DNA of 64,000 nt from Sanyastnella coralliicola. Its GTDB lineage: Bacteria; Bacteroidota; Bacteroidia; Flavobacteriales_D; Sanyastnellaceae. The DNA lies in contig NZ_CP132543.1 in assembly GCF_030845195.1 (NCBI RefSeq), positions 1,877,501 to 1,941,500 of the forward strand. Reading direction: 5' to 3'. Position numbers and translations under genes: made by a program. The notes under the pieces were generated by a model. That model saw only the letters and a list, made by a program, of their open reading frames with translations. It was not told the origin of the DNA and ran no database searches. Each line of letters starts with the position of its first letter. Within the stretch, counting starts at the first letter, position 1. This document shows positions 1 through 64,000 of the stretch, piece by piece.

Positions 1-375
1 ACCTTCAAACTTTCGTTCAATTTTGTTTTTCATGCTTTCTGAGACAAATAAATGATGGTCGAATTGCCATACGCTTCGTTCATTTTCATCCACAATTTTG
101 ATTTTATCGATGTCAATGTGCTCCTTGACGATCAACTCAAAGAACTCATCCCATTTTTCGTTGGTAACTCTGCGAAGAATCCGGATCGGGCGTATTTCGA
201 GCTCATTCGACATCAATTCGTCGAAAACAGAGACAAGTTGTTGATTTATGATAGTGTAATCAAAACCTGTCATCAATAAAGCGAACTCATCATATTTAAG
301 GATACTGAATGTATTCTCATCCAACCTGAAGAGGTTTATAGAAGAGTGGGTTTTAGCTGCGATGTTATAGATCAT
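1..375 (-). CDS. Hypothetical protein, 3' end outside window
   Basis: The minus strand is open from 423 down to base 1 and reads as an ordinary protein. The first ATG in this frame is at 375. The visible part is at least 125 residues, with stretches such as KYDEFALLMTGFDYTIINQ and LRRVTNEKWDEFFELIVKEH. It is rich in acidic and hydrophobic residues, with no signal peptide in this part. I do not recognise the family. It follows the 489-944 gene in the same direction and may share its transcript. Just upstream (about 425-479) another frame reads LEALEQLHVAFEKMNR with no start codon, so the true N-terminus may be separated by a frameshift. The start is therefore uncertain. Confidence 0.6.
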   Translation of the reverse strand, partial: MIYNIAAKTHSSINLFRLDENTFSILKYDEFALLMTGFDYTIINQQLVSVFDELMSNELEIRPIRILRRVTNEKWDEFFELIVKEHIDIDKIKIVDENERSVWQFDHHLFVSESMKNKIERKFEG

Positions 376-488
376 TCCATTAATAATATCTGCGAGTAAG
401 AAACCACATAAGTAATTGAGGCTCTATTCATCTTTTCGAAAGCAACATGCAATTGTTCGAGGGCTTCAAGTACCCCATATCACCCCAA

Positions 489-944
489 CTATTTAACCTG
501 AATTCCTCGGTTATGAAAAAACCGCATTAACGCTGTACGTTCTGATGCAACAATCTTCCAGTATTCATCTATTGTTTCAATGACTACGCTGTTGCGTTCA
601 TTTCTCACGGAAACAATATCTGTGATTCTAATTCTCTGATTTAGAAATGAGAAATCACTCATTAGCTCAATCCAGTCATCTCTAAATTTGATACTTCTGA
701 ATGTGAAGTTGAGGTACAACCGGATTAGAACCAAGCTTCCTATTATGATTGGGATCACAGTAAAAACAAAGGTCTCAGGGTATGGAAAATCAGTGTCATA
801 GAGCAAAGCATCAAGAACTCTTACGTGCGCCAGACAATAAATCATTGCAAAAGGAAGGCCAAGTGCAATGAGAAGATTGCTGATCACCACTAACCGAGCA
901 ATTCCTTTTTGACCGACCCTTCTGATTGACTGTGTAAAATTCAT
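489..944 (-). CDS. Small two-helix membrane protein, possible PH-like C-terminal domain
   Basis: This 151-residue protein has two predicted membrane helices, at about residues 16-42 (IARLVVISNLLIALGLPFAM) and 60-83 (FTVIPIIIGSLVLIRLYL). A soluble C-terminal half follows, with alternating hydrophobic and charged residues (IKFRDDWIELMSDFSFLNQRI, then IRITDIVSVRNERNSVVIET). Two helices followed by a beta-rich tail resemble bacterial PH-domain membrane proteins, but I cannot assign a family. It lies downstream of the lipoprotein gene at 1016-1498 on the same strand, 71 bp away, so the two may be cotranscribed. Confidence 0.65.
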   Translation of the reverse strand: MNFTQSIRRVGQKGIARLVVISNLLIALGLPFAMIYCLAHVRVLDALLYDTDFPYPETFVFTVIPIIIGSLVLIRLYLNFTFRSIKFRDDWIELMSDFSFLNQRIRITDIVSVRNERNSVVIETIDEYWKIVASERTALMRFFHNRGIQVK

Positions 945-1015
945 GAAGTTCTAAGAATTCTCCATTCACCCTTAATGAGTGCTTTACTGAATTGACTGCC
1001 TCTTATTCGCTTTAT

Positions 1016-1498
1016 TTACTCAACAGTGATCGGAGCAGCTTCTGACTGATAGTTGGTCATTATCTCCTGAATCTCATCGTCAGTTAGAATCTGCAATTCT
1101 GAATTTTTAATTGCCTTTTCAGCCGGCATCATGGAACGTAAGAGGATTAACTTGAAAGCTTCTTGGCGGTTCTCAAGCTTTTCTGGTTCTGAATTCTTCT
1201 TTTCAAATGCTTGATAAGCCGCGACCATATTCAGCCAGACATTGATCTCCCTATTCGGATTTTGGTCTCTCTTAAAATTGGTGATCGTCTCCTCAAGAGA
1301 GACTGGAAACACTTCATACAAACTCTCATGGATGAAGGTTATTTGGCTCAATTGGTCCTCTGTTAAAGTATCGTGTCTGATTGGACTTGGAGTCAAATCT
1401 TCAGCGTCAACAATTTGAACGCTCGAATCTGATGCCTCTGGTTCAGTGCATGCGAAGCACAGGAGAGATAATAAAGTAACGAGGAACAGTTTATTCAT
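1016..1498 (-). CDS. Hypothetical lipoprotein
   Basis: This 160-residue protein starts with a lipoprotein signal peptide (MNKLFLVTLLSLLCFAC), with Cys17 as the predicted lipidated residue. Acidic and serine-rich sequence follows, and then a mostly helical body (TEDQLSQITFIHESLYEV, FKLILLRSMMPAEKAIKNSE). It should sit in the inner or outer membrane facing the periplasm. I see no known domain. Its start lies 7 bp after the stop of the 1506-1844 gene, so these two form a transcription unit. Function unknown. Confidence 0.7.
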   Translation of the reverse strand: MNKLFLVTLLSLLCFACTEPEASDSSVQIVDAEDLTPSPIRHDTLTEDQLSQITFIHESLYEVFPVSLEETITNFKRDQNPNREINVWLNMVAAYQAFEKKNSEPEKLENRQEAFKLILLRSMMPAEKAIKNSELQILTDDEIQEIMTNYQSEAAPITVE

Positions 1499-1505
1499 GT
1501 CGATT

Positions 1506-1844
1506 TTATGTCTGGTTTAATCTCTGTTCTATTTTGTCAATCTGACCGTCCAGAAGAAGTCTGAAATTCTCAATCACTTCGTCCCAGTTTTGAGCAATGC
1601 TCTTCTTGATATTAAACATTGCAGGATCCATGATATCTGGATTTAAATTTAAGGATTGTCTCAAGTACTTGGTTACCTCAAATATCACCTGTTTATCATC
1701 TTCATCATAAACACCAACCCAGAATACACAGTGTTCGTCATCCATGTTCAACGTTTCTTTAATAGCCACTTCAATGGCTTCCATGCTAGGTTCATCAATT
1801 GAGTCTCCCCACCCTTTTTCCAAGTAGCTTTGTGTTACTTTCAT
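1506..1844 (-). CDS. Hypothetical small cytoplasmic protein
   Basis: This 112-residue acidic protein has no signal peptide or membrane helix. It begins with a GWGDSIDEPS motif, followed by a helix (MEAIEVAIKETLN), a beta segment with HCVFWVGVYDEDDKQVIFEV, and a helical C-terminus. The layout of a short beta strand, a helix and a hydrophobic strand is loosely like some small immunity-type proteins, but I cannot name a family. It is the first gene of the minus-strand unit 1844 to 1016. No toxin gene is visible beside it, so the immunity idea is only a guess. Confidence 0.6.
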   Translation of the reverse strand: MKVTQSYLEKGWGDSIDEPSMEAIEVAIKETLNMDDEHCVFWVGVYDEDDKQVIFEVTKYLRQSLNLNPDIMDPAMFNIKKSIAQNWDEVIENFRLLLDGQIDKIEQRLNQT

Positions 1845-2007
1845 TCTATAACATTTTCAATTCGGTCCAATCACTCCGTGAAGTCTGCCTGCAACGAGCA
1901 TCCTACACTGAAAGATCTAGTGACTAATCAATGAATTTCCCTTTACAGCTTGGTCTGTAGAAGTGCAAGAAGTCATTGTGAAATGGTCTTTTCTCCCCTT
2001 GGTCCCT

Positions 2008-2169
2008 GTTCACAAGGATTAAATCCATTCGCTCGTTCACAATCACTCTCAGCTTTACACTGTTCACAATTGGTTTGACGCAGCGCCTGTTCACAATGGG
2101 GTCTACAAATTCCGTGTTCACAATCACCAAATTGGTTTCCATGTTCACAATGACTTTTCGTTCCATGTG
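2008..2169. repeat. Diverged 27-bp array with constant GTTCACAA core (array 1)
   Basis: The word GTTCACAA occurs at 2008, 2035, 2062, 2089, 2116 and 2143, always exactly 27 bp apart. The ninth base is T in five copies and G in the first. The other 18 bases of each unit differ from copy to copy. On the minus strand the array reads as a nonapeptide repeat of the form xIVNxxxxx (for example PIVNRRCVK), inside a frame 2166 to 1924 that I do not trust as a gene. A constant short core with variable intervening sequence and fixed phase looks like a binding-site array more than decayed coding sequence. Confidence 0.8.
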
Positions 2170-2333
2170 AACAAATTGATCTGTCAGTGCGACAAATGAT
2201 AAGCCGTACAGGTCATCACTTTAATCCATGTCTTTTAGCCTTTCGGTTTTCATGAATTCAAGATACCTGAGTCTATCTAGACCGCGAAATTGTTCACCAG
2301 ATATTCGATGAGTGCTGTGTTTTAAGGGATGAG

Positions 2334-2493
2334 GGTTCCGGGTTCCGGCGTCCGGCATCCGGCGTCCGTTTTTTTTCATCCCAGTCCACGGTCCACAGTC
2401 CACGAATCACCCTATATATAAACTGAGTGGTGAACAATTGGAGATTCTTTCGTGGCACAGCGGTTTTTCCCGGCGTCCGGCATCCGGCGTCCG
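2334..2493. repeat. Heptamer tracts of two sequence types
   Basis: 2334-2368 holds five units of 7 bp with consensus GSNTCCG (ggttccg, gcgtccg, gcatccg). 2382-2409 holds four units of the CAGTCCA/CGGTCCA type. 2471-2493 repeats the first type three times (ggcgtcc, ggcatcc). Both tract types keep a strict 7-bp phase, like the short tandemly repeated heptamers known from some cyanobacterial genomes. They are not in any gene. Confidence 0.75.
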
Positions 2494-2542
2494 TTTTATT
2501 TCCTCACTGCCGTAAACCAATTGCCGACAATAAATTCTTTTC

Positions 2543-2622
2543 GGACAGACTTGATCCGTCCTTCTCGGTCCACAGTCCACGGTCTACAGTCTACGAACTA
2601 CGTACCACACACTACGTACCCC
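2543..2622. repeat. Hairpin-heptamer element, copy 1
   Basis: An imperfect palindrome at 2543-2561 (GGACAGA ... ATCCGTCC) is followed by CTTCTC and then a 7-bp-phase array from 2567 to 2622: ggtccac, agtccac, ggtctac, agtctac, gaactac, gtaccac, acactac, gtacccc. Units drift steadily away from the first one along the array. The same order of hairpin, CTC link and GGTCCAC array occurs at 2799-2857, 3895-3967 and, with a decayed hairpin, 5219-5358. Confidence 0.75.
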
Positions 2623-2626
2623 CGGC

Positions 2627-2800
2627 GTTCACAATCGCATTTTCGGAATGCTATTTCACAATTGCATTTTCAGAATGCTATTTCACAATTGCATTTTCGG
2701 AATGCTAGTTCACAATTGCATTTTCAGAATGTCGTTTCACAATTGTTTTTTCAGAATAGCGTTTCACAATTGCGTTTTTAGAATGTCGTTTCTCAATTGG
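2627..2800. repeat. Conserved 27-bp tandem array (array 2)
   Basis: Six complete 27-bp units begin at 2627, 2654, 2681, 2708, 2735 and 2762, with a partial seventh at 2789. Each starts with [GT]TTCACAAT and continues with GCATTTTCAGAATGCTA or close variants. The period and the TTCACAAT core are the same as in array 1, but here the whole unit is conserved, so this array is younger. Plus-strand frames read FHNCIFRML-type nonapeptides, while the minus frame matching array 1 (xIV[NK]xxxxx) is broken by stops. I take it as non-coding. Confidence 0.85.
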
Positions 2801-2857
2801 ACGGATGTTATCCGTCCCTCTCGGTCCACAGTCCACGGTCCACAGTCTACGAACCAC
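2799..2857. repeat. Hairpin-heptamer element, copy 2
   Basis: A perfect inverted repeat GGACGGAT-GTT-ATCCGTCC spans 2799-2817. After CTCTC comes a heptamer array at 2823-2857: ggtccac, agtccac, ggtccac, agtctac, gaaccac. The element begins in the last, partial unit of the 27-bp array, so the two repeat classes directly abut. Confidence 0.8.
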
Positions 2858-2956
2858 GCAGCGCCTGAGGAAATCACATTCAAGGACACAGAATAGAATA
2901 ACAACCTCATAATCACGAAATACAAGCTACAAAGCGATTGAGCATTCAGCAAGGCT

Positions 2957-3712
2957 TCAATCTTGAGTGCTAAGGATGATCGAGATATATTCTAAATCAT
3001 CGCCCCCCAAGTACACCTTTGTTTCTTCTCGGATTAGGGTGCAATAATATCTTGCTTTTGATCTGTCTTTATGGAAACCATGATTCCCTTCAAAATAGTT
3101 TTTGGCAACCCAAAAAGCGGCAAGGGAAAATCCTTCTTCAGCCAGAGCAACAAGGGTCACACGCCCTCTATCCCTGTCTGTATATTTACTATGACTCGTT
3201 AAATATCCTGAATTGAAACTCTTTCCATGGAACAGAAAGTATCCCATTTCAAATCTGCCGAATTCACTTCCTTGTTCAATACTTATTTCCAAGTAGCTCA
3301 AATATTCCTTCAGTCGACCTCGGCTAAATGATATTTGAGACAGGTATACGCTAGCTAGGTGACTTCCTTGATCACTAGCAATTTTCAAGTATTTCTTGCC
3401 TTTGGACTTTTTCTGCGGCGTGTTGCATCCTTCGAATAAACATAATGCAACATCTGCAAGAGAGTCGAAGTCCCTACAGGCTAATGAATTCTCAATCATG
3501 TCATTAACTGGATCCTTTTCCATCCAAACATCAGAATCAACAAATTCTCGGACTTTAGATCGGTTTTCATCACAAACACTTACGGATGTGCTATCGGTTT
3601 CATCTACAGAATGTTCCAAAATGGAATTTCCCCGTAGGTTTCGAGAAGACGCACTGCACCAAATAAGTCCCAAAATCAGAATGGTGATGACATTTTTTGT
3701 TGCAATCCTCAT
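2957..3712 (-). CDS. Secreted Sel1-repeat protein
   Basis: This 251-residue protein has an N-terminal hydrophobic signal (ITILILGLIWCSASS). It then carries Sel1-like/TPR-type units at about residues 105-235, recognised by the spaced pattern in KIASDQGSHLASVYL, SIEQGSEFGRFEMGYFLFHG and ALAEEGFSLAAFWVAKNYF. Sel1 repeats form alpha-solenoids used for protein contacts. The Cys in IWC is preceded by Trp, so a lipobox is doubtful and cleavage by signal peptidase I is more likely. It stands alone between repeat-rich intergenic regions. Its partner and role cannot be read from the sequence. Confidence 0.7.
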   Translation of the reverse strand: MRIATKNVITILILGLIWCSASSRNLRGNSILEHSVDETDSTSVSVCDENRSKVREFVDSDVWMEKDPVNDMIENSLACRDFDSLADVALCLFEGCNTPQKKSKGKKYLKIASDQGSHLASVYLSQISFSRGRLKEYLSYLEISIEQGSEFGRFEMGYFLFHGKSFNSGYLTSHSKYTDRDRGRVTLVALAEEGFSLAAFWVAKNYFEGNHGFHKDRSKARYYCTLIREETKVYLGGDDLEYISIILSTQD

Positions 3713-3894
3713 TTACTAAGAATTCTTTTCATAGACCTTTATCAACTCTGTTCTCCTATTGATTAACTTCATTAAAGCGAAGCAAAACCTTTAGTAAGGA
3801 AACTTCCCCTGATTTCACATGAATCGCTCTATACCAATTTGTGCCGTGTGACTGGAACCAGGTTCCCATCAAATTTCAACCTCAATTACGTTTC

Positions 3895-3967
3895 GGACGG
3901 ATCTAATCCGTCCCTCTCGGTCCACGGTCCACAGTCCACGGTCCACGGTCCACGCCCCACTTCCACC
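3895..3967. repeat. Hairpin-heptamer element, copy 3
   Basis: A perfect inverted repeat GGACGGAT-CTA-ATCCGTCC is at 3895-3913. CTCTC follows, then heptamers from 3919: ggtccac, ggtccac, agtccac, ggtccac, ggtccac, gccccac. The hairpin arms are identical to those at 2799-2817 and only the 3-nt loop differs. The element ends next to the stop codon of the minus-strand gene at 3969-4343. Confidence 0.8.
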
Positions 3968-3968
3968 C

Positions 3969-4343
3969 CTAAAAAGACGGCCCCACATAAAACCTCGTTT
4001 CGTTCCCAAGCGAATCAACTGTAAGATAGTTGTGTCTCATTCCGTCCTTGAAATATTCCTTCATGACTATTCGTTGGTTTTCGTCGATCGTGATCCACTC
4101 CCCTGCTTTCAAGTTGTTCTTGAAATGGCCATAGCTAAAAGCAGAAGACTGAAATATCTCCATTCCCATCCCATCGCCGGAACTGGGAATGATTAGCGTT
4201 GATTGTGAGGTTTTAGGGGGTGAGATTTTATCTTCCGGATACACCATTTCAACGATTTTACTCTTCGATACATCAACAACTTTACGCATCAAACAACTAC
4301 CAAACGATAACACAACCAGAACTGCTAATACCGCCTTTTTCAT
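3969..4343 (-). CDS. Small lipoprotein with MORN-like repeat
   Basis: The 124-residue product begins with a lipoprotein signal (MKKAVLAVLVVLSFGSC, lipid on Cys17). The C-terminal half has a MORN-like pattern, GHFKNNLKAGEWITIDENQR, followed by a second shorter unit around KEYFKDGMRHNYLTVD. This pattern is common in YwqK-type repeat proteins of Bacteroidota. The protein should be membrane-anchored in the periplasm. The function is unknown and no operon partner is close: 75 bp separate it from the gene at 4419-5036. Confidence 0.65.
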   Translation of the reverse strand: MKKAVLAVLVVLSFGSCLMRKVVDVSKSKIVEMVYPEDKISPPKTSQSTLIIPSSGDGMGMEIFQSSAFSYGHFKNNLKAGEWITIDENQRIVMKEYFKDGMRHNYLTVDSLGNETRFYVGPSF

Positions 4344-4418
4344 TTTGGTGTTCTCCTGTTTGTATTCACGAACTTCCGGTTCCGTTATCGTTTTACGATG
4401 GCCATGATCACCATTCCT

Positions 4419-5036
4419 CTATATCTCTGTAATTAAAGTATCAGCCAAACTTCGGATTACACGGTTTCCTTTTTCAATTTCTATTCTACTATAGAGGAAG
4501 AACGCATAATCCCTAGGACTTGATGAACTAGCAACCATCTTTAGTCTATCTGCCCCCTTGTAATACAAGGTCATTAGTTTAGGCTTTACATTCAGAATCA
4601 ATTCTTCACTAGTCTCATCGCTCTGAAATGTAGTTCTGCAAACTCCAATTTCTTCATTCAGGGTATACGGATATTGAAGCTTAGGAGTAAAGTCAACATC
4701 ATAAAGAGCTGTATAATCAACCAACCACTTGCCCACCATTTCCCTGAATTCAAATTGAAAACCAGGATTCTCAAGTCGCAACAGACTTTCCTCCTCAACT
4801 CCTTTGAGGACGATAATTCCTCCGTTCACATACGGGTCTGCTTTAATGAACTCTTGAACTTCTATATCAGTGCCTTCCTTAACTCTGAAATCAATATTCA
4901 CCATTCGAGTATGACCCAATATCCTTTCAATTTTTGACAATCCCGATTCAAAAGATTCAATTATAGAATCGACAGTGCGTCCCATTAAAACACAATTCGG
5001 GTAATCGTTTCTATATATAAGGCTCGAAACTCTCAT
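4419..5036 (-). CDS. Hypothetical protein
   Basis: A 205-residue soluble protein with no signal peptide. It shows alternating strands and helices (TVDSIIESFESGLSKIERIL, GGIIVLKGVEEESLLRLE) and a C-terminal IRSLADTLITEI. I do not recognise a domain. It starts 1 bp after the stop codon of a 45-codon frame (5175-5038), so the two would be translationally coupled if the small frame is real. Base composition is AT-rich like the other genes of the first 5 kb. Confidence 0.6.
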   Translation of the reverse strand: MRVSSLIYRNDYPNCVLMGRTVDSIIESFESGLSKIERILGHTRMVNIDFRVKEGTDIEVQEFIKADPYVNGGIIVLKGVEEESLLRLENPGFQFEFREMVGKWLVDYTALYDVDFTPKLQYPYTLNEEIGVCRTTFQSDETSEELILNVKPKLMTLYYKGADRLKMVASSSSPRDYAFFLYSRIEIEKGNRVIRSLADTLITEI

Positions 5037-5037
5037 T

Positions 5038-5175
5038 CTAATGTGGGGTTTTCTTTAAGTATTCGTTCAAAGGTGCAGCACTGCCACTTACAAGTTCGTC
5101 AAAGAATCCGGACCAAATCATTTGGTCAATTCGCACGGCTTGCATGGTTTTAACCTGAAATAAATTCATAACCAT
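5038..5175 (-). CDS. Possible 45-residue small protein
   Basis: The minus strand has a frame from ATG at 5175 (alternative ATGs at 5169 and 5145) to TAG at 5038-5040. It reads MVMNLFQVKTMQAVRIDQMI, then WSGFFDELVSGSAAPLNEYL, and ends KKTPH. The composition is protein-like and the stop lies one base before the ATG of the 205-residue gene, which suggests coupled translation. It could instead be the remnant of a longer gene. No family was recognised. Confidence 0.4.
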   Translation of the reverse strand: MVMNLFQVKTMQAVRIDQMIWSGFFDELVSGSAAPLNEYLKKTPH

Positions 5176-5218
5176 TAATCTCTAATTCTTATTTCGGACT
5201 TCTCTTGATAGCTTTTCT

Positions 5219-5358
5219 GACGAATATAATCAGTCCCTTTCGGTCCACAGTCCACAGTCCACAGTCTACGAACCACGAACCACGCACCACAAACCAATTC
5301 CCCGTCATCCGTCCACCGTCCACCGTCCACCGTCAACCGTCAACCGTCAACCGTTGAC
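5219..5358. repeat. Hairpin-heptamer element, copy 4 (decayed hairpin, long array)
   Basis: GACGAATATAATCAGTC at 5220-5236 is a degraded form of the hairpin seen in copies 1-3. From 5242 a strict 7-bp phase runs for about 16 units in two blocks. The first is ggtccac, agtccac, agtccac, agtctac, gaaccac, gaaccac, gcaccac, aaaccaa. The second, from 5303, is cgtcatc, three cgtccac, three cgtcaac and cgttgac. Neighbouring units are most alike, as expected for growth by slippage. The array ends about 28 bp before the CHAP gene. Confidence 0.8.
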
Positions 5359-5385
5359 ACAAGAACTCAAACAATTCCCCGTTAA

Positions 5386-5913
5386 TTGCCTATGCAACAC
5401 CTACTCTTACTCGCTCTATTCAGTTCTCTTTGGCTAGCGCCGAATGGGATCTCTGAAACGCCGATTGACACCTGGAACAATGTACCCATCTATGAAGGTG
5501 GAGACGGAACGGCGCATTACTCTGACTCGGGTTATCGTTACGGATTGAAATGGCAATGCGTTGAGTTTGTCAAACGGTATTACGCTGATCACCTAGATCA
5601 TGAAATGCCCAACACTTGGGGGCATGCGATCTCCTTCTTTGACAAATCGCTTGAAGATGGCGAATGGAATAAAGCACGCGGGCTAGTTCAATACACCAAC
5701 GGGAGTGCCACCTCCCCTGCTATAGATGATCTTCTCATCTTAGATTGGGCCCAGCCTTATGGACATGTGGCTATCGTTGGAGAAGTAACTGAAACTCAAA
5801 TCTTGGTTATCCAGCAGAATGCGGGTCCTACTAGAATATATCTCGATTTAGACCGAAGCGATGGAAAGTATACTATCTCCGATCAAGTGGTTGGATGGTT
5901 GAGAAAGGAATAA
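5386..5913 (+). CDS. Secreted CHAP-domain amidase/peptidase
   Basis: The 175-residue protein has an N-terminal signal peptide (MPMQHLLLLALFSSLWLAPNG; ATG at 5392 is an equal candidate). A single CHAP domain follows. The nucleophile Cys lies in LKWQCVEFVKRYY (about residue 57) and the His in PYGHVAIVGEV (about residue 125). CHAP enzymes cut amide bonds in peptidoglycan cross-links or in glutathionylspermidine-type substrates. The WQCVEFVKRYY form resembles the latter group, but the secretion signal favours a cell-wall or external role. It stands alone, read convergently with the giant gene, with a shared terminator between them. Confidence 0.8.
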   Translation: MPMQHLLLLALFSSLWLAPNGISETPIDTWNNVPIYEGGDGTAHYSDSGYRYGLKWQCVEFVKRYYADHLDHEMPNTWGHAISFFDKSLEDGEWNKARGLVQYTNGSATSPAIDDLLILDWAQPYGHVAIVGEVTETQILVIQQNAGPTRIYLDLDRSDGKYTISDQVVGWLRKE

Positions 5914-5942
5914 AAAAAGCCCCGCAGTTGCGGGGCTTTTTA
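5912..5942. terminator. Bidirectional intrinsic terminator
   Basis: A GC-rich hairpin AGCCCCGC-AGTT-GCGGGGCT (5918-5937) is flanked by an A-run on the left and a T-run on the right. It can end both the plus-strand CHAP gene (stop at 5913) and the minus-strand giant gene (stop at 5959). Confidence 0.9.
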
Positions 5943-5958
5943 ATCTATATCGTTTGAA

Positions 5959-8900
5959 TTACTTCTGCTGAGTAATGATCATTCTGTGGTGGTAAACCTT
6001 ATCGTCTACTGTCATCATGATCACGTAAGAACCAGCTTCCCATTCGAATGCTGAGAACTCCAACTGGTACAGACGACGTGCGTCAGCTGTTCCTTTGAAG
6101 ACTGGCATTACTTCGCGACCTGCCATATCGTAAACGCATGCTGCAACTTCTGCATCGCGTGGTACGCTGAACTCCACTGTGAAGCGATCATCAGTAGGGT
6201 TCGGGTAAGTCACTAGGCTAACAAGCTCTGGAGTGTCAACTGTCACGGTAATTACCTGAACTCCTTCAGTTACGTTGTTACAGTTGTCAATCGCAGTCCA
6301 AGTACGGATGATTTCGTAAGGACAGAACTCACTTGTTTGAACTTCTGTGAATTCGATCGTTACATCCTCAGAACAGTTGTCAGTTGCAAAGATGTCATCT
6401 GCTACTGCTGGTACTTCATCCTCACAGTCGATTTCAACATCAGCAGGAACGTTGAATAGTTCAGGTGCTGTTGTATCAACTACTTGTAGAAGCTGAGTTG
6501 TTGTTACTGTGTTACCACAGTCATCCATCGCCTGGTAAGTACGCTGTAGTGTTCCGATACAACCTCCAGAGAAGATCAACTCTTCAATGATGGTTACCTC
6601 TACTGAAGCGTCACAGTTATCAGAAGCTGTGATGATGTAGTCATCAACCTGATCACATTCGATTGAGATGAATACTTCGAACTCATCGAATTCAGGAGCT
6701 ACTTCGTCAATTACTGTTACAAGCTGAGTAGTTGTTGCTTCGTTTCCACAATCATCAGTTGCAGTCCAAGTACGTAGGATAGTGTAAGGACAACCTTCAC
6801 CGATCACTTCGTCGAATGTGATCTCTACGTTGTCATCACAGTTATCAGTTGCAGTCAATGATGGAGCAATAGTTACTTCATCACAGTTTACAGTGATATC
6901 CTCTGGCATGCTATCGAATACTGGTGGAGTGAAGTCGCTCACAGTGATTGTCTGTGTCGCTGTCGCTTCGTTTCCACATTCGTCAGTTGCTGTGTACGTA
7001 CGTACGATCTGGTAACCACAATCAAGTGTTTCCGTTACTTCAGCTGAAGTAACCACTGGCATTGGATCACAGTTGTCTTCAACTTCAACGTCTCCTGGTG
7101 CAGGAACATCCTCACCACACTCGATCGTTACGTCAGCAGGCACACCAGTGATCACCGGTGCTTCTGTATCCGTAACCGTAATTACTTGTACGTGGATCGC
7201 AGCGTTTCCACAATCATCAGTCACTGTGTAAGTACGTGTGATGATGTATCCACAATCAGCGTCTTCGTTCTCTTCAGCTACGTCTACTGTCAACATGTTG
7301 TCACAGTTATCAGTTGCTTCGATTGTTCCAACACCTGGTACTTCGTCACACTGTACTGTAGCATCCTCAGGAGCGGATACGATTACCGGAGCAGTCGTGT
7401 CTACAACAGAGATTACTTGAGACTCGCTAGTTGTGTTGTCACACTCATCGTGTACAGTCCATGTACGGATGATCAAGTAACCACACTCTTGGTCGATTGT
7501 CTCCTCGATGAACGATACCGTCAAGTCTTCAGTACAGTTGTCAGTCGCAGTTACTACTGCTACCTCTGGAATATCATCACATTCCGCGATAGCGTCTGCA
7601 GGAACACCCACAAGCACTGGAGCAGTTGTATCAACTACAGTGATCTCTTGCGTTGCAGAAGCAGTGTTTCCACACTCGTCTTCTGTAGACCATGTGCGGT
7701 AGATTAGGTAACCACACTCAAGATCTTCAATCACTTCTACGAACGTTACCATCAAGTTGTCAGCACAGTTATCTGTTGCTGAAACTGTAGGAACTCCTGG
7801 TACAGCGTCACACTCTACTGTTTCGTCAGCCGGTGCACCTACCAACACTGGATCAGTGTTGTCAACTACAGAAAGTGTCTGAGTGTATGAATCTGCGTTA
7901 CCACAATCGTCCATTACTGTCCAAGTACGTTCGATAGTGTAAGGACATCCATCGCTGATTACTTCTTCGCTGAACATTACTTCAAGCGTTTCATCACAGT
8001 TGTCAGTTGCAGTCACAACAGCTGGTGCAGGAATGTCATCACATTCAACAGTCATATCAGCTGGCGTTCCTTCAAGAACTGGAGCAGTTGTATCAACCAC
8101 CGTGATTGTCTGAGAAACAACCGTGCTGTTTCCACAATCATCAGTTGCAGTCCAAGAACGCTCGATCAAGTATCCACAGTCTAGCTGAACGATTCCTGAG
8201 ATTGCAGTGATATCCAATTCGTCGTCACAGTTATCAGAGAAGATTGGCATTCCTGCTGGCTCTTCTTCGTCACACTCGATCGTTACATCTGCAGGAGCAA
8301 ATTCTACTACTGGGTTTGTCGTATCGATTGCAGTGATTGTCTGAGACTCAGTTACACTGTTTCCACAAGCATCTGTTGCAGTCCACATACGTGTTACCAT
8401 GAATCCACAATCAAGGTCTGTGAAGTTCTCGTTGTATGTCACTGTCACGTCCATGTCACAGTTATCAGTTGCTGTTACTTCAGCTGGCGCTGGAATATCA
8501 GTACACTCGTAATCTGCATCAGCAGGAACTCCAGAAAGAACTGGTGCTGTGTTATCAGAGATTTCGATGTTCTGAACAACGCTTACTTCGTTACCACAAT
8601 CATCCATGGCAACCCAAGTGCGAACGATCGTGAAGCTGTTTGCACAGTCTCCAGGAACGATAGCCTCGTTGAATCCAACCTCTAGGTCTTCATCACAGTT
8701 GTCTTCGAATGTTGGTGCTTCGAATGGTACTTCTTCATCACACTCAAGAGCTAGTGAAGCTGGCTGAGTAAGGATTGATGGTGAAGTTGTATCTGTAACA
8801 GTCAATGTCTGTGAAGCTGAAGCTTCATTTCCACAGTTGTCTTCTACTGTCCAAGTACGAACGATCATGTATCCACAATCTCCGTTTGCAACTACTTCGT

Positions 8901-11900
8901 CAGTGAATACTACCATGAGGTCATCATCACAGTTATCAGAAGCTGTTACTACTGGAGCTGCTGGAATATCATCACACTCTACAGTCGCATCAGCAGGAAC
9001 TCCTTCAAGAACTGGAGCTACTGTATCTACTACTGTCAATGTTTGTGATGCAGAAACCATGTTTCCACAATCGTCAGTTGCTGTCCATGTGCGAACGATA
9101 GTGTAAGGACACTCACCCGCGTTGATTACTTCTTCGAAGTTGATCGCTACGTCCATGTCACAGTTATCAGTCGCTGTTACCACGGCAGCAGCAGGGATAT
9201 CTGAACATTCAACGTCCATATCTGCAGGAACACCTGCAAGAACTGGATCAACTGTATCTACTACGAAGATGCTCTGTGAAGTAGAAACTGCGTTTCCACA
9301 ATCATCAGTTGCAGTCCAAGTACGGATCAACTGGTAACCACAAGCGAGGTCTTCAGTCATTTCAGTCATTTCAACTGAAAGCTCATCGTCACATGCGTCT
9401 TCGAATGTTGGCATTCCAGTTGGAAGTGCTTCATCACATTCGATGGTTTCATCAGCAGGAGTTGTCAATACAACTGGTGCTTCCGTATCAACCACTGTGA
9501 TCACTTGAGATTCTGTAGCGTAGTTCCAGCAGTTATCTTCAACTGTCCATGTACGTACGATCAAGTAACCACATGTTTGAGGAACGATGCTTTCATCGAA
9601 TGTTACTGTCATCTCACCGTCGTAGCAGTTATCTACTGCAGTTACAACTGGTGCGTCTGGAATATCAGTACACTCAACAGTCACGTCAGCAGGAACACCT
9701 ACTAGATCTGGAGCTGTTGTATCAACAACAGTTACGATCTGCGTGAAGCTTGCTTCGTTTCCACAAAGGTCAGTTGCAGTCCATGTGCGCTCGATAGTGT
9801 ATCCACAAGGCTCAGCACCATCCATTACTGGATCACCAGGGATGATGACTTCGTCGTAAGTGATCACTGGAGTTTCGTCACAGTTATCAGCTACTTCGAT
9901 CGCGTCATTGTCTGGTCCTGGTACCATGTCACACTCTACTTCGAAATCAGCAGGTGTGCTTGTGAATTCAGGTGCTGTTGTATCGTTGATAGTGATCGTC
10001 TGTGAATCACTTACCATGTTACCACAGTTATCAGTCGCTGTCCAAGTACGGATGATCGTCAATGGACAAGACTCACCAATCACCTCTTCTGTCATGATCA
10101 CTGGTACGTTCTCATCACAGTTATCGATTGCTGTTACCATGTCAGCAGATGGTGCATCACCACACTCACCGTTGAAGTCTGCAGGAACACCAACAAGAAC
10201 TGGTGCCTCTTCATCAATTACAGTGATTGTCTGCGTCATGATCGACTGGTTACCACAAGCGTCAGTTGCAGTCCAAGTACGAATCAAGTTGTAAGGACAT
10301 CCACCTGTGATTGTCTCCGTCATTTCAACTACTGGTGCGTCGTCACAGTTATCTGTAGCAGTCACCATAGCTGGTTCAGGGATATCAGTACACTCAACAG
10401 TCACGTCAGCTGGCACACCTTCCATTACTGGAGCAGTTGTGTCAATCACAGTGATTGTCTGAGAAACTGTAGTTGAGTTACCACAATCATCAGTCGCTGT
10501 CCATGAACGCTCGATAGTGTAGCCACAATCAGTTACGTTGTTGATTCCTGAGATCGCTGTGATTTCCAATTCGTCATCACAGTTATCAGAGAACATTGGC
10601 ATATCTGTTGGCTCATCTTCGTCACACTCGATTGTTACGTCTTGTGGAGCGAAGTCAACCATTGGATCAACTGTATCTACAACATCAATTGTCTGAGTGT
10701 AGCTTGTTGTGTTTCCACAAGCATCAGTTGCAGTCCAAGTACGCTCGATCAATTGACCACATGGTAGATCGAAGATGTCTTCGTTGTAGATCACTGCTGG
10801 TTCGTCACAGTTATCAGTTGCAGTTACAACTGCTGCTGCTGGAATCTCAGTACACTCAACAGTCATGTTCTCAGGAGTTCCCTCAAGAACTGGTGCTGTC
10901 GTGTCAACGAAGTTGATAGTCAACGTACGAACTGCTGTGTTTCCACATTCGTCCATCGCTGTCCATGTGTAGATGTCTGTGCTCTCCTGTGGACAGTCAC
11001 CAGGGATTGTCTCAGTTGATAGCGTGATCTCTACATCTTCATCACAGTTATCTGTCGCTGTTGGAGGAACGATCGTTGGTGATACGTTACACTCTACAGT
11101 CAATTCTTCGTCGTCGCCGCTCAATACCGGTGCTACCGTATCCTCGATAGTGATCACCTGTACACAGCTTGTTGAGTTACCACATGGGTCAGTCGCTGTC
11201 CATGTACGCTCGAATGTGTAAGGACAATCTCCTGTCGTTGGTCCGTCAACGTAAGTGATTACCGGAGTTGAACAGTCATCAGTTGCTGTTGCCTCTCCTG
11301 TGTTCATTGGGTCTGTTGACTCAGTACACTCGATAGTCACGTCTGCTGGACACTCGATCATTGGTGCTGCGAAGTCGTTGATCGTGATGATCTGAACACA
11401 GCTTGATGAGTTACCACATGCGTCAGTCGCTGTCCAAGTACGTTCGAATGTCGCTGGACAATCGTCAGTTGCTGGTCCGTCTGCGTAAGTAACCTCGAAT
11501 GATGAACAGTTGTCAGTTACTACAGGCTCTCCTGCGAACTCAGGATCGCTTGATCCGTTGTCACAGTTCACTACGTAGTCTGCTGGACACTCGATCTCTG
11601 GAGCCGTCTCATCGAACACGTTCAATGTCTGTGACTCAGAGTAAGTGTTTCCACATGCGTCAACCGCTGTCCAAGTGCGAACGATGTCGTATCCACAATC
11701 GTGGTATACTGTCTCAGCAGTCAATGATACTACTGGGTTATCATCACAGTTGTCTTGAGCTACTACGATCGCATCCGGTACATCAGCGTCACAGTCGATT
11801 GACTGGTCTGCAGGTACTCCAATGAGGATCGGTGCTGTTGTATCGATGAAGTTGATAGTCAACGTACGAACTGCTGTGTTTCCACATTCATCCATCGCTG

Positions 11901-14900
11901 TCCATGTGTAGATGTCTGTGCTTTCCTGTGGACAGTCTCCTGGGATTGTCTCAGTTGATAGCGTGATCTCTACGTCTTCATCACAGTTATCTGTTGCTGT
12001 TGGAGGTACGATCGTTGGTGATACGTTACACTCTACAGTCAATTCTTCGTCGTCTCCGCTCAATACTGGTGCTACCGTATCCTCGATAGTGATCACCTGT
12101 ACACAGCTTGTTGAGTTACCACATGGGTCAGTCGCTGTCCATGTACGCTCGAATGTGTAAGGACAATCTCCTGTCGTTGGTCCGTCAACGTATGTGATTA
12201 CCGGAGTTGAACAGTCATCAGTTGCTGTTGCCTCTCCTGTGTTCATTGGGTCTGTTGACTCAGTACACTCGATAGTCACGTCTGCTGGACACTCGATCAT
12301 TGGTGCTGCGAAGTCGTTGATCGTGATGATCTGAACACAGCTTGATGAGTTACCACATGCGTCAGTCGCTGTCCATGTACGTTCGAATGTCGCTGGACAA
12401 TCGTCTGTTGCTGGTCCGTCTGCGTAAGTAACCTCGAATGATGAACAGTTGTCAGTTACTACAGGCTCTCCTGCGAACTCAGGATCACTTGATCCGTTGT
12501 CACAGTTCACTACGTAGTCTGCTGGACACTCGATCTCTGGAGCCGTCTCATCGAACACGTTCAATGTCTGTGACTCAGAGTAAGTGTTTCCACATGCGTC
12601 AACCGCTGTCCAAGTGCGAACGATGTCGTATCCACAATCGTGGTATACTGTCTCAGCAGTCAATGATACTACTGGGTTATCGTCACAGTTGTCTTGTGCT
12701 ACTACAATCGCATCCGGTACATCAGCGTCACAGTCGATTGACTGGTCTGCAGGTACTCCGATCAGGATCGGTGCTGTTGTATCGATGAAGTTGATAGTCA
12801 ACGTACGAACTGCTGTGTTTCCACATTCGTCCATCGCTGTCCATGTGTAGATGTCTGTGCTTTCCTGTGGACAGTCTCCTGGGATTGTCTCAGTTGATAG
12901 CGTGATCTCTACGTCTTCATCACAGTTATCTGTTGCTGTTGGAGGTACGATCGTTGGTGATACGTTACACTCTACAGTCAGTTCTTCGTCTTCTCCGCTC
13001 AATACCGGTGCTACCGTATCCTCGATAGTGATCACCTGTACACAGCTTGTTGAGTTACCACATGGGTCAGTCGCTGTCCATGTACGCTCGAATGTGTAAG
13101 GACAATCTCCTGTCGTTGGTCCGTCAACGTAAGTGATTACCGGAGTTGAACAGTCATCAGTTGCTGTCGCCTCTCCTGTGTTCATTGGGTCTGTTGACTC
13201 AGTACACTCGATAGTCACGTCTGCTGGACACTCGATCATTGGTGCTGCGAAGTCGTTGATCGTGATGATCTGAACACAGCTTGATGCGTTACCACATGCG
13301 TCAGTCGCTGTCCATGTACGTTCGAATGTCGCTGGACAATCGTCAGTTGCTGGTCCGTCTTCGTAAGTAACCTCGAATGATGAACAGTTGTCAGTTACTA
13401 CAGGCTCTCCTGCGAACTCAGGATCGCTTGATCCGTTGTCACAGTTCACTACGTAGTCTGCTGGACACTCGATCTCTGGAGCCGTCTCATCGAACACGTT
13501 CAATGTCTGTGACTCAGAGTAAGTATTTCCACATGCGTCAACCGCTGTCCAAGTGCGAACGATGTCGTATCCACAATCGTGGTATACTGTCTCAGCAGTC
13601 AATGATACTACTGGGTTATCATCACAGTTGTCTTGAGCTACTACGATCGCATCCGGTACATCAGCGTCACAGTCGATTGACTGGTCTGCAGGTACTCCAA
13701 TGAGGATCGGTGCTGTTGTATCGATGAAGTTGATAGTCAACGTACGAACTGCTGTGTTTCCACATTCGTCCATCGCTGTCCATGTGTAGATGTCTGTGCT
13801 TTCCTGTGGACAGTCTCCTGGGATTGTCTCAGTTGATAGCGTGATCTCTACGTCTTCATCACAGTTATCTGTTGCTGTTGGAGGTACGATCGTTGGTGAT
13901 ACGTTACACTCTACAGTCAATTCTTCGTCGTCTCCGCTCAATACTGGTGCTACCGTATCCTCGATAGTGATCACCTGTACACAGCTTGTTGAGTTACCAC
14001 ATGGGTCAGTCGCTGTCCATGTACGCTCGAATGTGTAAGGACAATCTCCTGTCGTTGGTCCGTCAACGTATGTGATTACCGGAGTTGAACAGTCATCAGT
14101 TGCTGTCGCCTCTCCTGTGTTCATTGGGTCTGTTGACTCAGTACACTCGATAGTCACGTCTGCTGGACACTCGATCATTGGTGCTGCGAAGTCGTTGATC
14201 GTGATGATCTGAACACAGCTTGATGAGTTACCACATGCGTCAGTCGCTGTCCATGTACGTTCGAATGTCGCTGGACAATCGTCTGTTGCTGGTCCGTCTG
14301 CGTATGTAACCTCGAATGATGAACAGTTGTCAGTTACTACAGGCTCTCCTGCGAACTCAGGATCACTTGATCCGTTGTCACAGTTCACTACGTAGTCTGC
14401 TGGACACTCGATCTCTGGAGCTGTTACATCAACAACATCCAATGTTTGTGACTCAGAGTAAGTGTTTCCACACTCATCCATTGCAGTCCAAGTACGAACG
14501 ATCTGGTAACCACAATCATGGTAAACCGTCTCAGCAGTCAATGATACTACTGGTTCATCGTCACAGTTGTCTTGAGCTACTACGATAGCATCAGGAACCT
14601 CATCCGTACAATCGATCGTTGCATCTGCAGGAACACCGATTAGGATTGGAGCAGTTTCGTCAACCACAGTGATAGATGATACTACTGATGTTTGGTTTCC
14701 ACAATCATCAGTTGCAGTACATGTCTGGTAGAAGATGACGTTACAACCATCTTCTTCCATTGAAGTCGTCACTGTTACTTCGATGTTCTCATCACAGTTG
14801 TCAGTGAATGTCATGTATACTTCAGGAAGTTCTTCATCACAGCTGATTGTGATGTGGAACCCTTCTCCGTCAGCTACAGGTGCTACTGTATCTTCAATTG

Positions 14901-17900
14901 TGATTACCTGGGTTCCGCTTACTGTGTTTCCACATGCGTCAACTGCAGTCCAAACACGCTCGAATGTGTAAGGACAATCACCAGTGATTGGTCCGTCTTC
15001 GTATGAAACCATTGGAACTGAACAATCGTCAGCTGCAGTAGCCTCACCTGTGTTTAAAGGATCTGTAGATTCAGTACACTCAACCGTTACATCTGCAGGT
15101 ACTTCCAATGTTGGAGCTGCAAAGTCGTTGATCGTGATTAGCTGTACGTAAGAAACCGCGTTACCACAGTTGTCAGTTGCTGTCCAAGTACGCTCGAATG
15201 TCGCTGGACATACATCTGGAGCTACTGTGTCTTCGAATGTGATCACTAGGTTGTCATCACAGTTGTCAGTCGCCGTTGGCTCACCTGCGAATTCAGGATC
15301 GCTTGATCCGTTATCACAGTTTACAGTGTAATCTGCAGGAGTTGAAGTGAATTCTGGAGCAGTTGTATCAACTACAGTGATCACTTGGTTAACAGTTGTG
15401 CTGTTACCACAATCGTCAGTTGCTGTCCATGAACGCTGGATTTCGTATCCACAATCCAACTGTACGATTCCAGAGATCGCTGAGATATCTAGATCATCAT
15501 CACAGTTGTCAGCGAATACTGGCATATCCGTTGGCTCGTCTTCGTCACACTCAATCGTTACATCCGCTGGAGCAGAAACAACTTCTGGTGCTGTTGTATC
15601 AAGAACAGTGATGGTTACTGTTGCTTCTGCCATGTTTCCACAGTCGTCAGTAGCAGAACAGTACTTCACGTACTCGTATCCACAATCTAGTTCGTTGATC
15701 CAGTTGTTTACCGAGATCGTTAGTTCGCTATCGCAGTTGTCAACGTATGTTACGTTGATCTCTGGGATATCCTGATCACACTCGATTGTTTGATCCGGAG
15801 TCTGGAACGTAATTACTGGCGCCTGATCATCAATTACTGTGATGATCTGAGTTGTTGAAACTGCGTTATCACAATCGTCAACTGCTACCCATGAACGCTC
15901 AATGATGTATCCACAATCTTGGTCAACGATAACATCCTCCATTTCAATGTGGAGGTTGTCGTCACAATTGTCAGTGAACTCAGCGTCTTCTGTTGGAAGC
16001 GCTTCGTCACATGTAACTGTTACGTCAGCCGGAGTAGATACTACTTCAGGAGCTGTTGTATCAGTTACTGTCAAGATCTGAGTTGCTGTGTTTTCGTTTC
16101 CACAGTTATCAACTGCAGTCCAAACACGCTCGATCTCGTATGAACAGTCATCAATCAAGTTGATGTGATCTGCCACAGTTACTACTGGTGCGTCATCACA
16201 GTTGTCAGTTGCAGTCACTGCTGCAGGACCAGGGATATCATCACACTCAACTGTTGCATCGGCAGGAACACCGTTGAACATTGGAGCAGTTGTATCAACT
16301 ACTGTGATCACCTGGTTAACAATTGTGCTGTTACCACAATCATCAGTTGCTGTCCATGAACGCTGGATTTCATATCCACAATCCAACTGAACGATTCCAG
16401 AGATCGCTGAGATATCTAGATCATCATCACAGTTGTCAGCGAATACTGGCATATCTGTTGGCTCGTCTTCGTCACACTCGATGGTTACGTCGGCTGGAGC
16501 TGAAACAACTTCTGGTGCCGTTGTATCGAGAACCGTGATCGTTACAGTAGCCTCTGCTGTGTTTCCACAGTCATCAGTAGCTGTGCAGTACTTCACGTAT
16601 TCGTATCCACAATCTAGTTCGTTGATCCAGTTGTCAACTGACACTGTCAAGTCACTGTCACAGTTATCTACGAATGTTACGTTGATTTCAGGGATATCCT
16701 GATCACACTCAATTGTTTGATCTGGAGTCTGAGAAGTAATAACTGGAGCTTCAGTATCTACTACTGTAATTGTCTGAGATGCCGAAACAGAGTTTCCACA
16801 ATCGTCAGTTGCCGTCCAAGTGCGGATGATTTCTGAACCACAATCAAGATCGTTGATTGTTTCGTCCATCATTACTGCAACATCCGTATCACAGTTGTCA
16901 GTCGCAGTTACGTTGGCGTCTGCTGGATCTTCGTCACAGTTGATTGTCATATCTGCAGGTATACCTTCTAGTACTGGTGCTGTTTCATCAAGAACAACAA
17001 CATCGTAAGAAGCTACGCTTGTGTTTCCACAGTCATCAGTTGCAGTGTAAGTGAATGTAATCGTGTAGTTACATCCTGCTCCGTTGATTGTTTCTTCAAC
17101 TGAAACATCTACATCATCATCACAGTTGTCAGTTGCTGTTACGTCCACTGGAGCGAAGGAATCATCACAAAGACCTATTTGATCTGCAGGTACTCCAACA
17201 AGAACTGGAGCAGTTGTGTCTTCTACAGTGATTACCTGTGAAGCTGAAGCCATCTGGCCACAAGCATCAGTTACTGTCCAAGTACGTGTGATTGTGTAAG
17301 GACAAGTTGCTCCTGAAATGTCTTCGTCAAGCTCAACGCTTACGATTTCAGAACAGAAGTCGAATCCTGTTACATCTGCAGGTGCAGGGATGTCATCACA
17401 TTCAACCGTTACGTCTGCAGGTACACCTTCTACTACTGGGTTAGCGTCATCAATTGAAGTGATACGCTGAGAAGCAGAAGTTGTGTTACCACAGTTATCA
17501 GTTGCTGTCCAAGTGTAGATTGTTACACCTAGTTCAGGACAAGTTGCGTCTTCGTATGTAGTCTCAAGTGTTACTACTACGTTGTCGTCACAGTTGTCAG
17601 TTGCAGTTACGTTCGCTGCAGGAATCGCAATGTCACAAGACACTGTTTCGTCTGCAGGTACTCCTTCTAGTACCGGTGCCGTTGTATCAACTACAGTAAT
17701 CGTCTGTGAAACTGAAGTCGCTTGACCACAATCGTTTGTTGCTGTCCACGTGCGGATCAACTCGTAACCACAGTCGAGGTCGTTCTGAGTTTCGTTGAAT
17801 TCAACATTCAAGTTTCCGTCACAAGCGTCAGCGAAGATTGGCTCATCTGTAGGAAGTGCTTCATCACACTCAACAGTAACTGCGTCAGCTACACCTTCTT

Positions 17901-20900
17901 CTACTGTTGGTGTAGAGAAACATCCTTCTTCGATTGTTTCGTCTGGAAGGTCAACTTCACATTCGTCGTTACCCCAACGTACAGCTAGATCGTACGTTCC
18001 AGGAGCAAGTCCAGTAATAGTGAATGATCCTGTGTTGTCAAGAACGTTGTATTCCGCTGGCCAAGTAGCACCACCATCGATAGAGAACTCGATGTTTGTA
18101 CGCGCTGGGTTGTCAACGAAAGTGAATGTGATTGTACCGTTATTATCAACACAATCAACGTCAGTTGAAGATACAGTCACTTCAGGAAGCTCATCGAATG
18201 TGATGTGAACGTCATCCATTGCCACACATCCTGCACAGTCAGTAACTGTAACTGTGTAGTCACCTGCTTCTGATACCGTGATTGTTTGAGTTGTCTCACC
18301 TGTTGACCATTCGTATGTCAATTCTTGTGATGGAATCTCACATGGAGTCAATGAAGCGAACCACTCAGTACATCCACCGAATGTTCCTGCTGTCCATGAT
18401 CCTAGTCCGTACTCACCTGGGTTGAATCCAGCTCCGTCAGCAAGAATGAAGTGCTTCTCAGAAACTTTCTCTTCGATCGTGAATACCTCGTCTCCTACGG
18501 TAATCGTTCCGAGGAAAGAAGTGTAGTAGATCTCAGGTCCAGAGATTCCGTTCAAGTAACATGATGCGTTCCAAGTGTTTCCATCATCTTCTTTATCGTA
18601 AAGTGTTACGTCAACAATTCCGATGTCACCGTTTTCCGTGTTAACGATAGATCCTTTAATCGTAGCCGTACCATCAGCGAATTCAGTCAACTTCAATTCA
18701 CCGTTGATTGCCCAAACAGTGTGAGAACCTTGACATCCTTCAGCACGCTGCCAGATCACACCTGTTCCTGGAGTATTGATACAGTTCCCTTCAGAAACTG
18801 CATTACCCATTGTGTAACAGTTGATGATCTCAATACACTCTGACTCGTTGCTTACTTCAGCAGTCAATGTTGTCTCTTCTCCTTCACATGGGTTCGTGTC
18901 ACCAGTGATATCTACTTCGAGGATACAATCTGCTTGACAGTAATCAGGAGCTACGTTCCACACCTGGTCGTAACAACCTTCTACTGTGTACTGCTCGTCA
19001 AAGAGGTTTGGCTGCCAGTTATCAGCAACGATTCGCCACATAGCACCTAGGTGCGTAGTTACGATGATGCTTTCTCCTGGAGCAAGTTCTTCTACGAATT
19101 GATCACCACCTGGTAGCCACTCGTATAGATCTACGATACAGATTCCAAGGTTCTTGATCTCAAGTTCGATTTCGTCGTTGTCATTGATGTGAACGTCGTC
19201 ACCATCAGTGATACAGTCTCCGTCACCCCACTTAGTTACGATGTCGTAATCTCCTTCACCAAGACCAGTGAATGTGTATGAACCAGAGTTATCAGGTACG
19301 TTCACGAATGAGTTACCACCATCGATAGACAATTGAATGTGTGTACGACAAGCGCTGTCTTCGAAAGAAAGAGTAATCGTTCCTTCGTTCTGTGAACAGT
19401 TATCATCAGTGCTAGTAGCAGTAACTGTCGGAAGATCATCAATGATTGTGATTGTCTGAACATAAGTAGCAGTGTTTCCACAATCATCAGTTGCAACGAA
19501 TGTACGTTCGATGTAGTAGTTACAATCAGCTCCGATGATCTCGTCGCTCTGCGTTACTGTTACGTCATCATCACAATTGTCAATCGCAGAAGCGCTAGAT
19601 GCAGCTACCGTTTCTGAACAGCTGAATTCAGCATCTTCAGGAACGCTTGTAAATACAGGAGCCTCTTCGTCAACGATTGTTATTGTCTGCTCGCAAGAGT
19701 ATGTCTCACCAGCGTACTCACCAGAGAATGTACGAGTGATAACCTCAGGACAAGAACCTGTTGAACTATCGCTGTATGACCAATCGATGTCTACTTCAGA
19801 AGGTGTGCTACATCCAGAAGACTGTCCGTAAACGCGAACGTTGTCAATTCCCCAACCACCCATTGTAAAGTAGTTAGATCCTTCTCCGTAAGCCTTGAAG
19901 CGAACTTCGAACGACTGTCCTGCTGCACCAGCAATTTCGTAAGTGTCATCGTAGTTTACAGTTGAACCGTAAACGTTCTGGTAAGTGTTAAGTGTTTGCC
20001 ACTCTCCACCGTTCACGCGGTACTGAACCGCAAGGTATCCAGGTACATCTTCACCACCGTAAAGATCCTGTTGCATACAGAAGCTTAGGTAAACGTCATC
20101 CGTACAACATGCGTCGTACACTGGTGACTTAAGCTTCGTGTTGTAATCAGTGTGGAAGTTTGTGAAATCGATAAATACGTTTGGAATGTCACCACAAGCT
20201 GGGTCACATCCAGTACCTACCTGCCATCCTGTTCCGAATGACCAACCGTCAGTTGCTCCACCCCATCCTTGGAATTCGAAGTCAAACTCACCGGCTTCAC
20301 GATCGCAATCACCTACACCGTTACAAACAAGTGTCGGGTAACCAGTGTAAGCTGGATCGATGCTTGACTCACAGTCTAGAGTTAGATCGTCTACACATTC
20401 GATTTCACAGTTCTGAGCTTCACAGTTCAAGTTCGCGTTGATGTCTCCGTGACCTGAAGCCGTTCCAGAGTATTCGAACCAGATTGAGAATCCGTACTCG
20501 TCGTTCTTACAGTTAGCTCCATTCGAACCAAGCTGTAGACCGAAGTTCATATCTGTACGATCCGCAAGGAATAGGTATTCAGTTTCTAGATCATCACGTC
20601 CAGTAAGAACGCTTGGACGAGAAGTGTCGATCATGTAGTAAGTCCACTCTTCTGCATCAGCTTCAGTTGCATCACCACATAGCTTCGCTTCTTTGCCCAT
20701 GGCAGTCCACTCGCTGTAGTTCGACTTGTTGCTGAAGTACATTACTACATCGAAGATTTGGCTTGAGTCACTGATGCGGTACATTGAACCAGTCAACTTC
20801 GCCGTTCCATCTGCGTACTCGATCCACTGTAGTCCGTCTTCAGTTGAAGTCCAGTCCTGACCGAAGTCATTCGCGAACCAGAAGTGACGCTGTCCAGGAC

Positions 20901-23361
20901 CGTTGTATCCAACTACCTCACAAATGTTCTCTTCTTCTGGAGTTTCACATTGCGCATCCGCGATAGCGAGACCAGCAGCAAGGAAAGAAGAAGGGTTATT
21001 GCTAGGATCAGAAATAAGATCGATCACTACTTCAGTAACATCACCAGGTACGTTCTCAAGAACGAAAGGTGTAATGTTCAATGAAAGTCCGTTTGTGTTT
21101 CCTGTGATTGTGTAGTGCTTGTTTACCGGACCAGCAGTAATGTCGAAATCTGCATTACGGCCGTCATCTGACATATCAGACAAAGGAAGCGTTACTACGA
21201 TGTCACGTGCCTCATCAGAAGCAGGTACAGGAAGTGTCATTGTGTAAGACGCATTGTAAAGGTGGCGTCCTACGAACTCACCGCTACCAGCAGAAGTAGA
21301 TCCAGCGTTGCTGCTGAATGCGTATGCTACTAAAGAGCGAAGGTTATTGTTGTATCCAGAAGGATTACAAACTCCTACAGTAGAAGATGCAGGTACTTCA
21401 ACGCGGTAAGCGCGCTTGTTACCTTGGTCAGAACCATTTCCTTCTACTACTGTCTGTGCAGAAGCAACGTACTCTGCTCCATCTGCTGTGAATGTTACTG
21501 TTGCTGGAGGGTTAGAACCTTTCCAAACAGCTTCTAGAATAACGTACTCAAGGTTTCCTGGTGCATCAACATCGATAGAAGCACAAGACTGTCCTTCCAT
21601 TCCGATACCGTCCACCGTTACTTTCAATGCATCGTCACAATCCAATTCGAATGACTCAACTGAAGGCTCAGGGCTTCCACAGTCGATTGTTGCATTGATG
21701 TCTCCGTGACCAGAAGTTGTTCCAATGTAGTCGAACCACATTGAGAATCCATTCGGGTTTGAGTTAAGCGCGTTCGCTCCGTCACCAATCTGAAGACCGT
21801 AGTTGTTGTCTTGAGCTACTACTTGTAGACTCTCACCTGAAAGATCACCGCTTCCAACAAGGATGCTTGTCTTTGTATCGTCAAGTGTGTAGAAAGTCCA
21901 AGTAGTCTCGTCACCTAGCTGAGGATCTTTTGCTTCACCACCATTCGCAGTGAATTCAGCGTAAGTTGATTCGTTTTCGTACCAGATAGATACGTAGAAC
22001 TGATCGTTGCTATCCGAAATGCGTTCGATCATTCCGTAGATGTGAGCTGTTCCGTCGTCGAATTTATCAAAGAATAATCCCGAACCGGCTGCTTTAAAAT
22101 CAGTACCGAAGTTCGGGATCCAAAAAATTCTTCCATTTACTGCGTTGTATCCATCAAGGGTACACGTGCTTTCCAATTCACCGGTGGTCGCTTCGTCAAT
22201 GTACTCTCCTTGACAAATGTTATCCCACCACGTATTACAACAGTATGGATCGTAAGAAATGACTTCTTGGAAGTATGGATCATCTGCTGGGTATGGCGAA
22301 GATCCGTTCGTGATCGTTGCACATACGTCATCCACGTCTACGTATACATCGTTCGATTCGTAGATCGTGTTACATCCCACCGCGCGAACGCAGATGCGGA
22401 AGTTTCCTGATTCTGACGGACAGTACTCAAGAGACTGGTCAACACTAAATGGAGTCAATCCTACGATCGAACCATTCACGTTCTGTGCCCACATGAATTC
22501 TACTTGTCCACCACAATCGCTAACAGGTGCTGCAGAAAGAACTGCACATCCGTTTACTGCTGAAGGGGTAGCTGGTGTTACTGAACAACAGTCACCACTA
22601 CCTGGAAGACCTTCGTTGTAGTTGTGATCAACTTCGTTAGCGTCAAGAACCTGGCAGTAGATAGCCGCTAGGTAGATGTCACCCATCCACGGACGATCCA
22701 TTGTGATCTCATTCGCAATCGCAAATTCGTATGCACTGTCCCAGTTAGATAGATCACCACTACGAGTGTCTGTATCTACTAGTTCATTGTCGATGTACCA
22801 CTTCTCTTGTCCAGTATTCACGTTGAACGTGTAAACAACGTGCTGAAGACCAGTCTCGATATCCTGTGAACATGCTTGCTCAGGGAATCCTTGGTTATCT
22901 CCAGTTGTTGTTCTGTTACGGATACGGTACTCGTTTCCTTCTTGCCCTAGTGTGTAGTTACGACTAGCTGTGTTAACAGAATAAGACATGATGCGAGCAG
23001 GACCATACTGGTTCAAGTTGCTCTGATCAATCCACAGCTCCAATGACAACTCAGGAGAGTTGTAAAGAGCATTATAGTGCTTAGTAGCCGCACCGTTTGT
23101 TTTAAGGATTGTTGGTGCATCGATTGAAAGACCACCTCCTGGAACCCAGGAAATCGCACTTTCGTCACCAATGTGCAGGTCAGCAGCCGGAGCCACTCCT
23201 GAGACGTCATATACTGTTGTTCCAGCCCCCTCCGTAAAGTGGTATTCTGAAACCAGGTCAGTGGTGATTCGCTGACCGGAAACAGTAGCTGTAATAAGGA
23301 TTAGCGCAAGGAGCGATATCGAACGAATCGCCCAAGTAAACGCAGAGTACACGTTTGCCAT
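5959..23361 (-). CDS. Giant T9SS-secreted protein with about 51 HYR-like modules
   Basis: The 5,800-residue product has a signal peptide (LLALILITATVSGQ, residues 1-30). A LamG/concanavalin-like fold covers about 35-255, followed by a DPYCCNTWWDNIC motif near 375. A domain of unknown type occurs three times (about 407-557, 823-980, 1533-1670). A jelly-roll region ending YFTMGGWGIDNVRVYG lies at about 1024-1177. Two short repeats of the type ending GSYTFTGLGEGDYDI lie near 1307-1377 and 1723-1794. From about 1233 and mainly 1800-5700 there are about 51 modules of roughly 78 residues with four Cys each, of the form APVLEGVPADVTVECDDIP ... DNCDD ... RTWTATDDCGN. A T9SS type A sorting domain (YPNPTDDRFTVEF to the end) closes it. 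It is probably a cell-surface adhesin or filament, stabilised by disulfides. Part of the array is a near-identical 939-bp amplification. Confidence 0.9.
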   Translation of the reverse strand: MANVYSAFTWAIRSISLLALILITATVSGQRITTDLVSEYHFTEGAGTTVYDVSGVAPAADLHIGDESAISWVPGGGLSIDAPTILKTNGAATKHYNALYNSPELSLELWIDQSNLNQYGPARIMSYSVNTASRNYTLGQEGNEYRIRNRTTTGDNQGFPEQACSQDIETGLQHVVYTFNVNTGQEKWYIDNELVDTDTRSGDLSNWDSAYEFAIANEITMDRPWMGDIYLAAIYCQVLDANEVDHNYNEGLPGSGDCCSVTPATPSAVNGCAVLSAAPVSDCGGQVEFMWAQNVNGSIVGLTPFSVDQSLEYCPSESGNFRICVRAVGCNTIYESNDVYVDVDDVCATITNGSSPYPADDPYFQEVISYDPYCCNTWWDNICQGEYIDEATTGELESTCTLDGYNAVNGRIFWIPNFGTDFKAAGSGLFFDKFDDGTAHIYGMIERISDSNDQFYVSIWYENESTYAEFTANGGEAKDPQLGDETTWTFYTLDDTKTSILVGSGDLSGESLQVVAQDNNYGLQIGDGANALNSNPNGFSMWFDYIGTTSGHGDINATIDCGSPEPSVESFELDCDDALKVTVDGIGMEGQSCASIDVDAPGNLEYVILEAVWKGSNPPATVTFTADGAEYVASAQTVVEGNGSDQGNKRAYRVEVPASSTVGVCNPSGYNNNLRSLVAYAFSSNAGSTSAGSGEFVGRHLYNASYTMTLPVPASDEARDIVVTLPLSDMSDDGRNADFDITAGPVNKHYTITGNTNGLSLNITPFVLENVPGDVTEVVIDLISDPSNNPSSFLAAGLAIADAQCETPEEENICEVVGYNGPGQRHFWFANDFGQDWTSTEDGLQWIEYADGTAKLTGSMYRISDSSQIFDVVMYFSNKSNYSEWTAMGKEAKLCGDATEADAEEWTYYMIDTSRPSVLTGRDDLETEYLFLADRTDMNFGLQLGSNGANCKNDEYGFSIWFEYSGTASGHGDINANLNCEAQNCEIECVDDLTLDCESSIDPAYTGYPTLVCNGVGDCDREAGEFDFEFQGWGGATDGWSFGTGWQVGTGCDPACGDIPNVFIDFTNFHTDYNTKLKSPVYDACCTDDVYLSFCMQQDLYGGEDVPGYLAVQYRVNGGEWQTLNTYQNVYGSTVNYDDTYEIAGAAGQSFEVRFKAYGEGSNYFTMGGWGIDNVRVYGQSSGCSTPSEVDIDWSYSDSSTGSCPEVITRTFSGEYAGETYSCEQTITIVDEEAPVFTSVPEDAEFSCSETVAASSASAIDNCDDDVTVTQSDEIIGADCNYYIERTFVATDDCGNTATYVQTITIIDDLPTVTATSTDDNCSQNEGTITLSFEDSACRTHIQLSIDGGNSFVNVPDNSGSYTFTGLGEGDYDIVTKWGDGDCITDGDDVHINDNDEIELEIKNLGICIVDLYEWLPGGDQFVEELAPGESIIVTTHLGAMWRIVADNWQPNLFDEQYTVEGCYDQVWNVAPDYCQADCILEVDITGDTNPCEGEETTLTAEVSNESECIEIINCYTMGNAVSEGNCINTPGTGVIWQRAEGCQGSHTVWAINGELKLTEFADGTATIKGSIVNTENGDIGIVDVTLYDKEDDGNTWNASCYLNGISGPEIYYTSFLGTITVGDEVFTIEEKVSEKHFILADGAGFNPGEYGLGSWTAGTFGGCTEWFASLTPCEIPSQELTYEWSTGETTQTITVSEAGDYTVTVTDCAGCVAMDDVHITFDELPEVTVSSTDVDCVDNNGTITFTFVDNPARTNIEFSIDGGATWPAEYNVLDNTGSFTITGLAPGTYDLAVRWGNDECEVDLPDETIEEGCFSTPTVEEGVADAVTVECDEALPTDEPIFADACDGNLNVEFNETQNDLDCGYELIRTWTATNDCGQATSVSQTITVVDTTAPVLEGVPADETVSCDIAIPAANVTATDNCDDNVVVTLETTYEDATCPELGVTIYTWTATDNCGNTTSASQRITSIDDANPVVEGVPADVTVECDDIPAPADVTGFDFCSEIVSVELDEDISGATCPYTITRTWTVTDACGQMASASQVITVEDTTAPVLVGVPADQIGLCDDSFAPVDVTATDNCDDDVDVSVEETINGAGCNYTITFTYTATDDCGNTSVASYDVVVLDETAPVLEGIPADMTINCDEDPADANVTATDNCDTDVAVMMDETINDLDCGSEIIRTWTATDDCGNSVSASQTITVVDTEAPVITSQTPDQTIECDQDIPEINVTFVDNCDSDLTVSVDNWINELDCGYEYVKYCTATDDCGNTAEATVTITVLDTTAPEVVSAPADVTIECDEDEPTDMPVFADNCDDDLDISAISGIVQLDCGYEIQRSWTATDDCGNSTIVNQVITVVDTTAPMFNGVPADATVECDDIPGPAAVTATDNCDDAPVVTVADHINLIDDCSYEIERVWTAVDNCGNENTATQILTVTDTTAPEVVSTPADVTVTCDEALPTEDAEFTDNCDDNLHIEMEDVIVDQDCGYIIERSWVAVDDCDNAVSTTQIITVIDDQAPVITFQTPDQTIECDQDIPEINVTYVDNCDSELTISVNNWINELDCGYEYVKYCSATDDCGNMAEATVTITVLDTTAPEVVSAPADVTIECDEDEPTDMPVFADNCDDDLDISAISGIVQLDCGYEIQRSWTATDDCGNSTTVNQVITVVDTTAPEFTSTPADYTVNCDNGSSDPEFAGEPTATDNCDDNLVITFEDTVAPDVCPATFERTWTATDNCGNAVSYVQLITINDFAAPTLEVPADVTVECTESTDPLNTGEATAADDCSVPMVSYEDGPITGDCPYTFERVWTAVDACGNTVSGTQVITIEDTVAPVADGEGFHITISCDEELPEVYMTFTDNCDENIEVTVTTSMEEDGCNVIFYQTCTATDDCGNQTSVVSSITVVDETAPILIGVPADATIDCTDEVPDAIVVAQDNCDDEPVVSLTAETVYHDCGYQIVRTWTAMDECGNTYSESQTLDVVDVTAPEIECPADYVVNCDNGSSDPEFAGEPVVTDNCSSFEVTYADGPATDDCPATFERTWTATDACGNSSSCVQIITINDFAAPMIECPADVTIECTESTDPMNTGEATATDDCSTPVITYVDGPTTGDCPYTFERTWTATDPCGNSTSCVQVITIEDTVAPVLSGDDEELTVECNVSPTIVPPTATDNCDEDVEITLSTETIPGDCPQESTDIYTWTAMDECGNTAVRTLTINFIDTTAPILIGVPADQSIDCDADVPDAIVVAQDNCDDNPVVSLTAETVYHDCGYDIVRTWTAVDACGNTYSESQTLNVFDETAPEIECPADYVVNCDNGSSDPEFAGEPVVTDNCSSFEVTYEDGPATDDCPATFERTWTATDACGNASSCVQIITINDFAAPMIECPADVTIECTESTDPMNTGEATATDDCSTPVITYVDGPTTGDCPYTFERTWTATDPCGNSTSCVQVITIEDTVAPVLSGEDEELTVECNVSPTIVPPTATDNCDEDVEITLSTETIPGDCPQESTDIYTWTAMDECGNTAVRTLTINFIDTTAPILIGVPADQSIDCDADVPDAIVVAQDNCDDNPVVSLTAETVYHDCGYDIVRTWTAVDACGNTYSESQTLNVFDETAPEIECPADYVVNCDNGSSDPEFAGEPVVTDNCSSFEVTYADGPATDDCPATFERTWTATDACGNSSSCVQIITINDFAAPMIECPADVTIECTESTDPMNTGEATATDDCSTPVITYVDGPTTGDCPYTFERTWTATDPCGNSTSCVQVITIEDTVAPVLSGDDEELTVECNVSPTIVPPTATDNCDEDVEITLSTETIPGDCPQESTDIYTWTAMDECGNTAVRTLTINFIDTTAPILIGVPADQSIDCDADVPDAIVVAQDNCDDNPVVSLTAETVYHDCGYDIVRTWTAVDACGNTYSESQTLNVFDETAPEIECPADYVVNCDNGSSDPEFAGEPVVTDNCSSFEVTYADGPATDDCPATFERTWTATDACGNSSSCVQIITINDFAAPMIECPADVTIECTESTDPMNTGEATATDDCSTPVITYVDGPTTGDCPYTFERTWTATDPCGNSTSCVQVITIEDTVAPVLSGDDEELTVECNVSPTIVPPTATDNCDEDVEITLSTETIPGDCPQESTDIYTWTAMDECGNTAVRTLTINFVDTTAPVLEGTPENMTVECTEIPAAAVVTATDNCDEPAVIYNEDIFDLPCGQLIERTWTATDACGNTTSYTQTIDVVDTVDPMVDFAPQDVTIECDEDEPTDMPMFSDNCDDELEITAISGINNVTDCGYTIERSWTATDDCGNSTTVSQTITVIDTTAPVMEGVPADVTVECTDIPEPAMVTATDNCDDAPVVEMTETITGGCPYNLIRTWTATDACGNQSIMTQTITVIDEEAPVLVGVPADFNGECGDAPSADMVTAIDNCDENVPVIMTEEVIGESCPLTIIRTWTATDNCGNMVSDSQTITINDTTAPEFTSTPADFEVECDMVPGPDNDAIEVADNCDETPVITYDEVIIPGDPVMDGAEPCGYTIERTWTATDLCGNEASFTQIVTVVDTTAPDLVGVPADVTVECTDIPDAPVVTAVDNCYDGEMTVTFDESIVPQTCGYLIVRTWTVEDNCWNYATESQVITVVDTEAPVVLTTPADETIECDEALPTGMPTFEDACDDELSVEMTEMTEDLACGYQLIRTWTATDDCGNAVSTSQSIFVVDTVDPVLAGVPADMDVECSDIPAAAVVTATDNCDMDVAINFEEVINAGECPYTIVRTWTATDDCGNMVSASQTLTVVDTVAPVLEGVPADATVECDDIPAAPVVTASDNCDDDLMVVFTDEVVANGDCGYMIVRTWTVEDNCGNEASASQTLTVTDTTSPSILTQPASLALECDEEVPFEAPTFEDNCDEDLEVGFNEAIVPGDCANSFTIVRTWVAMDDCGNEVSVVQNIEISDNTAPVLSGVPADADYECTDIPAPAEVTATDNCDMDVTVTYNENFTDLDCGFMVTRMWTATDACGNSVTESQTITAIDTTNPVVEFAPADVTIECDEEEPAGMPIFSDNCDDELDITAISGIVQLDCGYLIERSWTATDDCGNSTVVSQTITVVDTTAPVLEGTPADMTVECDDIPAPAVVTATDNCDETLEVMFSEEVISDGCPYTIERTWTVMDDCGNADSYTQTLSVVDNTDPVLVGAPADETVECDAVPGVPTVSATDNCADNLMVTFVEVIEDLECGYLIYRTWSTEDECGNTASATQEITVVDTTAPVLVGVPADAIAECDDIPEVAVVTATDNCTEDLTVSFIEETIDQECGYLIIRTWTVHDECDNTTSESQVISVVDTTAPVIVSAPEDATVQCDEVPGVGTIEATDNCDNMLTVDVAEENEDADCGYIITRTYTVTDDCGNAAIHVQVITVTDTEAPVITGVPADVTIECGEDVPAPGDVEVEDNCDPMPVVTSAEVTETLDCGYQIVRTYTATDECGNEATATQTITVSDFTPPVFDSMPEDITVNCDEVTIAPSLTATDNCDDNVEITFDEVIGEGCPYTILRTWTATDDCGNEATTTQLVTVIDEVAPEFDEFEVFISIECDQVDDYIITASDNCDASVEVTIIEELIFSGGCIGTLQRTYQAMDDCGNTVTTTQLLQVVDTTAPELFNVPADVEIDCEDEVPAVADDIFATDNCSEDVTIEFTEVQTSEFCPYEIIRTWTAIDNCNNVTEGVQVITVTVDTPELVSLVTYPNPTDDRFTVEFSVPRDAEVAACVYDMAGREVMPVFKGTADARRLYQLEFSAFEWEAGSYVIMMTVDDKVYHHRMIITQQK
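10890..14420 (-). repeat. 939-bp tandem repeat, about 3.75 copies
   Basis: Blocks of 939 bp (313 codons, four HYR-like modules) recur in direct tandem. For example, the same sequence around 10973 recurs at 11912, 12851 and 13790, and that at 11499 recurs at 12438, 13377 and 14316. Differences between copies are scattered single bases, mostly synonymous. Identity is lost left of about 10890 and right of about 14420. The reading frame is kept throughout, so copy number changes would lengthen or shorten the protein by 313 residues at a time. Confidence 0.9.
15365..16790 (-). repeat. Older 927-bp duplication inside the giant gene
   Basis: Two module pairs about 927 bp (309 codons) apart are very alike. 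The pair TSQTPDQTIECDQDIPEINV plus EVVSAPADVTIECDEDEPTD is present in two copies, with several base differences in each. Between them lie two unrelated modules. This is the same kind of four-module step as the 939-bp amplification but clearly older. Confidence 0.75.
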
Positions 23362-23398
23362 AGCAGTAATTTTGTTTAGCTATAATCTGATTAGGTTA

Positions 23399-23440
23399 CT
23401 GCGCATTTCGCGCAGATAGTCGTGCAAAAATACAAAATTA
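23399..23440 (-). promoter_or_regulatory. Putative promoter and 5' UTR hairpin of the giant gene
   Basis: On the minus strand, TAATTTTG (23440-23433) and TATTTTTG (23432-23425) both match the Bacteroidota -7 consensus TAnnTTTG. A perfect inverted repeat CTGCGC-GAAAT-GCGCAG follows (23415-23399), about 38 bp before the ATG at 23361, so it would lie in the leader. A clear -33 TTG at ideal spacing was not found, so the promoter call is tentative. Confidence 0.5.
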
Positions 23441-23507
23441 TCTACAACTGACGACAGTTTATCGCAAGAAAAATGCAATTCGTCGAAGCACAGAACGTGC
23501 TCGTCGT

Positions 23508-24167
23508 TTATTGACGGGTTTTCATCAAATCGATCGTGGCCTTCGGATCTTCTGCCTTGAAAACGGCACTACCCGCTACCAACGCATGTGCCCCATGATC
23601 AAGAAGTTGGTTGTAATTCCCAGGTCCTACTCCCCCATCAACCTCAACAATACAAGAGGTATTATTCGCTGAAATCAAAGAACTGAGGTCCTCTAATTTC
23701 TGGTAGGTACGCTCAATGAATTTCTGTCCACCAAAACCAGGGTTCACACTCATGATCAATACTAAATCCAAATCTTGAATAATATCGTTCAATACTGACA
23801 CCGGTGTATGTGGGTTCAAAGCAACGCCTGCTTTCATCCCAGCAGCATGAATTGCTTGCACTGTGCGATGCAAATGAGTGCATGCTTCATAGTGCACCGT
23901 CAAGATCTCAGAACCTAAATCACGGAATGCATTGATGTAGCGATCAGGATCTACAATCATCAAGTGAACATCTAGGGGCTTTTTCGCGTGCTTCTGAATC
24001 GCAGCCAATACGGGCATCCCGTAAGAGATATTCGGCACGAACACACCGTCCATAATATCAATGTGAAACCAATCAGCAGAACTCTCATTTACCAATTCAA
24101 CATCACGTTGGAGGTTTCCGAAATCTGCGGCTAACATTGAAGGAGCGATAATGTGCGACATGGCCAA
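23508..24167 (-). CDS. rpe: Ribulose-phosphate 3-epimerase
   Basis: This enzyme interconverts ribulose-5-phosphate and xylulose-5-phosphate in the pentose phosphate pathway. The 219-residue length is typical. The motifs are IAPSMLAADFGNL at the N-terminus, WFHIDIMDGVFVPNIS with the catalytic Asp and metal ligands, DVHLMIVDP with the second His, LIMSVNPGFGGQKFI for phosphate binding, and VEVDGGVG with the second catalytic Asp. The start could be the ATG at 24167 or the one at 24161 (MSHIIAPS), which fits the family better. It is divergent from coaE, with 70 bp between. Confidence 0.95.
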   Translation of the reverse strand: MAMSHIIAPSMLAADFGNLQRDVELVNESSADWFHIDIMDGVFVPNISYGMPVLAAIQKHAKKPLDVHLMIVDPDRYINAFRDLGSEILTVHYEACTHLHRTVQAIHAAGMKAGVALNPHTPVSVLNDIIQDLDLVLIMSVNPGFGGQKFIERTYQKLEDLSSLISANNTSCIVEVDGGVGPGNYNQLLDHGAHALVAGSAVFKAEDPKATIDLMKTRQ

Positions 24168-24224
24168 ATGGTTTTTGCAAAGGTGATATTCTTTCCTCTA
24201 AAGACCAACGCGAGTATTTCACAG

Positions 24225-24232
24225 TATCTTCG
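24225..24232 (+). promoter_or_regulatory. Putative -7 box of coaE
   Basis: TATCTTCG matches TAnnTTTG with one change and ends 5 nt before the coaE ATG. A start point at the usual distance would fall at or next to the ATG, giving a leaderless or nearly leaderless message. Confidence 0.4.
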
Positions 24233-24237
24233 CTTTA

Positions 24238-24828
24238 ATGAACAACCCAACGCAAATCATTGGATTGACCGGAGGTATCGGCAGTGGTAAGTCTACCGTT
24301 GCCAAAATCTTCGAATGTCATGGCATACCTATATATAAGGCAGACGATCACGCCAAAGATTTGTACACCACTGACCTTGTCATGAAGGAACAGGTCATCC
24401 AAGAGTTTGGGGAGAAGGTTTATAAAGAAGGTCAGTTAGACCGAGCTTACCTCGCTTCAGTTGTTTTCGCTAACGCGGAACGGCTGCAAGCCTTAAACGC
24501 GATCGTGCACCCAGCAGTAGCTCGTCACTTTCAACATTGGTTGGGTGCTCAACGTGCTCCTTGCATTATAAGAGAAGCGGCGATTCTCTTCGAAAGCGGA
24601 AGCTATAAAGACTGCGATGCGGTCATCACCGTGAATGCCTCGGAAGAATTGAGAATTGAGCGTTCCATTGCTCGAGACACCTCCACTCGTCAACAGATTG
24701 AAGATCGAATCTCCAAGCAATGGACAGACGATCAGCGACAGGCGAAGGCTGACTTTATCATTACAAACAACCTGGGAGACCTGCTCATTCCTCAGGTCAA
24801 CCAGATCATCGAAAAGATTACGGGGTAA
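24238..24828 (+). CDS. coaE: Dephospho-CoA kinase
   Basis: CoaE phosphorylates the 3'-hydroxyl of dephospho-CoA, the last step of coenzyme A synthesis. The 196-residue protein opens with the P-loop LTGGIGSGKST (residues 10-20). It continues with the substrate-binding YKADDHAKDLY and REAAILFESG, and the LID-type RISKQWTDDQRQAKADFII. The length is normal. Its last 11 bp overlap the 3' end of the convergent lipoprotein gene at 24818-26164. A one-mismatch -7 box lies directly upstream. Confidence 0.95.
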   Translation: MNNPTQIIGLTGGIGSGKSTVAKIFECHGIPIYKADDHAKDLYTTDLVMKEQVIQEFGEKVYKEGQLDRAYLASVVFANAERLQALNAIVHPAVARHFQHWLGAQRAPCIIREAAILFESGSYKDCDAVITVNASEELRIERSIARDTSTRQQIEDRISKQWTDDQRQAKADFIITNNLGDLLIPQVNQIIEKITG

Positions 24829-26164
24829 GCTTTCGCTCCCAAGCAAGGCGATCGACCTTGTTGGCTACTTCTTGAGAGATAAACTCAATAAAGCGTTGCT
24901 CCAATTCGAGGTCGCTTACTTTCAATGGTCTGCGACGTGCTTTTTCCATGATATCTTGCTTCGCTGCGTTATCCAGGTCTACGGCGTCAGTCGCTGATAG
25001 AATCAGTTTGTATTTCCATTGACCAGGGTACAATTGATCTGGATCTCCAGAGTAATCAAGCCATGTGTGGTTCTCTTCAAAGGTGTACGGAATATTCTCA
25101 GCCGCTAGCACCTCCCCTGTTTCCGCGTCCAATAAATGGTAGCGGTAACTTACAATGTGTTTTACGGTCTGCGACTTTTCGGTGTATTCTACCTTCTTCG
25201 CAATGACAGTGTTTCCTTCATATCCTTTCTTACGCACACGAGAAACAGGACTCACCTGACTCTCTGAGTTCAGTAATTCACCTACAATGAGAAACTCTGC
25301 CCCGAGAAGCTTTCCAGCTTCTACGATGATATCTTCGTCAAAAGCCCCAGTCATTGAATTCATCTGCTCATCGAGAATCACATCGAGATCATCTCTTGAT
25401 ACGACACGAATAAACGGATTGTCAAGAGATAGAATTTCTTCCTTTACCCCTGTAATAATGGCCTTGTCACGGTTCGCTTTTAGATGACCACCTGCATGTA
25501 GATAGCTGATGGTGAAAGATGATTTCTCCAAACATTCATCCATATGAAGCAACACGTCGCTGAAGTCAGCATCGATTTCGCTTACTTCCTCGAAGTAGGC
25601 ATAAGCATCTTGGTACAAGCCAAGCTCTTTCGCTTTTAACCCTTTTCGAAATGTTGGTACGATGTCAATCATGACTTCGAGGTAGTCCAGCTCTTTTTCT
25701 CTGAAACCGTACTTGCGCGCTTGGTAAGCGTACATCTCTGCATCGTCCCACTCTTCCGCTTCTACCGCTTGCTGAGCGCGTACGAAGTAGCTTTGCCCTA
25801 GTTTGTATCTCGCTTCAGAACGCAAGTTTGCGGCATAGAAAGGTGTTTCCAATCCTAACCACTGGTACTTTGACATGAAATCTTCAGCACGATCTAGCGC
25901 GTTCAACGCTGATTGGTAATTTCCTTGACCAATCAATAGCTGTACTTCGCTGTAGTATTTATTCATGACGAAGGTGGCCGTCTCTTTCAACTGAATGTGA
26001 GCCTCAACCTTCTTTGGATTTTCCTTGTAGATGGCCTCAAAGCGGTCCAACGCTTCTAGATGCATACCGGCAGTGCGGTATTGCTCAGCCTCGGCCATAG
26101 ACTTTTTGTAGCCCTGGCACGCTGTTAAGGAAAGGGCAATAAGTAAGAGTAGCGTAATACGCAT
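24818..26164 (-). CDS. Lipoprotein with TPR-like N-terminus and CsgG/LpoB-like C-terminus
   Basis: The 448-residue protein has a lipoprotein signal (MRITLLLLIALSLTAC, lipid on Cys16). Helical TPR-like units follow from about 20 to 215 (YRTAGMHLEALDRFEAIYKE; IGQGNYQSALNALDRAEDF; ELGLYQDAYAYFEEV). The C-terminal 220 residues read like the CsgG/LpoB/TolB-N superfamily, with FIRVVSRDDLDVILDEQ, a glycine after a helix, and LLGAEFLIVGELL. Related proteins sense or build envelope structures. The family assignment of the C-terminal half is by pattern only. Its 3' end overlaps coaE convergently. Confidence 0.65.
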   Translation of the reverse strand: MRITLLLLIALSLTACQGYKKSMAEAEQYRTAGMHLEALDRFEAIYKENPKKVEAHIQLKETATFVMNKYYSEVQLLIGQGNYQSALNALDRAEDFMSKYQWLGLETPFYAANLRSEARYKLGQSYFVRAQQAVEAEEWDDAEMYAYQARKYGFREKELDYLEVMIDIVPTFRKGLKAKELGLYQDAYAYFEEVSEIDADFSDVLLHMDECLEKSSFTISYLHAGGHLKANRDKAIITGVKEEILSLDNPFIRVVSRDDLDVILDEQMNSMTGAFDEDIIVEAGKLLGAEFLIVGELLNSESQVSPVSRVRKKGYEGNTVIAKKVEYTEKSQTVKHIVSYRYHLLDAETGEVLAAENIPYTFEENHTWLDYSGDPDQLYPGQWKYKLILSATDAVDLDNAAKQDIMEKARRRPLKVSDLELEQRFIEFISQEVANKVDRLAWERKLTP

Positions 26165-26235
26165 AAGCCAGAGTTTGGAATAGTGAATACAATCACTGTA
26201 CCATTTGCAAAGTTAAGGCTTGAACAGGAGATATT

Positions 26236-27300
26236 TTACTCTTCTTCATCTCCGAAAATGCCTACTTCTAGCGGCTTTTTTGATGAAGCGCTAGCGCGGA
26301 ACATCCCTGTGGTATTAAATACGAGCGATATGTTTCCTTGGGCGTCGACTGAAATAATGCCCCCGGTGCCTCCCATTTCAGTCAATTGTTGGTGAATAAC
26401 ATCATGTGCTGCGGCTTCAAGTGTTTTACCCCCATGTTTCATTTGAGCCGAAATCTCGTGAGCCACCCCCGTGCGAATGAAATACTCACCATGACCTGTG
26501 CATGAGACCGCGCAGGTCTCATTGTCTGCATAAGTTCCGGCGCCAATCATTGGACTATCGCCAATTCTACCGTGCTTCTTCCAGGTCATTCCTCCAGTCG
26601 ATGTACCGGCAGCGAGATCTCCGTTCTTATCTAGCACTACACAACCTACGGTTCCCATTTTTTCTTTTTCCACGAGGGAACGTTCCTTCACTTTCTTGTA
26701 GCGATTCCAAGACTTCGCTGTTCTGAAGTAAGATGGTGGAACTGTATCTAAATCATACTGCAAAGCGAATTGTGTGGCGCCTTCTCCACTGAAGAAGACA
26801 TGCTCTGAACTATCCATGACCATGCGTGCTGCGCTGATTGGATTCTTGATCTGGGTGAGTCCTGTTACTGCTCCGGCATTCTTATCGGAGCCACGCATGA
26901 TCGAGGCGTCAAGTTCATTCCTTCCTTCACTCGTAAATACCGCTCCTTTACCTGCGTTGAATAGGGAATCATCTTCCATAATGCGAATCACCTCTTCCAC
27001 TACTTGAACAGACTCAGCACCATTTTCCAGCATCAAAATACCATGTGAAATGGCACGCTCCAATGAAGAAGCGTAGCGTTCCGCCGTTAGGCTATCAATA
27101 GATTCTCGAGAAATATGCCCCGCACCACCATGAATAGCGATGGCCCATTCAGCTTGGGTTGGTTGTGGTTTCGGCTCCTCAGCTGCTGGTGAGGTTGTAT
27201 CGTTACTACACGAGAAGAGGAACGGGAAGAGGAATAGGAAGAATAAGAAGGAGAAGGAGAATGAGAAGGAGAATGAGAGTGGGTGGTGTGTTTTCTTCAT
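26236..27300 (-). CDS. Isoaspartyl peptidase/L-asparaginase lipoprotein (Ntn-hydrolase type)
   Basis: The 354-residue protein belongs to the plant-type asparaginase family. These enzymes mature by self-cleavage before a Thr and hydrolyse beta-aspartyl peptides or asparagine. The visible motifs are AIAIHGGAGHI (about 54-64), FNAGKGAVFTSEGRNELDAS, the autocleavage and nucleophile site MGTVGCVVLD (Thr about 216), AAGTSTGGMTWK and IGAGTYADN. The N-terminus is a strange lipoprotein signal, SFSFSFSFSF plus a Phe/Leu run ending FLFSC, encoded by a hexamer repeat (27216-27281). It should be anchored in the periplasm. It ends with an acidic GDEEE. The next gene upstream ends 2 bp before its start. Confidence 0.9.
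   Translation of the reverse strand: MKKTHHPLSFSFSFSFSFLFFLFLFPFLFSCSNDTTSPAAEEPKPQPTQAEWAIAIHGGAGHISRESIDSLTAERYASSLERAISHGILMLENGAESVQVVEEVIRIMEDDSLFNAGKGAVFTSEGRNELDASIMRGSDKNAGAVTGLTQIKNPISAARMVMDSSEHVFFSGEGATQFALQYDLDTVPPSYFRTAKSWNRYKKVKERSLVEKEKMGTVGCVVLDKNGDLAAGTSTGGMTWKKHGRIGDSPMIGAGTYADNETCAVSCTGHGEYFIRTGVAHEISAQMKHGGKTLEAAAHDVIHQQLTEMGGTGGIISVDAQGNISLVFNTTGMFRASASSKKPLEVGIFGDEEE
27216..27281 (-). repeat. Hexamer repeat encoding the asparaginase signal peptide
   Basis: Eleven 6-bp units run in one phase (plus strand: agagga, acggga, agagga, atagga, agaata, agaagg, agaagg, agaatg, agaagg, agaatg, agagtg). In sense they give alternating Ser-Phe and then Phe/Leu-rich residues, the hydrophobic core of the lipoprotein signal. 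A change of one unit adds or removes two residues without a frameshift. The same CATTCT-type hexamer stands upstream of the DUF3810 gene at 63485-63538. Confidence 0.75.
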
Positions 27301-27302
27301 GG

Positions 27303-27782
27303 TTAATACGAGATACCTAGTTTACGGAAGATGAAGCTTAAGAGCCAAGCTGGGCCGATGAGTAGAAACTTCAAATCATCTAGAAAAGAAGGCTTCGCCC
27401 CTTCTATTTTATGTCCGATAAACTGGCCTACCCATGCGACTGCAAATCCTCCAAGGAAAACCATCCATGCGTTCTCAGCGAAATTCAAGTTGACCAATTT
27501 GACAATGTAGAGTGAAAGAGCTGAAACGGCTAACATCCCAAGCGTCATCACCGTGCTTAAACGGACGTAAAACACGATACCCACGATGATCAACACGGTA
27601 CCGAAATGGATGTAGGGCTCCCACCCTGTTCCTTCAAGAGCCGGAATGCTGAATGGAATCAATGATAACAAGCCCAGAAGGGTCACAAATATCGTGGGTA
27701 CACAAAGCCAGTGAAAGAGCTTGTTCGTTGGATTGGTGTGGCTTTCTCCGTAGGCGTCGAGCCACTCTTGCATTGTTGGCAT
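27303..27782 (-). CDS. Mpo1-like (DUF962) membrane protein
   Basis: This 159-residue protein with four predicted membrane helices matches the DUF962/Mpo1 family. Its yeast member is an iron-dependent dioxygenase of 2-hydroxy fatty acids. Conserved His-containing motifs are present: SHTNPTNKLFHWLCVP at 14-29, YIHFG near 57-61, and the family signature GHKIEGAKPSFLDDLKFLLI plus GPAWL near the C-terminus. A lipid alpha-oxidation role in this organism is inferred from the family only. It is read with the asparaginase gene (2 bp gap) and divergent from the Nramp-like gene. Confidence 0.85.
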   Translation of the reverse strand: MPTMQEWLDAYGESHTNPTNKLFHWLCVPTIFVTLLGLLSLIPFSIPALEGTGWEPYIHFGTVLIIVGIVFYVRLSTVMTLGMLAVSALSLYIVKLVNLNFAENAWMVFLGGFAVAWVGQFIGHKIEGAKPSFLDDLKFLLIGPAWLLSFIFRKLGISY

Positions 27783-27841
27783 AGTGAGTTTTTTGGTTAG
27801 CGATAAGTTAAGAAATCTAGTGTACTTCGTACATTTTCGGC

Positions 27842-29101
27842 ATGAACCGACTTCTGAAGGTCATAGGACCAGGTATACTATTCGCTTCTACCGCCATCGG
27901 GGTTTCACACCTGGTGCAGTCAACGCGAGCAGGAGCCGTTTATGGATTCGGATTGCTGTGGGCTGTGGTGCTGGCGAACCTTATGAAATACCCCTTCTTT
28001 GAATTCGGTTCGAGGTATGCCAACGTGAGTGGAACCAGTATCATCGATGGCTATCGCAAGATGGGGCATTGGATGTTCTACGCATACGTTGTTGTTACCA
28101 TCGGTTCTATGTTCTTGGTGACAGCAGCCGTGACAGCAGTAACGGTTGGTTTTCTTTCTCAGCTCTTCATGCTGGAGACCTTTTTTGAAGGAGCGAATGT
28201 CATGCACATCGCCACCATTGTTTTGGTGGTTATCATTAGTTCCGTTCTGATGCGTGGTGGCTACAAAACCCTCGACAAACTCATCAAGATCATCGGAAGT
28301 GTGCTGCTCATCACAACACTCATCGCTTTTGTTGCCGTCTTAATCAAAGGGGCAAGTGCTAGCGAAATCCCTTTTGTTTCTCCAGATATCATCAACGATG
28401 AGAACGCATTTCTCTTCGTGATTGCTTTAATGGGTTGGATGCCCACTGCTGTAGATCTATCGACATGGAATAGTCTATGGACGCTTGAGCGTATCAAAGA
28501 GACCGGCTACCAACCCAAACTCAAGGAAACGCTGCTAGATTTCAATACGGGGTACTTGATCTCTGCCCTACTCAGTATTTGCTTTATCACCCTTGGAGCC
28601 TTCCTGATATATGGAACTCCAGAAGAAATGCCCGCCAAGAGTGGGGCCTTCGCAGGAAGGGTCATTTCGCTATATACAGAAGTCATGGGAGGATGGAGCA
28701 AATGGTTGATCTCAGCAGCTGGCTTTAGTATCATGTTTGGGACATGCATCGCTGTGTTCGACGGGTACGCCCGTTCTGCTGAAAAAGTCGGTGAAATCAT
28801 TCTAGCCGACTCAAACAAAGAGCTCAACCCTGCCAAAGCCTATCGCTGGTGTGTCTTCATCACGGCTATCATTACGATTGGCATCGTCATCTTCGCTGGT
28901 GGTAACCTTAAATCTCTTGTCGATTTGGCGACCACTATTTCGTTCTTGATCGCACCTGTCATTGCTGGAGCCAATCTGTATTTGGTCACCAAGGAATTGG
29001 GAAAAGAGGGCCAACCACCAACTTGGTTGAAAGTACTAGCATACTTCGGGGTGGCTTTTTTAACGGTCTTCACCTTCATTTACCTTTTGGCACTTTCTTA
29101 G
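27842..29101 (+). CDS. Nramp-like transporter with atypical metal-site motifs
   Basis: The 419-residue protein has about 11 membrane helices and the Nramp fold pattern, starting with IGPGILFASTAIGVSHLVQS. True Nramp Mn/Fe transporters carry DPGN in helix 1 and MPH in helix 6. Here the matching places read GVSH and WMPTAVDLSTW, so the Asp, Asn and His/Met ligands are absent or changed. It is therefore a divergent member whose substrate is unlikely to be chosen by the classical site. It stands alone, with TACATTTT, a one-mismatch -7 box, ending 4 nt before the ATG. Confidence 0.75.
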   Translation: MNRLLKVIGPGILFASTAIGVSHLVQSTRAGAVYGFGLLWAVVLANLMKYPFFEFGSRYANVSGTSIIDGYRKMGHWMFYAYVVVTIGSMFLVTAAVTAVTVGFLSQLFMLETFFEGANVMHIATIVLVVIISSVLMRGGYKTLDKLIKIIGSVLLITTLIAFVAVLIKGASASEIPFVSPDIINDENAFLFVIALMGWMPTAVDLSTWNSLWTLERIKETGYQPKLKETLLDFNTGYLISALLSICFITLGAFLIYGTPEEMPAKSGAFAGRVISLYTEVMGGWSKWLISAAGFSIMFGTCIAVFDGYARSAEKVGEIILADSNKELNPAKAYRWCVFITAIITIGIVIFAGGNLKSLVDLATTISFLIAPVIAGANLYLVTKELGKEGQPPTWLKVLAYFGVAFLTVFTFIYLLALS

Positions 29102-29179
29102 ACCGTTCGGAGCTATTTCGTCGTACTTTAACAGGAACAGTTCTGATTCAAGGAGCTATACTTTACCTTTATCACCGCT

Positions 29180-29623
29180 ATGAACATCGACTTTGACATT
29201 TGGCATTACTGGTTGGCAGCTTGTCTTCTTCTTTTCGTAATCGAAGTATTCGTTCCAGGATTCATTCTTGGTTGTTTGGCTATTGGAGCCCTTGGAGGAA
29301 TGGTAGCCTCTGCAGTTACCGACTCAATTGAGATTCAGCTCTTCTCAGCTTCTATTGTTGCGGCTTTGGCTTTCTTCTTCTTGCGTCCGTTCGCATTGAA
29401 ACGTCTCTTCCGTAAAAATGAACTACTAACGAACGTTGATTCACTGATCGGAAGACGTGCAAAAGTCTCTCAAGCCTTCGACACCGGCCTACTGAAAGGA
29501 CGCGTCGCAGTAGATGGAGACGACTGGATGGCCGTTACCAAAGAAGCCTCTGATTTAAAGGTTGGAGACATCGTCGAAATCCTTGAAGTACAGAGTAATA
29601 CATTGATCGTAAAACCTATTTAA
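29180..29623 (+). CDS. NfeD-family membrane protein
   Basis: This 147-residue NfeD-like protein has two to three N-terminal helices (WLAACLLLFVIEVFVPGFIL, LGGMVASAV, LFSASIVAALAFFFL). A C-terminal OB-fold domain follows (SLIGRRAKVSQAFDTGLLKG, VAVDGDDWMAVTKE, KVGDIVEILEVQSNTLIVKP). NfeD proteins pair with SPFH/stomatin proteins and affect membrane microdomains. Here the partner follows directly: the stop at 29623 is one base before the SPFH ATG at 29625, a typical NfeD-SPFH operon. Confidence 0.9.
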   Translation: MNIDFDIWHYWLAACLLLFVIEVFVPGFILGCLAIGALGGMVASAVTDSIEIQLFSASIVAALAFFFLRPFALKRLFRKNELLTNVDSLIGRRAKVSQAFDTGLLKGRVAVDGDDWMAVTKEASDLKVGDIVEILEVQSNTLIVKPI

Positions 29624-29624
29624 C

Positions 29625-30617
29625 ATGTCACCACTATTAGTAATATCCATTGCCTTTGGTCTATTTGTATTAGTCCTCATTGGAAAAGGATTGCGTATTA
29701 TCAAGCAATCCGAAGCAATGGTCATTGAGCGCTTCGGTAAGTTCCACAAAGTACTTGCTGCCGGAATCAATATTATCATCCCATTCATCGACCAACCACG
29801 CAAAAGTACATGGAGAACCCTTCGCCAAACAGCGGATGGAAGAAAATTTGCTTCGATTCAGATGAAGGATCGTATTGATCTTCGTGAAACGGTATTTGAC
29901 TTTCCGAAACAAAACGTAATTACCCGAGATAACGTTGTTACTGAAATCAACGCATTGATCTACTTCCAAATCGTAGATCCACTCAAATCTGTTTATGAAA
30001 TCAATAACCTACCGAACGCGATTGAGAAGCTGACGCAAACAACACTTCGTAACGTCATCGGTGAACTTGATCTTGATGATTGTTTGAGCTCGCGTGACAC
30101 GATTAACATGAAGCTGCGTGCTATTCTAGACGAAGCCACCAACAAATGGGGTGTCAAGGTCAACCGTGTAGAGCTTCAAGACATCAACCCTCCTCGTGAC
30201 ATTAAAGAAGCGATGGAGAAGCAGATGCGTGCCGAGCGTGATCGCCGTGCACAGATTATCGACGCGGAAGGTTCGAAGAAAGCGCAAATCCTCGAAGCAG
30301 AAGGACGTAAAGGTGCAGACATCAACCAAGCAGAGGGTGTGAAACAAGCGAAGATCCTTCGTGCAGAGGGTGAAGCAACCGCACGACTTCGTGTTGCAGA
30401 AGCAGAAGCAGAAGCGATTCAGAAGATTGCTACAGCGGTTGCTGACACGAAAGCTGACCCTACTCAGTACTTGATCGCAATGAAATACATTGAGACTCTC
30501 GAGAAGATCATGGATGGTCAGAACGGCCAGCAAAAAGTGGTCTTTATGCCTTACGAAGCTTCAGGCCTCATGGGCTCTGTAGGAGGCATCAAAGAATTGC
30601 TTGAGATGAACAAGTAG
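29625..30617 (+). CDS. SPFH/Band 7 paraslipin (QmcA/stomatin-like)
   Basis: The 330-residue protein has one N-terminal helix (PLLVISIAFGLFVLVLIGKG) and a Band 7 domain (IIKQSEAMVIERFGKFHKVL, NAIEKLTQTTLRNVIGELDL). An Ala/Glu-rich coiled coil of repeating units follows (KKAQILEAEGRK, VKQAKILRAEGEA), then a C-terminal QYLIAMKYIETLEKIMDGQN. Such proteins form large membrane-bound oligomers that organise lipid domains and membrane proteases. It is coupled to nfeD just upstream and convergent with the metallophosphoesterase gene 3 bp downstream. Confidence 0.92.
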   Translation: MSPLLVISIAFGLFVLVLIGKGLRIIKQSEAMVIERFGKFHKVLAAGINIIIPFIDQPRKSTWRTLRQTADGRKFASIQMKDRIDLRETVFDFPKQNVITRDNVVTEINALIYFQIVDPLKSVYEINNLPNAIEKLTQTTLRNVIGELDLDDCLSSRDTINMKLRAILDEATNKWGVKVNRVELQDINPPRDIKEAMEKQMRAERDRRAQIIDAEGSKKAQILEAEGRKGADINQAEGVKQAKILRAEGEATARLRVAEAEAEAIQKIATAVADTKADPTQYLIAMKYIETLEKIMDGQNGQQKVVFMPYEASGLMGSVGGIKELLEMNK

Positions 30618-30620
30618 ACT

Positions 30621-31610
30621 TCACAACATATTGAATAGATCAGAAAGCGGTGCTTCCATAAGCACCGTTTTCTTTTTGGTCACTTCGCTCCATCTGACCA
30701 AAAGAATGCGGCCTTCGATAATTTCAATGCCGGTGATATCGCCATCTGAAAACGAGCAACACCCTGTGTTAAAGTAACAAGGACGACGATAGCCAGTAGT
30801 TTCAATTCGGGTAGCCTCGTCCTCCAAATCTTCTCGAATTCGCTCAGCCATCTTCGCCTCTGTCTTATTGTGCGTCTCTTTGATCAACTCATCGAGCACA
30901 TCAAGGTGCGAACGTGAAGTAAATACTGGTTGATGGGTATGCCCTGCGATAATGGCAAGGTCTTCTTTATTTTGAGCCCATTCATACAAGAGCTTGTCGG
31001 TCTTCGAACGCATACGAAGATTTGTGGCTGGAGAAGTCAGCTTCCAATTCGCCACGTTTTGAAACCATCGCCAGAGGTAACGTACGAAAAAGCGTGAGAT
31101 TGTCGAAAATCGATCACTACCAATCGAGCCTTGATGCCCATGAACTAGAAGAAACTCGCCTACGGCTTTCTCTCCATCATTGAGCATGATGCGCAAACCT
31201 TCAGTGATTTTCAGTCCTTTGAACCATTCGCCCTGGTACTTATCGAAGACGATGGGTTCACGCCAGAAGTCGTCGTGGTTCCCCCAAATTCGAAAGAGTC
31301 GATCTTCCAGATAGAACGTACGCTCCATGTCCAGAACATCTGGGTAATAATCTCTAGAAACGGTAAGCGGGTTTTCCCAGAGTTCATCTACATCACCAAG
31401 CAAGGCGAGTTCGTAATTATTCTCTGCATAGAAGCCCAATGCTGAGAGGTAGGTCTTCTCACATTGAACGAAGTCATCTGCCTTATCTCTCCTTCCCCGA
31501 TGGTGATCTGAGAACAAAACCATTCGAATGGATTTTACATCACGAACCACATGTGGCGCTCGTTTCCGAACTGCCGATAAAGCGAGATGCGTGAGTTGTC
31601 TGCTGGGCAT
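30621..31610 (-). CDS. Calcineurin-like metallophosphoesterase
   Basis: The 329-residue protein has all the dimetal motifs in order: FSDHHRGRRD (the usual DxH is here DHH), ALLGDVDELWENP, IWGNHDDFW, LVHGHQG and AGHTHQP. An insertion between the last two (about 170-215) contains a basic, aromatic stretch. Similar proteins in Bacteroidota are annotated only as metallophosphatases, and the natural substrate is unknown. The N-terminus is basic and no signal peptide is present. It is divergent from the aldehyde dehydrogenase, and its -7 box TACCTTTG ends 4 nt before the ATG. Confidence 0.85.
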   Translation of the reverse strand: MPSRQLTHLALSAVRKRAPHVVRDVKSIRMVLFSDHHRGRRDKADDFVQCEKTYLSALGFYAENNYELALLGDVDELWENPLTVSRDYYPDVLDMERTFYLEDRLFRIWGNHDDFWREPIVFDKYQGEWFKGLKITEGLRIMLNDGEKAVGEFLLVHGHQGSIGSDRFSTISRFFVRYLWRWFQNVANWKLTSPATNLRMRSKTDKLLYEWAQNKEDLAIIAGHTHQPVFTSRSHLDVLDELIKETHNKTEAKMAERIREDLEDEATRIETTGYRRPCYFNTGCCSFSDGDITGIEIIEGRILLVRWSEVTKKKTVLMEAPLSDLFNML

Positions 31611-31614
31611 GGCT

Positions 31615-31663
31615 CAAAGGTATCATTTTGTCCTCCCCTTCGAAGCGAAGTTTTGTACCTTGG
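31615..31663. promoter_or_regulatory. Divergent promoters with -7 boxes 4 nt from both start codons
   Basis: On the minus strand TACCTTTG (31622-31615) is an exact TAnnTTTG box ending 4 nt before the metallophosphoesterase ATG at 31610. On the plus strand TACCTTGG (31656-31663, one mismatch) ends 4 nt before the aldehyde dehydrogenase ATG at 31668. The matched geometry supports the start at 31668 and points to leaderless messages both ways. Confidence 0.5.
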
Positions 31664-31667
31664 TAGT

Positions 31668-33080
31668 ATGCGTGATGAGGAAGTTATAGAATACGCTAAT
31701 CGGGTATTCAAAATGCAGCAGGCTCGGTACCGTGAAATCGGTCGTAGAAGCGTCAATGACCGTAAACAAGACTTGAAGCGTCTATTGAAAGTGGTGCTCA
31801 GCCATCGGGAAGAAATCGCTTCCGCGGTAGCGAAAGACCTAAACAAACCTGCTTTTGAAAGCGACTTTTCAGAAGTATACCCCGTGGTATCTGAATTGCG
31901 GCATGCGATCAAGCACTTACATCGATGGGCGTCAACCCGAAAAGTTCCTGCACCGGTTGCCATGATTGGTACCAAGGCTTGGATGAAGCCAGAAGCGAAA
32001 GGTCAAGCATTGGTTGTGAGTCCTTGGAATTTCCCGTTCAATCTGAGTTTAGGCCCAGTGATTTCTGCGATTGCCGCTGGGTGCTCCGTCATTCTCAAAC
32101 CCAGCGAGAGCACTCCCGCTTCCGGCGCCTTGATGAAAGAGATTCTAGGCGAAGTATTTGAAGAAGATCACGTAGCGGTTGTTAATGGTGAAGTGGCGGT
32201 CAGCATTCACTTGACGAACCTCCCTTTTCACCATGTATTCTTTACAGGCGGACCTGAAATTGGAAAGCATGTCATGGGCGCCGCAGCTAAGAATTTAGCC
32301 AGTGTCACGTTGGAACTTGGAGGCAAAAGCCCGGCGGTTGTAGACCATCGCACCAACCTTGATGATACCATCTCGCGATTGATTCATGGAAAGCTTTTGA
32401 ACAACGGACAAGCATGCGTTGCTGTGGATTACATACTTGTAGACGAGAAGATCAAAGGAGAACTAGTCAACGGACTGCGCAGCGCATTGGGTAAATACTA
32501 TCCTGATCCGATGAACAACGGTGACCTATCATCCTTGATTCATGAGCGTCATTTCGATCATATGTTGAGGCTGCTAGAGGACGCGAAAACAAAAGGTGCC
32601 CTGATTGAAGATGGTGGAGTTCATGAACGGAACCGGCTTCGCTTCTCTCCTACCATTCTGACTAATGTGACCGAGGATATGCTCATTATGCAAGAGGAGA
32701 TATTTGGTCCGTTGCTTCCTATTCTTAGCTATAGAACGAAAGAAGAAGCGCTCGAAATTATTCATAGAAATCCGCGTGCGCTGTCGTTTTATGTGTTCTC
32801 AAAGTCAAAGGAGTTCGCGAAGTTCTTTTTCGATCAATCCCTTGCTGGAAGCAGCGCATGGAATGAAACTTACGTTCAATTCGGGCATATTAACCTACCC
32901 TTCGGAGGATTGAATCAAAGCGGCATCGGAAAAGGGCACGGAGAGTTCGGTTTTAATGAATTCTCAAATCTGCGAAGCTTCGTGAAACAGCGTTGGAAGT
33001 GGAATGCCACGAAGCTCGTTCAACCTCCTTATGGTAAACGTGCACAATGGTTGATTGACTTGATGATCCGGCGCTTCTAG
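31668..33080 (+). CDS. Aldehyde dehydrogenase, class 3 type
   Basis: This NAD(P)-dependent aldehyde dehydrogenase is of the compact class 3 (fatty aldehyde) type. Using the ATG at 31668 (MRDEEVIEYANRV) it has 470 residues, the normal length. A longer frame from 31587 would add 27 residues and overlap the divergent gene. The motifs are VVSPWNFPFNLSLGPVISAI, ILKPSESTPASG, FFTGGPEIGKHV, the catalytic Glu in LELGGKSP, the nucleophile in NNGQACVAVDYI, and EEIFGPLLPI. The C-terminal tail WLIDLMIRRF could touch the membrane, as in fatty aldehyde dehydrogenases. A role in oxidising lipid-derived aldehydes is inferred. Confidence 0.9.
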   Translation: MRDEEVIEYANRVFKMQQARYREIGRRSVNDRKQDLKRLLKVVLSHREEIASAVAKDLNKPAFESDFSEVYPVVSELRHAIKHLHRWASTRKVPAPVAMIGTKAWMKPEAKGQALVVSPWNFPFNLSLGPVISAIAAGCSVILKPSESTPASGALMKEILGEVFEEDHVAVVNGEVAVSIHLTNLPFHHVFFTGGPEIGKHVMGAAAKNLASVTLELGGKSPAVVDHRTNLDDTISRLIHGKLLNNGQACVAVDYILVDEKIKGELVNGLRSALGKYYPDPMNNGDLSSLIHERHFDHMLRLLEDAKTKGALIEDGGVHERNRLRFSPTILTNVTEDMLIMQEEIFGPLLPILSYRTKEEALEIIHRNPRALSFYVFSKSKEFAKFFFDQSLAGSSAWNETYVQFGHINLPFGGLNQSGIGKGHGEFGFNEFSNLRSFVKQRWKWNATKLVQPPYGKRAQWLIDLMIRRF

Positions 33081-33086
33081 GAGTTA

Positions 33087-33113
33087 TTAACAATGGTCAA
33101 AATAAATTGTTAA
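33087..33113. promoter_or_regulatory. Inverted repeat TTAACAAT-N11-ATTGTTAA
   Basis: Perfect 8-bp arms (33087-33094 and 33106-33113) lie between the aldehyde dehydrogenase stop and the next ATG at 33139. No T-run follows, so it is less like a terminator than a protein-binding dyad or a weak hairpin. Its position fits an operator for the 33139 gene. Confidence 0.4.
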
Positions 33114-33138
33114 CTTTCCGGCACCTTGGCCTTTTGAG

Positions 33139-34182
33139 ATGCTTGTCCAAACTTACTTCCCGCAAAGGTTAGCACCTGCGCGCTATGACTCTTTCCTTGC
33201 CTCAGGCTGGTTCCGTGGATCAGTTATGCTCTACAAGATGGATTTACTCTGTCTTGAGGAAGACGTCTACTCTGTGGTCAACATCCGACTCAATCTCCCC
33301 AAGTTTGAACTTAGAAAAGGTCAACGCAAAGTGGTGCGTAAAGTAGAACGCGAATTCATCGTCACCTACGGAAAGGCGCAAACCAATGCAAATAAAGAAG
33401 CGCTCTACCAGCAGCAGAAGAAGAAGTTCAAAGGCTTCATCCACCCTACGCTCAACGACTATCTGAACAGCGGATTTCACCAAACGGTATTCGATACACG
33501 AGAAATTTGTGTCTATGATGGAGACAAGCTGATTGCGGTGAGCTTCTTTGACTTTGGGAAAAACTCGATGGCTAGTTTGCTTGGCCTTTACGACGAAGAT
33601 TACAATTCATTCAGTCTTGGTTATTACACCATGCTGAAAGAGATTGAAATCGCCTCGAAGCTGGGCTTTAAGTGGTACTACCCTGGCTACGTCCTTGATC
33701 AGCCGAGCCAATTCAACTATAAACTCAGACTCGGAGAATTCGAATACTACAACGATAACCAGCGCTGGTCAAAGTATGAAAAGTTCGATGCCGATTTGAC
33801 GAAGGCTTCTCACTTCAGGAGAAAGCTTCAAGAAGCGAAAGCTTTGCTTGATGAGGCTAGGATTGAATACAAAGAGGTGCTCTACCCGCTGTTCTCGATG
33901 GGCTATGTTGGTTACCTCAATGCTGAGTTCCTCAAGTATCCGGCCTATCTGGAAATCGTGAACCAGAAGCAGTTCAAGACCATTATCTCATTTGATCTTG
34001 ATCAAGAAGCATTCATTGCGGCTACAGTAGTCAAAGCTCCGAACTACGAGCACTTGATTAACATGGAAGCCAGCCAAGAATTCAACTCGAACGACAGTTA
34101 CCGCATGCAACTCCTGATGGTTACTGAATTCTTGTGCGTAACTCCTGAACTAAAAGGACTCCTGATTTACTTCCAGAGCTAA
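33139..34182 (+). CDS. Arginyl/leucyl-tRNA-protein transferase family (ATE/Bpt-like)
   Basis: The 347-residue protein reads like the Bacteroidota branch of aminoacyl-tRNA-protein transferases, which add an amino acid to N-terminal acidic residues and mark proteins for Clp degradation. Family features are the early FLASGWFRGSVMLYK, the RKGQRKVVRKV stretch, NDYLNSGFHQTVFDTREICV, and the GNAT-like core ASLLGLYDEDYNSFSLGYYT plus GFKWYYPGYVLDQPSQFNYK. The N-terminal paired cysteines found in ATE1 and classical Bpt are not visible. Only LLC remains. The substrate and the amino acid used cannot be decided from sequence. Confidence 0.75.
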   Translation: MLVQTYFPQRLAPARYDSFLASGWFRGSVMLYKMDLLCLEEDVYSVVNIRLNLPKFELRKGQRKVVRKVEREFIVTYGKAQTNANKEALYQQQKKKFKGFIHPTLNDYLNSGFHQTVFDTREICVYDGDKLIAVSFFDFGKNSMASLLGLYDEDYNSFSLGYYTMLKEIEIASKLGFKWYYPGYVLDQPSQFNYKLRLGEFEYYNDNQRWSKYEKFDADLTKASHFRRKLQEAKALLDEARIEYKEVLYPLFSMGYVGYLNAEFLKYPAYLEIVNQKQFKTIISFDLDQEAFIAATVVKAPNYEHLINMEASQEFNSNDSYRMQLLMVTEFLCVTPELKGLLIYFQS

Positions 34183-34215
34183 TTATCCCCTAATTTTAGT
34201 TCCTCAATTTCAGCT

Positions 34216-34983
34216 ATGAGGATCTATTCATGGAACGTCAATGGCGTTCGAGCAGCAGTTAAGAAAGGATTTGCCAATACAGTGTACGAAGACCTTTCTG
34301 AACCAGAAATCATTTGTCTTCAAGAAACTAAAGCCCAAGATGATCAAGTGCTTGAGGCCTTAGAAGGACTGAAAGGCTATAACGTCTACAGCAACTCCGC
34401 GGTAAAGAAAGGATACAGTGGTGTGGCTATCGTTTCTCGTATTCCAGCGATGGATGTGATTTCAGGAATCGGGATTGAGGAACATGACCAAGAAGGACGT
34501 GTACTCACCGCTGAATTCGAAGACTTCTATTTGATCTCAGTTTATACTCCGAATAGCCAAAACGGCCTGAAGCGCCTACCCTACCGCAAAGAATGGGACA
34601 AAGCATTCGCTGAATTCGTTGCTGAAAAGGAGAAGAACAAACCCGTAATCATCTGCGGTGACTTGAATGTGGCCCACGAACGTATCGACATTGCTCGTCC
34701 TGACTCGAATTACAATAAATCAGCAGGCTTCACACAAGATGAAATTGACGGTTTAGACCATCTGCTTTCCAAAGGTTATGTAGACACTTTCAGACACAAG
34801 CATCCGGAAAAAGTGCAATACTCTTGGTGGAGTTTCCGTGCGAATGCGCGTGCTAAGAATATTGGTTGGCGTATTGATTACTTCCTGGCCAGCACCCAAA
34901 TCCTTGATCGTGTGACTGATGCGTTCATCCGAGACGAGGTGGAAGGTTCTGACCATTGTCCGATTGGGATCGAGCTGAGCTAA
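34216..34983 (+). CDS. xth: Exodeoxyribonuclease III
   Basis: This is an AP endonuclease and 3'-exonuclease of base-excision repair, 255 residues long. All signatures are present: YSWNVNGVRAAVKKGF at the N-terminus, ICLQETKAQD (metal Glu), YSGVAIVSR, SVYTPNSQNGLKRLPYR, the catalytic ICGDLNVAHERIDIA, WWSFRANARAKNIGWRIDY and the final GSDHCPIGIEL. It appears to be a single-gene unit. An inverted repeat just after its stop (34996-35020) could act as its 3' hairpin. Confidence 0.95.
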   Translation: MRIYSWNVNGVRAAVKKGFANTVYEDLSEPEIICLQETKAQDDQVLEALEGLKGYNVYSNSAVKKGYSGVAIVSRIPAMDVISGIGIEEHDQEGRVLTAEFEDFYLISVYTPNSQNGLKRLPYRKEWDKAFAEFVAEKEKNKPVIICGDLNVAHERIDIARPDSNYNKSAGFTQDEIDGLDHLLSKGYVDTFRHKHPEKVQYSWWSFRANARAKNIGWRIDYFLASTQILDRVTDAFIRDEVEGSDHCPIGIELS

Positions 34984-34995
34984 ACTCAGATTAAG

Positions 34996-35020
34996 GTGTT
35001 GATTCTGAAAGCATCAACAC
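34996..35020. promoter_or_regulatory. Inverted repeat GTGTTGAT-N9-ATCAACAC
   Basis: Perfect 8-bp arms (34996-35003 and 35013-35020) follow the xth stop by 13 bp and precede the 35052 promoter box by 31 bp. There is no T-run. It may be a 3' hairpin of xth or an operator for the gene at 35099. Confidence 0.4.
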
Positions 35021-35051
35021 AAACTGACGCTTTCTGCCCTAGCTTTTTCGC

Positions 35052-35059
35052 TACCTTTG
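35052..35059 (+). promoter_or_regulatory. Putative -7 box for the 35099 gene
   Basis: TACCTTTG is an exact match to TAnnTTTG. TTTCTG at 35031-35036 is a possible -33 element. The leader would be about 33 nt long. Confidence 0.5.
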
Positions 35060-35098
35060 GGTGACGTGCTCGACCAATGTGCGTCCTAACTTATAACC

Positions 35099-36142
35099 AT
35101 GAAAAACTTGCTTACTACATTCCTCGCGGTGCTTGGCTTGACGCTGCTCGCAGGTGCTCAAACTCCTGGATGTACCAATATCTGGGCAGTGAACTACAAT
35201 CCAGCTGCTGAATTAGATGATGGAAGCTGCGAGATATTCCTCTCTACTACTTCCTATGATGCCACCTTTGATGCCAATATCGAAGTAGGCACGGGCATCA
35301 GCAACGAACATGCGGCCATTGTTGATCACGGTGATATCCAGTTTGGCATCAAAGTAAACCGCCGATTCATAGAAGACATTGTCCCTGTGAACGACAATGA
35401 GTACGTTGCTTACTCTGGATACTCTCCAACAAGCTTTTTTGATCCAACTCCTGATGTAGGTATCGCCACTTGGGACTTCATTTACAGTTTTGACCTCGGG
35501 GATTACACATTCGAAGACCTCGAAGCGTTTATCATTATCGATTTTGATCCCCTCGACTCTGAAGGTCAAGCAACGCCTTATGAACTGCCTTTATCTGACG
35601 TTCTAGATCAATTGAATCAAGACCAGCTTTCATTCCGCCAAGGCTCTGAGAACCTCGGATTTGGCTTCTGGGTTGGTTTAGCTGGTGCTGACGCGCTCTT
35701 GTTCGACCCATTGAACCCTGGAGTTTATGATCTTGGGCTACGTTTAGAAAATCAAGCAGGAACTGTGCTTGGTGAGGTATTCATTGAAGTGATTGTAGAA
35801 GATCCAGTTGAAGGATGTACAGATGAGACCGCTTGTAACTTCGATCCTGCAGCGAATCTAGACGACGCCAGCTGCACCTATGCTGAGGCTCCATTTGATT
35901 GCGAAGGAAATTGCCTCAATGATTTTGATGGTGACGGCGTTTGCGACGAAGACGAAGTCTTAGGATGTACCTATGAACAGGCAAGCAACTACAACCCTGC
36001 CGCAACCAATGATGACGGAAGCTGTGAAATCAGTGGATGTCCGCAGTCTGATTGTGAGAATGCAGATTTCAATGATGACGGAACCGTCGGTGTAGAAGAC
36101 CTACTAGTCTTCCTTTCAGTTTATACTGAGACCTGCGATTAA
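35099..36142 (+). CDS. Secreted Cys-rich protein with DDGSC repeats and dockerin-like end
   Basis: The 347-residue protein has a signal peptide (LAVLGLTLLAGAQ). Three CT-type repeats end in DDGSC or DDASC: GCTNIWAVNYNPAAELDDGS, then GCTDETACNFDPAANLDDAS, then GCTYEQASNYNPAATNDDGS. A 200-residue middle region of unknown fold lies between repeats one and two. The C-terminus ADFNDDGTVGVEDLLVFLSV followed by YTETCD is a single EF-hand or dockerin-like calcium loop. No T9SS sorting domain is present. It is probably exported and structural. It ends at a bidirectional terminator. Confidence 0.75.
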   Translation: MKNLLTTFLAVLGLTLLAGAQTPGCTNIWAVNYNPAAELDDGSCEIFLSTTSYDATFDANIEVGTGISNEHAAIVDHGDIQFGIKVNRRFIEDIVPVNDNEYVAYSGYSPTSFFDPTPDVGIATWDFIYSFDLGDYTFEDLEAFIIIDFDPLDSEGQATPYELPLSDVLDQLNQDQLSFRQGSENLGFGFWVGLAGADALLFDPLNPGVYDLGLRLENQAGTVLGEVFIEVIVEDPVEGCTDETACNFDPAANLDDASCTYAEAPFDCEGNCLNDFDGDGVCDEDEVLGCTYEQASNYNPAATNDDGSCEISGCPQSDCENADFNDDGTVGVEDLLVFLSVYTETCD

Positions 36143-36158
36143 GAAGATATTACAGAAT

Positions 36159-36190
36159 GAAAAAGGTCCTCGTTTGAGGACCTTTTTTTA
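36159..36190. terminator. Bidirectional intrinsic terminator
   Basis: An 11-bp stem AAAAGGTCCTC-GTTT-GAGGACCTTTT (36161-36186) is followed by more T on the right and preceded by A-rich sequence on the left. It serves both the 35099 gene and the convergent maltose phosphorylase operon, whose stop codon (36188-36190) touches the T-run. Confidence 0.9.
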
Positions 36191-38458
36191 TGCTAAGGCG
36201 ATGGATTCGCCGTTGACTTTCACTTGATCGAGATCTCCTTTCAGTCTGGTGATCTTCGTTCCATTTTTATCTACCGTCACTTTCAAATCGCTATCGCGGA
36301 ACTTGATATTAAAGCTGTAGCTGTTCCATAGCGAAGGCAGCATTGGATTCAAATGTAGCTCTCCTGATTTCACACGAAGCCCTCCGAATCCTTCTACCAC
36401 GGCCATCCATGTTCCAGCCATGGAAGTAATGTGGAGACCTTGGTAAGCTTCGTGGTTGTAATCATCGAGATCAAGACGAGCAGTTCTGAGGTACATCTCA
36501 TACGCCTTCTCTTCTCTACCTAGCTTTGCCGCAAGTACAACGTGCACGCACGGAGACAAGCTCGATTCATGCACTGTACGAGGCTCGTAGAAGTCAAAAT
36601 TCGCCTCGAGTTGCTCGTTTGAAAAGTGCTCCTCAAAGAAGTAGAACCCTTGCAACACGTCTGCCTGCTTGATGAAGACAGAACGTAGAATTCGATCCCA
36701 TGACCAATGCTGGTTGATCGGACGTTCTTCATCTTTCAGATCGGTCACTAACAACAACTCTTTGTCGAGGAACCCATCTTGCTGAAGAACGATCTCAGAA
36801 TCCTTCATTTGAGGTAGGTAAGTATTCTCTACAATGGAAGCCCATTGTTTCGTCTCCTTCTCTTCATCGAAATTCCACTTCGCCTTCTTATCAGCATATG
36901 CTGAGGCGTGGTTCTCTTTTAAGAAAAGAATCACTTTCAAGGTATATGTCATACACCAACGAGCGATGTAGTTTGTATACCAGTTATTGTTGACGTTGTT
37001 CTCGTATTCGTTGGGTCCTGTCACCCCAAGCATCACATACGCTTGCTTGTCTTCAGACCAATTGAATCGTTGCGCCCAGAAGCGTGCGATCCCTAGGAGA
37101 ACATCAAATCCGTATTCCGCGAGGTAAGCGCGATCGCCGGTGTGGCGCACGTAATTATAGATTCCGTAGGCGATGGCTCCGTTTCGGTGAATCTCTTCAA
37201 ATGTGATCTCCCACTCATTGTGGCACTCTTCCCCATTCATGGTTACCATTGGGTAGAGCGCTGCGCCATTCGTAAAGCCGAGTTTTTCAGCATTCTCAAT
37301 AGCTTTCTGAAGCTGTTCATAACGGTATACCAAGAGCTGACGTCCAACACGTTGATTGTGCGTGTTTAAGTAGAATGGAAGGCAGTAGGCTTCAGTATCC
37401 CAATAGGTAGAGCCTCCGTATTTCTCTCCTGTAAATCCTTTAGGTCCGATATTCAATCGGGCATCTTCACCAGTATAAGTCTGGTTCAAGTGGAAGATGT
37501 TGAAGCGAATTCCTTGCTGTGCTGCGATGTCTCCTTCGATTTGAATATCTGCAGTTGACCATATGTCTTCCCATGCTTTCGCTTGCGCGGAACGCATGGC
37601 TTCATAGCCTGCTGTAGCTCCTCTCTCCGCAGCTTTTTCTGCAGCTGATTGAAGCTCTCCGCTGTTGTAGTTCATGGAATTTACCAGTCCAACGAACTTC
37701 TCCACTGTTATCGTATCCCCTTCCGCGATAGCGAGATCAAACGCTTGTTCAGCATAGAATTGCTCAGTCAGCGTCTTGAACTTGGAATCATTGGAAATAG
37801 TGGTCTTCGCCGCCACCCCGAGCTCAAATTCAGTCTTCTTCGTCTGCGCTCCAACGTACATCAATTCCGCGCTAGCGTGAGAAGCAAGAGGATTCCAAAA
37901 ACCTGCTTCCCAATTCGAATCTTCATTGACCACTTGGGCATCGAGGTAAGAGCGAATTTCAACGTTCGCCGCATTTCCCTTCACCATCTTCAATGAATAG
38001 CGAATGGCCGCACACTCATTATCTGCCATAGAACAGAAACGCTCAGCATTCACCTCTACTTGATTACCATTGGAAAGCTCAGCAACGAAAACACGCGATA
38101 GCAAACCACGTTGCATGTCAAGCTCACGTTGGAAAGAAACCACCTTCGCTTGAGATAGGTCGAGCTCTTCTCCATCAATCACCACTCTGATTCCAATCCA
38201 ATTGGTGCTATTCAACACCTTTGCGAAATACTCTGGGTAGCCATTCTTCCACCAACCTACACGAGTTTTATCTGGGTAGTAAATTCCAGCCACGTAGCTT
38301 CCTTGCAAAGAGTCAGCACCGTAGTTCTCTTCAAAATTGGCACGTTGTCCAAAATGACCATTTCCAATTGAAAAGATCGATTCTGAACTGCGTTGGTATT
38401 CAGGATGGAAGCCTTCTTCAATGACTTTCCATGCATCCTCTTTCAAATACTTTATCAT
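36188..38458 (-). CDS. mapA: Maltose phosphorylase (GH65)
   Basis: This enzyme splits maltose with inorganic phosphate into glucose and beta-glucose-1-phosphate with inversion. The 756-residue length and the motifs fit GH65 maltose phosphorylase: SIGNGHFGQRANFEENYG, GGSTYWDTEAYCLPFYL, the general acid Glu in GVTGPNEYENNVNNNWYTN (about residue 483), RPINQHWSWDRIL, and phosphate-binding HESSLSPCVHVVLAAKLG. No signal peptide is present, so it is cytoplasmic. It is the last gene of the pfkA operon. pgmB stands 10 bp upstream, the usual partner that converts the sugar phosphate. Kojibiose or trehalose phosphorylase are alternatives, but the pgmB pairing and nearby amylases favour maltose. Confidence 0.88.
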   Translation of the reverse strand: MIKYLKEDAWKVIEEGFHPEYQRSSESIFSIGNGHFGQRANFEENYGADSLQGSYVAGIYYPDKTRVGWWKNGYPEYFAKVLNSTNWIGIRVVIDGEELDLSQAKVVSFQRELDMQRGLLSRVFVAELSNGNQVEVNAERFCSMADNECAAIRYSLKMVKGNAANVEIRSYLDAQVVNEDSNWEAGFWNPLASHASAELMYVGAQTKKTEFELGVAAKTTISNDSKFKTLTEQFYAEQAFDLAIAEGDTITVEKFVGLVNSMNYNSGELQSAAEKAAERGATAGYEAMRSAQAKAWEDIWSTADIQIEGDIAAQQGIRFNIFHLNQTYTGEDARLNIGPKGFTGEKYGGSTYWDTEAYCLPFYLNTHNQRVGRQLLVYRYEQLQKAIENAEKLGFTNGAALYPMVTMNGEECHNEWEITFEEIHRNGAIAYGIYNYVRHTGDRAYLAEYGFDVLLGIARFWAQRFNWSEDKQAYVMLGVTGPNEYENNVNNNWYTNYIARWCMTYTLKVILFLKENHASAYADKKAKWNFDEEKETKQWASIVENTYLPQMKDSEIVLQQDGFLDKELLLVTDLKDEERPINQHWSWDRILRSVFIKQADVLQGFYFFEEHFSNEQLEANFDFYEPRTVHESSLSPCVHVVLAAKLGREEKAYEMYLRTARLDLDDYNHEAYQGLHITSMAGTWMAVVEGFGGLRVKSGELHLNPMLPSLWNSYSFNIKFRDSDLKVTVDKNGTKITRLKGDLDQVKVNGESIALA

Positions 38459-38468
38459 GGGAAATAAA

Positions 38469-39122
38469 TCAGTGGACCATCAGCGATTGCAGACGCTCCA
38501 GGGTGAAATTCTCTAAGTTCGGCAGTACGGTATCAGCCTGATCTAAGACATCAGCCTCTCCTAATCCGATTACGTAAAAGCCTCCAGCTTTACCAGCAGC
38601 CACGCCCGCTTGGGCGTCTTCAAACACAACAGCTTCCGAAGGTTTTACTCCTACTTCCTTGGCCCCTAAAAGGAAAACTTCAGGGTCAGGTTTACTGTAG
38701 GTCACTTTGTTTCCGTCGATTACGGAATCAAAAAATGAAGTCAAGCCAACGGCCTCTAGAATGCGAGGTGCGTTGCGACTGCTTGAACCTAAGGCAATGC
38801 GAATATCGTTGGCCTTCAATTCTTCTAGGAATTCACGCACGCCAGGAAGAACCTCTTCTGGCTGCATGCCTTCAATATATTCGAGGTACCAGCTGTTCTT
38901 CTTCTCCATGAGCGCAACCTTGGTATCATTATCCAGATGCAGTTCGCCCTTAAGAAGAATCTTTTCTAAGCTGTCAACGCGACTCAAACCTTTGAGACCT
39001 TCGTTTTCCTCTTCAGTAAAATCAATTGCTAATTCAGCGGCCAGTCTTCTCCAGGCCAGAAAGTGGTATTTGGCGGAGTCCACAATGACTCCATCCATGT
39101 CGAAAATGCAAGCTTTGATCAT
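38469..39122 (-). CDS. pgmB: Beta-phosphoglucomutase
   Basis: This HAD-superfamily enzyme converts beta-glucose-1-phosphate to glucose-6-phosphate. The 217-residue protein has the nucleophile motif FDMDGVIVDSAKYHFLAW (Asp8, acid/base Asp10), the cap residue pattern GLKGLSRVDSLEKIL, the phosphate site ALGSSSRNAP, and the Mg site VVFEDAQAGV. It is flanked by maltose phosphorylase downstream, as in many maltose operons, and by the MGS-like gene upstream (12 bp gap). Confidence 0.93.
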   Translation of the reverse strand: MIKACIFDMDGVIVDSAKYHFLAWRRLAAELAIDFTEEENEGLKGLSRVDSLEKILLKGELHLDNDTKVALMEKKNSWYLEYIEGMQPEEVLPGVREFLEELKANDIRIALGSSSRNAPRILEAVGLTSFFDSVIDGNKVTYSKPDPEVFLLGAKEVGVKPSEAVVFEDAQAGVAAGKAGGFYVIGLGEADVLDQADTVLPNLENFTLERLQSLMVH

Positions 39123-39134
39123 TTCATTTAAGCC

Positions 39135-39548
39135 TTAAGAATGCATGCGGTCGCGCGCTTTTTCAGCCGCTTCCTTTCGAATCAATCCGATTATCAATAG
39201 TTCGGCGCTAGCCGGGTTAGTAGCTAGCGGAACGTTTTTGCGATTACATTCACGGATAAAGTCTGCAACTTCATCTTCGTAATCTTGAACAATTTCAGGG
39301 TCTCGTAAGAAGAATGCGATTTCCACTTCTCCATTCGCTACCAGCGCAGTCATCTGCGTATAACCACCTTGGTTACCTGGCAACAAACGCGTCAACGAAA
39401 TCTTCAACTCTCCTTTCTCAAGGAATTCACCAGTTTGCCCTGTAGCTACCAATTCACGTCCCCAAAACCAGTCTTCTCGTTCTTTCATGAACTCGACAAG
39501 TTGAGGCTTCATATTGTCATGGGCTACTAAGGCAATCTTCTTGGTCAT
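39135..39548 (-). CDS. Methylglyoxal synthase-like (MGS domain) protein, catalytic residues altered
   Basis: The 137-residue protein aligns over its length with methylglyoxal synthase: KIALVAHDNMKPQLVEF, ELVATGQTGEFLEKG, LLPGNQGGYTQMTALVANGE, EIAFFLRDPE, NVPLATNPASAELLI. In E. coli MgsA the catalytic Asp71 lies in GGDQQ. Here the matching text is GGYTQ, with Tyr. The HDPD segment (His98, Asp101) reads QDYEDE. Normal MgsA activity, conversion of dihydroxyacetone phosphate to methylglyoxal, is therefore doubtful, and it may sense phosphate or triose phosphates instead. It overlaps the sugar-kinase gene by 4 bp, so the two are coupled. Confidence 0.8.
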   Translation of the reverse strand: MTKKIALVAHDNMKPQLVEFMKEREDWFWGRELVATGQTGEFLEKGELKISLTRLLPGNQGGYTQMTALVANGEVEIAFFLRDPEIVQDYEDEVADFIRECNRKNVPLATNPASAELLIIGLIRKEAAEKARDRMHS

Positions 39549-40414
39549 GATCCTTGTAATTGAGGGATAAGATAGTCAACGTGAAACTGAGCCAAGCGAT
39601 GGATTGGCTTCTTAATCACTTCGCCTAAGATAACACCCTCTTCCTTACAAACACGAGTCAAGACATCATTGAAGTAGTATCCAATAGAACCAATAAAGTG
39701 CGTAGTGACAGACGTATGCTCTGGAAAACACTTAATGTGCACCTTCACAAATTCTCGAATGCCATCAGTCACCCAATTCTGCACATGTGGATGATCGTTG
39801 TGTTTACCAACGAAACGCATGAAAGCAGCTAACCATACATTCGCATGACGGTTGTTGTACACTTTCTCTACAAGATCGTCTTTACTCACATTGAACTCCT
39901 GCTCGAAAGAACAACGTAAATCTTGCGGAAGCTGCTTGTAGAAGTACTCACGAAGTAGTTGCTTCCCAAACCAGCTACCAGAACCTTCATCCCCCAGAAT
40001 GTACGCAAGTGCTGGTACTTCTTCACGAACCTCATTGCCGTCGAAGAAGCAAGAATTTGATCCTGTTCCTAGAATGGCTGCAATGCAAGGCTCACCATCA
40101 TAGGCAGCGTAGGCAGCCCCTACCAAATCGTGATCAACGACCACTTGCGCATTGGTGAATACCGCGTTGATTCCGCTGGTCATGATATTCATGAGGTTCG
40201 GAGTAGATGCTCCGGCACCGTAGAAAAACACGTGCTCGACTTTATCGGCGAGTTTGAGCAGTTCTGCATTGTCACGCAGCGTTGATTCCACTACTTCCGC
40301 TGAATGGAAATATGGATTCAAGCCCATGGTTTTGTACTCACCGAGGTGTTCGCCCGACTTATCAATCAACAACCAATCGCACTTGGTAGAGCCGCTATCT
40401 GCTATAAGGATCAT
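39545..40414 (-). CDS. BadF/BadG-type sugar kinase (N-acetylglucosamine kinase family)
   Basis: The 289-residue protein is of the ASKHA ATPase fold. The phosphate-1 motif is LIADSGSTKCDWLLID, followed by VFFYGAGAST, phosphate-2 ILGTGSNSCFFDG and the adenosine-side ILGDEGSGSWFGKQL. Bacteroidota members are usually named N-acetylglucosamine kinase. Its place between gapA and pgmB/maltose phosphorylase suggests that it phosphorylates the free glucose released from maltose. That is inferred from context, since no other glucokinase gene is visible here. It overlaps the following MGS-like gene by 4 bp. Confidence 0.8.
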   Translation of the reverse strand: MILIADSGSTKCDWLLIDKSGEHLGEYKTMGLNPYFHSAEVVESTLRDNAELLKLADKVEHVFFYGAGASTPNLMNIMTSGINAVFTNAQVVVDHDLVGAAYAAYDGEPCIAAILGTGSNSCFFDGNEVREEVPALAYILGDEGSGSWFGKQLLREYFYKQLPQDLRCSFEQEFNVSKDDLVEKVYNNRHANVWLAAFMRFVGKHNDHPHVQNWVTDGIREFVKVHIKCFPEHTSVTTHFIGSIGYYFNDVLTRVCKEEGVILGEVIKKPIHRLAQFHVDYLIPQLQGS

Positions 40415-40431
40415 TATCGTAAGAGGTTCAG

Positions 40432-41418
40432 TTATCCCATTTTGACCACAAGGTCAGCAACACGTGAAGCGTATCCTGCTTCATTGTCATACCAACCGAA
40501 AACCTTCACAAGATTTCCATTCGCCGAGGTCAAGGAACTGTCAAAAATACAAGAATGTGTATTTCCTACAATATCTACGGATACCAACTCTTCTGTGGTG
40601 TACTCGAGGATTCCCTTCAATGGTCCATCAGCCGCGTTTTTCATTGCAGCGTTAACTTCCTCAACGGTAACGTCTTTCTTCAAAATCACAGTGAAATCTG
40701 TGATCGATCCATCTGGAGTTGGGACACGCACAGCTCGTCCGTCAAGTTTCCCTTTCATTTCAGGAAGAACCTTCCCTACTGCAGATGCAGCTCCAGTTGA
40801 TGTAGGAATCATACTCAAGGCAGCAGCACGTGCACGACGAAGGTCGCTGTGTGGTGCATCTTGAATGCTTTGATCAGCAGTGTAAGCGTGAATGGTGGTG
40901 ATGTATCCTTTCTCAATTCCGAAAGTATCGTTCAATACCTTCACCATTGGAGCCAAACAGTTCGTTGTACAACTTGCGTTTGACACGATGTTGTCTTCAG
41001 GAGAGAGAACTTCTTCATTCACTCCAAGAACTACCGTCGTGATATCACCTTTCGCAGGTGCTGAGATAACAACACGCTTCGCTCCAGCTGTGAGGTGCTT
41101 TCCAGCTCCTTCACGATCACGGAATACACCCGTTGATTCGATCACAACGTCAACACCAAGTTCTGCCCAAGGCAAGTTTTCAGGGTTGCGTTCGCTGTAT
41201 ACTTTGATACGGTCACCGTTGATGATCAAATCATTCCCGTCAACCGAAATTTCTCCTTCGAATTTCCCGTGAATGCTGTCCCACTTGAAAAGGTGAGCTA
41301 GCACGTCCACGTTAGTAAGGTCGTTCACCGCTACGATATCTACACCTTCTTTGTTCAACAACTGACGAAGGCTCAGACGGCCGATGCGGCCGAATCCGTT
41401 GATCGCTACTTTTTTCAT
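40432..41418 (-). CDS. gapA: Glyceraldehyde-3-phosphate dehydrogenase, type I
   Basis: This glycolytic enzyme oxidises glyceraldehyde-3-phosphate with NAD to 1,3-bisphosphoglycerate. The 328-residue protein has the Rossmann start [17 protein letters not shown], the nucleophile Cys in [13 protein letters not shown] (about 148), the catalytic His in [38 protein letters not shown] and [12 protein letters not shown]. Asp32 in VAVNDLT supports NAD preference. It is the second gene of the operon, 19 bp after pfkA. Confidence 0.95.
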
Positions 41419-41437
41419 TGGTATAAGTTTCCTTGGT

Positions 41438-42421
41438 TTAAATAGAGAGGATCCTAGACATGCGGATCTCTTCCTTATTCATTTCTGCTTTACTATCGAT
41501 GGCTTCAGCCAGTGAAACGAAGACTTCTCTATCGTTCTGAACTCCCACCATCACATTTGATTTTCCTTGAAGCAAGCCTTCTACTGCGCTCACGCCCATG
41601 CGGCTGGCCAACACGCGGTCCCAAGCACTAGGAACACCCCCACGCTGGATGTGTCCGAGTACTGTTACGCGTACTTCATATTGCTCGTACTTCTCAGTCA
41701 CCTTCTTGGCAACCTCGTATGCACCACCGTTGGCATCACCTTCAGCTACGATGACGATGCTACTTGTTTTATTACTTGCCTTTCCTTTATCAAGAATCGC
41801 GATGAGTTCATCAATGCTCATCTCTTCTTCAGGTAACATGACCGCAATGGCACCAGTAGCCAAACCTGCACGCAATGCGATAAAACCTGAATCTCGTCCC
41901 ATGACTTCCACGAAGAATAGACGGTTGTGACTATTGGCGGTATCACGAATCTTGTCGATCGCTTCAACAACTGTGTTTGTCGCCGTATCAAAGCCAATGG
42001 TATTATCCGAACCGTAGAGGTCGTTATCAATGGTTCCTGGAATTCCCATCACAGGGAAACCATGCTCTTCATTGAAAATCTTCGCCCCAGTGAACGTACC
42101 GTTACCACCAATGGTGATCAACGCATCCACATCGTGTTCTTTCAACTGACGGTAAGCCTCTGCTCTCCCCTCTTTCGTTCTGAATTCTTCCGATCGCGCA
42201 GATTTCAAAATGGTACCGCCACGACCAAGAATCTTGGCTACCGAACGCACATTAAGACGTTTGAAATCTCCTTTGATCAACCCGTCGTAGCCTTGAAACA
42301 CACCTACGACTTCTATATCATTGAAAACAGCTGTACGAACTACACCACGAATCGCGGCGTTCATACCTGGTGCATCACCACCTGAAGTTAAGACTGCAAT
42401 TTTCTTTATGCTCATCATCAT
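41438..42421 (-). CDS. pfkA: ATP-dependent 6-phosphofructokinase
   Basis: PfkA phosphorylates fructose-6-phosphate. The 327-residue protein shows [33 protein letters not shown], the catalytic [32 protein letters not shown], and the C-terminal [19 protein letters not shown]. The loop that separates ATP from PPi enzymes reads GGNGTF. Gly at the key position means the ATP type, but the usual Mg-binding Asp of GGDGS is Asn. Three ATGs in a row open the gene, and the first is used here. It heads the six-gene operon running to maltose phosphorylase, with a GTGTAA dyad 23 bp upstream. Confidence 0.93.
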
Positions 42422-42443
42422 TGGATAAGGGTTTGCTAAGTTA

Positions 42444-42458
42444 GTGTAACTTTTACAC
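42444..42458. promoter_or_regulatory. Putative operator GTGTAA-CTT-TTACAC
   Basis: This 15-bp perfect dyad lies between pfkA and the divergent NUDIX-regulator gene. Related dyads GTGTAC-ATC-TTACAC (43315) and GTGTTA-AGG-AGACAC (45550) precede the CotH gene and the amylase gene. A likely ligand is the NUDIX/winged-helix regulator encoded next door. Confidence 0.55.
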
Positions 42459-42583
42459 TTTCTCGCTATTTTTGTTCGAAAATGTAGTCAAAAACACCTT
42501 CGAATATGATTGCTAACCCTTCCTATTTCTGGTCTTTTAGCTTCATTTAGACTTTTATATCTTCGCATACGCTAAGTTCAACA

Positions 42584-43315
42584 ATGACACACCTTACGAA
42601 CTCACAAGTTGATATCAGCGTTGATTGTGTAGTGTTTGGATTTGATGGTGAGCAATTGAAATTGCTACTCATCGATCAGAAGCTTCCTGACTCAGGAAAT
42701 CTGAATCCAGACTTACTTCAGATTGCCCTACCTGGTGATCTCATGAACGCTGGTGAAAGTCTCGACGCCTGTGCCGCTCGAGTATTAAAAGAATTGACAT
42801 CCCTCGAGGGAATTTACCTGAAGCAATTCTATGCTTTTGGTGATCCAAATCGAGTAAGCGACCTGAAAGATCAGGAATGGCTGCGCAGCTTCCGCGTAAA
42901 TCCTGAACGCCGTGTAATCACGGTGGCTTACTACTCGCTTGTAAAGATGGATGATTACGTTCCGCAAGCCTCTTCTTTTGCTAGTAATGCGAAGTGGATT
43001 GACATTCAAGACGTACCAGAACTGGCCTTTGACCACAACGACATTGTCGACAAAGCCATTGCTGTTCTTCGCCAGGAATTAACAACGAAACACATCGGGT
43101 TCGAACTTCTTCCTGAGAAATTCACTCTTAGCCAGCTTCAGACCCTCTATGAGACCATTCTGGATAAGAAGCTTGACAAGAGAAACTTCCGTAAGAACAT
43201 CAAGAAAATGGATCAAGTCATTCCTCTTGATGAGAAGCAACAAGGCGTGCTACATAAGCCTGCACAGCTCTTCAGATTTGATCGGGATGCCAATGACAAC
43301 GTGAAAGAGGAATAG
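42584..43315 (+). CDS. NUDIX-domain transcriptional regulator (NrtR/AraR-like)
   Basis: The 243-residue protein has an N-terminal NUDIX-like domain (VDISVDCVVFGFDGEQLKLL, ALPGDLMNAGESLDACAARV) and a C-terminal winged-helix part (LLPEKFTLSQLQTLYETILD, KLDKRNFRKNI). The NUDIX catalytic motif (RELxEExG) is degenerate, LKELTSLEG, as expected for a domain that binds a ligand rather than hydrolyses one. In Bacteroidota such proteins, for example the arabinose regulator of Bacteroides, control sugar genes. Its position between the glycolysis/maltose operon and the amylase-Sus genes suggests it regulates both. A one-mismatch -7 box TATCTTCG lies at 42558-42565. Confidence 0.82.
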   Translation: MTHLTNSQVDISVDCVVFGFDGEQLKLLLIDQKLPDSGNLNPDLLQIALPGDLMNAGESLDACAARVLKELTSLEGIYLKQFYAFGDPNRVSDLKDQEWLRSFRVNPERRVITVAYYSLVKMDDYVPQASSFASNAKWIDIQDVPELAFDHNDIVDKAIAVLRQELTTKHIGFELLPEKFTLSQLQTLYETILDKKLDKRNFRKNIKKMDQVIPLDEKQQGVLHKPAQLFRFDRDANDNVKEE

Positions 43316-43343
43316 TGTACATCTTACACCTTTCCTATCTTTG
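43315..43343 (+). promoter_or_regulatory. Operator plus -7 box before the CotH gene
   Basis: The dyad GTGTAC-ATC-TTACAC (43315-43329) overlaps the last base of the regulator stop codon. Six bp later comes an exact -7 box TATCTTTG (43336-43343), which ends 4 nt before the GTG start at 43348. A protein on the dyad would cover the -33 region and repress. Confidence 0.6.
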
Positions 43344-43347
43344 ACAT

Positions 43348-45546
43348 GTGAGAATCCTCTTTCTGATTTTAATCCTCCTTCCGGCGATAGCCGAAAGTCA
43401 ATGGAGCGTAGACTATAATTCGGGAGTCTATCTACCTGATGAAATTGCTACCATTCGAATTGAAATTGATCAAGATAGCCTTGACCTCATTTTCTTCGAA
43501 GATAGCCTCTACTCGAATCATGAATACCCTGCTACCTTCATTTTCGAGAGCCAGAACCTCGTTGACACGGTAGAAAACATTGGATTCCGTTTGCGTGGAA
43601 ACACGTCGCGAGAGGCAGATAAGAAATCATTCAAAGTCTCCTTCAATACCTTCCAACAAGGCAACGATTGGTTCGGATTCGAAAAGCTCAACTTGAACGG
43701 AGAGCACAATGACCCTTCCATCATGCGAAGTCGCCTTTGCTGGGAAATGGCGCACCAATTTGGCATCAACGCTACAATGGCGACGCATGTCCGCCTCTAC
43801 ATCAATGGCGAATACCGAGGACTTTACTTAAATGTTGAGCATATCGATGACACACATGTAGAGCGCCAGTTCGGAAGCGATGCAGGAGACCTTTACAAGT
43901 GTCATTGGTCAGGAAACCTCTCCTGGCAAGGTGGAGATGAAGACACCTATAAAAATGCACCTTGGGGAACTCGGATCTACGAACTCAAAACCAATAAGGC
44001 ATACGACGACTACAGCGACTTCGTGCATTTCCTTGATGTATTGAACAACACTGGCATCAATGATCTGCAATGTGAACTAGAGAAGGTCTTTGACGTGCAT
44101 GATTACCTCAAGGCCGCAGCCTTCGAAATCATGATCGGACACTGGGATGGTTACATCTGGAACAATAATAACTACTACCTCTACCAACGCCCTGATGACC
44201 TTCGTTTTCAATTCCTTGAATACGATCTTGATAACACCTTGGGTATCGATTGGGTGGGCATTGATTGGGCTGATCGTAACATCTACGACTACGAAAACAA
44301 TGATCGCCCGTTGTACGAGCGCCTGTTGCAAATCCCTGAATACCGCGATGCCTTTACACACCATATTGAATCATTTATCGCCATGTTCTCTCAGGAGGCC
44401 TTGGAAATGAGAGTAGCTGAACTCTATGACCTGATGGAGGATGCAGCTCTTGAAGACGAGTACAAGGGGTTTGACTATGGTTTTACCGATGAAGATTTTT
44501 TACTCGCTAGCGCGGAAGCTTGGGGAGGCCATGTTGATCAAGGCATCCTAGACTATTTCGCTGATCGAGTAGAAAGCGCTCAGGAAATGTTGGAGGAATA
44601 CACGCTTCCAATGGCCATTCAAGTCTCGGATAATAGTCCGTTCTTGGAGCCTATCCTTTCTTGGGAGGTAAATACACCGTTTGGCGCAGATGACGTCTAT
44701 GCAGAAATTATTGTGGATGGAATCGTAACAGCGTCTATTTCCTTAACCGAAACTTTCGAAAATGAATGGCAAGCAAGCACACCGGTTTCAACGTCGCTTG
44801 ACGGGCTTCATTACCAGATTAAATACTCGCGAGACGGAATTGAATCTTCCGCTTTTTGTGAGCCAAAATGGATCTGGATTTCACCTGTGGAAACGGGCTT
44901 GGTCTTAAACGAGCTCATGTCAACTAATTCAAGCAACATCGCTGACAATGCGGGAGACTATGATGATTGGTTCGAGTTGTATAACATGAACCCAACAGGA
45001 ATCGCACTCGCTGACTATTGGATCACAGACAACCTTACCTACCCTGCGAAGTACCGCTACCGAGAAGGAAACATCTCTGGAACTGGTCATCGTTTGTTCT
45101 GGGCAGATAAGGAAGATGAAGAAGGACTAGACCACGCCAATTTCAGATTGAGTGGCAGCGGTGAATCGCTGACGATCGTCACCGAAGATCAGGGAGCGTT
45201 GAGAATTGTTGACAACATTTCTTTTGGAGAGATTCCAACCAATTTTAGCCTCGGAAGATCAACTGATGGCGCCCCTGATTGGATTGTTTTTGACCAACCC
45301 ACGCCTAACGCTTCGAACGGTGTAGTTCATGTCCATGAGAATACTTCTTACGGACCTTCGATCTATCCGAACCCTACGACTGGCGTGTTATTCGTAACTT
45401 CAACAGAAGAGATTAAGGTGTACAATATAGAGGGTCGTTTACTTGAGACTTTTCAATCAACGAAACAGATAGACTTGAGTCACTACCCCGCAGGTTGTTA
45501 TTTAATCGCTCTTGGCAACAGGAAAGTCAGAATCCTTAAACAATAG
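43348..45546 (+). CDS. T9SS-secreted CotH-kinase/lamin-tail protein
   Basis: The 732-residue protein starts at GTG with a signal peptide (ILFLILILLPAIAESQ). A CotH-type kinase domain spans about 30-420, with FRLRGNTSREADKKSFKVSF, GFEKLNLNGEHNDPSIMRSR, HVRLYINGEYRGLYLNVEH and LEYDLDNTLGIDW. An Ig-like linker precedes a lamin-tail domain at about 530-665 (VLNELMSTNSSNIADNAGDY, DWFELYNMNPTGIAL). A T9SS type A sorting signal from about 672 (IYPNPTTGVLFVTS) closes it. CotH proteins phosphorylate secreted proteins, and the natural target here is unknown. It lies between the regulator and the amylase genes under the same type of operator. Confidence 0.85.
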   Translation: MRILFLILILLPAIAESQWSVDYNSGVYLPDEIATIRIEIDQDSLDLIFFEDSLYSNHEYPATFIFESQNLVDTVENIGFRLRGNTSREADKKSFKVSFNTFQQGNDWFGFEKLNLNGEHNDPSIMRSRLCWEMAHQFGINATMATHVRLYINGEYRGLYLNVEHIDDTHVERQFGSDAGDLYKCHWSGNLSWQGGDEDTYKNAPWGTRIYELKTNKAYDDYSDFVHFLDVLNNTGINDLQCELEKVFDVHDYLKAAAFEIMIGHWDGYIWNNNNYYLYQRPDDLRFQFLEYDLDNTLGIDWVGIDWADRNIYDYENNDRPLYERLLQIPEYRDAFTHHIESFIAMFSQEALEMRVAELYDLMEDAALEDEYKGFDYGFTDEDFLLASAEAWGGHVDQGILDYFADRVESAQEMLEEYTLPMAIQVSDNSPFLEPILSWEVNTPFGADDVYAEIIVDGIVTASISLTETFENEWQASTPVSTSLDGLHYQIKYSRDGIESSAFCEPKWIWISPVETGLVLNELMSTNSSNIADNAGDYDDWFELYNMNPTGIALADYWITDNLTYPAKYRYREGNISGTGHRLFWADKEDEEGLDHANFRLSGSGESLTIVTEDQGALRIVDNISFGEIPTNFSLGRSTDGAPDWIVFDQPTPNASNGVVHVHENTSYGPSIYPNPTTGVLFVTSTEEIKVYNIEGRLLETFQSTKQIDLSHYPAGCYLIALGNRKVRILKQ

Positions 45547-45549
45547 TTA

Positions 45550-45578
45550 GTGTTAAGGAGACACTTTCTATATATTTG
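45550..45578 (+). promoter_or_regulatory. Operator plus -7 box before the amylase-Sus operon
   Basis: The dyad GTGTTA-AGG-AGACAC (45550-45564) is followed after 6 bp by an exact -7 box TATATTTG (45571-45578). This is the same spacing as in front of the CotH gene. The leader to ATG 45604 would be about 20 nt. Confidence 0.6.
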
Positions 45579-45603
45579 GAGACAGTACCAGTGAATTCTA
45601 CTT

Positions 45604-48429
45604 ATGAAAAACCTCTACATCGCCCTGCTGGCGATGCTTTTGGGCGTGAACGCTCAAAGTCAAGTCGTATGGACTGAGCCAGCATTTCCAACTCAAACTG
45701 ATCAAGTGACCCTATACTATGACGCCAGTGAAGGTAACGGCGACGTAGAAGGAGTTATTCCCGTTTACGCTCACACAGGTGTTATTACCAACGAATCAAC
45801 CGGTCCGAACGACTGGCAATACGTGGTGGGTAACTGGGGAACTGCAGACAGCGAAACTGTGATGCAATTCCAAGGGAACAACATTCACACTTTTGACTTC
45901 GGTGGACAAACACTCGAAGATTTCTACAACCTTCCTGATGGAATCATTATCGAAGAACTCGCTTTTGTATTCCGCAATGCGAGTGGAACACTTGTAGGAC
46001 GTGAAGCAGATGGTGGAGACATCTTCTTCCCTATTACCGATGGAGGTTTTGCAGGAAGCTTCGCTACGCCAGTAGCTACAAGTATGGCAATCGAAGAAGA
46101 TGACAGCATCGATTTCGAAGCTATTTGTTCTGAAGCAGCAGATTTAAGTATTACTGTTGACGGCTCAGAAGTAGCATCTTCCAATGACGCAACTGAACTC
46201 GCTTGGACCTTCTCTGGCTACGATGCTGGTGAATACCTCGTAGAGATGTCTGCTGATAACGGAATGGAGTCTGTGACAGATCAGGTGATTGTAGTGGTGT
46301 TGCCATCATCTCCTACAACGGCCTTCCCACCAGCCTCTGCGGAGCTTGGTATCAACTACATCAACGATACTTCAGTACTGCTCTATCTTTACGCACCCTA
46401 CAAAGACAACGTATTTGTTGTCGGTGATTTTAATAACTGGGAGTTCGGTCTTGACTATCTCATGACGAAGACTCCAGACAACTCGGCATACTGGATCGAA
46501 ATCACTGGATTGACCCCAGGTCAAGAGTACCGTTTCCACTACCACGTGATGCCAGATAACATGCGCATCGCAGATCCTTATTCTGAAAAGATCCTTGATT
46601 ACTGGAACGATCCGTGGATTGAAGATGAAGTTTACCCGAACTTGATTGAATTCCCTGCTGAATTCACAACGAATGATCCAGTAGGTATCCTTCAAACAGC
46701 TCAAGAAGAATACAACTGGACAGATGGAGACTACGAACGTCCGGAAAAGGAAAGCCTCGTTATTTACGAATTGCTTGTACGCGATTTCATTCAAGACCAC
46801 AGCATGGCTACACTTTTGGATACGCTAGATTACATCGAACGTTTAGGAGCCAATGCGATAGAATTCATGCCATTTAATGAGTTCGAAGGCAACAATAGCT
46901 GGGGATACAACCCAATGTTCTTCTTCGCTCCAGATAAATACTACGGTACGGAGACGATGTATAAAGACTTCGTAAACGAATGTCACGAACGCGGAATCGC
47001 TATCATCCTTGATATCGCCCTCAACCACAGCTTCGGTCAGAACCCACAAGTACGTATGTGGTTTGATCCGTCAGCAGGAGAATACGGACAGCCTACTTCC
47101 CAAAACCCTTACTTCAATGAAGTACCGATGCACGATTTCAACGTGGGTTATGACTACAACCACGAATCGGGCGTAACACGAGAATTCTGTAAGCGAGTGC
47201 TCGAACACTGGATCACGGAATACCACATCGATGGTTACCGAATGGACTTAAGTAAAGGGTTCACGCAGAATAATACCCTCGGAAACGTAGGTGCTTGGAA
47301 TCAATATGACCAAAGTCGTGTAGACATTCTGAATGACTACGCCGGTCATGTATGGAGCGTTGATTCAGATGCTTACATGATTCTTGAGCACTTCGCGAAC
47401 AATGACGAAGAAACGGCGTTAGCGAACCAAGGCTTCATGTTATGGGGTAATCACAACCACGACTTCAATGAAGCGTCAATGGGTTACTCTTCAAACTTCA
47501 ACTGGGCTTCTTACCAGCAACGAGGGTGGAACGATCCTCACCTCATTGCATTCGCTGAAAGCCATGACGAAGAGCGTTTGATGTACAAAAACCTCCTCTA
47601 CGGTAACTCAAACGGTGGATACGACATTACGAATATGTCTACTGCCCTAGCTCGCCAAGAAATGGTTCACGTATTCTTGATGTCTATCCCAGGACCAAAG
47701 ATGATGTGGCAATTTGGAGAACTTGGATATGACTACTCAATCAACACTTGTGAAGATGGAGTGACGATCGAAGAAGGTTGTCGTACATCGCCAAAGCCAA
47801 TTCGCTGGGATTACCAAGACGAAGACGATCGCGCTCGTGTTTACAATGTTTCAGCAGCAATGAACTTGCTTCACACAACTGAAGCGGCGTTCTCGACGAA
47901 CAACTTCTCATTAGACGTCGGAGGAACTGGTAAACGAATCCACTTGAATCATCCAGAGATGAATGTGGTTGTTGCAGGAAACTTCGACGTTGTTGGATTC
48001 GACATGTCTCCAGGATTCCAGAATACTGGAACGTGGTATGATTACTTCTCTGGAGAGTCATTTGAAGTAACTGATGTCAATGTGTCATTCTTCTTCGAAC
48101 CAGGAGAATACCATGTATACACAGATCAGCCCCTTGAAACTCCAGTCATTGATAACTCTATCGAGGAATTGGAACAACTTAGCTTTAATGCGTGGCCAAA
48201 TCCATTCCGCGATGTCATCAACATCGACCTCAGCAATTTCGCCGGACAGAACGTGACTGTTCAGTTGACTGATATTACAGGTCGCACCATTGATACAATC
48301 TACGCAGGCAATGCATCGAATCGCTCAAACCTCTCCTTCCCTATTACTGACGAACTAGGAAGCGGGATGTACGTGATCGTTGTTGACAACGGATCTGCGA
48401 AGTACAGCGTACCCGTATTGCGCCAATAA
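45604..48429 (+). CDS. T9SS-secreted alpha-amylase (GH13 with CBM48-like module)
   Basis: The 941-residue protein has a signal peptide (LYIALLAMLLGVNAQS). An N-terminal module (about 20-155) resembles the 53541 protein, and an Ig-like domain (about 155-235) follows. A CBM48-like module comes next (VFVVGDFNNWEFGL, YRFHYHVMP). The GH13 barrel is at about 370-780, with region I DIALNHSFG, region II DGYRMDLSKGF (nucleophile Asp), region III YMILEHFAN (acid Glu) and region IV FAESHDEERLMY. The T9SS signal starts near 858 (NAWPNPFRDVINIDLS). It should cleave alpha-1,4-glucans at the cell surface. It is the first gene of the amylase-susCD operon, with susC 74 bp downstream. Confidence 0.9.
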   Translation: MKNLYIALLAMLLGVNAQSQVVWTEPAFPTQTDQVTLYYDASEGNGDVEGVIPVYAHTGVITNESTGPNDWQYVVGNWGTADSETVMQFQGNNIHTFDFGGQTLEDFYNLPDGIIIEELAFVFRNASGTLVGREADGGDIFFPITDGGFAGSFATPVATSMAIEEDDSIDFEAICSEAADLSITVDGSEVASSNDATELAWTFSGYDAGEYLVEMSADNGMESVTDQVIVVVLPSSPTTAFPPASAELGINYINDTSVLLYLYAPYKDNVFVVGDFNNWEFGLDYLMTKTPDNSAYWIEITGLTPGQEYRFHYHVMPDNMRIADPYSEKILDYWNDPWIEDEVYPNLIEFPAEFTTNDPVGILQTAQEEYNWTDGDYERPEKESLVIYELLVRDFIQDHSMATLLDTLDYIERLGANAIEFMPFNEFEGNNSWGYNPMFFFAPDKYYGTETMYKDFVNECHERGIAIILDIALNHSFGQNPQVRMWFDPSAGEYGQPTSQNPYFNEVPMHDFNVGYDYNHESGVTREFCKRVLEHWITEYHIDGYRMDLSKGFTQNNTLGNVGAWNQYDQSRVDILNDYAGHVWSVDSDAYMILEHFANNDEETALANQGFMLWGNHNHDFNEASMGYSSNFNWASYQQRGWNDPHLIAFAESHDEERLMYKNLLYGNSNGGYDITNMSTALARQEMVHVFLMSIPGPKMMWQFGELGYDYSINTCEDGVTIEEGCRTSPKPIRWDYQDEDDRARVYNVSAAMNLLHTTEAAFSTNNFSLDVGGTGKRIHLNHPEMNVVVAGNFDVVGFDMSPGFQNTGTWYDYFSGESFEVTDVNVSFFFEPGEYHVYTDQPLETPVIDNSIEELEQLSFNAWPNPFRDVINIDLSNFAGQNVTVQLTDITGRTIDTIYAGNASNRSNLSFPITDELGSGMYVIVVDNGSAKYSVPVLRQ

Positions 48430-48503
48430 GATTAACTTGAAAGAACCACTCGGCCTGAACCTCCGAGACCAAAACCAAATAAGAACACCTCTAACTGAAA
48501 CAA

Positions 48504-51500
48504 ATGAATCGTTCTAAAGCCCTATCCGCTTTGCTCGCAGCCGTTTGTCTATCCTTAGGAGGATACGCTCAAACGCTAAAGGGTAAAGTCACCGGAACAT
48601 CGGGTGAGGCGCTTCCATACGCGACTGTCATAGTTGTACAGACGTCGAATGGTACCTTCACCGATGACGACGGAAACTTTGTGCTCGAACTCGAACCAGG
48701 AACCTTCGATGTTCGTGCCTCATTCGTAGGATATGAGAACCTTACGAAGCCCATCACCATCGCTGATGGAGAAACAAAAACACTCAACTTCGAGCTCAAA
48801 GAAGACGGTGTATTCCTCGATGACGTTGTTGTCGTTGGATACGGTGTTCAGCGCAAAAGAGAAGTGACTGGAGCCATCGAAAAAATTGACTCTAAAACGG
48901 TGACTTCGATGCCAACCCCTTCATTCGAATCTACACTTCAAGGTCAAGCGGCCGGGGTGCAAGTTTCTCAAGGATCTGGTGCTGCTGGCGCTGGTTCATT
49001 GATTCGTGTTCGCGGTATCGCTTCTGTTTCAGCCGGAGGTGACCCGCTGTACGTAGTTGATGGTATTCCAATTACCCAAGACTACTTCCTTCGTGGAAAC
49101 AGTGGAGCATTGAACAACAACCCACTCGCTTCAATTAACCCGAACGATATTGAGTCAGTTGAAATCCTCAAAGATGCAGCAGCCACTGGTATCTACGGTT
49201 CACGTGGTGCGAACGGGGTGATCCTGATTACAACAAAGCGTGGTTCTCAAAAAGGAACAAAATTCGAATTCAGCACACGTCACGGTATCGCAACACCAGC
49301 GTCGCTTCCGAACATGCTCAACACTGAGCAGTACCTACAGCTTCGTCAGGAGGCTTGGGAGAATGACGGTGGAACAGGATACGTTTGGCTACCAGGCTAC
49401 ACGACAGTTGGTTCTGATGCTGCATCTCGTGAGGCTGCTTTTCTAGAAGCAATGAAAACCGACACCGACTGGGTTGACGAAACCGTAGGAACTGGATTCA
49501 AGCAGATGTACAACTTCGGTGTACGTAACGGAGGAAAGAAACACGGACTCTACGCAGGTATTACTTACGATGATAATCAGTCGTACCTGATTGGTAATAG
49601 CTACGAGCGTATCAGTGGACGTGCAAACTTTGACTACACCTTCAATCGTTGGTTGAAATTGATGTTCTCGGGATCAGTTAGCCGTGGTATCAATAACAAA
49701 GTTGACGTTGCATGGTCAGGTGGACTTGGATCTGCCATGTCTACTGCCCTGCCGTATTACGGAATCCGTTATGAAGAAGACGTGCTTGATGATGACGGCA
49801 ACGTGATCCACGAAGCAGGCGACTTCATCACGCAGTGGACAAACCCTGTAGCTGCTCAAGAATTGAAAAAGTGGCGAACTACTGAAGACCGTTCAATCAA
49901 CAACCTCAGCTTGATGTTGACTCCAATGGAGGACTTGATCATCAAAGTAGGAGGTGGATTTGACTTCATGCACATCCGTGAAGACATCTTTAACCCTGCG
50001 GCGCTCTCTGTAACTTCAGATTTAGGAACGGCAGATCGCTTTGCGAACTACGTTTTGAACTGGAACTACAGCGCTACAGTGAACTACCTATGGGACTACG
50101 GCGAGTACCACAAGTTCAACTTCCTCGTAGGTACGGAATTCCAACGTTCTGATGCTTACGGATACAGCACGACTTACTTTGATGTAACAGGTCCTGTTTG
50201 GGAGGTCGATTCACTACGTGAAGATGCTGCCAATGTGAACCGTACTGAGAACAACCCTTCTCAATGGTCATTCCTATCGTACTTCGGACGTGTGAACTAC
50301 ACACTGAAAGACAAGTACGTATTCCAAGGTACAGCTCGTGTTGATGGATCATCTCGATTCGGACGTAACAACCGATACGGATTCTTCCCTTCTATTTCGG
50401 CTGGATGGATCGTATCTGAAGAGAACTTCATGAAAGGAATTGAGCGTATCAACTTCTTGAAGATTCGCACAAGCTACGGTATCACTGGTAACGCGGCCAT
50501 TCCTGATTATGCCCGTTTCGGAACCTTCTCGCAAGACAACAACGGTATTCTCTACAACGGACAACCGATTATCTTCCCACTCCAGCTTGCAAACCCTAAC
50601 CTACGTTGGGAAACTTCAGCAACCTGGGATGCAGGAATTGAACTCGGACTTCTAGACGACCGCATTACGATGGAGTTAGGGGTGTACCGCAAGATGAGCC
50701 GTGATGTACTATTGAACGTAAACGTATCACCGAGTACAGGATTCACCAACTACTGGGATAACGTAGCGCAGATCTTGAACCGAGGAGTTGAATTCTCGAT
50801 TAAGTCGCGCAATGTCGTTGGTAAATTCAACTGGACTACAGACTTGAACATATCTCGTAACTACAATGAGCTCGTTGATATCGGCGACTACACTCCAGAC
50901 GCTGTTTCTGGTGGTACAAACGATTCACGTGTAATTGTAGGTCAGCCAGTTGGATCTTTCTACTTAGTTGAATTTTCTCACGTTGATCCAGACAATGGAC
51001 TTCCAGTATATATCGATCTAGAAGGTAACGAAACGTACGACTATGATAACGCCATTCGTAAATACGTAGGTGACGGACTTCCAGATGTTATTGGTGGGGT
51101 AACCAACAGTTTCCAATGGAAGAACTGGGATCTATCTGCTTTGATGACATTCAGCATCGGTGCGAAGATCTTCGATTCGTCTTCTAAGCGTCAGCTTGGA
51201 GTTGTTACAGATTGGAACATGCGTACAGAGATTTACGATCGCTGGCGTCAGCCTGGTGACTTGAGCACCTTCCCTCGTCTGACACTGGATGAAACTACTT
51301 ACGGTCTGCCTTCTGGATTCCCTTGGTGGAATACTGACCTTTTCGTGTTTGACGCAAGCTACGTGCGCATGCGTAACCTTACACTTGGGTACAACTTCCA
51401 GAACGTGAAAGTGAAGAACCTTGACTTCGATCAGTTCCGCGTAGCGTTCAACGTGACAAACTTGTTCACCTTGACGAACTTCCCAGGACTTGATCCGGAA

Positions 51501-51611
51501 GTGGTTCGTGACTTTGAGAACGCACAAGACCGTAACCTATCACCGAATGTTACTTACCTCACTCCTCCTCAGGAAAGAGCATACAACATTCAAATCAACA
51601 TTAGTTTCTAA
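48504..51611 (+). CDS. susC: SusC-type TonB-dependent outer-membrane transporter
   Basis: The 1,035-residue protein has a signal peptide (ALLAAVCLSLGGYAQ) and a carboxypeptidase-regulatory-like domain (LKGKVTGTSGEALPYATVIV). The SusC signature leading to the plug follows (DVVVVGYGVQRKREVTGAI, SLIRVRGIASVSAGGDPLYV, GIYGSRGANGVILITTKRGS), then a large beta-barrel ending in NIQINISF with terminal Phe. It imports oligosaccharides in complex with SusD, whose gene starts 17 bp downstream. Flanking amylases indicate starch or maltodextrin as the cargo. Confidence 0.95.
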   Translation: MNRSKALSALLAAVCLSLGGYAQTLKGKVTGTSGEALPYATVIVVQTSNGTFTDDDGNFVLELEPGTFDVRASFVGYENLTKPITIADGETKTLNFELKEDGVFLDDVVVVGYGVQRKREVTGAIEKIDSKTVTSMPTPSFESTLQGQAAGVQVSQGSGAAGAGSLIRVRGIASVSAGGDPLYVVDGIPITQDYFLRGNSGALNNNPLASINPNDIESVEILKDAAATGIYGSRGANGVILITTKRGSQKGTKFEFSTRHGIATPASLPNMLNTEQYLQLRQEAWENDGGTGYVWLPGYTTVGSDAASREAAFLEAMKTDTDWVDETVGTGFKQMYNFGVRNGGKKHGLYAGITYDDNQSYLIGNSYERISGRANFDYTFNRWLKLMFSGSVSRGINNKVDVAWSGGLGSAMSTALPYYGIRYEEDVLDDDGNVIHEAGDFITQWTNPVAAQELKKWRTTEDRSINNLSLMLTPMEDLIIKVGGGFDFMHIREDIFNPAALSVTSDLGTADRFANYVLNWNYSATVNYLWDYGEYHKFNFLVGTEFQRSDAYGYSTTYFDVTGPVWEVDSLREDAANVNRTENNPSQWSFLSYFGRVNYTLKDKYVFQGTARVDGSSRFGRNNRYGFFPSISAGWIVSEENFMKGIERINFLKIRTSYGITGNAAIPDYARFGTFSQDNNGILYNGQPIIFPLQLANPNLRWETSATWDAGIELGLLDDRITMELGVYRKMSRDVLLNVNVSPSTGFTNYWDNVAQILNRGVEFSIKSRNVVGKFNWTTDLNISRNYNELVDIGDYTPDAVSGGTNDSRVIVGQPVGSFYLVEFSHVDPDNGLPVYIDLEGNETYDYDNAIRKYVGDGLPDVIGGVTNSFQWKNWDLSALMTFSIGAKIFDSSSKRQLGVVTDWNMRTEIYDRWRQPGDLSTFPRLTLDETTYGLPSGFPWWNTDLFVFDASYVRMRNLTLGYNFQNVKVKNLDFDQFRVAFNVTNLFTLTNFPGLDPEVVRDFENAQDRNLSPNVTYLTPPQERAYNIQINISF

Positions 51612-51628
51612 TCCATAAAGGCAAAGAC

Positions 51629-52987
51629 ATGAAAAAGATATTTCTATTGATCATGGTTTCTACAGCCTTTTGGGGTTGTGATAAACTACTTGAATTCGAA
51701 CCGGGTGATGTTGTCATCGACGAGACGGCACTAGAAACACCGGAAGATGCTCAACGTCTATTGAATTCAAACTACGATGTACTAGGGAACCTCTATGACG
51801 GACGAGTTCAGAACATTGCTGAACTGCTGTCTGATAACTTGGCCTTCCCAGATAACAACAACGATTTCATTGCTGTATTCAACCGTGAAACGAACTTCTT
51901 TACCACTGGTACAGGAAGTGTTTACACTGACCTTTACCGAGCTGTTTATCGTGGAAATGCCCTGATTCAGAACTTCGACCTCATCGAAGGATTGTCTGAA
52001 GACGAGCAAACACGCATGGAGGCTGAAGTACGATTCATTCGCGCACTATGTCACTGGCAAGCAGTGAAGCTTTGGGCTCAGCCTTACGGATGGACCGCAA
52101 ACAACACGCACTTGGGTGTTCCGATTCGCCGCGAGGCATCTCAGGAACCGTTGCTACGTTCAACTGTTGGTGAAGTGTATGACTTCATCTTGGAAGACCT
52201 CCAGTACGCTCGTGCGAATCTGCCTGAGCAGAATGATGTTTACGCAGACCGCAACAGTGCTACTGCCCTTCTAGCGAATGTTTACTTCCTCATGGGAGAT
52301 TACACGAACGCTGCTTCACTTGCAAGCGAAGTTATTGAGTCAGGTCAGTACACGCTCGATGAAGACATTGATCGTTACGAAGTTGAAACTACGAACACAG
52401 AGACAATCTTTGGTATTGTTGGTAACTTGATCGACAACCGTTCGGAAAACTTCCGCGACAATTACCGTTCAGACAACAACCCAGATCCAAACTTGACGTT
52501 TAGTGCTGACGTAGCTGAATTGCTTTCGTTGAACGCATCAGACGCTCGCAACGAATGGGTAACCGCTGGTGGAGACCTCAACCTCGTAAACAAGTTCAAT
52601 GGAAAGGAATTCTTCAATATTCCTATCCTCTACTTGACAACGATGAAGTTGATGCGCGCAGAAGCCTTGGCTCAGTCTGGGGGCGATCTTTCTACGGCTA
52701 TTGAAGATATCAACGACATTCGTGACCGTGCCTTCGGCGAAGGGTTGAATGATCTTGATCCTTCTTCTACTGCTGAAGAGGTCATTGCCGCAGCTCGTGC
52801 TGAATACCGAAAAGAAACGCTTTGTGAAGGAGTTTGGATTGACCAACTGAAGCGCATGGGTGTTGCGGGGGAAGATATCACTGTTCGTGGTGCACCGTAT
52901 GATTGCCCAGGTATGGCTATTCAGTTCCCTAACGGGGAAACAACATCAGAAGGATTCATCCTTAATGAAGAAGGAGGATGTCTGTGA
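51629..52987 (+). CDS. susD: SusD/RagB-type glycan-binding lipoprotein
   Basis: The 452-residue lipoprotein (IMVSTAFWGC, lipid on the Cys) has the SusD TPR layout: ALETPEDAQRLLNSNYDVLG, EVRFIRALCHWQAVKLWAQP, DFILEDLQYARANLPE, SATALLANVYFLMGDYTNAA and, near the end, RKETLCEGVWIDQLKRMGV. SusD proteins cap the SusC channel and bind glycan. It is read with susC (17 bp gap), and its 3' end slightly overlaps a long frame of the next gene. Confidence 0.95.
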   Translation: MKKIFLLIMVSTAFWGCDKLLEFEPGDVVIDETALETPEDAQRLLNSNYDVLGNLYDGRVQNIAELLSDNLAFPDNNNDFIAVFNRETNFFTTGTGSVYTDLYRAVYRGNALIQNFDLIEGLSEDEQTRMEAEVRFIRALCHWQAVKLWAQPYGWTANNTHLGVPIRREASQEPLLRSTVGEVYDFILEDLQYARANLPEQNDVYADRNSATALLANVYFLMGDYTNAASLASEVIESGQYTLDEDIDRYEVETTNTETIFGIVGNLIDNRSENFRDNYRSDNNPDPNLTFSADVAELLSLNASDARNEWVTAGGDLNLVNKFNGKEFFNIPILYLTTMKLMRAEALAQSGGDLSTAIEDINDIRDRAFGEGLNDLDPSSTAEEVIAAARAEYRKETLCEGVWIDQLKRMGVAGEDITVRGAPYDCPGMAIQFPNGETTSEGFILNEEGGCL

Positions 52988-53028
52988 TGAATAAGATTGA
53001 AACGAAGAATCAGAATAAGAGCGTGAGC

Positions 53029-53535
53029 ATGAAGAATTTCACTCGCTTTTTCACCCTCGCCTTTGCCCTGACGATCCTTTTCGCAGGTTGTAAAGAAGAG
53101 ATCGAAGGTGAACTCGGCGAACCTTTTGACAAGGTGGCCGGACTAAATGGAAAATGGGAACTCACTTCTTTCATCCAGAAAGACTTGAACAACCCAATTA
53201 AAGAAGAACGCGACTTGAGTCAGTTCTACATTGTAGATGGTGTTACACCGCTGCAATTGACATTTAACTCAAGTGATTTGTCATATGAAGTTGCCATTAC
53301 CGAAGGAAGAAACTATTTCGGAGAAGGTGGGAACTGGCGTCTTGATGATCCAGAATACCCTACGCAGGTAATTATGGAATCAGCAACTGACACTGCTGCA
53401 TTTGATTTGGGTACCATCGTTAGAACGTTTGATTCTAGCATGGAACTCGAATTACTCCGCGGTTGCGACGTTGGTGGAGACAACGAGACTCAAACGGTGA
53501 TTTACCGTTTCGTATTTAACCGAGTAAACGAATAA
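53029..53535 (+). CDS. Lipoprotein of the Sus operon
   Basis: With the ATG at 53029 the product (168 residues) opens with a clean lipoprotein signal (MKNFTRFFTLAFALTILFAGC). The longer frame from 52978 would put 17 charged residues before the signal and overlap susD by 10 bp, so I prefer 53029. The mature part has NGKWELTSFIQKDLNNPI and TPLQLTFNSSDLSYEVAI, a lipocalin-like beta pattern seen in small lipoproteins that follow susD in Bacteroidota. It probably sits on the outer membrane with SusCD. Its exact role is unknown. Confidence 0.75.
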   Translation: MKNFTRFFTLAFALTILFAGCKEEIEGELGEPFDKVAGLNGKWELTSFIQKDLNNPIKEERDLSQFYIVDGVTPLQLTFNSSDLSYEVAITEGRNYFGEGGNWRLDDPEYPTQVIMESATDTAAFDLGTIVRTFDSSMELELLRGCDVGGDNETQTVIYRFVFNRVNE

Positions 53536-53540
53536 GCGCT

Positions 53541-54389
53541 ATGAAGAAGTTAATGATGACCCTTTGCGCACTATTCGGCCTTCAGGCTGCGAACGCGCAA
53601 GTTGCATATATCCTACCCTCTCCTACTGACGCGAATGAAGAAGTAACGCTCTTCATCGATATCAGTCAGTCTGCCGACGGTACACAGAACAATGCACTGA
53701 AAGCAATTCTTACGGATCACCCAGATGATGATGTATATCTGTGGAGTTGGAACCCTGCCGAACCTGTGACTGGAAATGGTGACTGGGGTGCCTCAAATGA
53801 GGAACTCTTGATGACTAAGGTGAGTGACCTCCTCTACTCGATTACTTTCGTTCCAACAGAATTCTACGGAGTTGACGGAGCAACATTCTTCGCGAATGGA
53901 ATCTCTTGTCTTGCGAAATTGTCCAATGGTAATGAATATGATGGTGAGTACGAAGGAGAAGCAAAAACAGAAGATTTATCTGTGACTGTTGTTCCTAAGC
54001 TCTGCGATCGTCGCCTCTGCATCTTCCCAGAAATCAAGGAGCAAGATGACTTTGTTGCGATTACTTATGACAACAACCAAGAAGAACTCGAAGGATTGCA
54101 AAATCTTGGAGCGGATGAGTGTTATGTATACATGCTCGGACGTGTAAGCAGCTTTGTTTTCTACGAATACGTTCCTGCTGATCAGGTAACCTCTACTCCA
54201 GAACTCCAACTGCAACCAGTAGAAGGGGAACCTGGGAAGTTCCGATTGATCTTCATTCCAGAAGATCTCTTCACTATGCTTCCAGAAGGCGAAGAGCTTT
54301 CTTCGATTGAATTCCGCATTATGCGAGAAGGGTTCACTTACCCTGGTTCACCACCAGTAGAAGTGATCTCTATTCTTAATTGTGACTAA
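53541..54389 (+). CDS. SusE/F-like secreted starch-locus protein
   Basis: The 282-residue protein has a signal peptide (MKKLMMTLCALFGLQAANAQ) that ends in Ala-Gln without a lipobox. Its first module (VAYILPSPTDANEEVTLFID, WSWNPAEPVTGNGDWGASNE) resembles the N-terminal module of the amylase at 45604 (PTQTDQVTLYYDAS, NDWQYVVGNWGTADSET). A second beta-rich part follows. A starch-binding accessory role is inferred from its position after susCD and from the shared module. No T9SS domain is visible. It ends at a terminator. Confidence 0.65.
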   Translation: MKKLMMTLCALFGLQAANAQVAYILPSPTDANEEVTLFIDISQSADGTQNNALKAILTDHPDDDVYLWSWNPAEPVTGNGDWGASNEELLMTKVSDLLYSITFVPTEFYGVDGATFFANGISCLAKLSNGNEYDGEYEGEAKTEDLSVTVVPKLCDRRLCIFPEIKEQDDFVAITYDNNQEELEGLQNLGADECYVYMLGRVSSFVFYEYVPADQVTSTPELQLQPVEGEPGKFRLIFIPEDLFTMLPEGEELSSIEFRIMREGFTYPGSPPVEVISILNCD

Positions 54390-54393
54390 ATTC

Positions 54394-54416
54394 AAGGGCC
54401 CTCGTGGCCCTTTTTT
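54394..54416 (+). terminator. Intrinsic terminator inside the starch locus
   Basis: The stem AAGGGCC-CTCGT-GGCCCTT is followed by a T-run. It lies 4 bp after the stop of the 53541 gene and ends only 12 bp before the ATG of the lipoprotein amylase, so it may work as an attenuator between the two halves of the locus. Confidence 0.8.
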
Positions 54417-54428
54417 GAACCTCCATCC

Positions 54429-56765
54429 ATGAAACAGCTACACATTGTCTTCGGGCTTTGCTTGTTCCTCGCTGCGTGTACATCTGAACAACCCGCAGAA
54501 GAATCGACTCCTACACATGAAGATCACCTGATCGGACTAGCGAAGCCCATTCGCATGGCTTACGATACAACGACAGTTTACCTTGAAGACTTCTTTGGCG
54601 ATCTATCCAAAGTTGAATCAGTTATCATGGAAGGTGATTCATTAGAAATCGATGCATCCTGTGGATGTGTTCACATTACTACTTCACCTGCCCTTCCTCT
54701 TGGTGCTTTGACGGTGAATTACGCTAGCGCGGAACACCATATTCCAATGATCCGTTCGGAGAAACAAGCGGTTCACATGGTGGTAGAACTTGATCAGGAT
54801 GCTACTGAAGTCGCCATTGCTGGTAGCATTAATGGATGGAACCCAAGTGCTACGCCGCTTTATCAGGAAAACGGAAACTGGGCTTGCGACCTTATTCTGG
54901 ACCCAGGTCTTTACGAATACCAAGTAGTAGTGGATGGAGAATGGAAGCTGGATGAGAAGAATCCTCTGAGCAAGTCGAATGGCATGGGTGGAACTAACTC
55001 TTACTTCGTCGTTGGAGGAGAATCATCTAAGCCGCACATGACTGCACTTGGATATACCTCTTCAAGTGTCAGGTACTCGGTAGAAGAAGAAAGTACAGTA
55101 CACTACTGGTGGGAAGATACTTTTGTTGGATCGGTTGAACTGTTAGCCAATGATGAAGTTAGCTTTCAAATTCCAGCGATAGCAAAACAAAAAGAACGAA
55201 GCGTTCTCCGCATTTGGATTACGAATGATGAAAAGGTTGGGAATGATTTGTACATCCCGCTTAAAAAGGGAGAACCTATTACTTCCACGGCTGACCTCAC
55301 TCGTGCAGACATCCACGCCTGGACTATGTACTTCTTGCTTGTTGACCGCTTTGCTGATGGCAATGACGCAAACAACGACCCAGTCGACGATCCGTCCATC
55401 CTTCCGATCGCCAATCACTTTGGAGGAGACTTCTCTGGGATCAATGAAAAAGTAGCTTCTGGTTACTTCGAAGATCTGGGAATGAACACCATCTGGGTAT
55501 CTCCAATCACCCGAAACGCAGAAGGCGCTTGGGGACTTTGGGACAAAGGTATCACAAGTACATTCAGTGGATACCATGGTTACTGGCCAGTGAGCTCTAC
55601 GGAGATCGACCCTCATTTTGGAACTGACTCTTCGTTCAGAAAGCTCATTGATGACGCCCATGCAAAAGACATGAACCTCATCGTTGACTACGTTGCAAAT
55701 CACGTACACCAAAACCACCCAGTATACCAACAACACCCTGATTGGGCAACGGATCTCTACCTGCCTGATGGGTCTCTCAACACAGAACGTTGGGATGAAT
55801 ACCGACTCACGACTTGGTTCGATACCTTCCTCCCTACCCTCGACCTCGAGCGCGAAGAGGTATACGAACCTATGACAGATAGTGCGATCTATTGGCTCGA
55901 GAATTACCCAATTGACGGTTTCCGTCATGATGCGACTAAGCATATTCCCGAGGTGTTCTGGCGCACATTGACGCAAAAAGCCAAGCAACGTGTGCTTGCT
56001 AATGAGGAGCGTCCATTCTTTCAGATTGGCGAGACTTACGGTAGCCCGGAATTGATCAGCAGCTATGTTTCTACAGGACAACTAGACGCACAGTTCGATT
56101 TTAACCTTTACGATGCCATGGTTGACGCCTTCGCCAAGGATGAAACTAGCTTCGAGAACCTTGACCGCGTTCTTCAAGAGAGTCTTCACTATTATGGCTC
56201 ACACCACTTGATGGGGAACATCACTGGTAATCAAGATCGCGCACGATTTATCTCCTATGCTGACGGTGCAGTAGACTTCGCTGAAGACGCAAAACTCGCA
56301 GGATGGACTCGTGACATTGAGAATCAAGGTGCTGAAGGATATGACAAGCTTTCATTGCTCCATGCCTTCCTCATGACGACACCAGGTATTCCTTGTGTTT
56401 ACTATGGAGACGAAATCGGTATGCCTGGAGGGAATGACCCTGACAACCGTAGAATGATGATCTTCGACGAGCTATCTGCTGAACAACAAGCAACTCGCGA
56501 TGGACTCGCTGCCCTTGCAAAGCTGAGAAATGAGCGCATGTCGCTTATTTACGGCGATATCCAAGTTCAACGTAACGATAGCGTGATGGTATTTACTCGA
56601 ACCTATTTGAATGAGGCTACAGTGGTGGTTATTTCAAAAGGTGCGAGTGTCTCTATGGCACCTAAGGAAATGGGAACAGAAATCATCTCAAAAAATGCTT
56701 CAGTAGCAGACGATACGCTCAACTTTAACGGAGCGGGTTACTACATTGGAGAGATTTCTAAGTAG
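54429..56765 (+). CDS. Lipoprotein alpha-amylase/neopullulanase-like (GH13 with CBM48)
   Basis: The 778-residue lipoprotein (LCLFLAAC) has an N-terminal domain, then a CBM48-type glycan module (about 115-195: ATEVAIAGSINGWNPSATPL, GLYEYQVVVDGEWKLDEKNP). The GH13 barrel runs from about 295: HAWTMYFLLVDRFADGN, region I VDYVANHVHQNHP, region II DGFRHDATKHI (nucleophile Asp), region III FQIGETYGS (acid Glu), region IV NITGNQDRARF. The usual His of region IV (NHD) is Gln here. It resembles SusA/SusG-type enzymes that trim maltodextrins at the cell surface or in the periplasm. It follows a terminator by 12 bp. Confidence 0.9.
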   Translation: MKQLHIVFGLCLFLAACTSEQPAEESTPTHEDHLIGLAKPIRMAYDTTTVYLEDFFGDLSKVESVIMEGDSLEIDASCGCVHITTSPALPLGALTVNYASAEHHIPMIRSEKQAVHMVVELDQDATEVAIAGSINGWNPSATPLYQENGNWACDLILDPGLYEYQVVVDGEWKLDEKNPLSKSNGMGGTNSYFVVGGESSKPHMTALGYTSSSVRYSVEEESTVHYWWEDTFVGSVELLANDEVSFQIPAIAKQKERSVLRIWITNDEKVGNDLYIPLKKGEPITSTADLTRADIHAWTMYFLLVDRFADGNDANNDPVDDPSILPIANHFGGDFSGINEKVASGYFEDLGMNTIWVSPITRNAEGAWGLWDKGITSTFSGYHGYWPVSSTEIDPHFGTDSSFRKLIDDAHAKDMNLIVDYVANHVHQNHPVYQQHPDWATDLYLPDGSLNTERWDEYRLTTWFDTFLPTLDLEREEVYEPMTDSAIYWLENYPIDGFRHDATKHIPEVFWRTLTQKAKQRVLANEERPFFQIGETYGSPELISSYVSTGQLDAQFDFNLYDAMVDAFAKDETSFENLDRVLQESLHYYGSHHLMGNITGNQDRARFISYADGAVDFAEDAKLAGWTRDIENQGAEGYDKLSLLHAFLMTTPGIPCVYYGDEIGMPGGNDPDNRRMMIFDELSAEQQATRDGLAALAKLRNERMSLIYGDIQVQRNDSVMVFTRTYLNEATVVVISKGASVSMAPKEMGTEIISKNASVADDTLNFNGAGYYIGEISK

Positions 56766-56791
56766 ACAGTAGCGAAGGTTTTTTCTACCTT

Positions 56792-56808
56792 GTAAGGAAA
56801 CACCTTAC
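56792..56808 (+). promoter_or_regulatory. Hairpin GTAAGG-AAACA-CCTTAC just before a start codon
   Basis: Perfect 6-bp arms end 2 nt before the ATG at 56811. In RNA it would occupy the ribosome entry region. It could also be a DNA-binding dyad. It does not match the GTGT-N7-ACAC pattern. Confidence 0.4.
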
Positions 56809-56810
56809 TG

Positions 56811-57563
56811 ATGAAAAAACTTTCCTCTCTACTCCTTGCAACAGCATTTGCGATTGGTGCTTCGGCACAGTGTGACCCGGTTACTTTTGATGGGTTAACA
56901 AGCGACACCATGGTATCTGATCAATTCCAAGAATGTGGAATGATCTTCTCTACCCCAGGAAGCGCAGAACTTCCCGTAACCTACGACTACGGAGCCGGGT
57001 CTTGGGGAATGATCATGCACAGCTCAACTTGGTACTCTCCCATCCGCATTGATTTCGTTGACGGAGCGAATGGTACGCCATTGAGTATTTCCAGTATCTC
57101 GTTTTCGAATCCTATCGATAGCGAGATCGATGTGATTGTACTCGAAGCTTATGATGCTAATGACAATCTTCTAGGCACCTACACAAGTAACAGCCCGGAG
57201 GAGGTCGTTTTCGACTACGGTTCACCTGACATCTTCTATGTTATTCTAGACGATGTCAACGATGAGTCAGCCTATGTCATTGATAACATTGAAATCGTTC
57301 AAAACGTAGTGAGCGTCAATGAATCAAGTGCCACACTCGCACCACGCTACTACCCGAATCCATTCGAACATACGCTTACCGTTGACCGCATTGAAGTGGG
57401 CGACAAAATCGAACTCTTCGATGTGACTGGCCGCATGGTATATGCCGAGCAAGCTACCTCCTCTCAAATCATCATCTCAGGAGACCGCCTCGCGGCAGGA
57501 CGCTACCTACTGAAGATTTTCAGAGATGGAGTGCCGATTTTGACGGAGGCGGTGAAACGATAA
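56811..57563 (+). CDS. Small T9SS-secreted protein
   Basis: The 250-residue protein has a signal peptide (LSSLLLATAFAIGASAQ). A single beta-sandwich-like domain follows (about 20-160; CDPVTFDGLTSDTMVSDQF, VILDDVNDESAYVIDNIEIV), of the kind found in secreted adhesion or carbohydrate modules. A T9SS type A signal closes it (RYYPNPFEHTLTVDRIEVGD, AGRYLLKIF). It is the last gene of the starch locus by direction and spacing (45 bp), but no motif ties it to starch. Confidence 0.75.
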   Translation: MKKLSSLLLATAFAIGASAQCDPVTFDGLTSDTMVSDQFQECGMIFSTPGSAELPVTYDYGAGSWGMIMHSSTWYSPIRIDFVDGANGTPLSISSISFSNPIDSEIDVIVLEAYDANDNLLGTYTSNSPEEVVFDYGSPDIFYVILDDVNDESAYVIDNIEIVQNVVSVNESSATLAPRYYPNPFEHTLTVDRIEVGDKIELFDVTGRMVYAEQATSSQIIISGDRLAAGRYLLKIFRDGVPILTEAVKR

Positions 57564-57570
57564 ATTTTAA

Positions 57571-57636
57571 GGCTTATGGCATAAGGCGTGAGGCTTAAGG
57601 AATTCTACTTAGGCCTTACGCCTTATGCCATAAGCC
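57571..57636. repeat. 29-bp inverted repeat built from heptamers
   Basis: The arms 57571-57599 and 57608-57636 pair over 29 bp with two mismatches around an 8-nt loop. The left arm is itself periodic at 7 bp (ggcttat, ggcataa, ggcgtga, ggcttaa). It lies between the T9SS protein and the membrane protein, 8 bp after a stop codon. It could be a strong 3' hairpin without a T-run, or a mobile heptamer element in head-to-head form. Confidence 0.8.
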
Positions 57637-57645
57637 CAGCAAGAC

Positions 57646-58026
57646 ATGAAAAACGCCCTCAACCTCCTCATCGTCCTCTCGTCTTTTATCGGCTACCTGG
57701 AATGGGGAGGTGGGAATAGTCAGCTCTTGATTCAAATGGAGGGTGAAATCTTGAGGAAACTCACTTCTGATCCTGCTTCTATTCTTCATCCACTCATCAT
57801 TTTGCCGATGATTGGACAAGGCGTACTGTTATTCACCTTGAGACAAACACCACCAAACAAATGGCTCACGCTGCTAGGGATAGTGTGTATTGGTGCATTG
57901 ATGGTCATCATCCTAATTGCAGGAATCGCAGGCCAAAGAGGAATGATCATTCTATCAACGCTTCCCTTTTTCGCAATTGCAATCTTCACCATCTACCAGC
58001 ATTTCCTTCGCAGGACGAGGGTCTAG
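57646..58026 (+). CDS. Four-helix membrane protein of unknown function
   Basis: The 126-residue protein has four predicted membrane helices (LNLLIVLSSFIGYLEW; PLIILPMIGQGVLLF; LTLLGIVCIGALMVIILIAG; MIILSTLPFFAIAIFTIYQH). It has a short soluble loop after the first and a basic C-terminus. I do not recognise the family. It is flanked on both sides by heptamer-type repeats, which sets it apart from the genes around it. Confidence 0.65.
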   Translation: MKNALNLLIVLSSFIGYLEWGGGNSQLLIQMEGEILRKLTSDPASILHPLIILPMIGQGVLLFTLRQTPPNKWLTLLGIVCIGALMVIILIAGIAGQRGMIILSTLPFFAIAIFTIYQHFLRRTRV

Positions 58027-58136
58027 AGTCGAGAGACAAGGGGGGAGAAACGATAATCTATAACCGATAACCCATAACCACCGCAATCCGCAATCCGCGT
58101 TCCGCAATCCGCATTCCGCTTCCCGCGTTCCGCACT
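58021..58136. repeat. Heptamer arrays of three sequence types in series
   Basis: Three 7-bp-phase blocks follow each other after the stop of the membrane protein. They are gtctaga/gtcgaga near 58021; gataatc, tataacc, gataacc, cataacc at 58052-58079; and eight units of ccgcaat/ccgcgtt/ccgcatt type at 58081-58136. The unit sequences differ from the GGTCCAC arrays in the first 6 kb but the period is the same. Confidence 0.75.
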
Positions 58137-58246
58137 CCTCCTACAGCCTTCCAAGATTCTCACTTCAATTTCAGCCTTTTAGAAGTACGAAACTTCAGAC
58201 GAGGTCGTTCTTACCCCGAACCGCTAATTTCGTACTTTCGTCGCCC

Positions 58247-60805
58247 GTGAGACTGTTAACCCTTTTTGTACTTCTTTTTGCCGGTATTTCGGCCTTCGGA
58301 CAGAAAGCCACTGTGAGTGGAACCGTGACCGATGAAAAAGGAAAATCCCTTCCTCGTGCTACGGTATTCAATAAAAATGACCGTAGAGAAGCGATTTCAT
58401 GTGATGATGAAGGTCGTTACTCACTCGAGGTAACTCCCGGGACGGTTACCATTGTATACAGCTTCACCGGTTCTAAACCGGTCGAGATTACCTTCGAAGC
58501 GGCTCCTGGAGAACAAATCTTCAAGGATGCAAAGATCAAGCTCGGTACGGATATTGGCCAAGCAGACATCGTAGCGGAAGGTGATCGCACGAAGCCACTA
58601 ACAAGACTTGAACCCAAAGTATATTCTCGAATTCCTTCAACTCGAGGAACAATTGAAGACCTCCTTCTTCAAGCTCCGGTGAACTTCACTAGTGAATTGA
58701 GCTCTTCGTACAACGTACGTGGAGGTAACTTCGACGAGAACTTGGTCTACGTAAACGGTATTCAGGTTTATCGTCCGTTCTTGGTGCGTGCTGGACAGCA
58801 AGAGGGTCTCTCCTTCCCGAATCCAGACATGGTAAACAACATTTACTTCTCTGCAGGTGGATTTGAAGCGAAGTACGGTGATCGCATGTCTTCTGTACTT
58901 GACATTCAATACCGCACACCTACGGAGTACGCTGGATCTGTGACCGCTTCTATGCTGGGAACATCCTTGCAGTTTGAAGGCATCAACAAGAAGGGCAACT
59001 TCACACACAACAGTGGTTTCCGTTACCGAAACAACAGTTATGTCTTAGGGTCGCTTGACGAACAGGGAGACTACAATCCAAACTACCTCGACTTCCAGAC
59101 CTTCATGACTTGGAAGAAGAGTGCCTACTCGCAATGGAGCTACAACTTCCTCGGAAACGTCTCTAGGAATCGATACAACTTCATCCCTCAGACACGTGAA
59201 ACAGACGTGGGTAATATCAATGAAGCACTTCGTTTGACTGTCTTCTTTAATGGCCAAGAACGAACGGGGTTTGATACCTACTTCGGTGCTTTCAGCGCGG
59301 CACGAGCTACTGAGAATTCTCGCATGCAGTTCATCGCATCGGCATTCCAGACATTTGAATTTGAGACTTTTGATATCCTTGGAGCGTACAGCCTTGACGA
59401 ACTCGAGCGTGATTTAGGTTCAGATGAATTTGGTGAGGTACTAACCAACCGTGGTGTGGGTGCTTTCCTCGATCATGCACGTAATGAGCTCGAGGCAACT
59501 GTACTTAACTTTACACATACAGGATTCTCTATCCTTCCTAACGATAACGTATTGGAATGGGGTGTGAAGTACCAGTACGAGAATATTTACGATAAGCTTA
59601 GCGAATGGAACTACGTTGATTCTGCTGGCTTCTCTTCTCCTCACCCGCAAGATTCTATCGGATACCAGGTTCCTAGTCTTCAACCTGATCAACAGATCAT
59701 TCTGCGTGACGTGATCAAGGGAGAAAACGATGTGGTTTCTTCTCGTGTAACGGCATACGTTCAGAATACCTGGAGTACAGAGACGGAAGAAGGACACGAA
59801 TGGAACTTCAACGTTGGACTTCGTGGAAACTACTGGAGCTTCAACAATGAGTTTGTTGGAGGTCCGCGTGCGCACATGTCGTATAAGCCTCGTTGGATTA
59901 AGTATGAATCTGCTGACGGCGATACGCTCATTCGCAGAGACATCATCTTCAACCTTGCTGGAGGATTGTACTACCAACCGGCATTCTACCGTGAAATGCG
60001 TGGAATCACTGGTGAAGTCAACCCAGACATCCAAGCGCAGCGTTCAATTCACGTAGTGGCAGGGATTGACTACCTCTTTGAAGCCTTTGATCGTCCATTC
60101 AAGCTTGTAACGGAGGTTTACTACAAAGACTACTCGAACCTCATTCCATACGAGGTAGAGAATGTCCGTTTGAGGTACTACGGCGAGAACCTTGCGAATG
60201 GATATGCTACAGGAGCTGACGTCATGCTCAACGGTGAGTTCATCAAAGGAATCCAGAGTTGGCTACGTGTATCGTTCTTGAAAACAGAAGAAGATCTCGT
60301 TAATGACTTCTACTACGAACGTTTCAACGATGAAGGGAATCTTATCATTCCTGGATTCACCCTAAACGATGATGCTGTTGACAGCAATCTCGTTGAGCCA
60401 GGATTCATTCCTCGTCCTACCGACCAGCGTTTGAGCTTCTCTATGCTGTTCCAGGATGAGATGAAGCGTTGGCCAGAGTACAAGGTGCTGGTCAGCATTT
60501 TCTACGGTACTGGACTCCCTTACGGCCCTCCTAGTTTCGAACGTTACTTGGACGTGTTGCGTACTAGCGCTTACCGCCGTGTAGACATTGGGTTCTCACG
60601 TGAATTGGTGGTTAAACCAGCCGAAGAACGAAACAAGTTCAAGTGGATGAAGGAAGGTTATGTGGCGCTTGAAGTATTCAATATTCTTGGAGTAAACAAT
60701 ACCATTAGCCAAACATGGATTGAAGACGTCAACGGACGTCAGTATGCGATTCCTAACTTCTTGACAGGACGTCGTCTTAATTTGAAAGTGGCATTTAAGT
60801 TCTAG
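58247..60805 (+). CDS. TonB-dependent receptor with carboxypeptidase-regulatory-like domain
   Basis: The 852-residue protein starts at GTG with a signal peptide (LLTLFVLLFAGISAFGQ). A carboxypeptidase-regulatory-like domain follows (ATVSGTVTDEKGKSLPRATV), then a plug (APVNFTSELSSSYNVRGGNF, VYVNGIQVYRPFLVRAGQQE, FSAGGFEAKYGDRMSSVLDI) and a beta-barrel ending in LKVAFKF with terminal Phe. It is shorter than SusC proteins and no SusD partner is present, so the cargo is unknown. TACTTTCG (58233-58240), a one-mismatch -7 box, ends 6 nt before the GTG. Its 3' end overlaps the convergent gene by 4 bp. Confidence 0.9.
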   Translation: MRLLTLFVLLFAGISAFGQKATVSGTVTDEKGKSLPRATVFNKNDRREAISCDDEGRYSLEVTPGTVTIVYSFTGSKPVEITFEAAPGEQIFKDAKIKLGTDIGQADIVAEGDRTKPLTRLEPKVYSRIPSTRGTIEDLLLQAPVNFTSELSSSYNVRGGNFDENLVYVNGIQVYRPFLVRAGQQEGLSFPNPDMVNNIYFSAGGFEAKYGDRMSSVLDIQYRTPTEYAGSVTASMLGTSLQFEGINKKGNFTHNSGFRYRNNSYVLGSLDEQGDYNPNYLDFQTFMTWKKSAYSQWSYNFLGNVSRNRYNFIPQTRETDVGNINEALRLTVFFNGQERTGFDTYFGAFSAARATENSRMQFIASAFQTFEFETFDILGAYSLDELERDLGSDEFGEVLTNRGVGAFLDHARNELEATVLNFTHTGFSILPNDNVLEWGVKYQYENIYDKLSEWNYVDSAGFSSPHPQDSIGYQVPSLQPDQQIILRDVIKGENDVVSSRVTAYVQNTWSTETEEGHEWNFNVGLRGNYWSFNNEFVGGPRAHMSYKPRWIKYESADGDTLIRRDIIFNLAGGLYYQPAFYREMRGITGEVNPDIQAQRSIHVVAGIDYLFEAFDRPFKLVTEVYYKDYSNLIPYEVENVRLRYYGENLANGYATGADVMLNGEFIKGIQSWLRVSFLKTEEDLVNDFYYERFNDEGNLIIPGFTLNDDAVDSNLVEPGFIPRPTDQRLSFSMLFQDEMKRWPEYKVLVSIFYGTGLPYGPPSFERYLDVLRTSAYRRVDIGFSRELVVKPAEERNKFKWMKEGYVALEVFNILGVNNTISQTWIEDVNGRQYAIPNFLTGRRLNLKVAFKF

Positions 60806-61749
60806 CGAACGATTACTTGAGTTGCTAGTCGAACTCCATCATTTTTTTCGATCAACACCACGTAACTCCCCTCTTGAGGAATACGCCATTCCGCGCTAGC
60901 GAGATCAGAGATAACCAAACGACCTTGAAGGTCAAACACCTGAGCCGAACGAATCTGGTGAGTTGGAATATCCATCTTCATTTGATCCGAGGTCGTCAAA
61001 GGGTTTGGGTAGAGATTCAATTCCGCGCTAGCGAGATCATCAATGTTCAACAAACAACCATCCCAGATATCAAGGACCTGAGAAACGCTGGATTCTCCAG
61101 ACTCAAGCAAAGCGCCCCAAAGCTGCATTGATTCATAGTAGTAGGCGATGACAACATTCGCTGGAGAAGGCTGACCATCAGCGGTCTCCACTTGAACAGT
61201 GTAACAACCACGAGGGAAGCACATAGCCTCAGAATACTCAAACTCAAGCGAGCTGAGCTCAAATTCGAAGTCAAGGAAATTCTGATTGAAGTTGTTCGTC
61301 ACATCGATATGATAGGTCATTCCCATGGCACCGAAATACTGCACCGAAAGGAAGCCATCAAAGCAATCAGTGGGATCATATGGCGTGCCCGTGTAGCTGA
61401 AATCACATGCTTGATCTGAGTAGAAACCCGTCCACAATTCAAGATCAATATCATACTCTTGTCCTTCAACAAAGGGTACGTCAAGATTAACCAAATGAAT
61501 GCTGCTTTGCCCGATACCAAAGAAGAGCACTTCTTCTTGTCCGTGCAGCACGTCATCCACATACACCTTGAATCCAGGGTAGCTGAAAATGTCTTCCCCT
61601 GAGTTCTCTACTTCGATCAACAGAATCGATTGGTCAACGGGATGAATGAATACATCCACAATATTCAGAGCGTCACACTCGTTTTGACTATATGCGACCG
61701 TGCTGACGAGAGCAAACGTGACCAACAACAACTTCTTCATGTTTCTCAT
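60802..61749 (-). CDS. T9SS-secreted protein of unknown function
   Basis: The 315-residue protein has a signal peptide (KKLLLVTFALVSTVAYSQ; the start may be the ATG at 61740). Two beta-rich parts follow (IDVVNDFIHP-like start; TYHIDVTNNFNQNFLDFEFE), and then a T9SS type A signal (NLYPNPLTTSDQMKMDIPTH to IVR). The coding sequence contains two copies of an 18-bp stretch, TTCCGCGCTAGCGAGATC on the plus strand (60889, 61021), both read as DLASAE. It is convergent with the TonB receptor and overlaps it by 4 bp. Confidence 0.75.
   Translation of the reverse strand: MRNMKKLLLVTFALVSTVAYSQNECDALNIVDVFIHPVDQSILLIEVENSGEDIFSYPGFKVYVDDVLHGQEEVLFFGIGQSSIHLVNLDVPFVEGQEYDIDLELWTGFYSDQACDFSYTGTPYDPTDCFDGFLSVQYFGAMGMTYHIDVTNNFNQNFLDFEFELSSLEFEYSEAMCFPRGCYTVQVETADGQPSPANVVIAYYYESMQLWGALLESGESSVSQVLDIWDGCLLNIDDLASAELNLYPNPLTTSDQMKMDIPTHQIRSAQVFDLQGRLVISDLASAEWRIPQEGSYVVLIEKNDGVRLATQVIVR
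60889..61038. repeat. Two copies of the dispersed 13-bp word CGCTAGCGCGGAA
   Basis: TTCCGCGCTAGCG occurs at 60889-60901 and 61021-61033, and both extend as an identical 18-bp stretch. Exact 13-bp copies of the same word, in either orientation, are also at 26289-26301, 37865-37877, 44505-44517, 54722-54734 and 63969-63981. All lie in coding sequence of unrelated genes. One-mismatch forms are at 5433, 31820, 37721 and 39201. Confidence 0.8.
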
Positions 61750-61928
61750 ATTCCTTTTGACGAGAAGATAGATCGCAAGTTACACTACTCCCCTTTTCTG
61801 TCTGTGCATGTTGTAGCACAATGCGCTGCAACCCTTTGAAACACGAGCCTTAACAAGTACTGAACTCCAGTTAACATTTCTTGGCAAGGTTCTTGGATTT
61901 GGATACACCAAACCACAATATCATGCAC

Positions 61929-63338
61929 ATGAAATTTCTCCTTTCTTTGCTGCTCTCTGCTGCGGTGATTGCCGTTACCGCACAAAATTCTCAATCACAC
62001 TATGTACTATTTGACTCAGACAGCCATGAAATTTCTGCTTCGGCTGAGGCAGGATTGCTTGATGCGTTAAGTCAATTGGCTTACATCCGAAGTCTCCGAA
62101 TTGAGGCTCATACTGATGCCGATGGAAGCGACGCATACAATGAAGCGCTTGCTCAGCGCCGTTTGAATTCTGTGGAATCATTGCTCGCTGATAAGGGCTA
62201 TACCGTAACGCAAAAAGGCGCACACGGTGAAGACTCTCCTATTGCTGATAATGAAACCGAAGATGGCAAACAACAAAACCGACGTGTCTTGGTTCGTTTT
62301 GAAGGCGATCGAGAGTTGTTGACAATGGAAGACATCTATGAAGAGATGATGCCTAACATGCAATCCCATTGTATCGACAATACCAAAGACACCGTGCTCG
62401 TCGCTAAATCGGGAACAGTAATGTTCATCCCAGCCTACAGCTTCAAAGTTGACAATCACGATGATTGTATCGAACTACGACTGCGAGAAGCGCTTGATCT
62501 CACAGACATGATGACCATGAACATGCACACTGGTTCGGACGGAACTATGTTAGAATCAGGTGGAACTGTCTACCTAGAAGCGTATCTGAACGGAGAACGT
62601 ATTTCTGGGGAACTCGAAAAAGACATGACTATCTACTTCCCAACCAATCGCACAGAAGACGACATGCTTGCCTTCTCATCGGAAGAAGGTGGTGATGAGA
62701 TGAACTGGGTTCCAACCGGTGAGAGCTTTGAATTGATTCCATTGAAGTACATCAACGATTCCTTCAATGTTGAGTTTAAGAAGACTAACCGCATGCATTG
62801 CCGTCTGTTCTTCTGTAAAATTCGACGTGCACTTCGACTCAGAGGGAAAGAATCAAACTCGACATACATCGAAACACGTTCATATGGAGATGGATATGTC
62901 TTGGACAGTGCTTTCTATGATTACGACCAGAAGAAGATTGATGCTGCATATGCACTAGGAGAAAGAATGGCTAAACTAAACCGAGATGTGAGTGCCATGT
63001 ATGCAGGTAACGTCCGCAACATGCAATTCATCAACTGTGACCGCTTTCCCGAAACGCCGGTTAGTCCGGTAGAGGTCATCTGTGCAGCAGATGCTCCAGC
63101 CAATGTACGCGCGCTCGTTCCTAGTGTAAATGGAATGATGCAGGGTAACAACATGTTCGGAAATCCTACCTTCTTGTTGCCTTCCGATCGAAGAATAGTC
63201 TATGTCTCGATTATCATTCAAGACAATGAAAGCTATCTGGCCATTCAAGAAGCAAGTGAGGAACGAGAAATCAATCTCAACTACGAAAAGCTTACCCCCA
63301 CTCAAATTAAGTACAAGCTCAAAGGCTTAAAACTATAA
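61929..63338 (+). CDS. OmpA-domain envelope protein
   Basis: From the ATG at 61929 (alternatives 61923 and 61881) the product has 469 residues with a signal peptide (MKFLLSLLLSAAVIAVTAQ). An OmpA/MotB-like peptidoglycan-binding domain follows (VLFDSDSHEISASAEAGLLD, SLRIEAHTDADGSDAYNEAL, AQRRLNSVESLLADKGYTV, NRRVLVRFEG). A larger beta-rich part of unknown fold begins with the pattern KSGTVMFIPAYSFKVDN and contains GGTVYLEAYLNGERISGELE. The long-start version would put 16 residues before the signal, so I prefer 61929. It is divergent from the 61749 gene and followed by the hairpin cluster. Confidence 0.8.
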   Translation: MKFLLSLLLSAAVIAVTAQNSQSHYVLFDSDSHEISASAEAGLLDALSQLAYIRSLRIEAHTDADGSDAYNEALAQRRLNSVESLLADKGYTVTQKGAHGEDSPIADNETEDGKQQNRRVLVRFEGDRELLTMEDIYEEMMPNMQSHCIDNTKDTVLVAKSGTVMFIPAYSFKVDNHDDCIELRLREALDLTDMMTMNMHTGSDGTMLESGGTVYLEAYLNGERISGELEKDMTIYFPTNRTEDDMLAFSSEEGGDEMNWVPTGESFELIPLKYINDSFNVEFKKTNRMHCRLFFCKIRRALRLRGKESNSTYIETRSYGDGYVLDSAFYDYDQKKIDAAYALGERMAKLNRDVSAMYAGNVRNMQFINCDRFPETPVSPVEVICAADAPANVRALVPSVNGMMQGNNMFGNPTFLLPSDRRIVYVSIIIQDNESYLAIQEASEEREINLNYEKLTPTQIKYKLKGLKL

Positions 63339-63353
63339 AACTTGCCCTCCATC

Positions 63354-63477
63354 ATCCAGCTCGCTGGATAACCGACGAATAATTCGTCATCTCTCTCTCA
63401 ACGACGTTAAAGAACGTCACTCTCTCGATGATACCTCCGGGTATCAAGATCAGGCCGACTGTATAGTCGGCCTTTTC
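63354..63477 (+). other. Cluster of five successive hairpins, the last a terminator
   Basis: Five perfect inverted repeats follow within 124 bp: ATCCAGC-TC-GCTGGAT (63354-63369), GACGAAT-A-ATTCGTC (63374-63388), GACGTT-AAAG-AACGTC (63403-63418), GATACC-TCCG-GGTATC (63430-63445) and AGGCCGACT-GTAT-AGTCGGCCT plus TTTT (63452-63477). Pyrimidine-rich linkers (CTCTCTCTC, CACTCTCTC) separate some of them. The last is a good intrinsic terminator for the OmpA gene. The first four have no T-run. They could be a structured 3' UTR or a separate small RNA. Confidence 0.7.
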
Positions 63478-63484
63478 ATTTTAA

Positions 63485-63538
63485 ATTCTCATTCCAATTC
63501 TCATTCTAATTCTCATTCTCATTCTCATTCTCATTCTT
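63485..63538 (+). repeat. ATTCTC hexamer array upstream of the DUF3810 gene
   Basis: Nine 6-bp units (attctc, with attcca, attcta and attctt variants) run without break between the terminator and the GTG at 63550. Changes in unit number would alter the distance between upstream promoter elements and the start codon. The unit matches that in the asparaginase signal peptide. Confidence 0.8.
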
Positions 63539-63549
63539 ACTTTTACCTC

Positions 63550-64000
63550 GTGTCATGGATCCGAAATCTATACCAGCGCTTTTACGCTTGGGGCCCTTCA
63601 TTTCTAGGTCTCCTCTCTATAGGAATTGCGATGCTTTTCAAGCCTGTTCCAACCGTCGCTGAAAGCCTTTATCGCAACACCATTTTTGCAGGATTTCGTT
63701 GGGTTCGAGACGCACTCTTCAACTGGATCCCTGTTCCATTGATGTTGATTATTCTGATCCTCCTTTTCATTTGGATAGCGATGGGATGGTATCGAAGACG
63801 GTTGTTCGGTTTTCGTCCGTGGTACCGCGGTATTCTGAACGCCTTCGGAATACTCATTACCTGGTTCTACGTGAGCTGGGGGTGGAATTACAGCGCTCCA
63901 GGGGTAGTAGACAAACTCAGCCTGAATCTCGATGGTTTTGATCGTGATGCTCGTCAAGAATTGATTCTCGCTAGCGCGGAACAGTGCCTTTATCTTGGTT
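63550..64000 (+). CDS. DUF3810-family membrane protein, cut by window end
   Basis: An open frame from GTG at 63550 runs to the window edge (150 codons). It reads SWIRNLYQRFYAWGPSFLG, then a membrane helix (LLSIGIAMLF), a second (IPVPLMLIILILLFIWIAMG) and a third (GILNAFGILITWFYVSWGW), followed by NYSAPGVVDKL. The WGWNYSAP motif after the third helix is typical of DUF3810 proteins of Bacteroidota, which are thought to be metalloprotease-like. The catalytic part would lie outside the window. No ATG precedes the first helix, so GTG is the best start; the next ATG is inside helix one. It contains one copy of the 13-bp word (63969-63981). Confidence 0.75.
   Translation, partial: MSWIRNLYQRFYAWGPSFLGLLSIGIAMLFKPVPTVAESLYRNTIFAGFRWVRDALFNWIPVPLMLIILILLFIWIAMGWYRRRLFGFRPWYRGILNAFGILITWFYVSWGWNYSAPGVVDKLSLNLDGFDRDARQELILASAEQCLYLG

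Follow-up and report, generated by a model that had tools for sequence, protein, structure and literature searches.

The closest described counterparts of the repeats analyzed here are the operators and stoperators of L5 and cluster A mycobacteriophages, in which one asymmetric site is repeated many times, both at promoters and between genes, with an orientation that tracks transcription (PMC9283540). These sites are 13 bp long, occur singly across the phage genome, and are bound by a dual-domain repressor (PMC9283540). A locus in a 64,000-nt stretch of the Sanyastnella coralliicola chromosome (the window) likewise has one asymmetric GTTCAC site in many copies at promoter-like and intergenic positions: the hexamer is common to tandem arrays, to a 25-bp motif (M1), and to a site adjoining a promoter-like box (M2). 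Unlike the phage sites, the cores found here are 9 bp long and grouped in arrays of 5–9 units with 27-bp steps on a bacterial chromosome, and the orientation rule is not universal. The element may work most like these operators and stoperators, which we regard as its nearest analogue; membership in that class is not claimed.

Sites of SinR-type XRE regulators are also short (GTTCTYT); promoters carry several of them, in differing orientations, and an HTH protein binds them there (PMC3163267). The array loci share with these a short GTTC-type site and encode an HTH_3 protein, but no long 27-bp arrays are described for SinR promoters, and the HTH protein of the array loci is without a detectable sequence relative in solved structures. 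Tn7-like ends contain multiple TnsB sites. The arrays resemble such ends in that asymmetric sites are repeated on both sides of a variable cargo, but no TnsABC-like genes or target duplication were found, and the arrays are mostly direct rather than inverted. In Bacteroidales, rAID orphan-immunity clusters are sets of short genes that share one orientation and have conserved motifs between them (PMC12247911). The genes neighboring the arrays in the window are similarly small and co-oriented, and the host is also a member of the Bacteroidota; however, the cargo of the array loci is mixed, their motifs form 27-bp arrays, and a family search found no rAID tyrosine recombinase among the gene neighbors. 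The heptameric (ATTCACA)n intergenic repeats common in Bacteroidota contain TTCACAA but are 7-bp simple repeats. Descriptions of such 27-bp arrays were not found in the literature searched, and the element looks undescribed.

Arrays in the window and across the genome

Array 1 (positions 2008–2169 of the window, plus strand), here also called array A as the one on the promoter side, consists of six 27-bp units with the core GTTCACAA(T); its six GTTCACAA cores start at 2008, 2035, 2062, 2089, 2116, and 2143, in exact 27-bp steps. Array 2, or array B (2627–2799, plus strand), contains six near-identical units, in which TTCACAAT starts at 2628, 2655, 2682, 2709, 2736, and 2763, and a seventh with a decayed core (TTCTCAAT, 2790–2797). 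An initial sequence-only reading had described two 27-bp arrays with a common core, one diverged and one fresh, and this description is borne out quantitatively, as within-array spacer identity is 0.31 in array 1 and 0.77 in array 2, the lowest and highest values of all 19 arrays in the genome. The same reading took the bases between the cores of array 1 to be unrelated, but they retain some relation to the family: scored against a profile of the other arrays, these spacers reach −4.1 bits, versus −14.2 for shuffled sequence. It also contained no mention of the inverted cores, the M1, M2, and TATCTTG motifs between the arrays, the genome-wide family, or the 54-bp period described below.

An inverted core (ATTGTGAA on the plus strand; 1975–1982, minus strand) is located ~27 bp beyond the first core on the outer side of array 1, and another, TGTGAAC (2166–2172, minus strand), closes the array on its promoter side. 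The TGTGAAC-type closing arrangement is also seen at the 483k, 2412k, and 3424k loci, and array A is bounded by inverted cores at most other loci too, as array 1 is on both sides in the window.

A dispersed element limited to the genus has one of its copies in the window, and the two arrays form the flanks of this copy. The feature is therefore not confined to 2008–2800: the locus shares promoter-like and 25-bp motifs with others in the 4.10-Mb genome, about ten in all, which together contain 19 arrays and 133 units. Nearly all arrays are paired, with 0.4–1.6 kb between pair members, and their units follow one another at intervals of 27 bp (106 cases) or 26 bp (eight cases). A search of the genome for two cores at this spacing (GTTCACAA-N19-GTTCACAA) gave 54 matches, while the reversed control pattern gave none, so the array pattern is far from chance.

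The cores recur at 27 bp, as first noted, but the description of the unit needs correction, as it is partly a 54-bp dimer. Identity between units is higher at lag 2 (0.548) than at lag 1 (0.471), a difference reached in 0/2000 permutations, and in array 2 a period of 54 outscores a period of 27 in TRF. Since 54 bp corresponds to about five helical turns, alternate cores fall on nearly the same face of the helix. The spacers keep YGYNTTTNNGRATTCYGT and are not free to vary.

CRISPR arrays are composed of identical 21–48-bp repeats and unique spacers and are accompanied by cas genes. The arrays described here have a 9-bp core and spacers that are partly conserved, family-like, and shared between arrays rather than unique, so a CRISPR array was rejected, in agreement with the sequence-only reading. 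Its suggestion of a template-like repeat locus found no evidence, the spacers again being family-like and not unique. The single reverse transcriptase seen (DRT8-like) is part of a defense island, and its distance from another array is well above 1 kb.

Taking at least three units in register as the criterion for presence, arrays are found in two of 399 genomes of the order, namely our own and that of a sister species (G001); the third congener (G002) has none by this criterion. The distribution of M1 among 60 relatives matches that of the arrays. M1 is absent from viral contigs, in which the array pattern has 40 matches (at the pattern level alone), and the 2412k element has no match in plasmids. 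In a scan of a genome-contig collection for arrays, the matches listed and inspected were heptamers or unrelated short repeats throughout.

Drift has affected the core less than the spacer. Across seven pairs of orthologous arrays from our genome and the sister species (45 units, with the core defined as positions 0–8), the core differs at 15/405 sites (3.7%) and the spacer at 125/777 (16.1%; Fisher p=2e-11); flanks in these alignments differ at 25%. Core divergence far below that of the spacer supports selection on the core, as the sequence-only reading had proposed; equal divergence of core and spacer, which it had named as evidence to the contrary, was not observed.

Anatomy of the element and a candidate binder

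M1 (CCTATATATAAACTGAGTGGTGAAC; 2411–2435, plus strand) is a near-invariant 25-bp motif that occurs, as CCTATATATARACTGAGTGGTGAAC, in 11 genome copies, all at array loci and either between pair members or beside an array. M2 (TCATCGAATATCTGGTGAACAATTT; 2287–2311, minus strand) is a GTTCAC-type site adjoining the promoter-like box M3 (TATCTTG; 2259–2265, minus strand), which is 26 nt from the GTGAAC of M2. TATCTTG resembles the Bacteroidota −7 box (TAnnTTTG), and −7 and −33 positions are assigned after Bacteroidota promoters in general. GTGAAC-26 nt-TATCTTG or a close variant is present at most loci, with a spacing of exactly 26 nt; M2/M3 are absent at 1101k and 2226k. Within 254 kb of own DNA examined, GTGAA[CT]-N26-TAnnTTG occurs eight times, all at array loci, and all other spacings from 15 to 40 of the same two boxes together account for seven occurrences. 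The sister species contains five such N26 pairs, at array loci.

Along the promoter-like direction, the element consists of array B, simple repeats, M1, ~80–120 nt, M2-N26-TATCTTG, a gene or none, and array A. The orientation of array A is that of M2/M3 in 8/8 own and 4/4 sister cases; judged by the nearest upstream gene, only ~14/19 arrays follow transcription. Inversions affect array B at 483k and 3424k and M1 at 1755k. The cargo includes an XRE HTH protein at 957k and 3104k, an ADP-ribosylglycohydrolase at 1755k, a glyoxalase-like protein at 2694k, and a polyketide-cyclase-like protein at 1101k. The stretch from M2/M3 to array A is free of genes at 483k, 2412k, and 3424k, as it is in the window. 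In the window, a 112-aa ORF (1506–1844, minus strand) is located downstream of array 1 in the M2/M3 direction, while the 3' end of a 251-aa ORF with a weak Sel1-repeat match (2957–3712, minus strand) faces array 2.

The HTH protein, 92 aa in length with an HTH_3 match (E 9e-9), is encoded twice in our genome and three times in G001, with none in the others among 60 relatives. All five copies are at array loci; one of the three sister-species copies is at a broken locus or itself broken. At the thresholds used, relatives were not detected in phages, plasmids, viral contigs, or solved structures; a fold model of moderate quality (pLDDT 65) was not used as evidence. Because the protein has the same distribution as the arrays, with every copy at an array locus, it ranks first among possible binders, on the basis of association across three congeneric genomes. 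In both species, strong intrinsic terminators lie between the HTH gene and array A (z −3.5 to −4.8 by direct folding; a consensus terminator scan missed a terminator that direct folding shows at these loci). The array there is outside the transcript, which favors a role at the DNA level.

Possible roles of the arrays

We assign a probability of about one half to the reading that the arrays are oriented series of binding sites for a single DNA-binding protein and that they delimit a regulated gene slot within accessory islands. A protein-binding array, among the roles suggested by the sequence-only reading, is the best that remains, with binding itself a prediction. In this model, one sequence-specific protein would recognize GTTCAC(A/C) in the arrays (GTTCACAAT), in M1, and in M2. 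From M2, ~40 bp ahead of the transcription start, the bound protein would control the promoter. In the arrays it may form an oriented chain that advances in 27-bp steps, with alternate sites close to one face of the helix. Such a chain at the edge of a transcription unit could serve as a roadblock or insulator that shields the gene slot from read-through and from its neighbors. The 92-aa XRE-type HTH protein is the putative binder and may regulate its own gene. The slot would lie within fast-changing accessory regions, so that its cargo differs between loci. With its arrays of spaced cores, its N26 pair, and a candidate HTH protein, the model can be tested directly.

Roles at the level of protein or RNA fit the arrays less well. 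A nonapeptide-repeat protein (xIVNxxxxx) could be imagined because 27 is divisible by 3 and array 1 has an open 80-aa frame. However, none of the frames remains open in the full set of 19 arrays, the eight 26-bp steps break the frame across the family, and there is no family match; coding, already considered the weaker explanation on first reading, was rejected and is scarcely credible. The arrays could alternatively act as RNA, with repeated AUUGUGAAC in a 3' region or small RNA that is protein-bound or provides guides, as most arrays are 3' of a gene and four own loci have solely non-coding DNA from the promoter-like element to array A. We consider this quite unlikely, since the terminators described above separate the gene from array A at the HTH loci and there is little fold signal, with 3/19 arrays below z −2 on the AUUGUGAAC strand. 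On the TTCACAAT strand, one array has a folding z of −3.4 and one of −2.1, on the opposite strand three are at −2.3 to −2.9, and the rest are nearer zero. A structured RNA was rejected because there is no consistent fold, the exceptions are on inconsistent strands, and the element has no Rfam match. The lack of an open frame, the lack of consistent folding, and the terminators together favor a DNA-level role.

The main rival at the DNA level is that the arrays are the ends of a mobile cassette or element, acting as binding sites of a transposase or recombinase, with the cargo between or beside them exchanged through recombination at their ends. At 2412k, at the outer ends of 3103k and 957k, at array B of 958k (which is inverted in the sister species), and at 2227k, homology between loci or species tends to stop close to an array edge, within ~30 bp to tens of bases, and the genes beyond the edge differ. 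Moreover, the same frame holds different cargo or none, the arrays adjoin Rhs-like tip genes and defense islands, and M1 is invariant yet its inversion is tolerated. The edge breaks fit boundary elements in fast-changing islands and mobile-cassette ends alike, and breaks at the edges of a conserved module are expected anyway where flanks turn over fast. No transposase or recombinase gene was seen at the loci examined (a transposase encoded elsewhere might act in trans), and neither a target-site duplication nor a clean empty site was found; in empty-site comparisons with the sister species (window, 2694k, 2227k, and 3424k), the flanks were unmatched, cut by a contig end, or broken at a dispersed palindrome. 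The copies are also old (70–80% alike), and several occupy orthologous positions in both species, which indicates that they have not been recently mobile. Mobility would be possible but is not the explanation we expect. It is improbable that the arrays are a neutral selfish satellite, with tandem repeats spread and kept by duplication without function: unit number does differ between species, and amplification has occurred by units and by 54-bp dimers, but the core is conserved within orthologous units, M1 and the N26 promoter pair have a fixed link to the arrays, and the orientation of array A is conserved.

Returning to binding-site arrays around a gene slot, a more speculative and rather doubtful extension is that array-bounded slots, each with a standard promoter and an invariant 25-bp site, capture and exchange accessory and defense genes, a process controlled by the element-encoded XRE protein through binding to the arrays. 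Such a system would be integron-like, with protein-binding arrays in place of attC. Should the arrays delimit transcription or the exchange of genes at accessory loci, they would represent simple bacterial chromatin-like boundaries or a cassette platform of one genus.

Neighboring genes and other repeats

The element marks loci beside variable and defense genes. One array, near 3425k, has Pycsar genes for the effector PycTM and the cyclase PycC directly downstream of it, and after these comes the DRT8-like defense reverse transcriptase (L017:10989-13826; genome 3424988-3427825). Type I restriction-modification genes and a WYL-domain regulator are directly beside the array pair near 484k (L009:10480-19171). 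In the sister species, fragments resembling Rhs-like C-terminal tips by sequence, together with small genes, adjoin or replace arrays (L211, L213, and L248).

Other repeats occur close to the arrays. TCCGGCG/GGTCCAC heptamers between M2 and M1 (2338–2404) are separate genome-wide repeats. Heptameric intergenic repeats of this kind (GGTCCAC, TCCGGCG, and CCGTCAA) are abundant, occurring in the window at 2338–2404, 2458–2495, 2566–2600, 2820–2857, 3914–3954, and 5239–5354, and are also common in the sister genome. A palindrome (GGACGGATGTTATCCGTCC; 2799–2817) is located at the outer edge of array 2. It recurs on the outer side of the 2227k array, at the point from which the sister species is syntenic. 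The dispersed form, GGACGGATnnnATCCGTCC, is found at window 2799–2817 and at L018 ~11290–11320, with diverged copies near window 2540–2560 and 3897–3916. Its position beside heptamers and array edges suggests that it is possibly a terminator or another repeat family. Farther along the window, a single 5,800-aa ORF (5959–23361) contains ~13.5 copies of a 234-bp DNA repeat and repetitive cysteine-containing domains.
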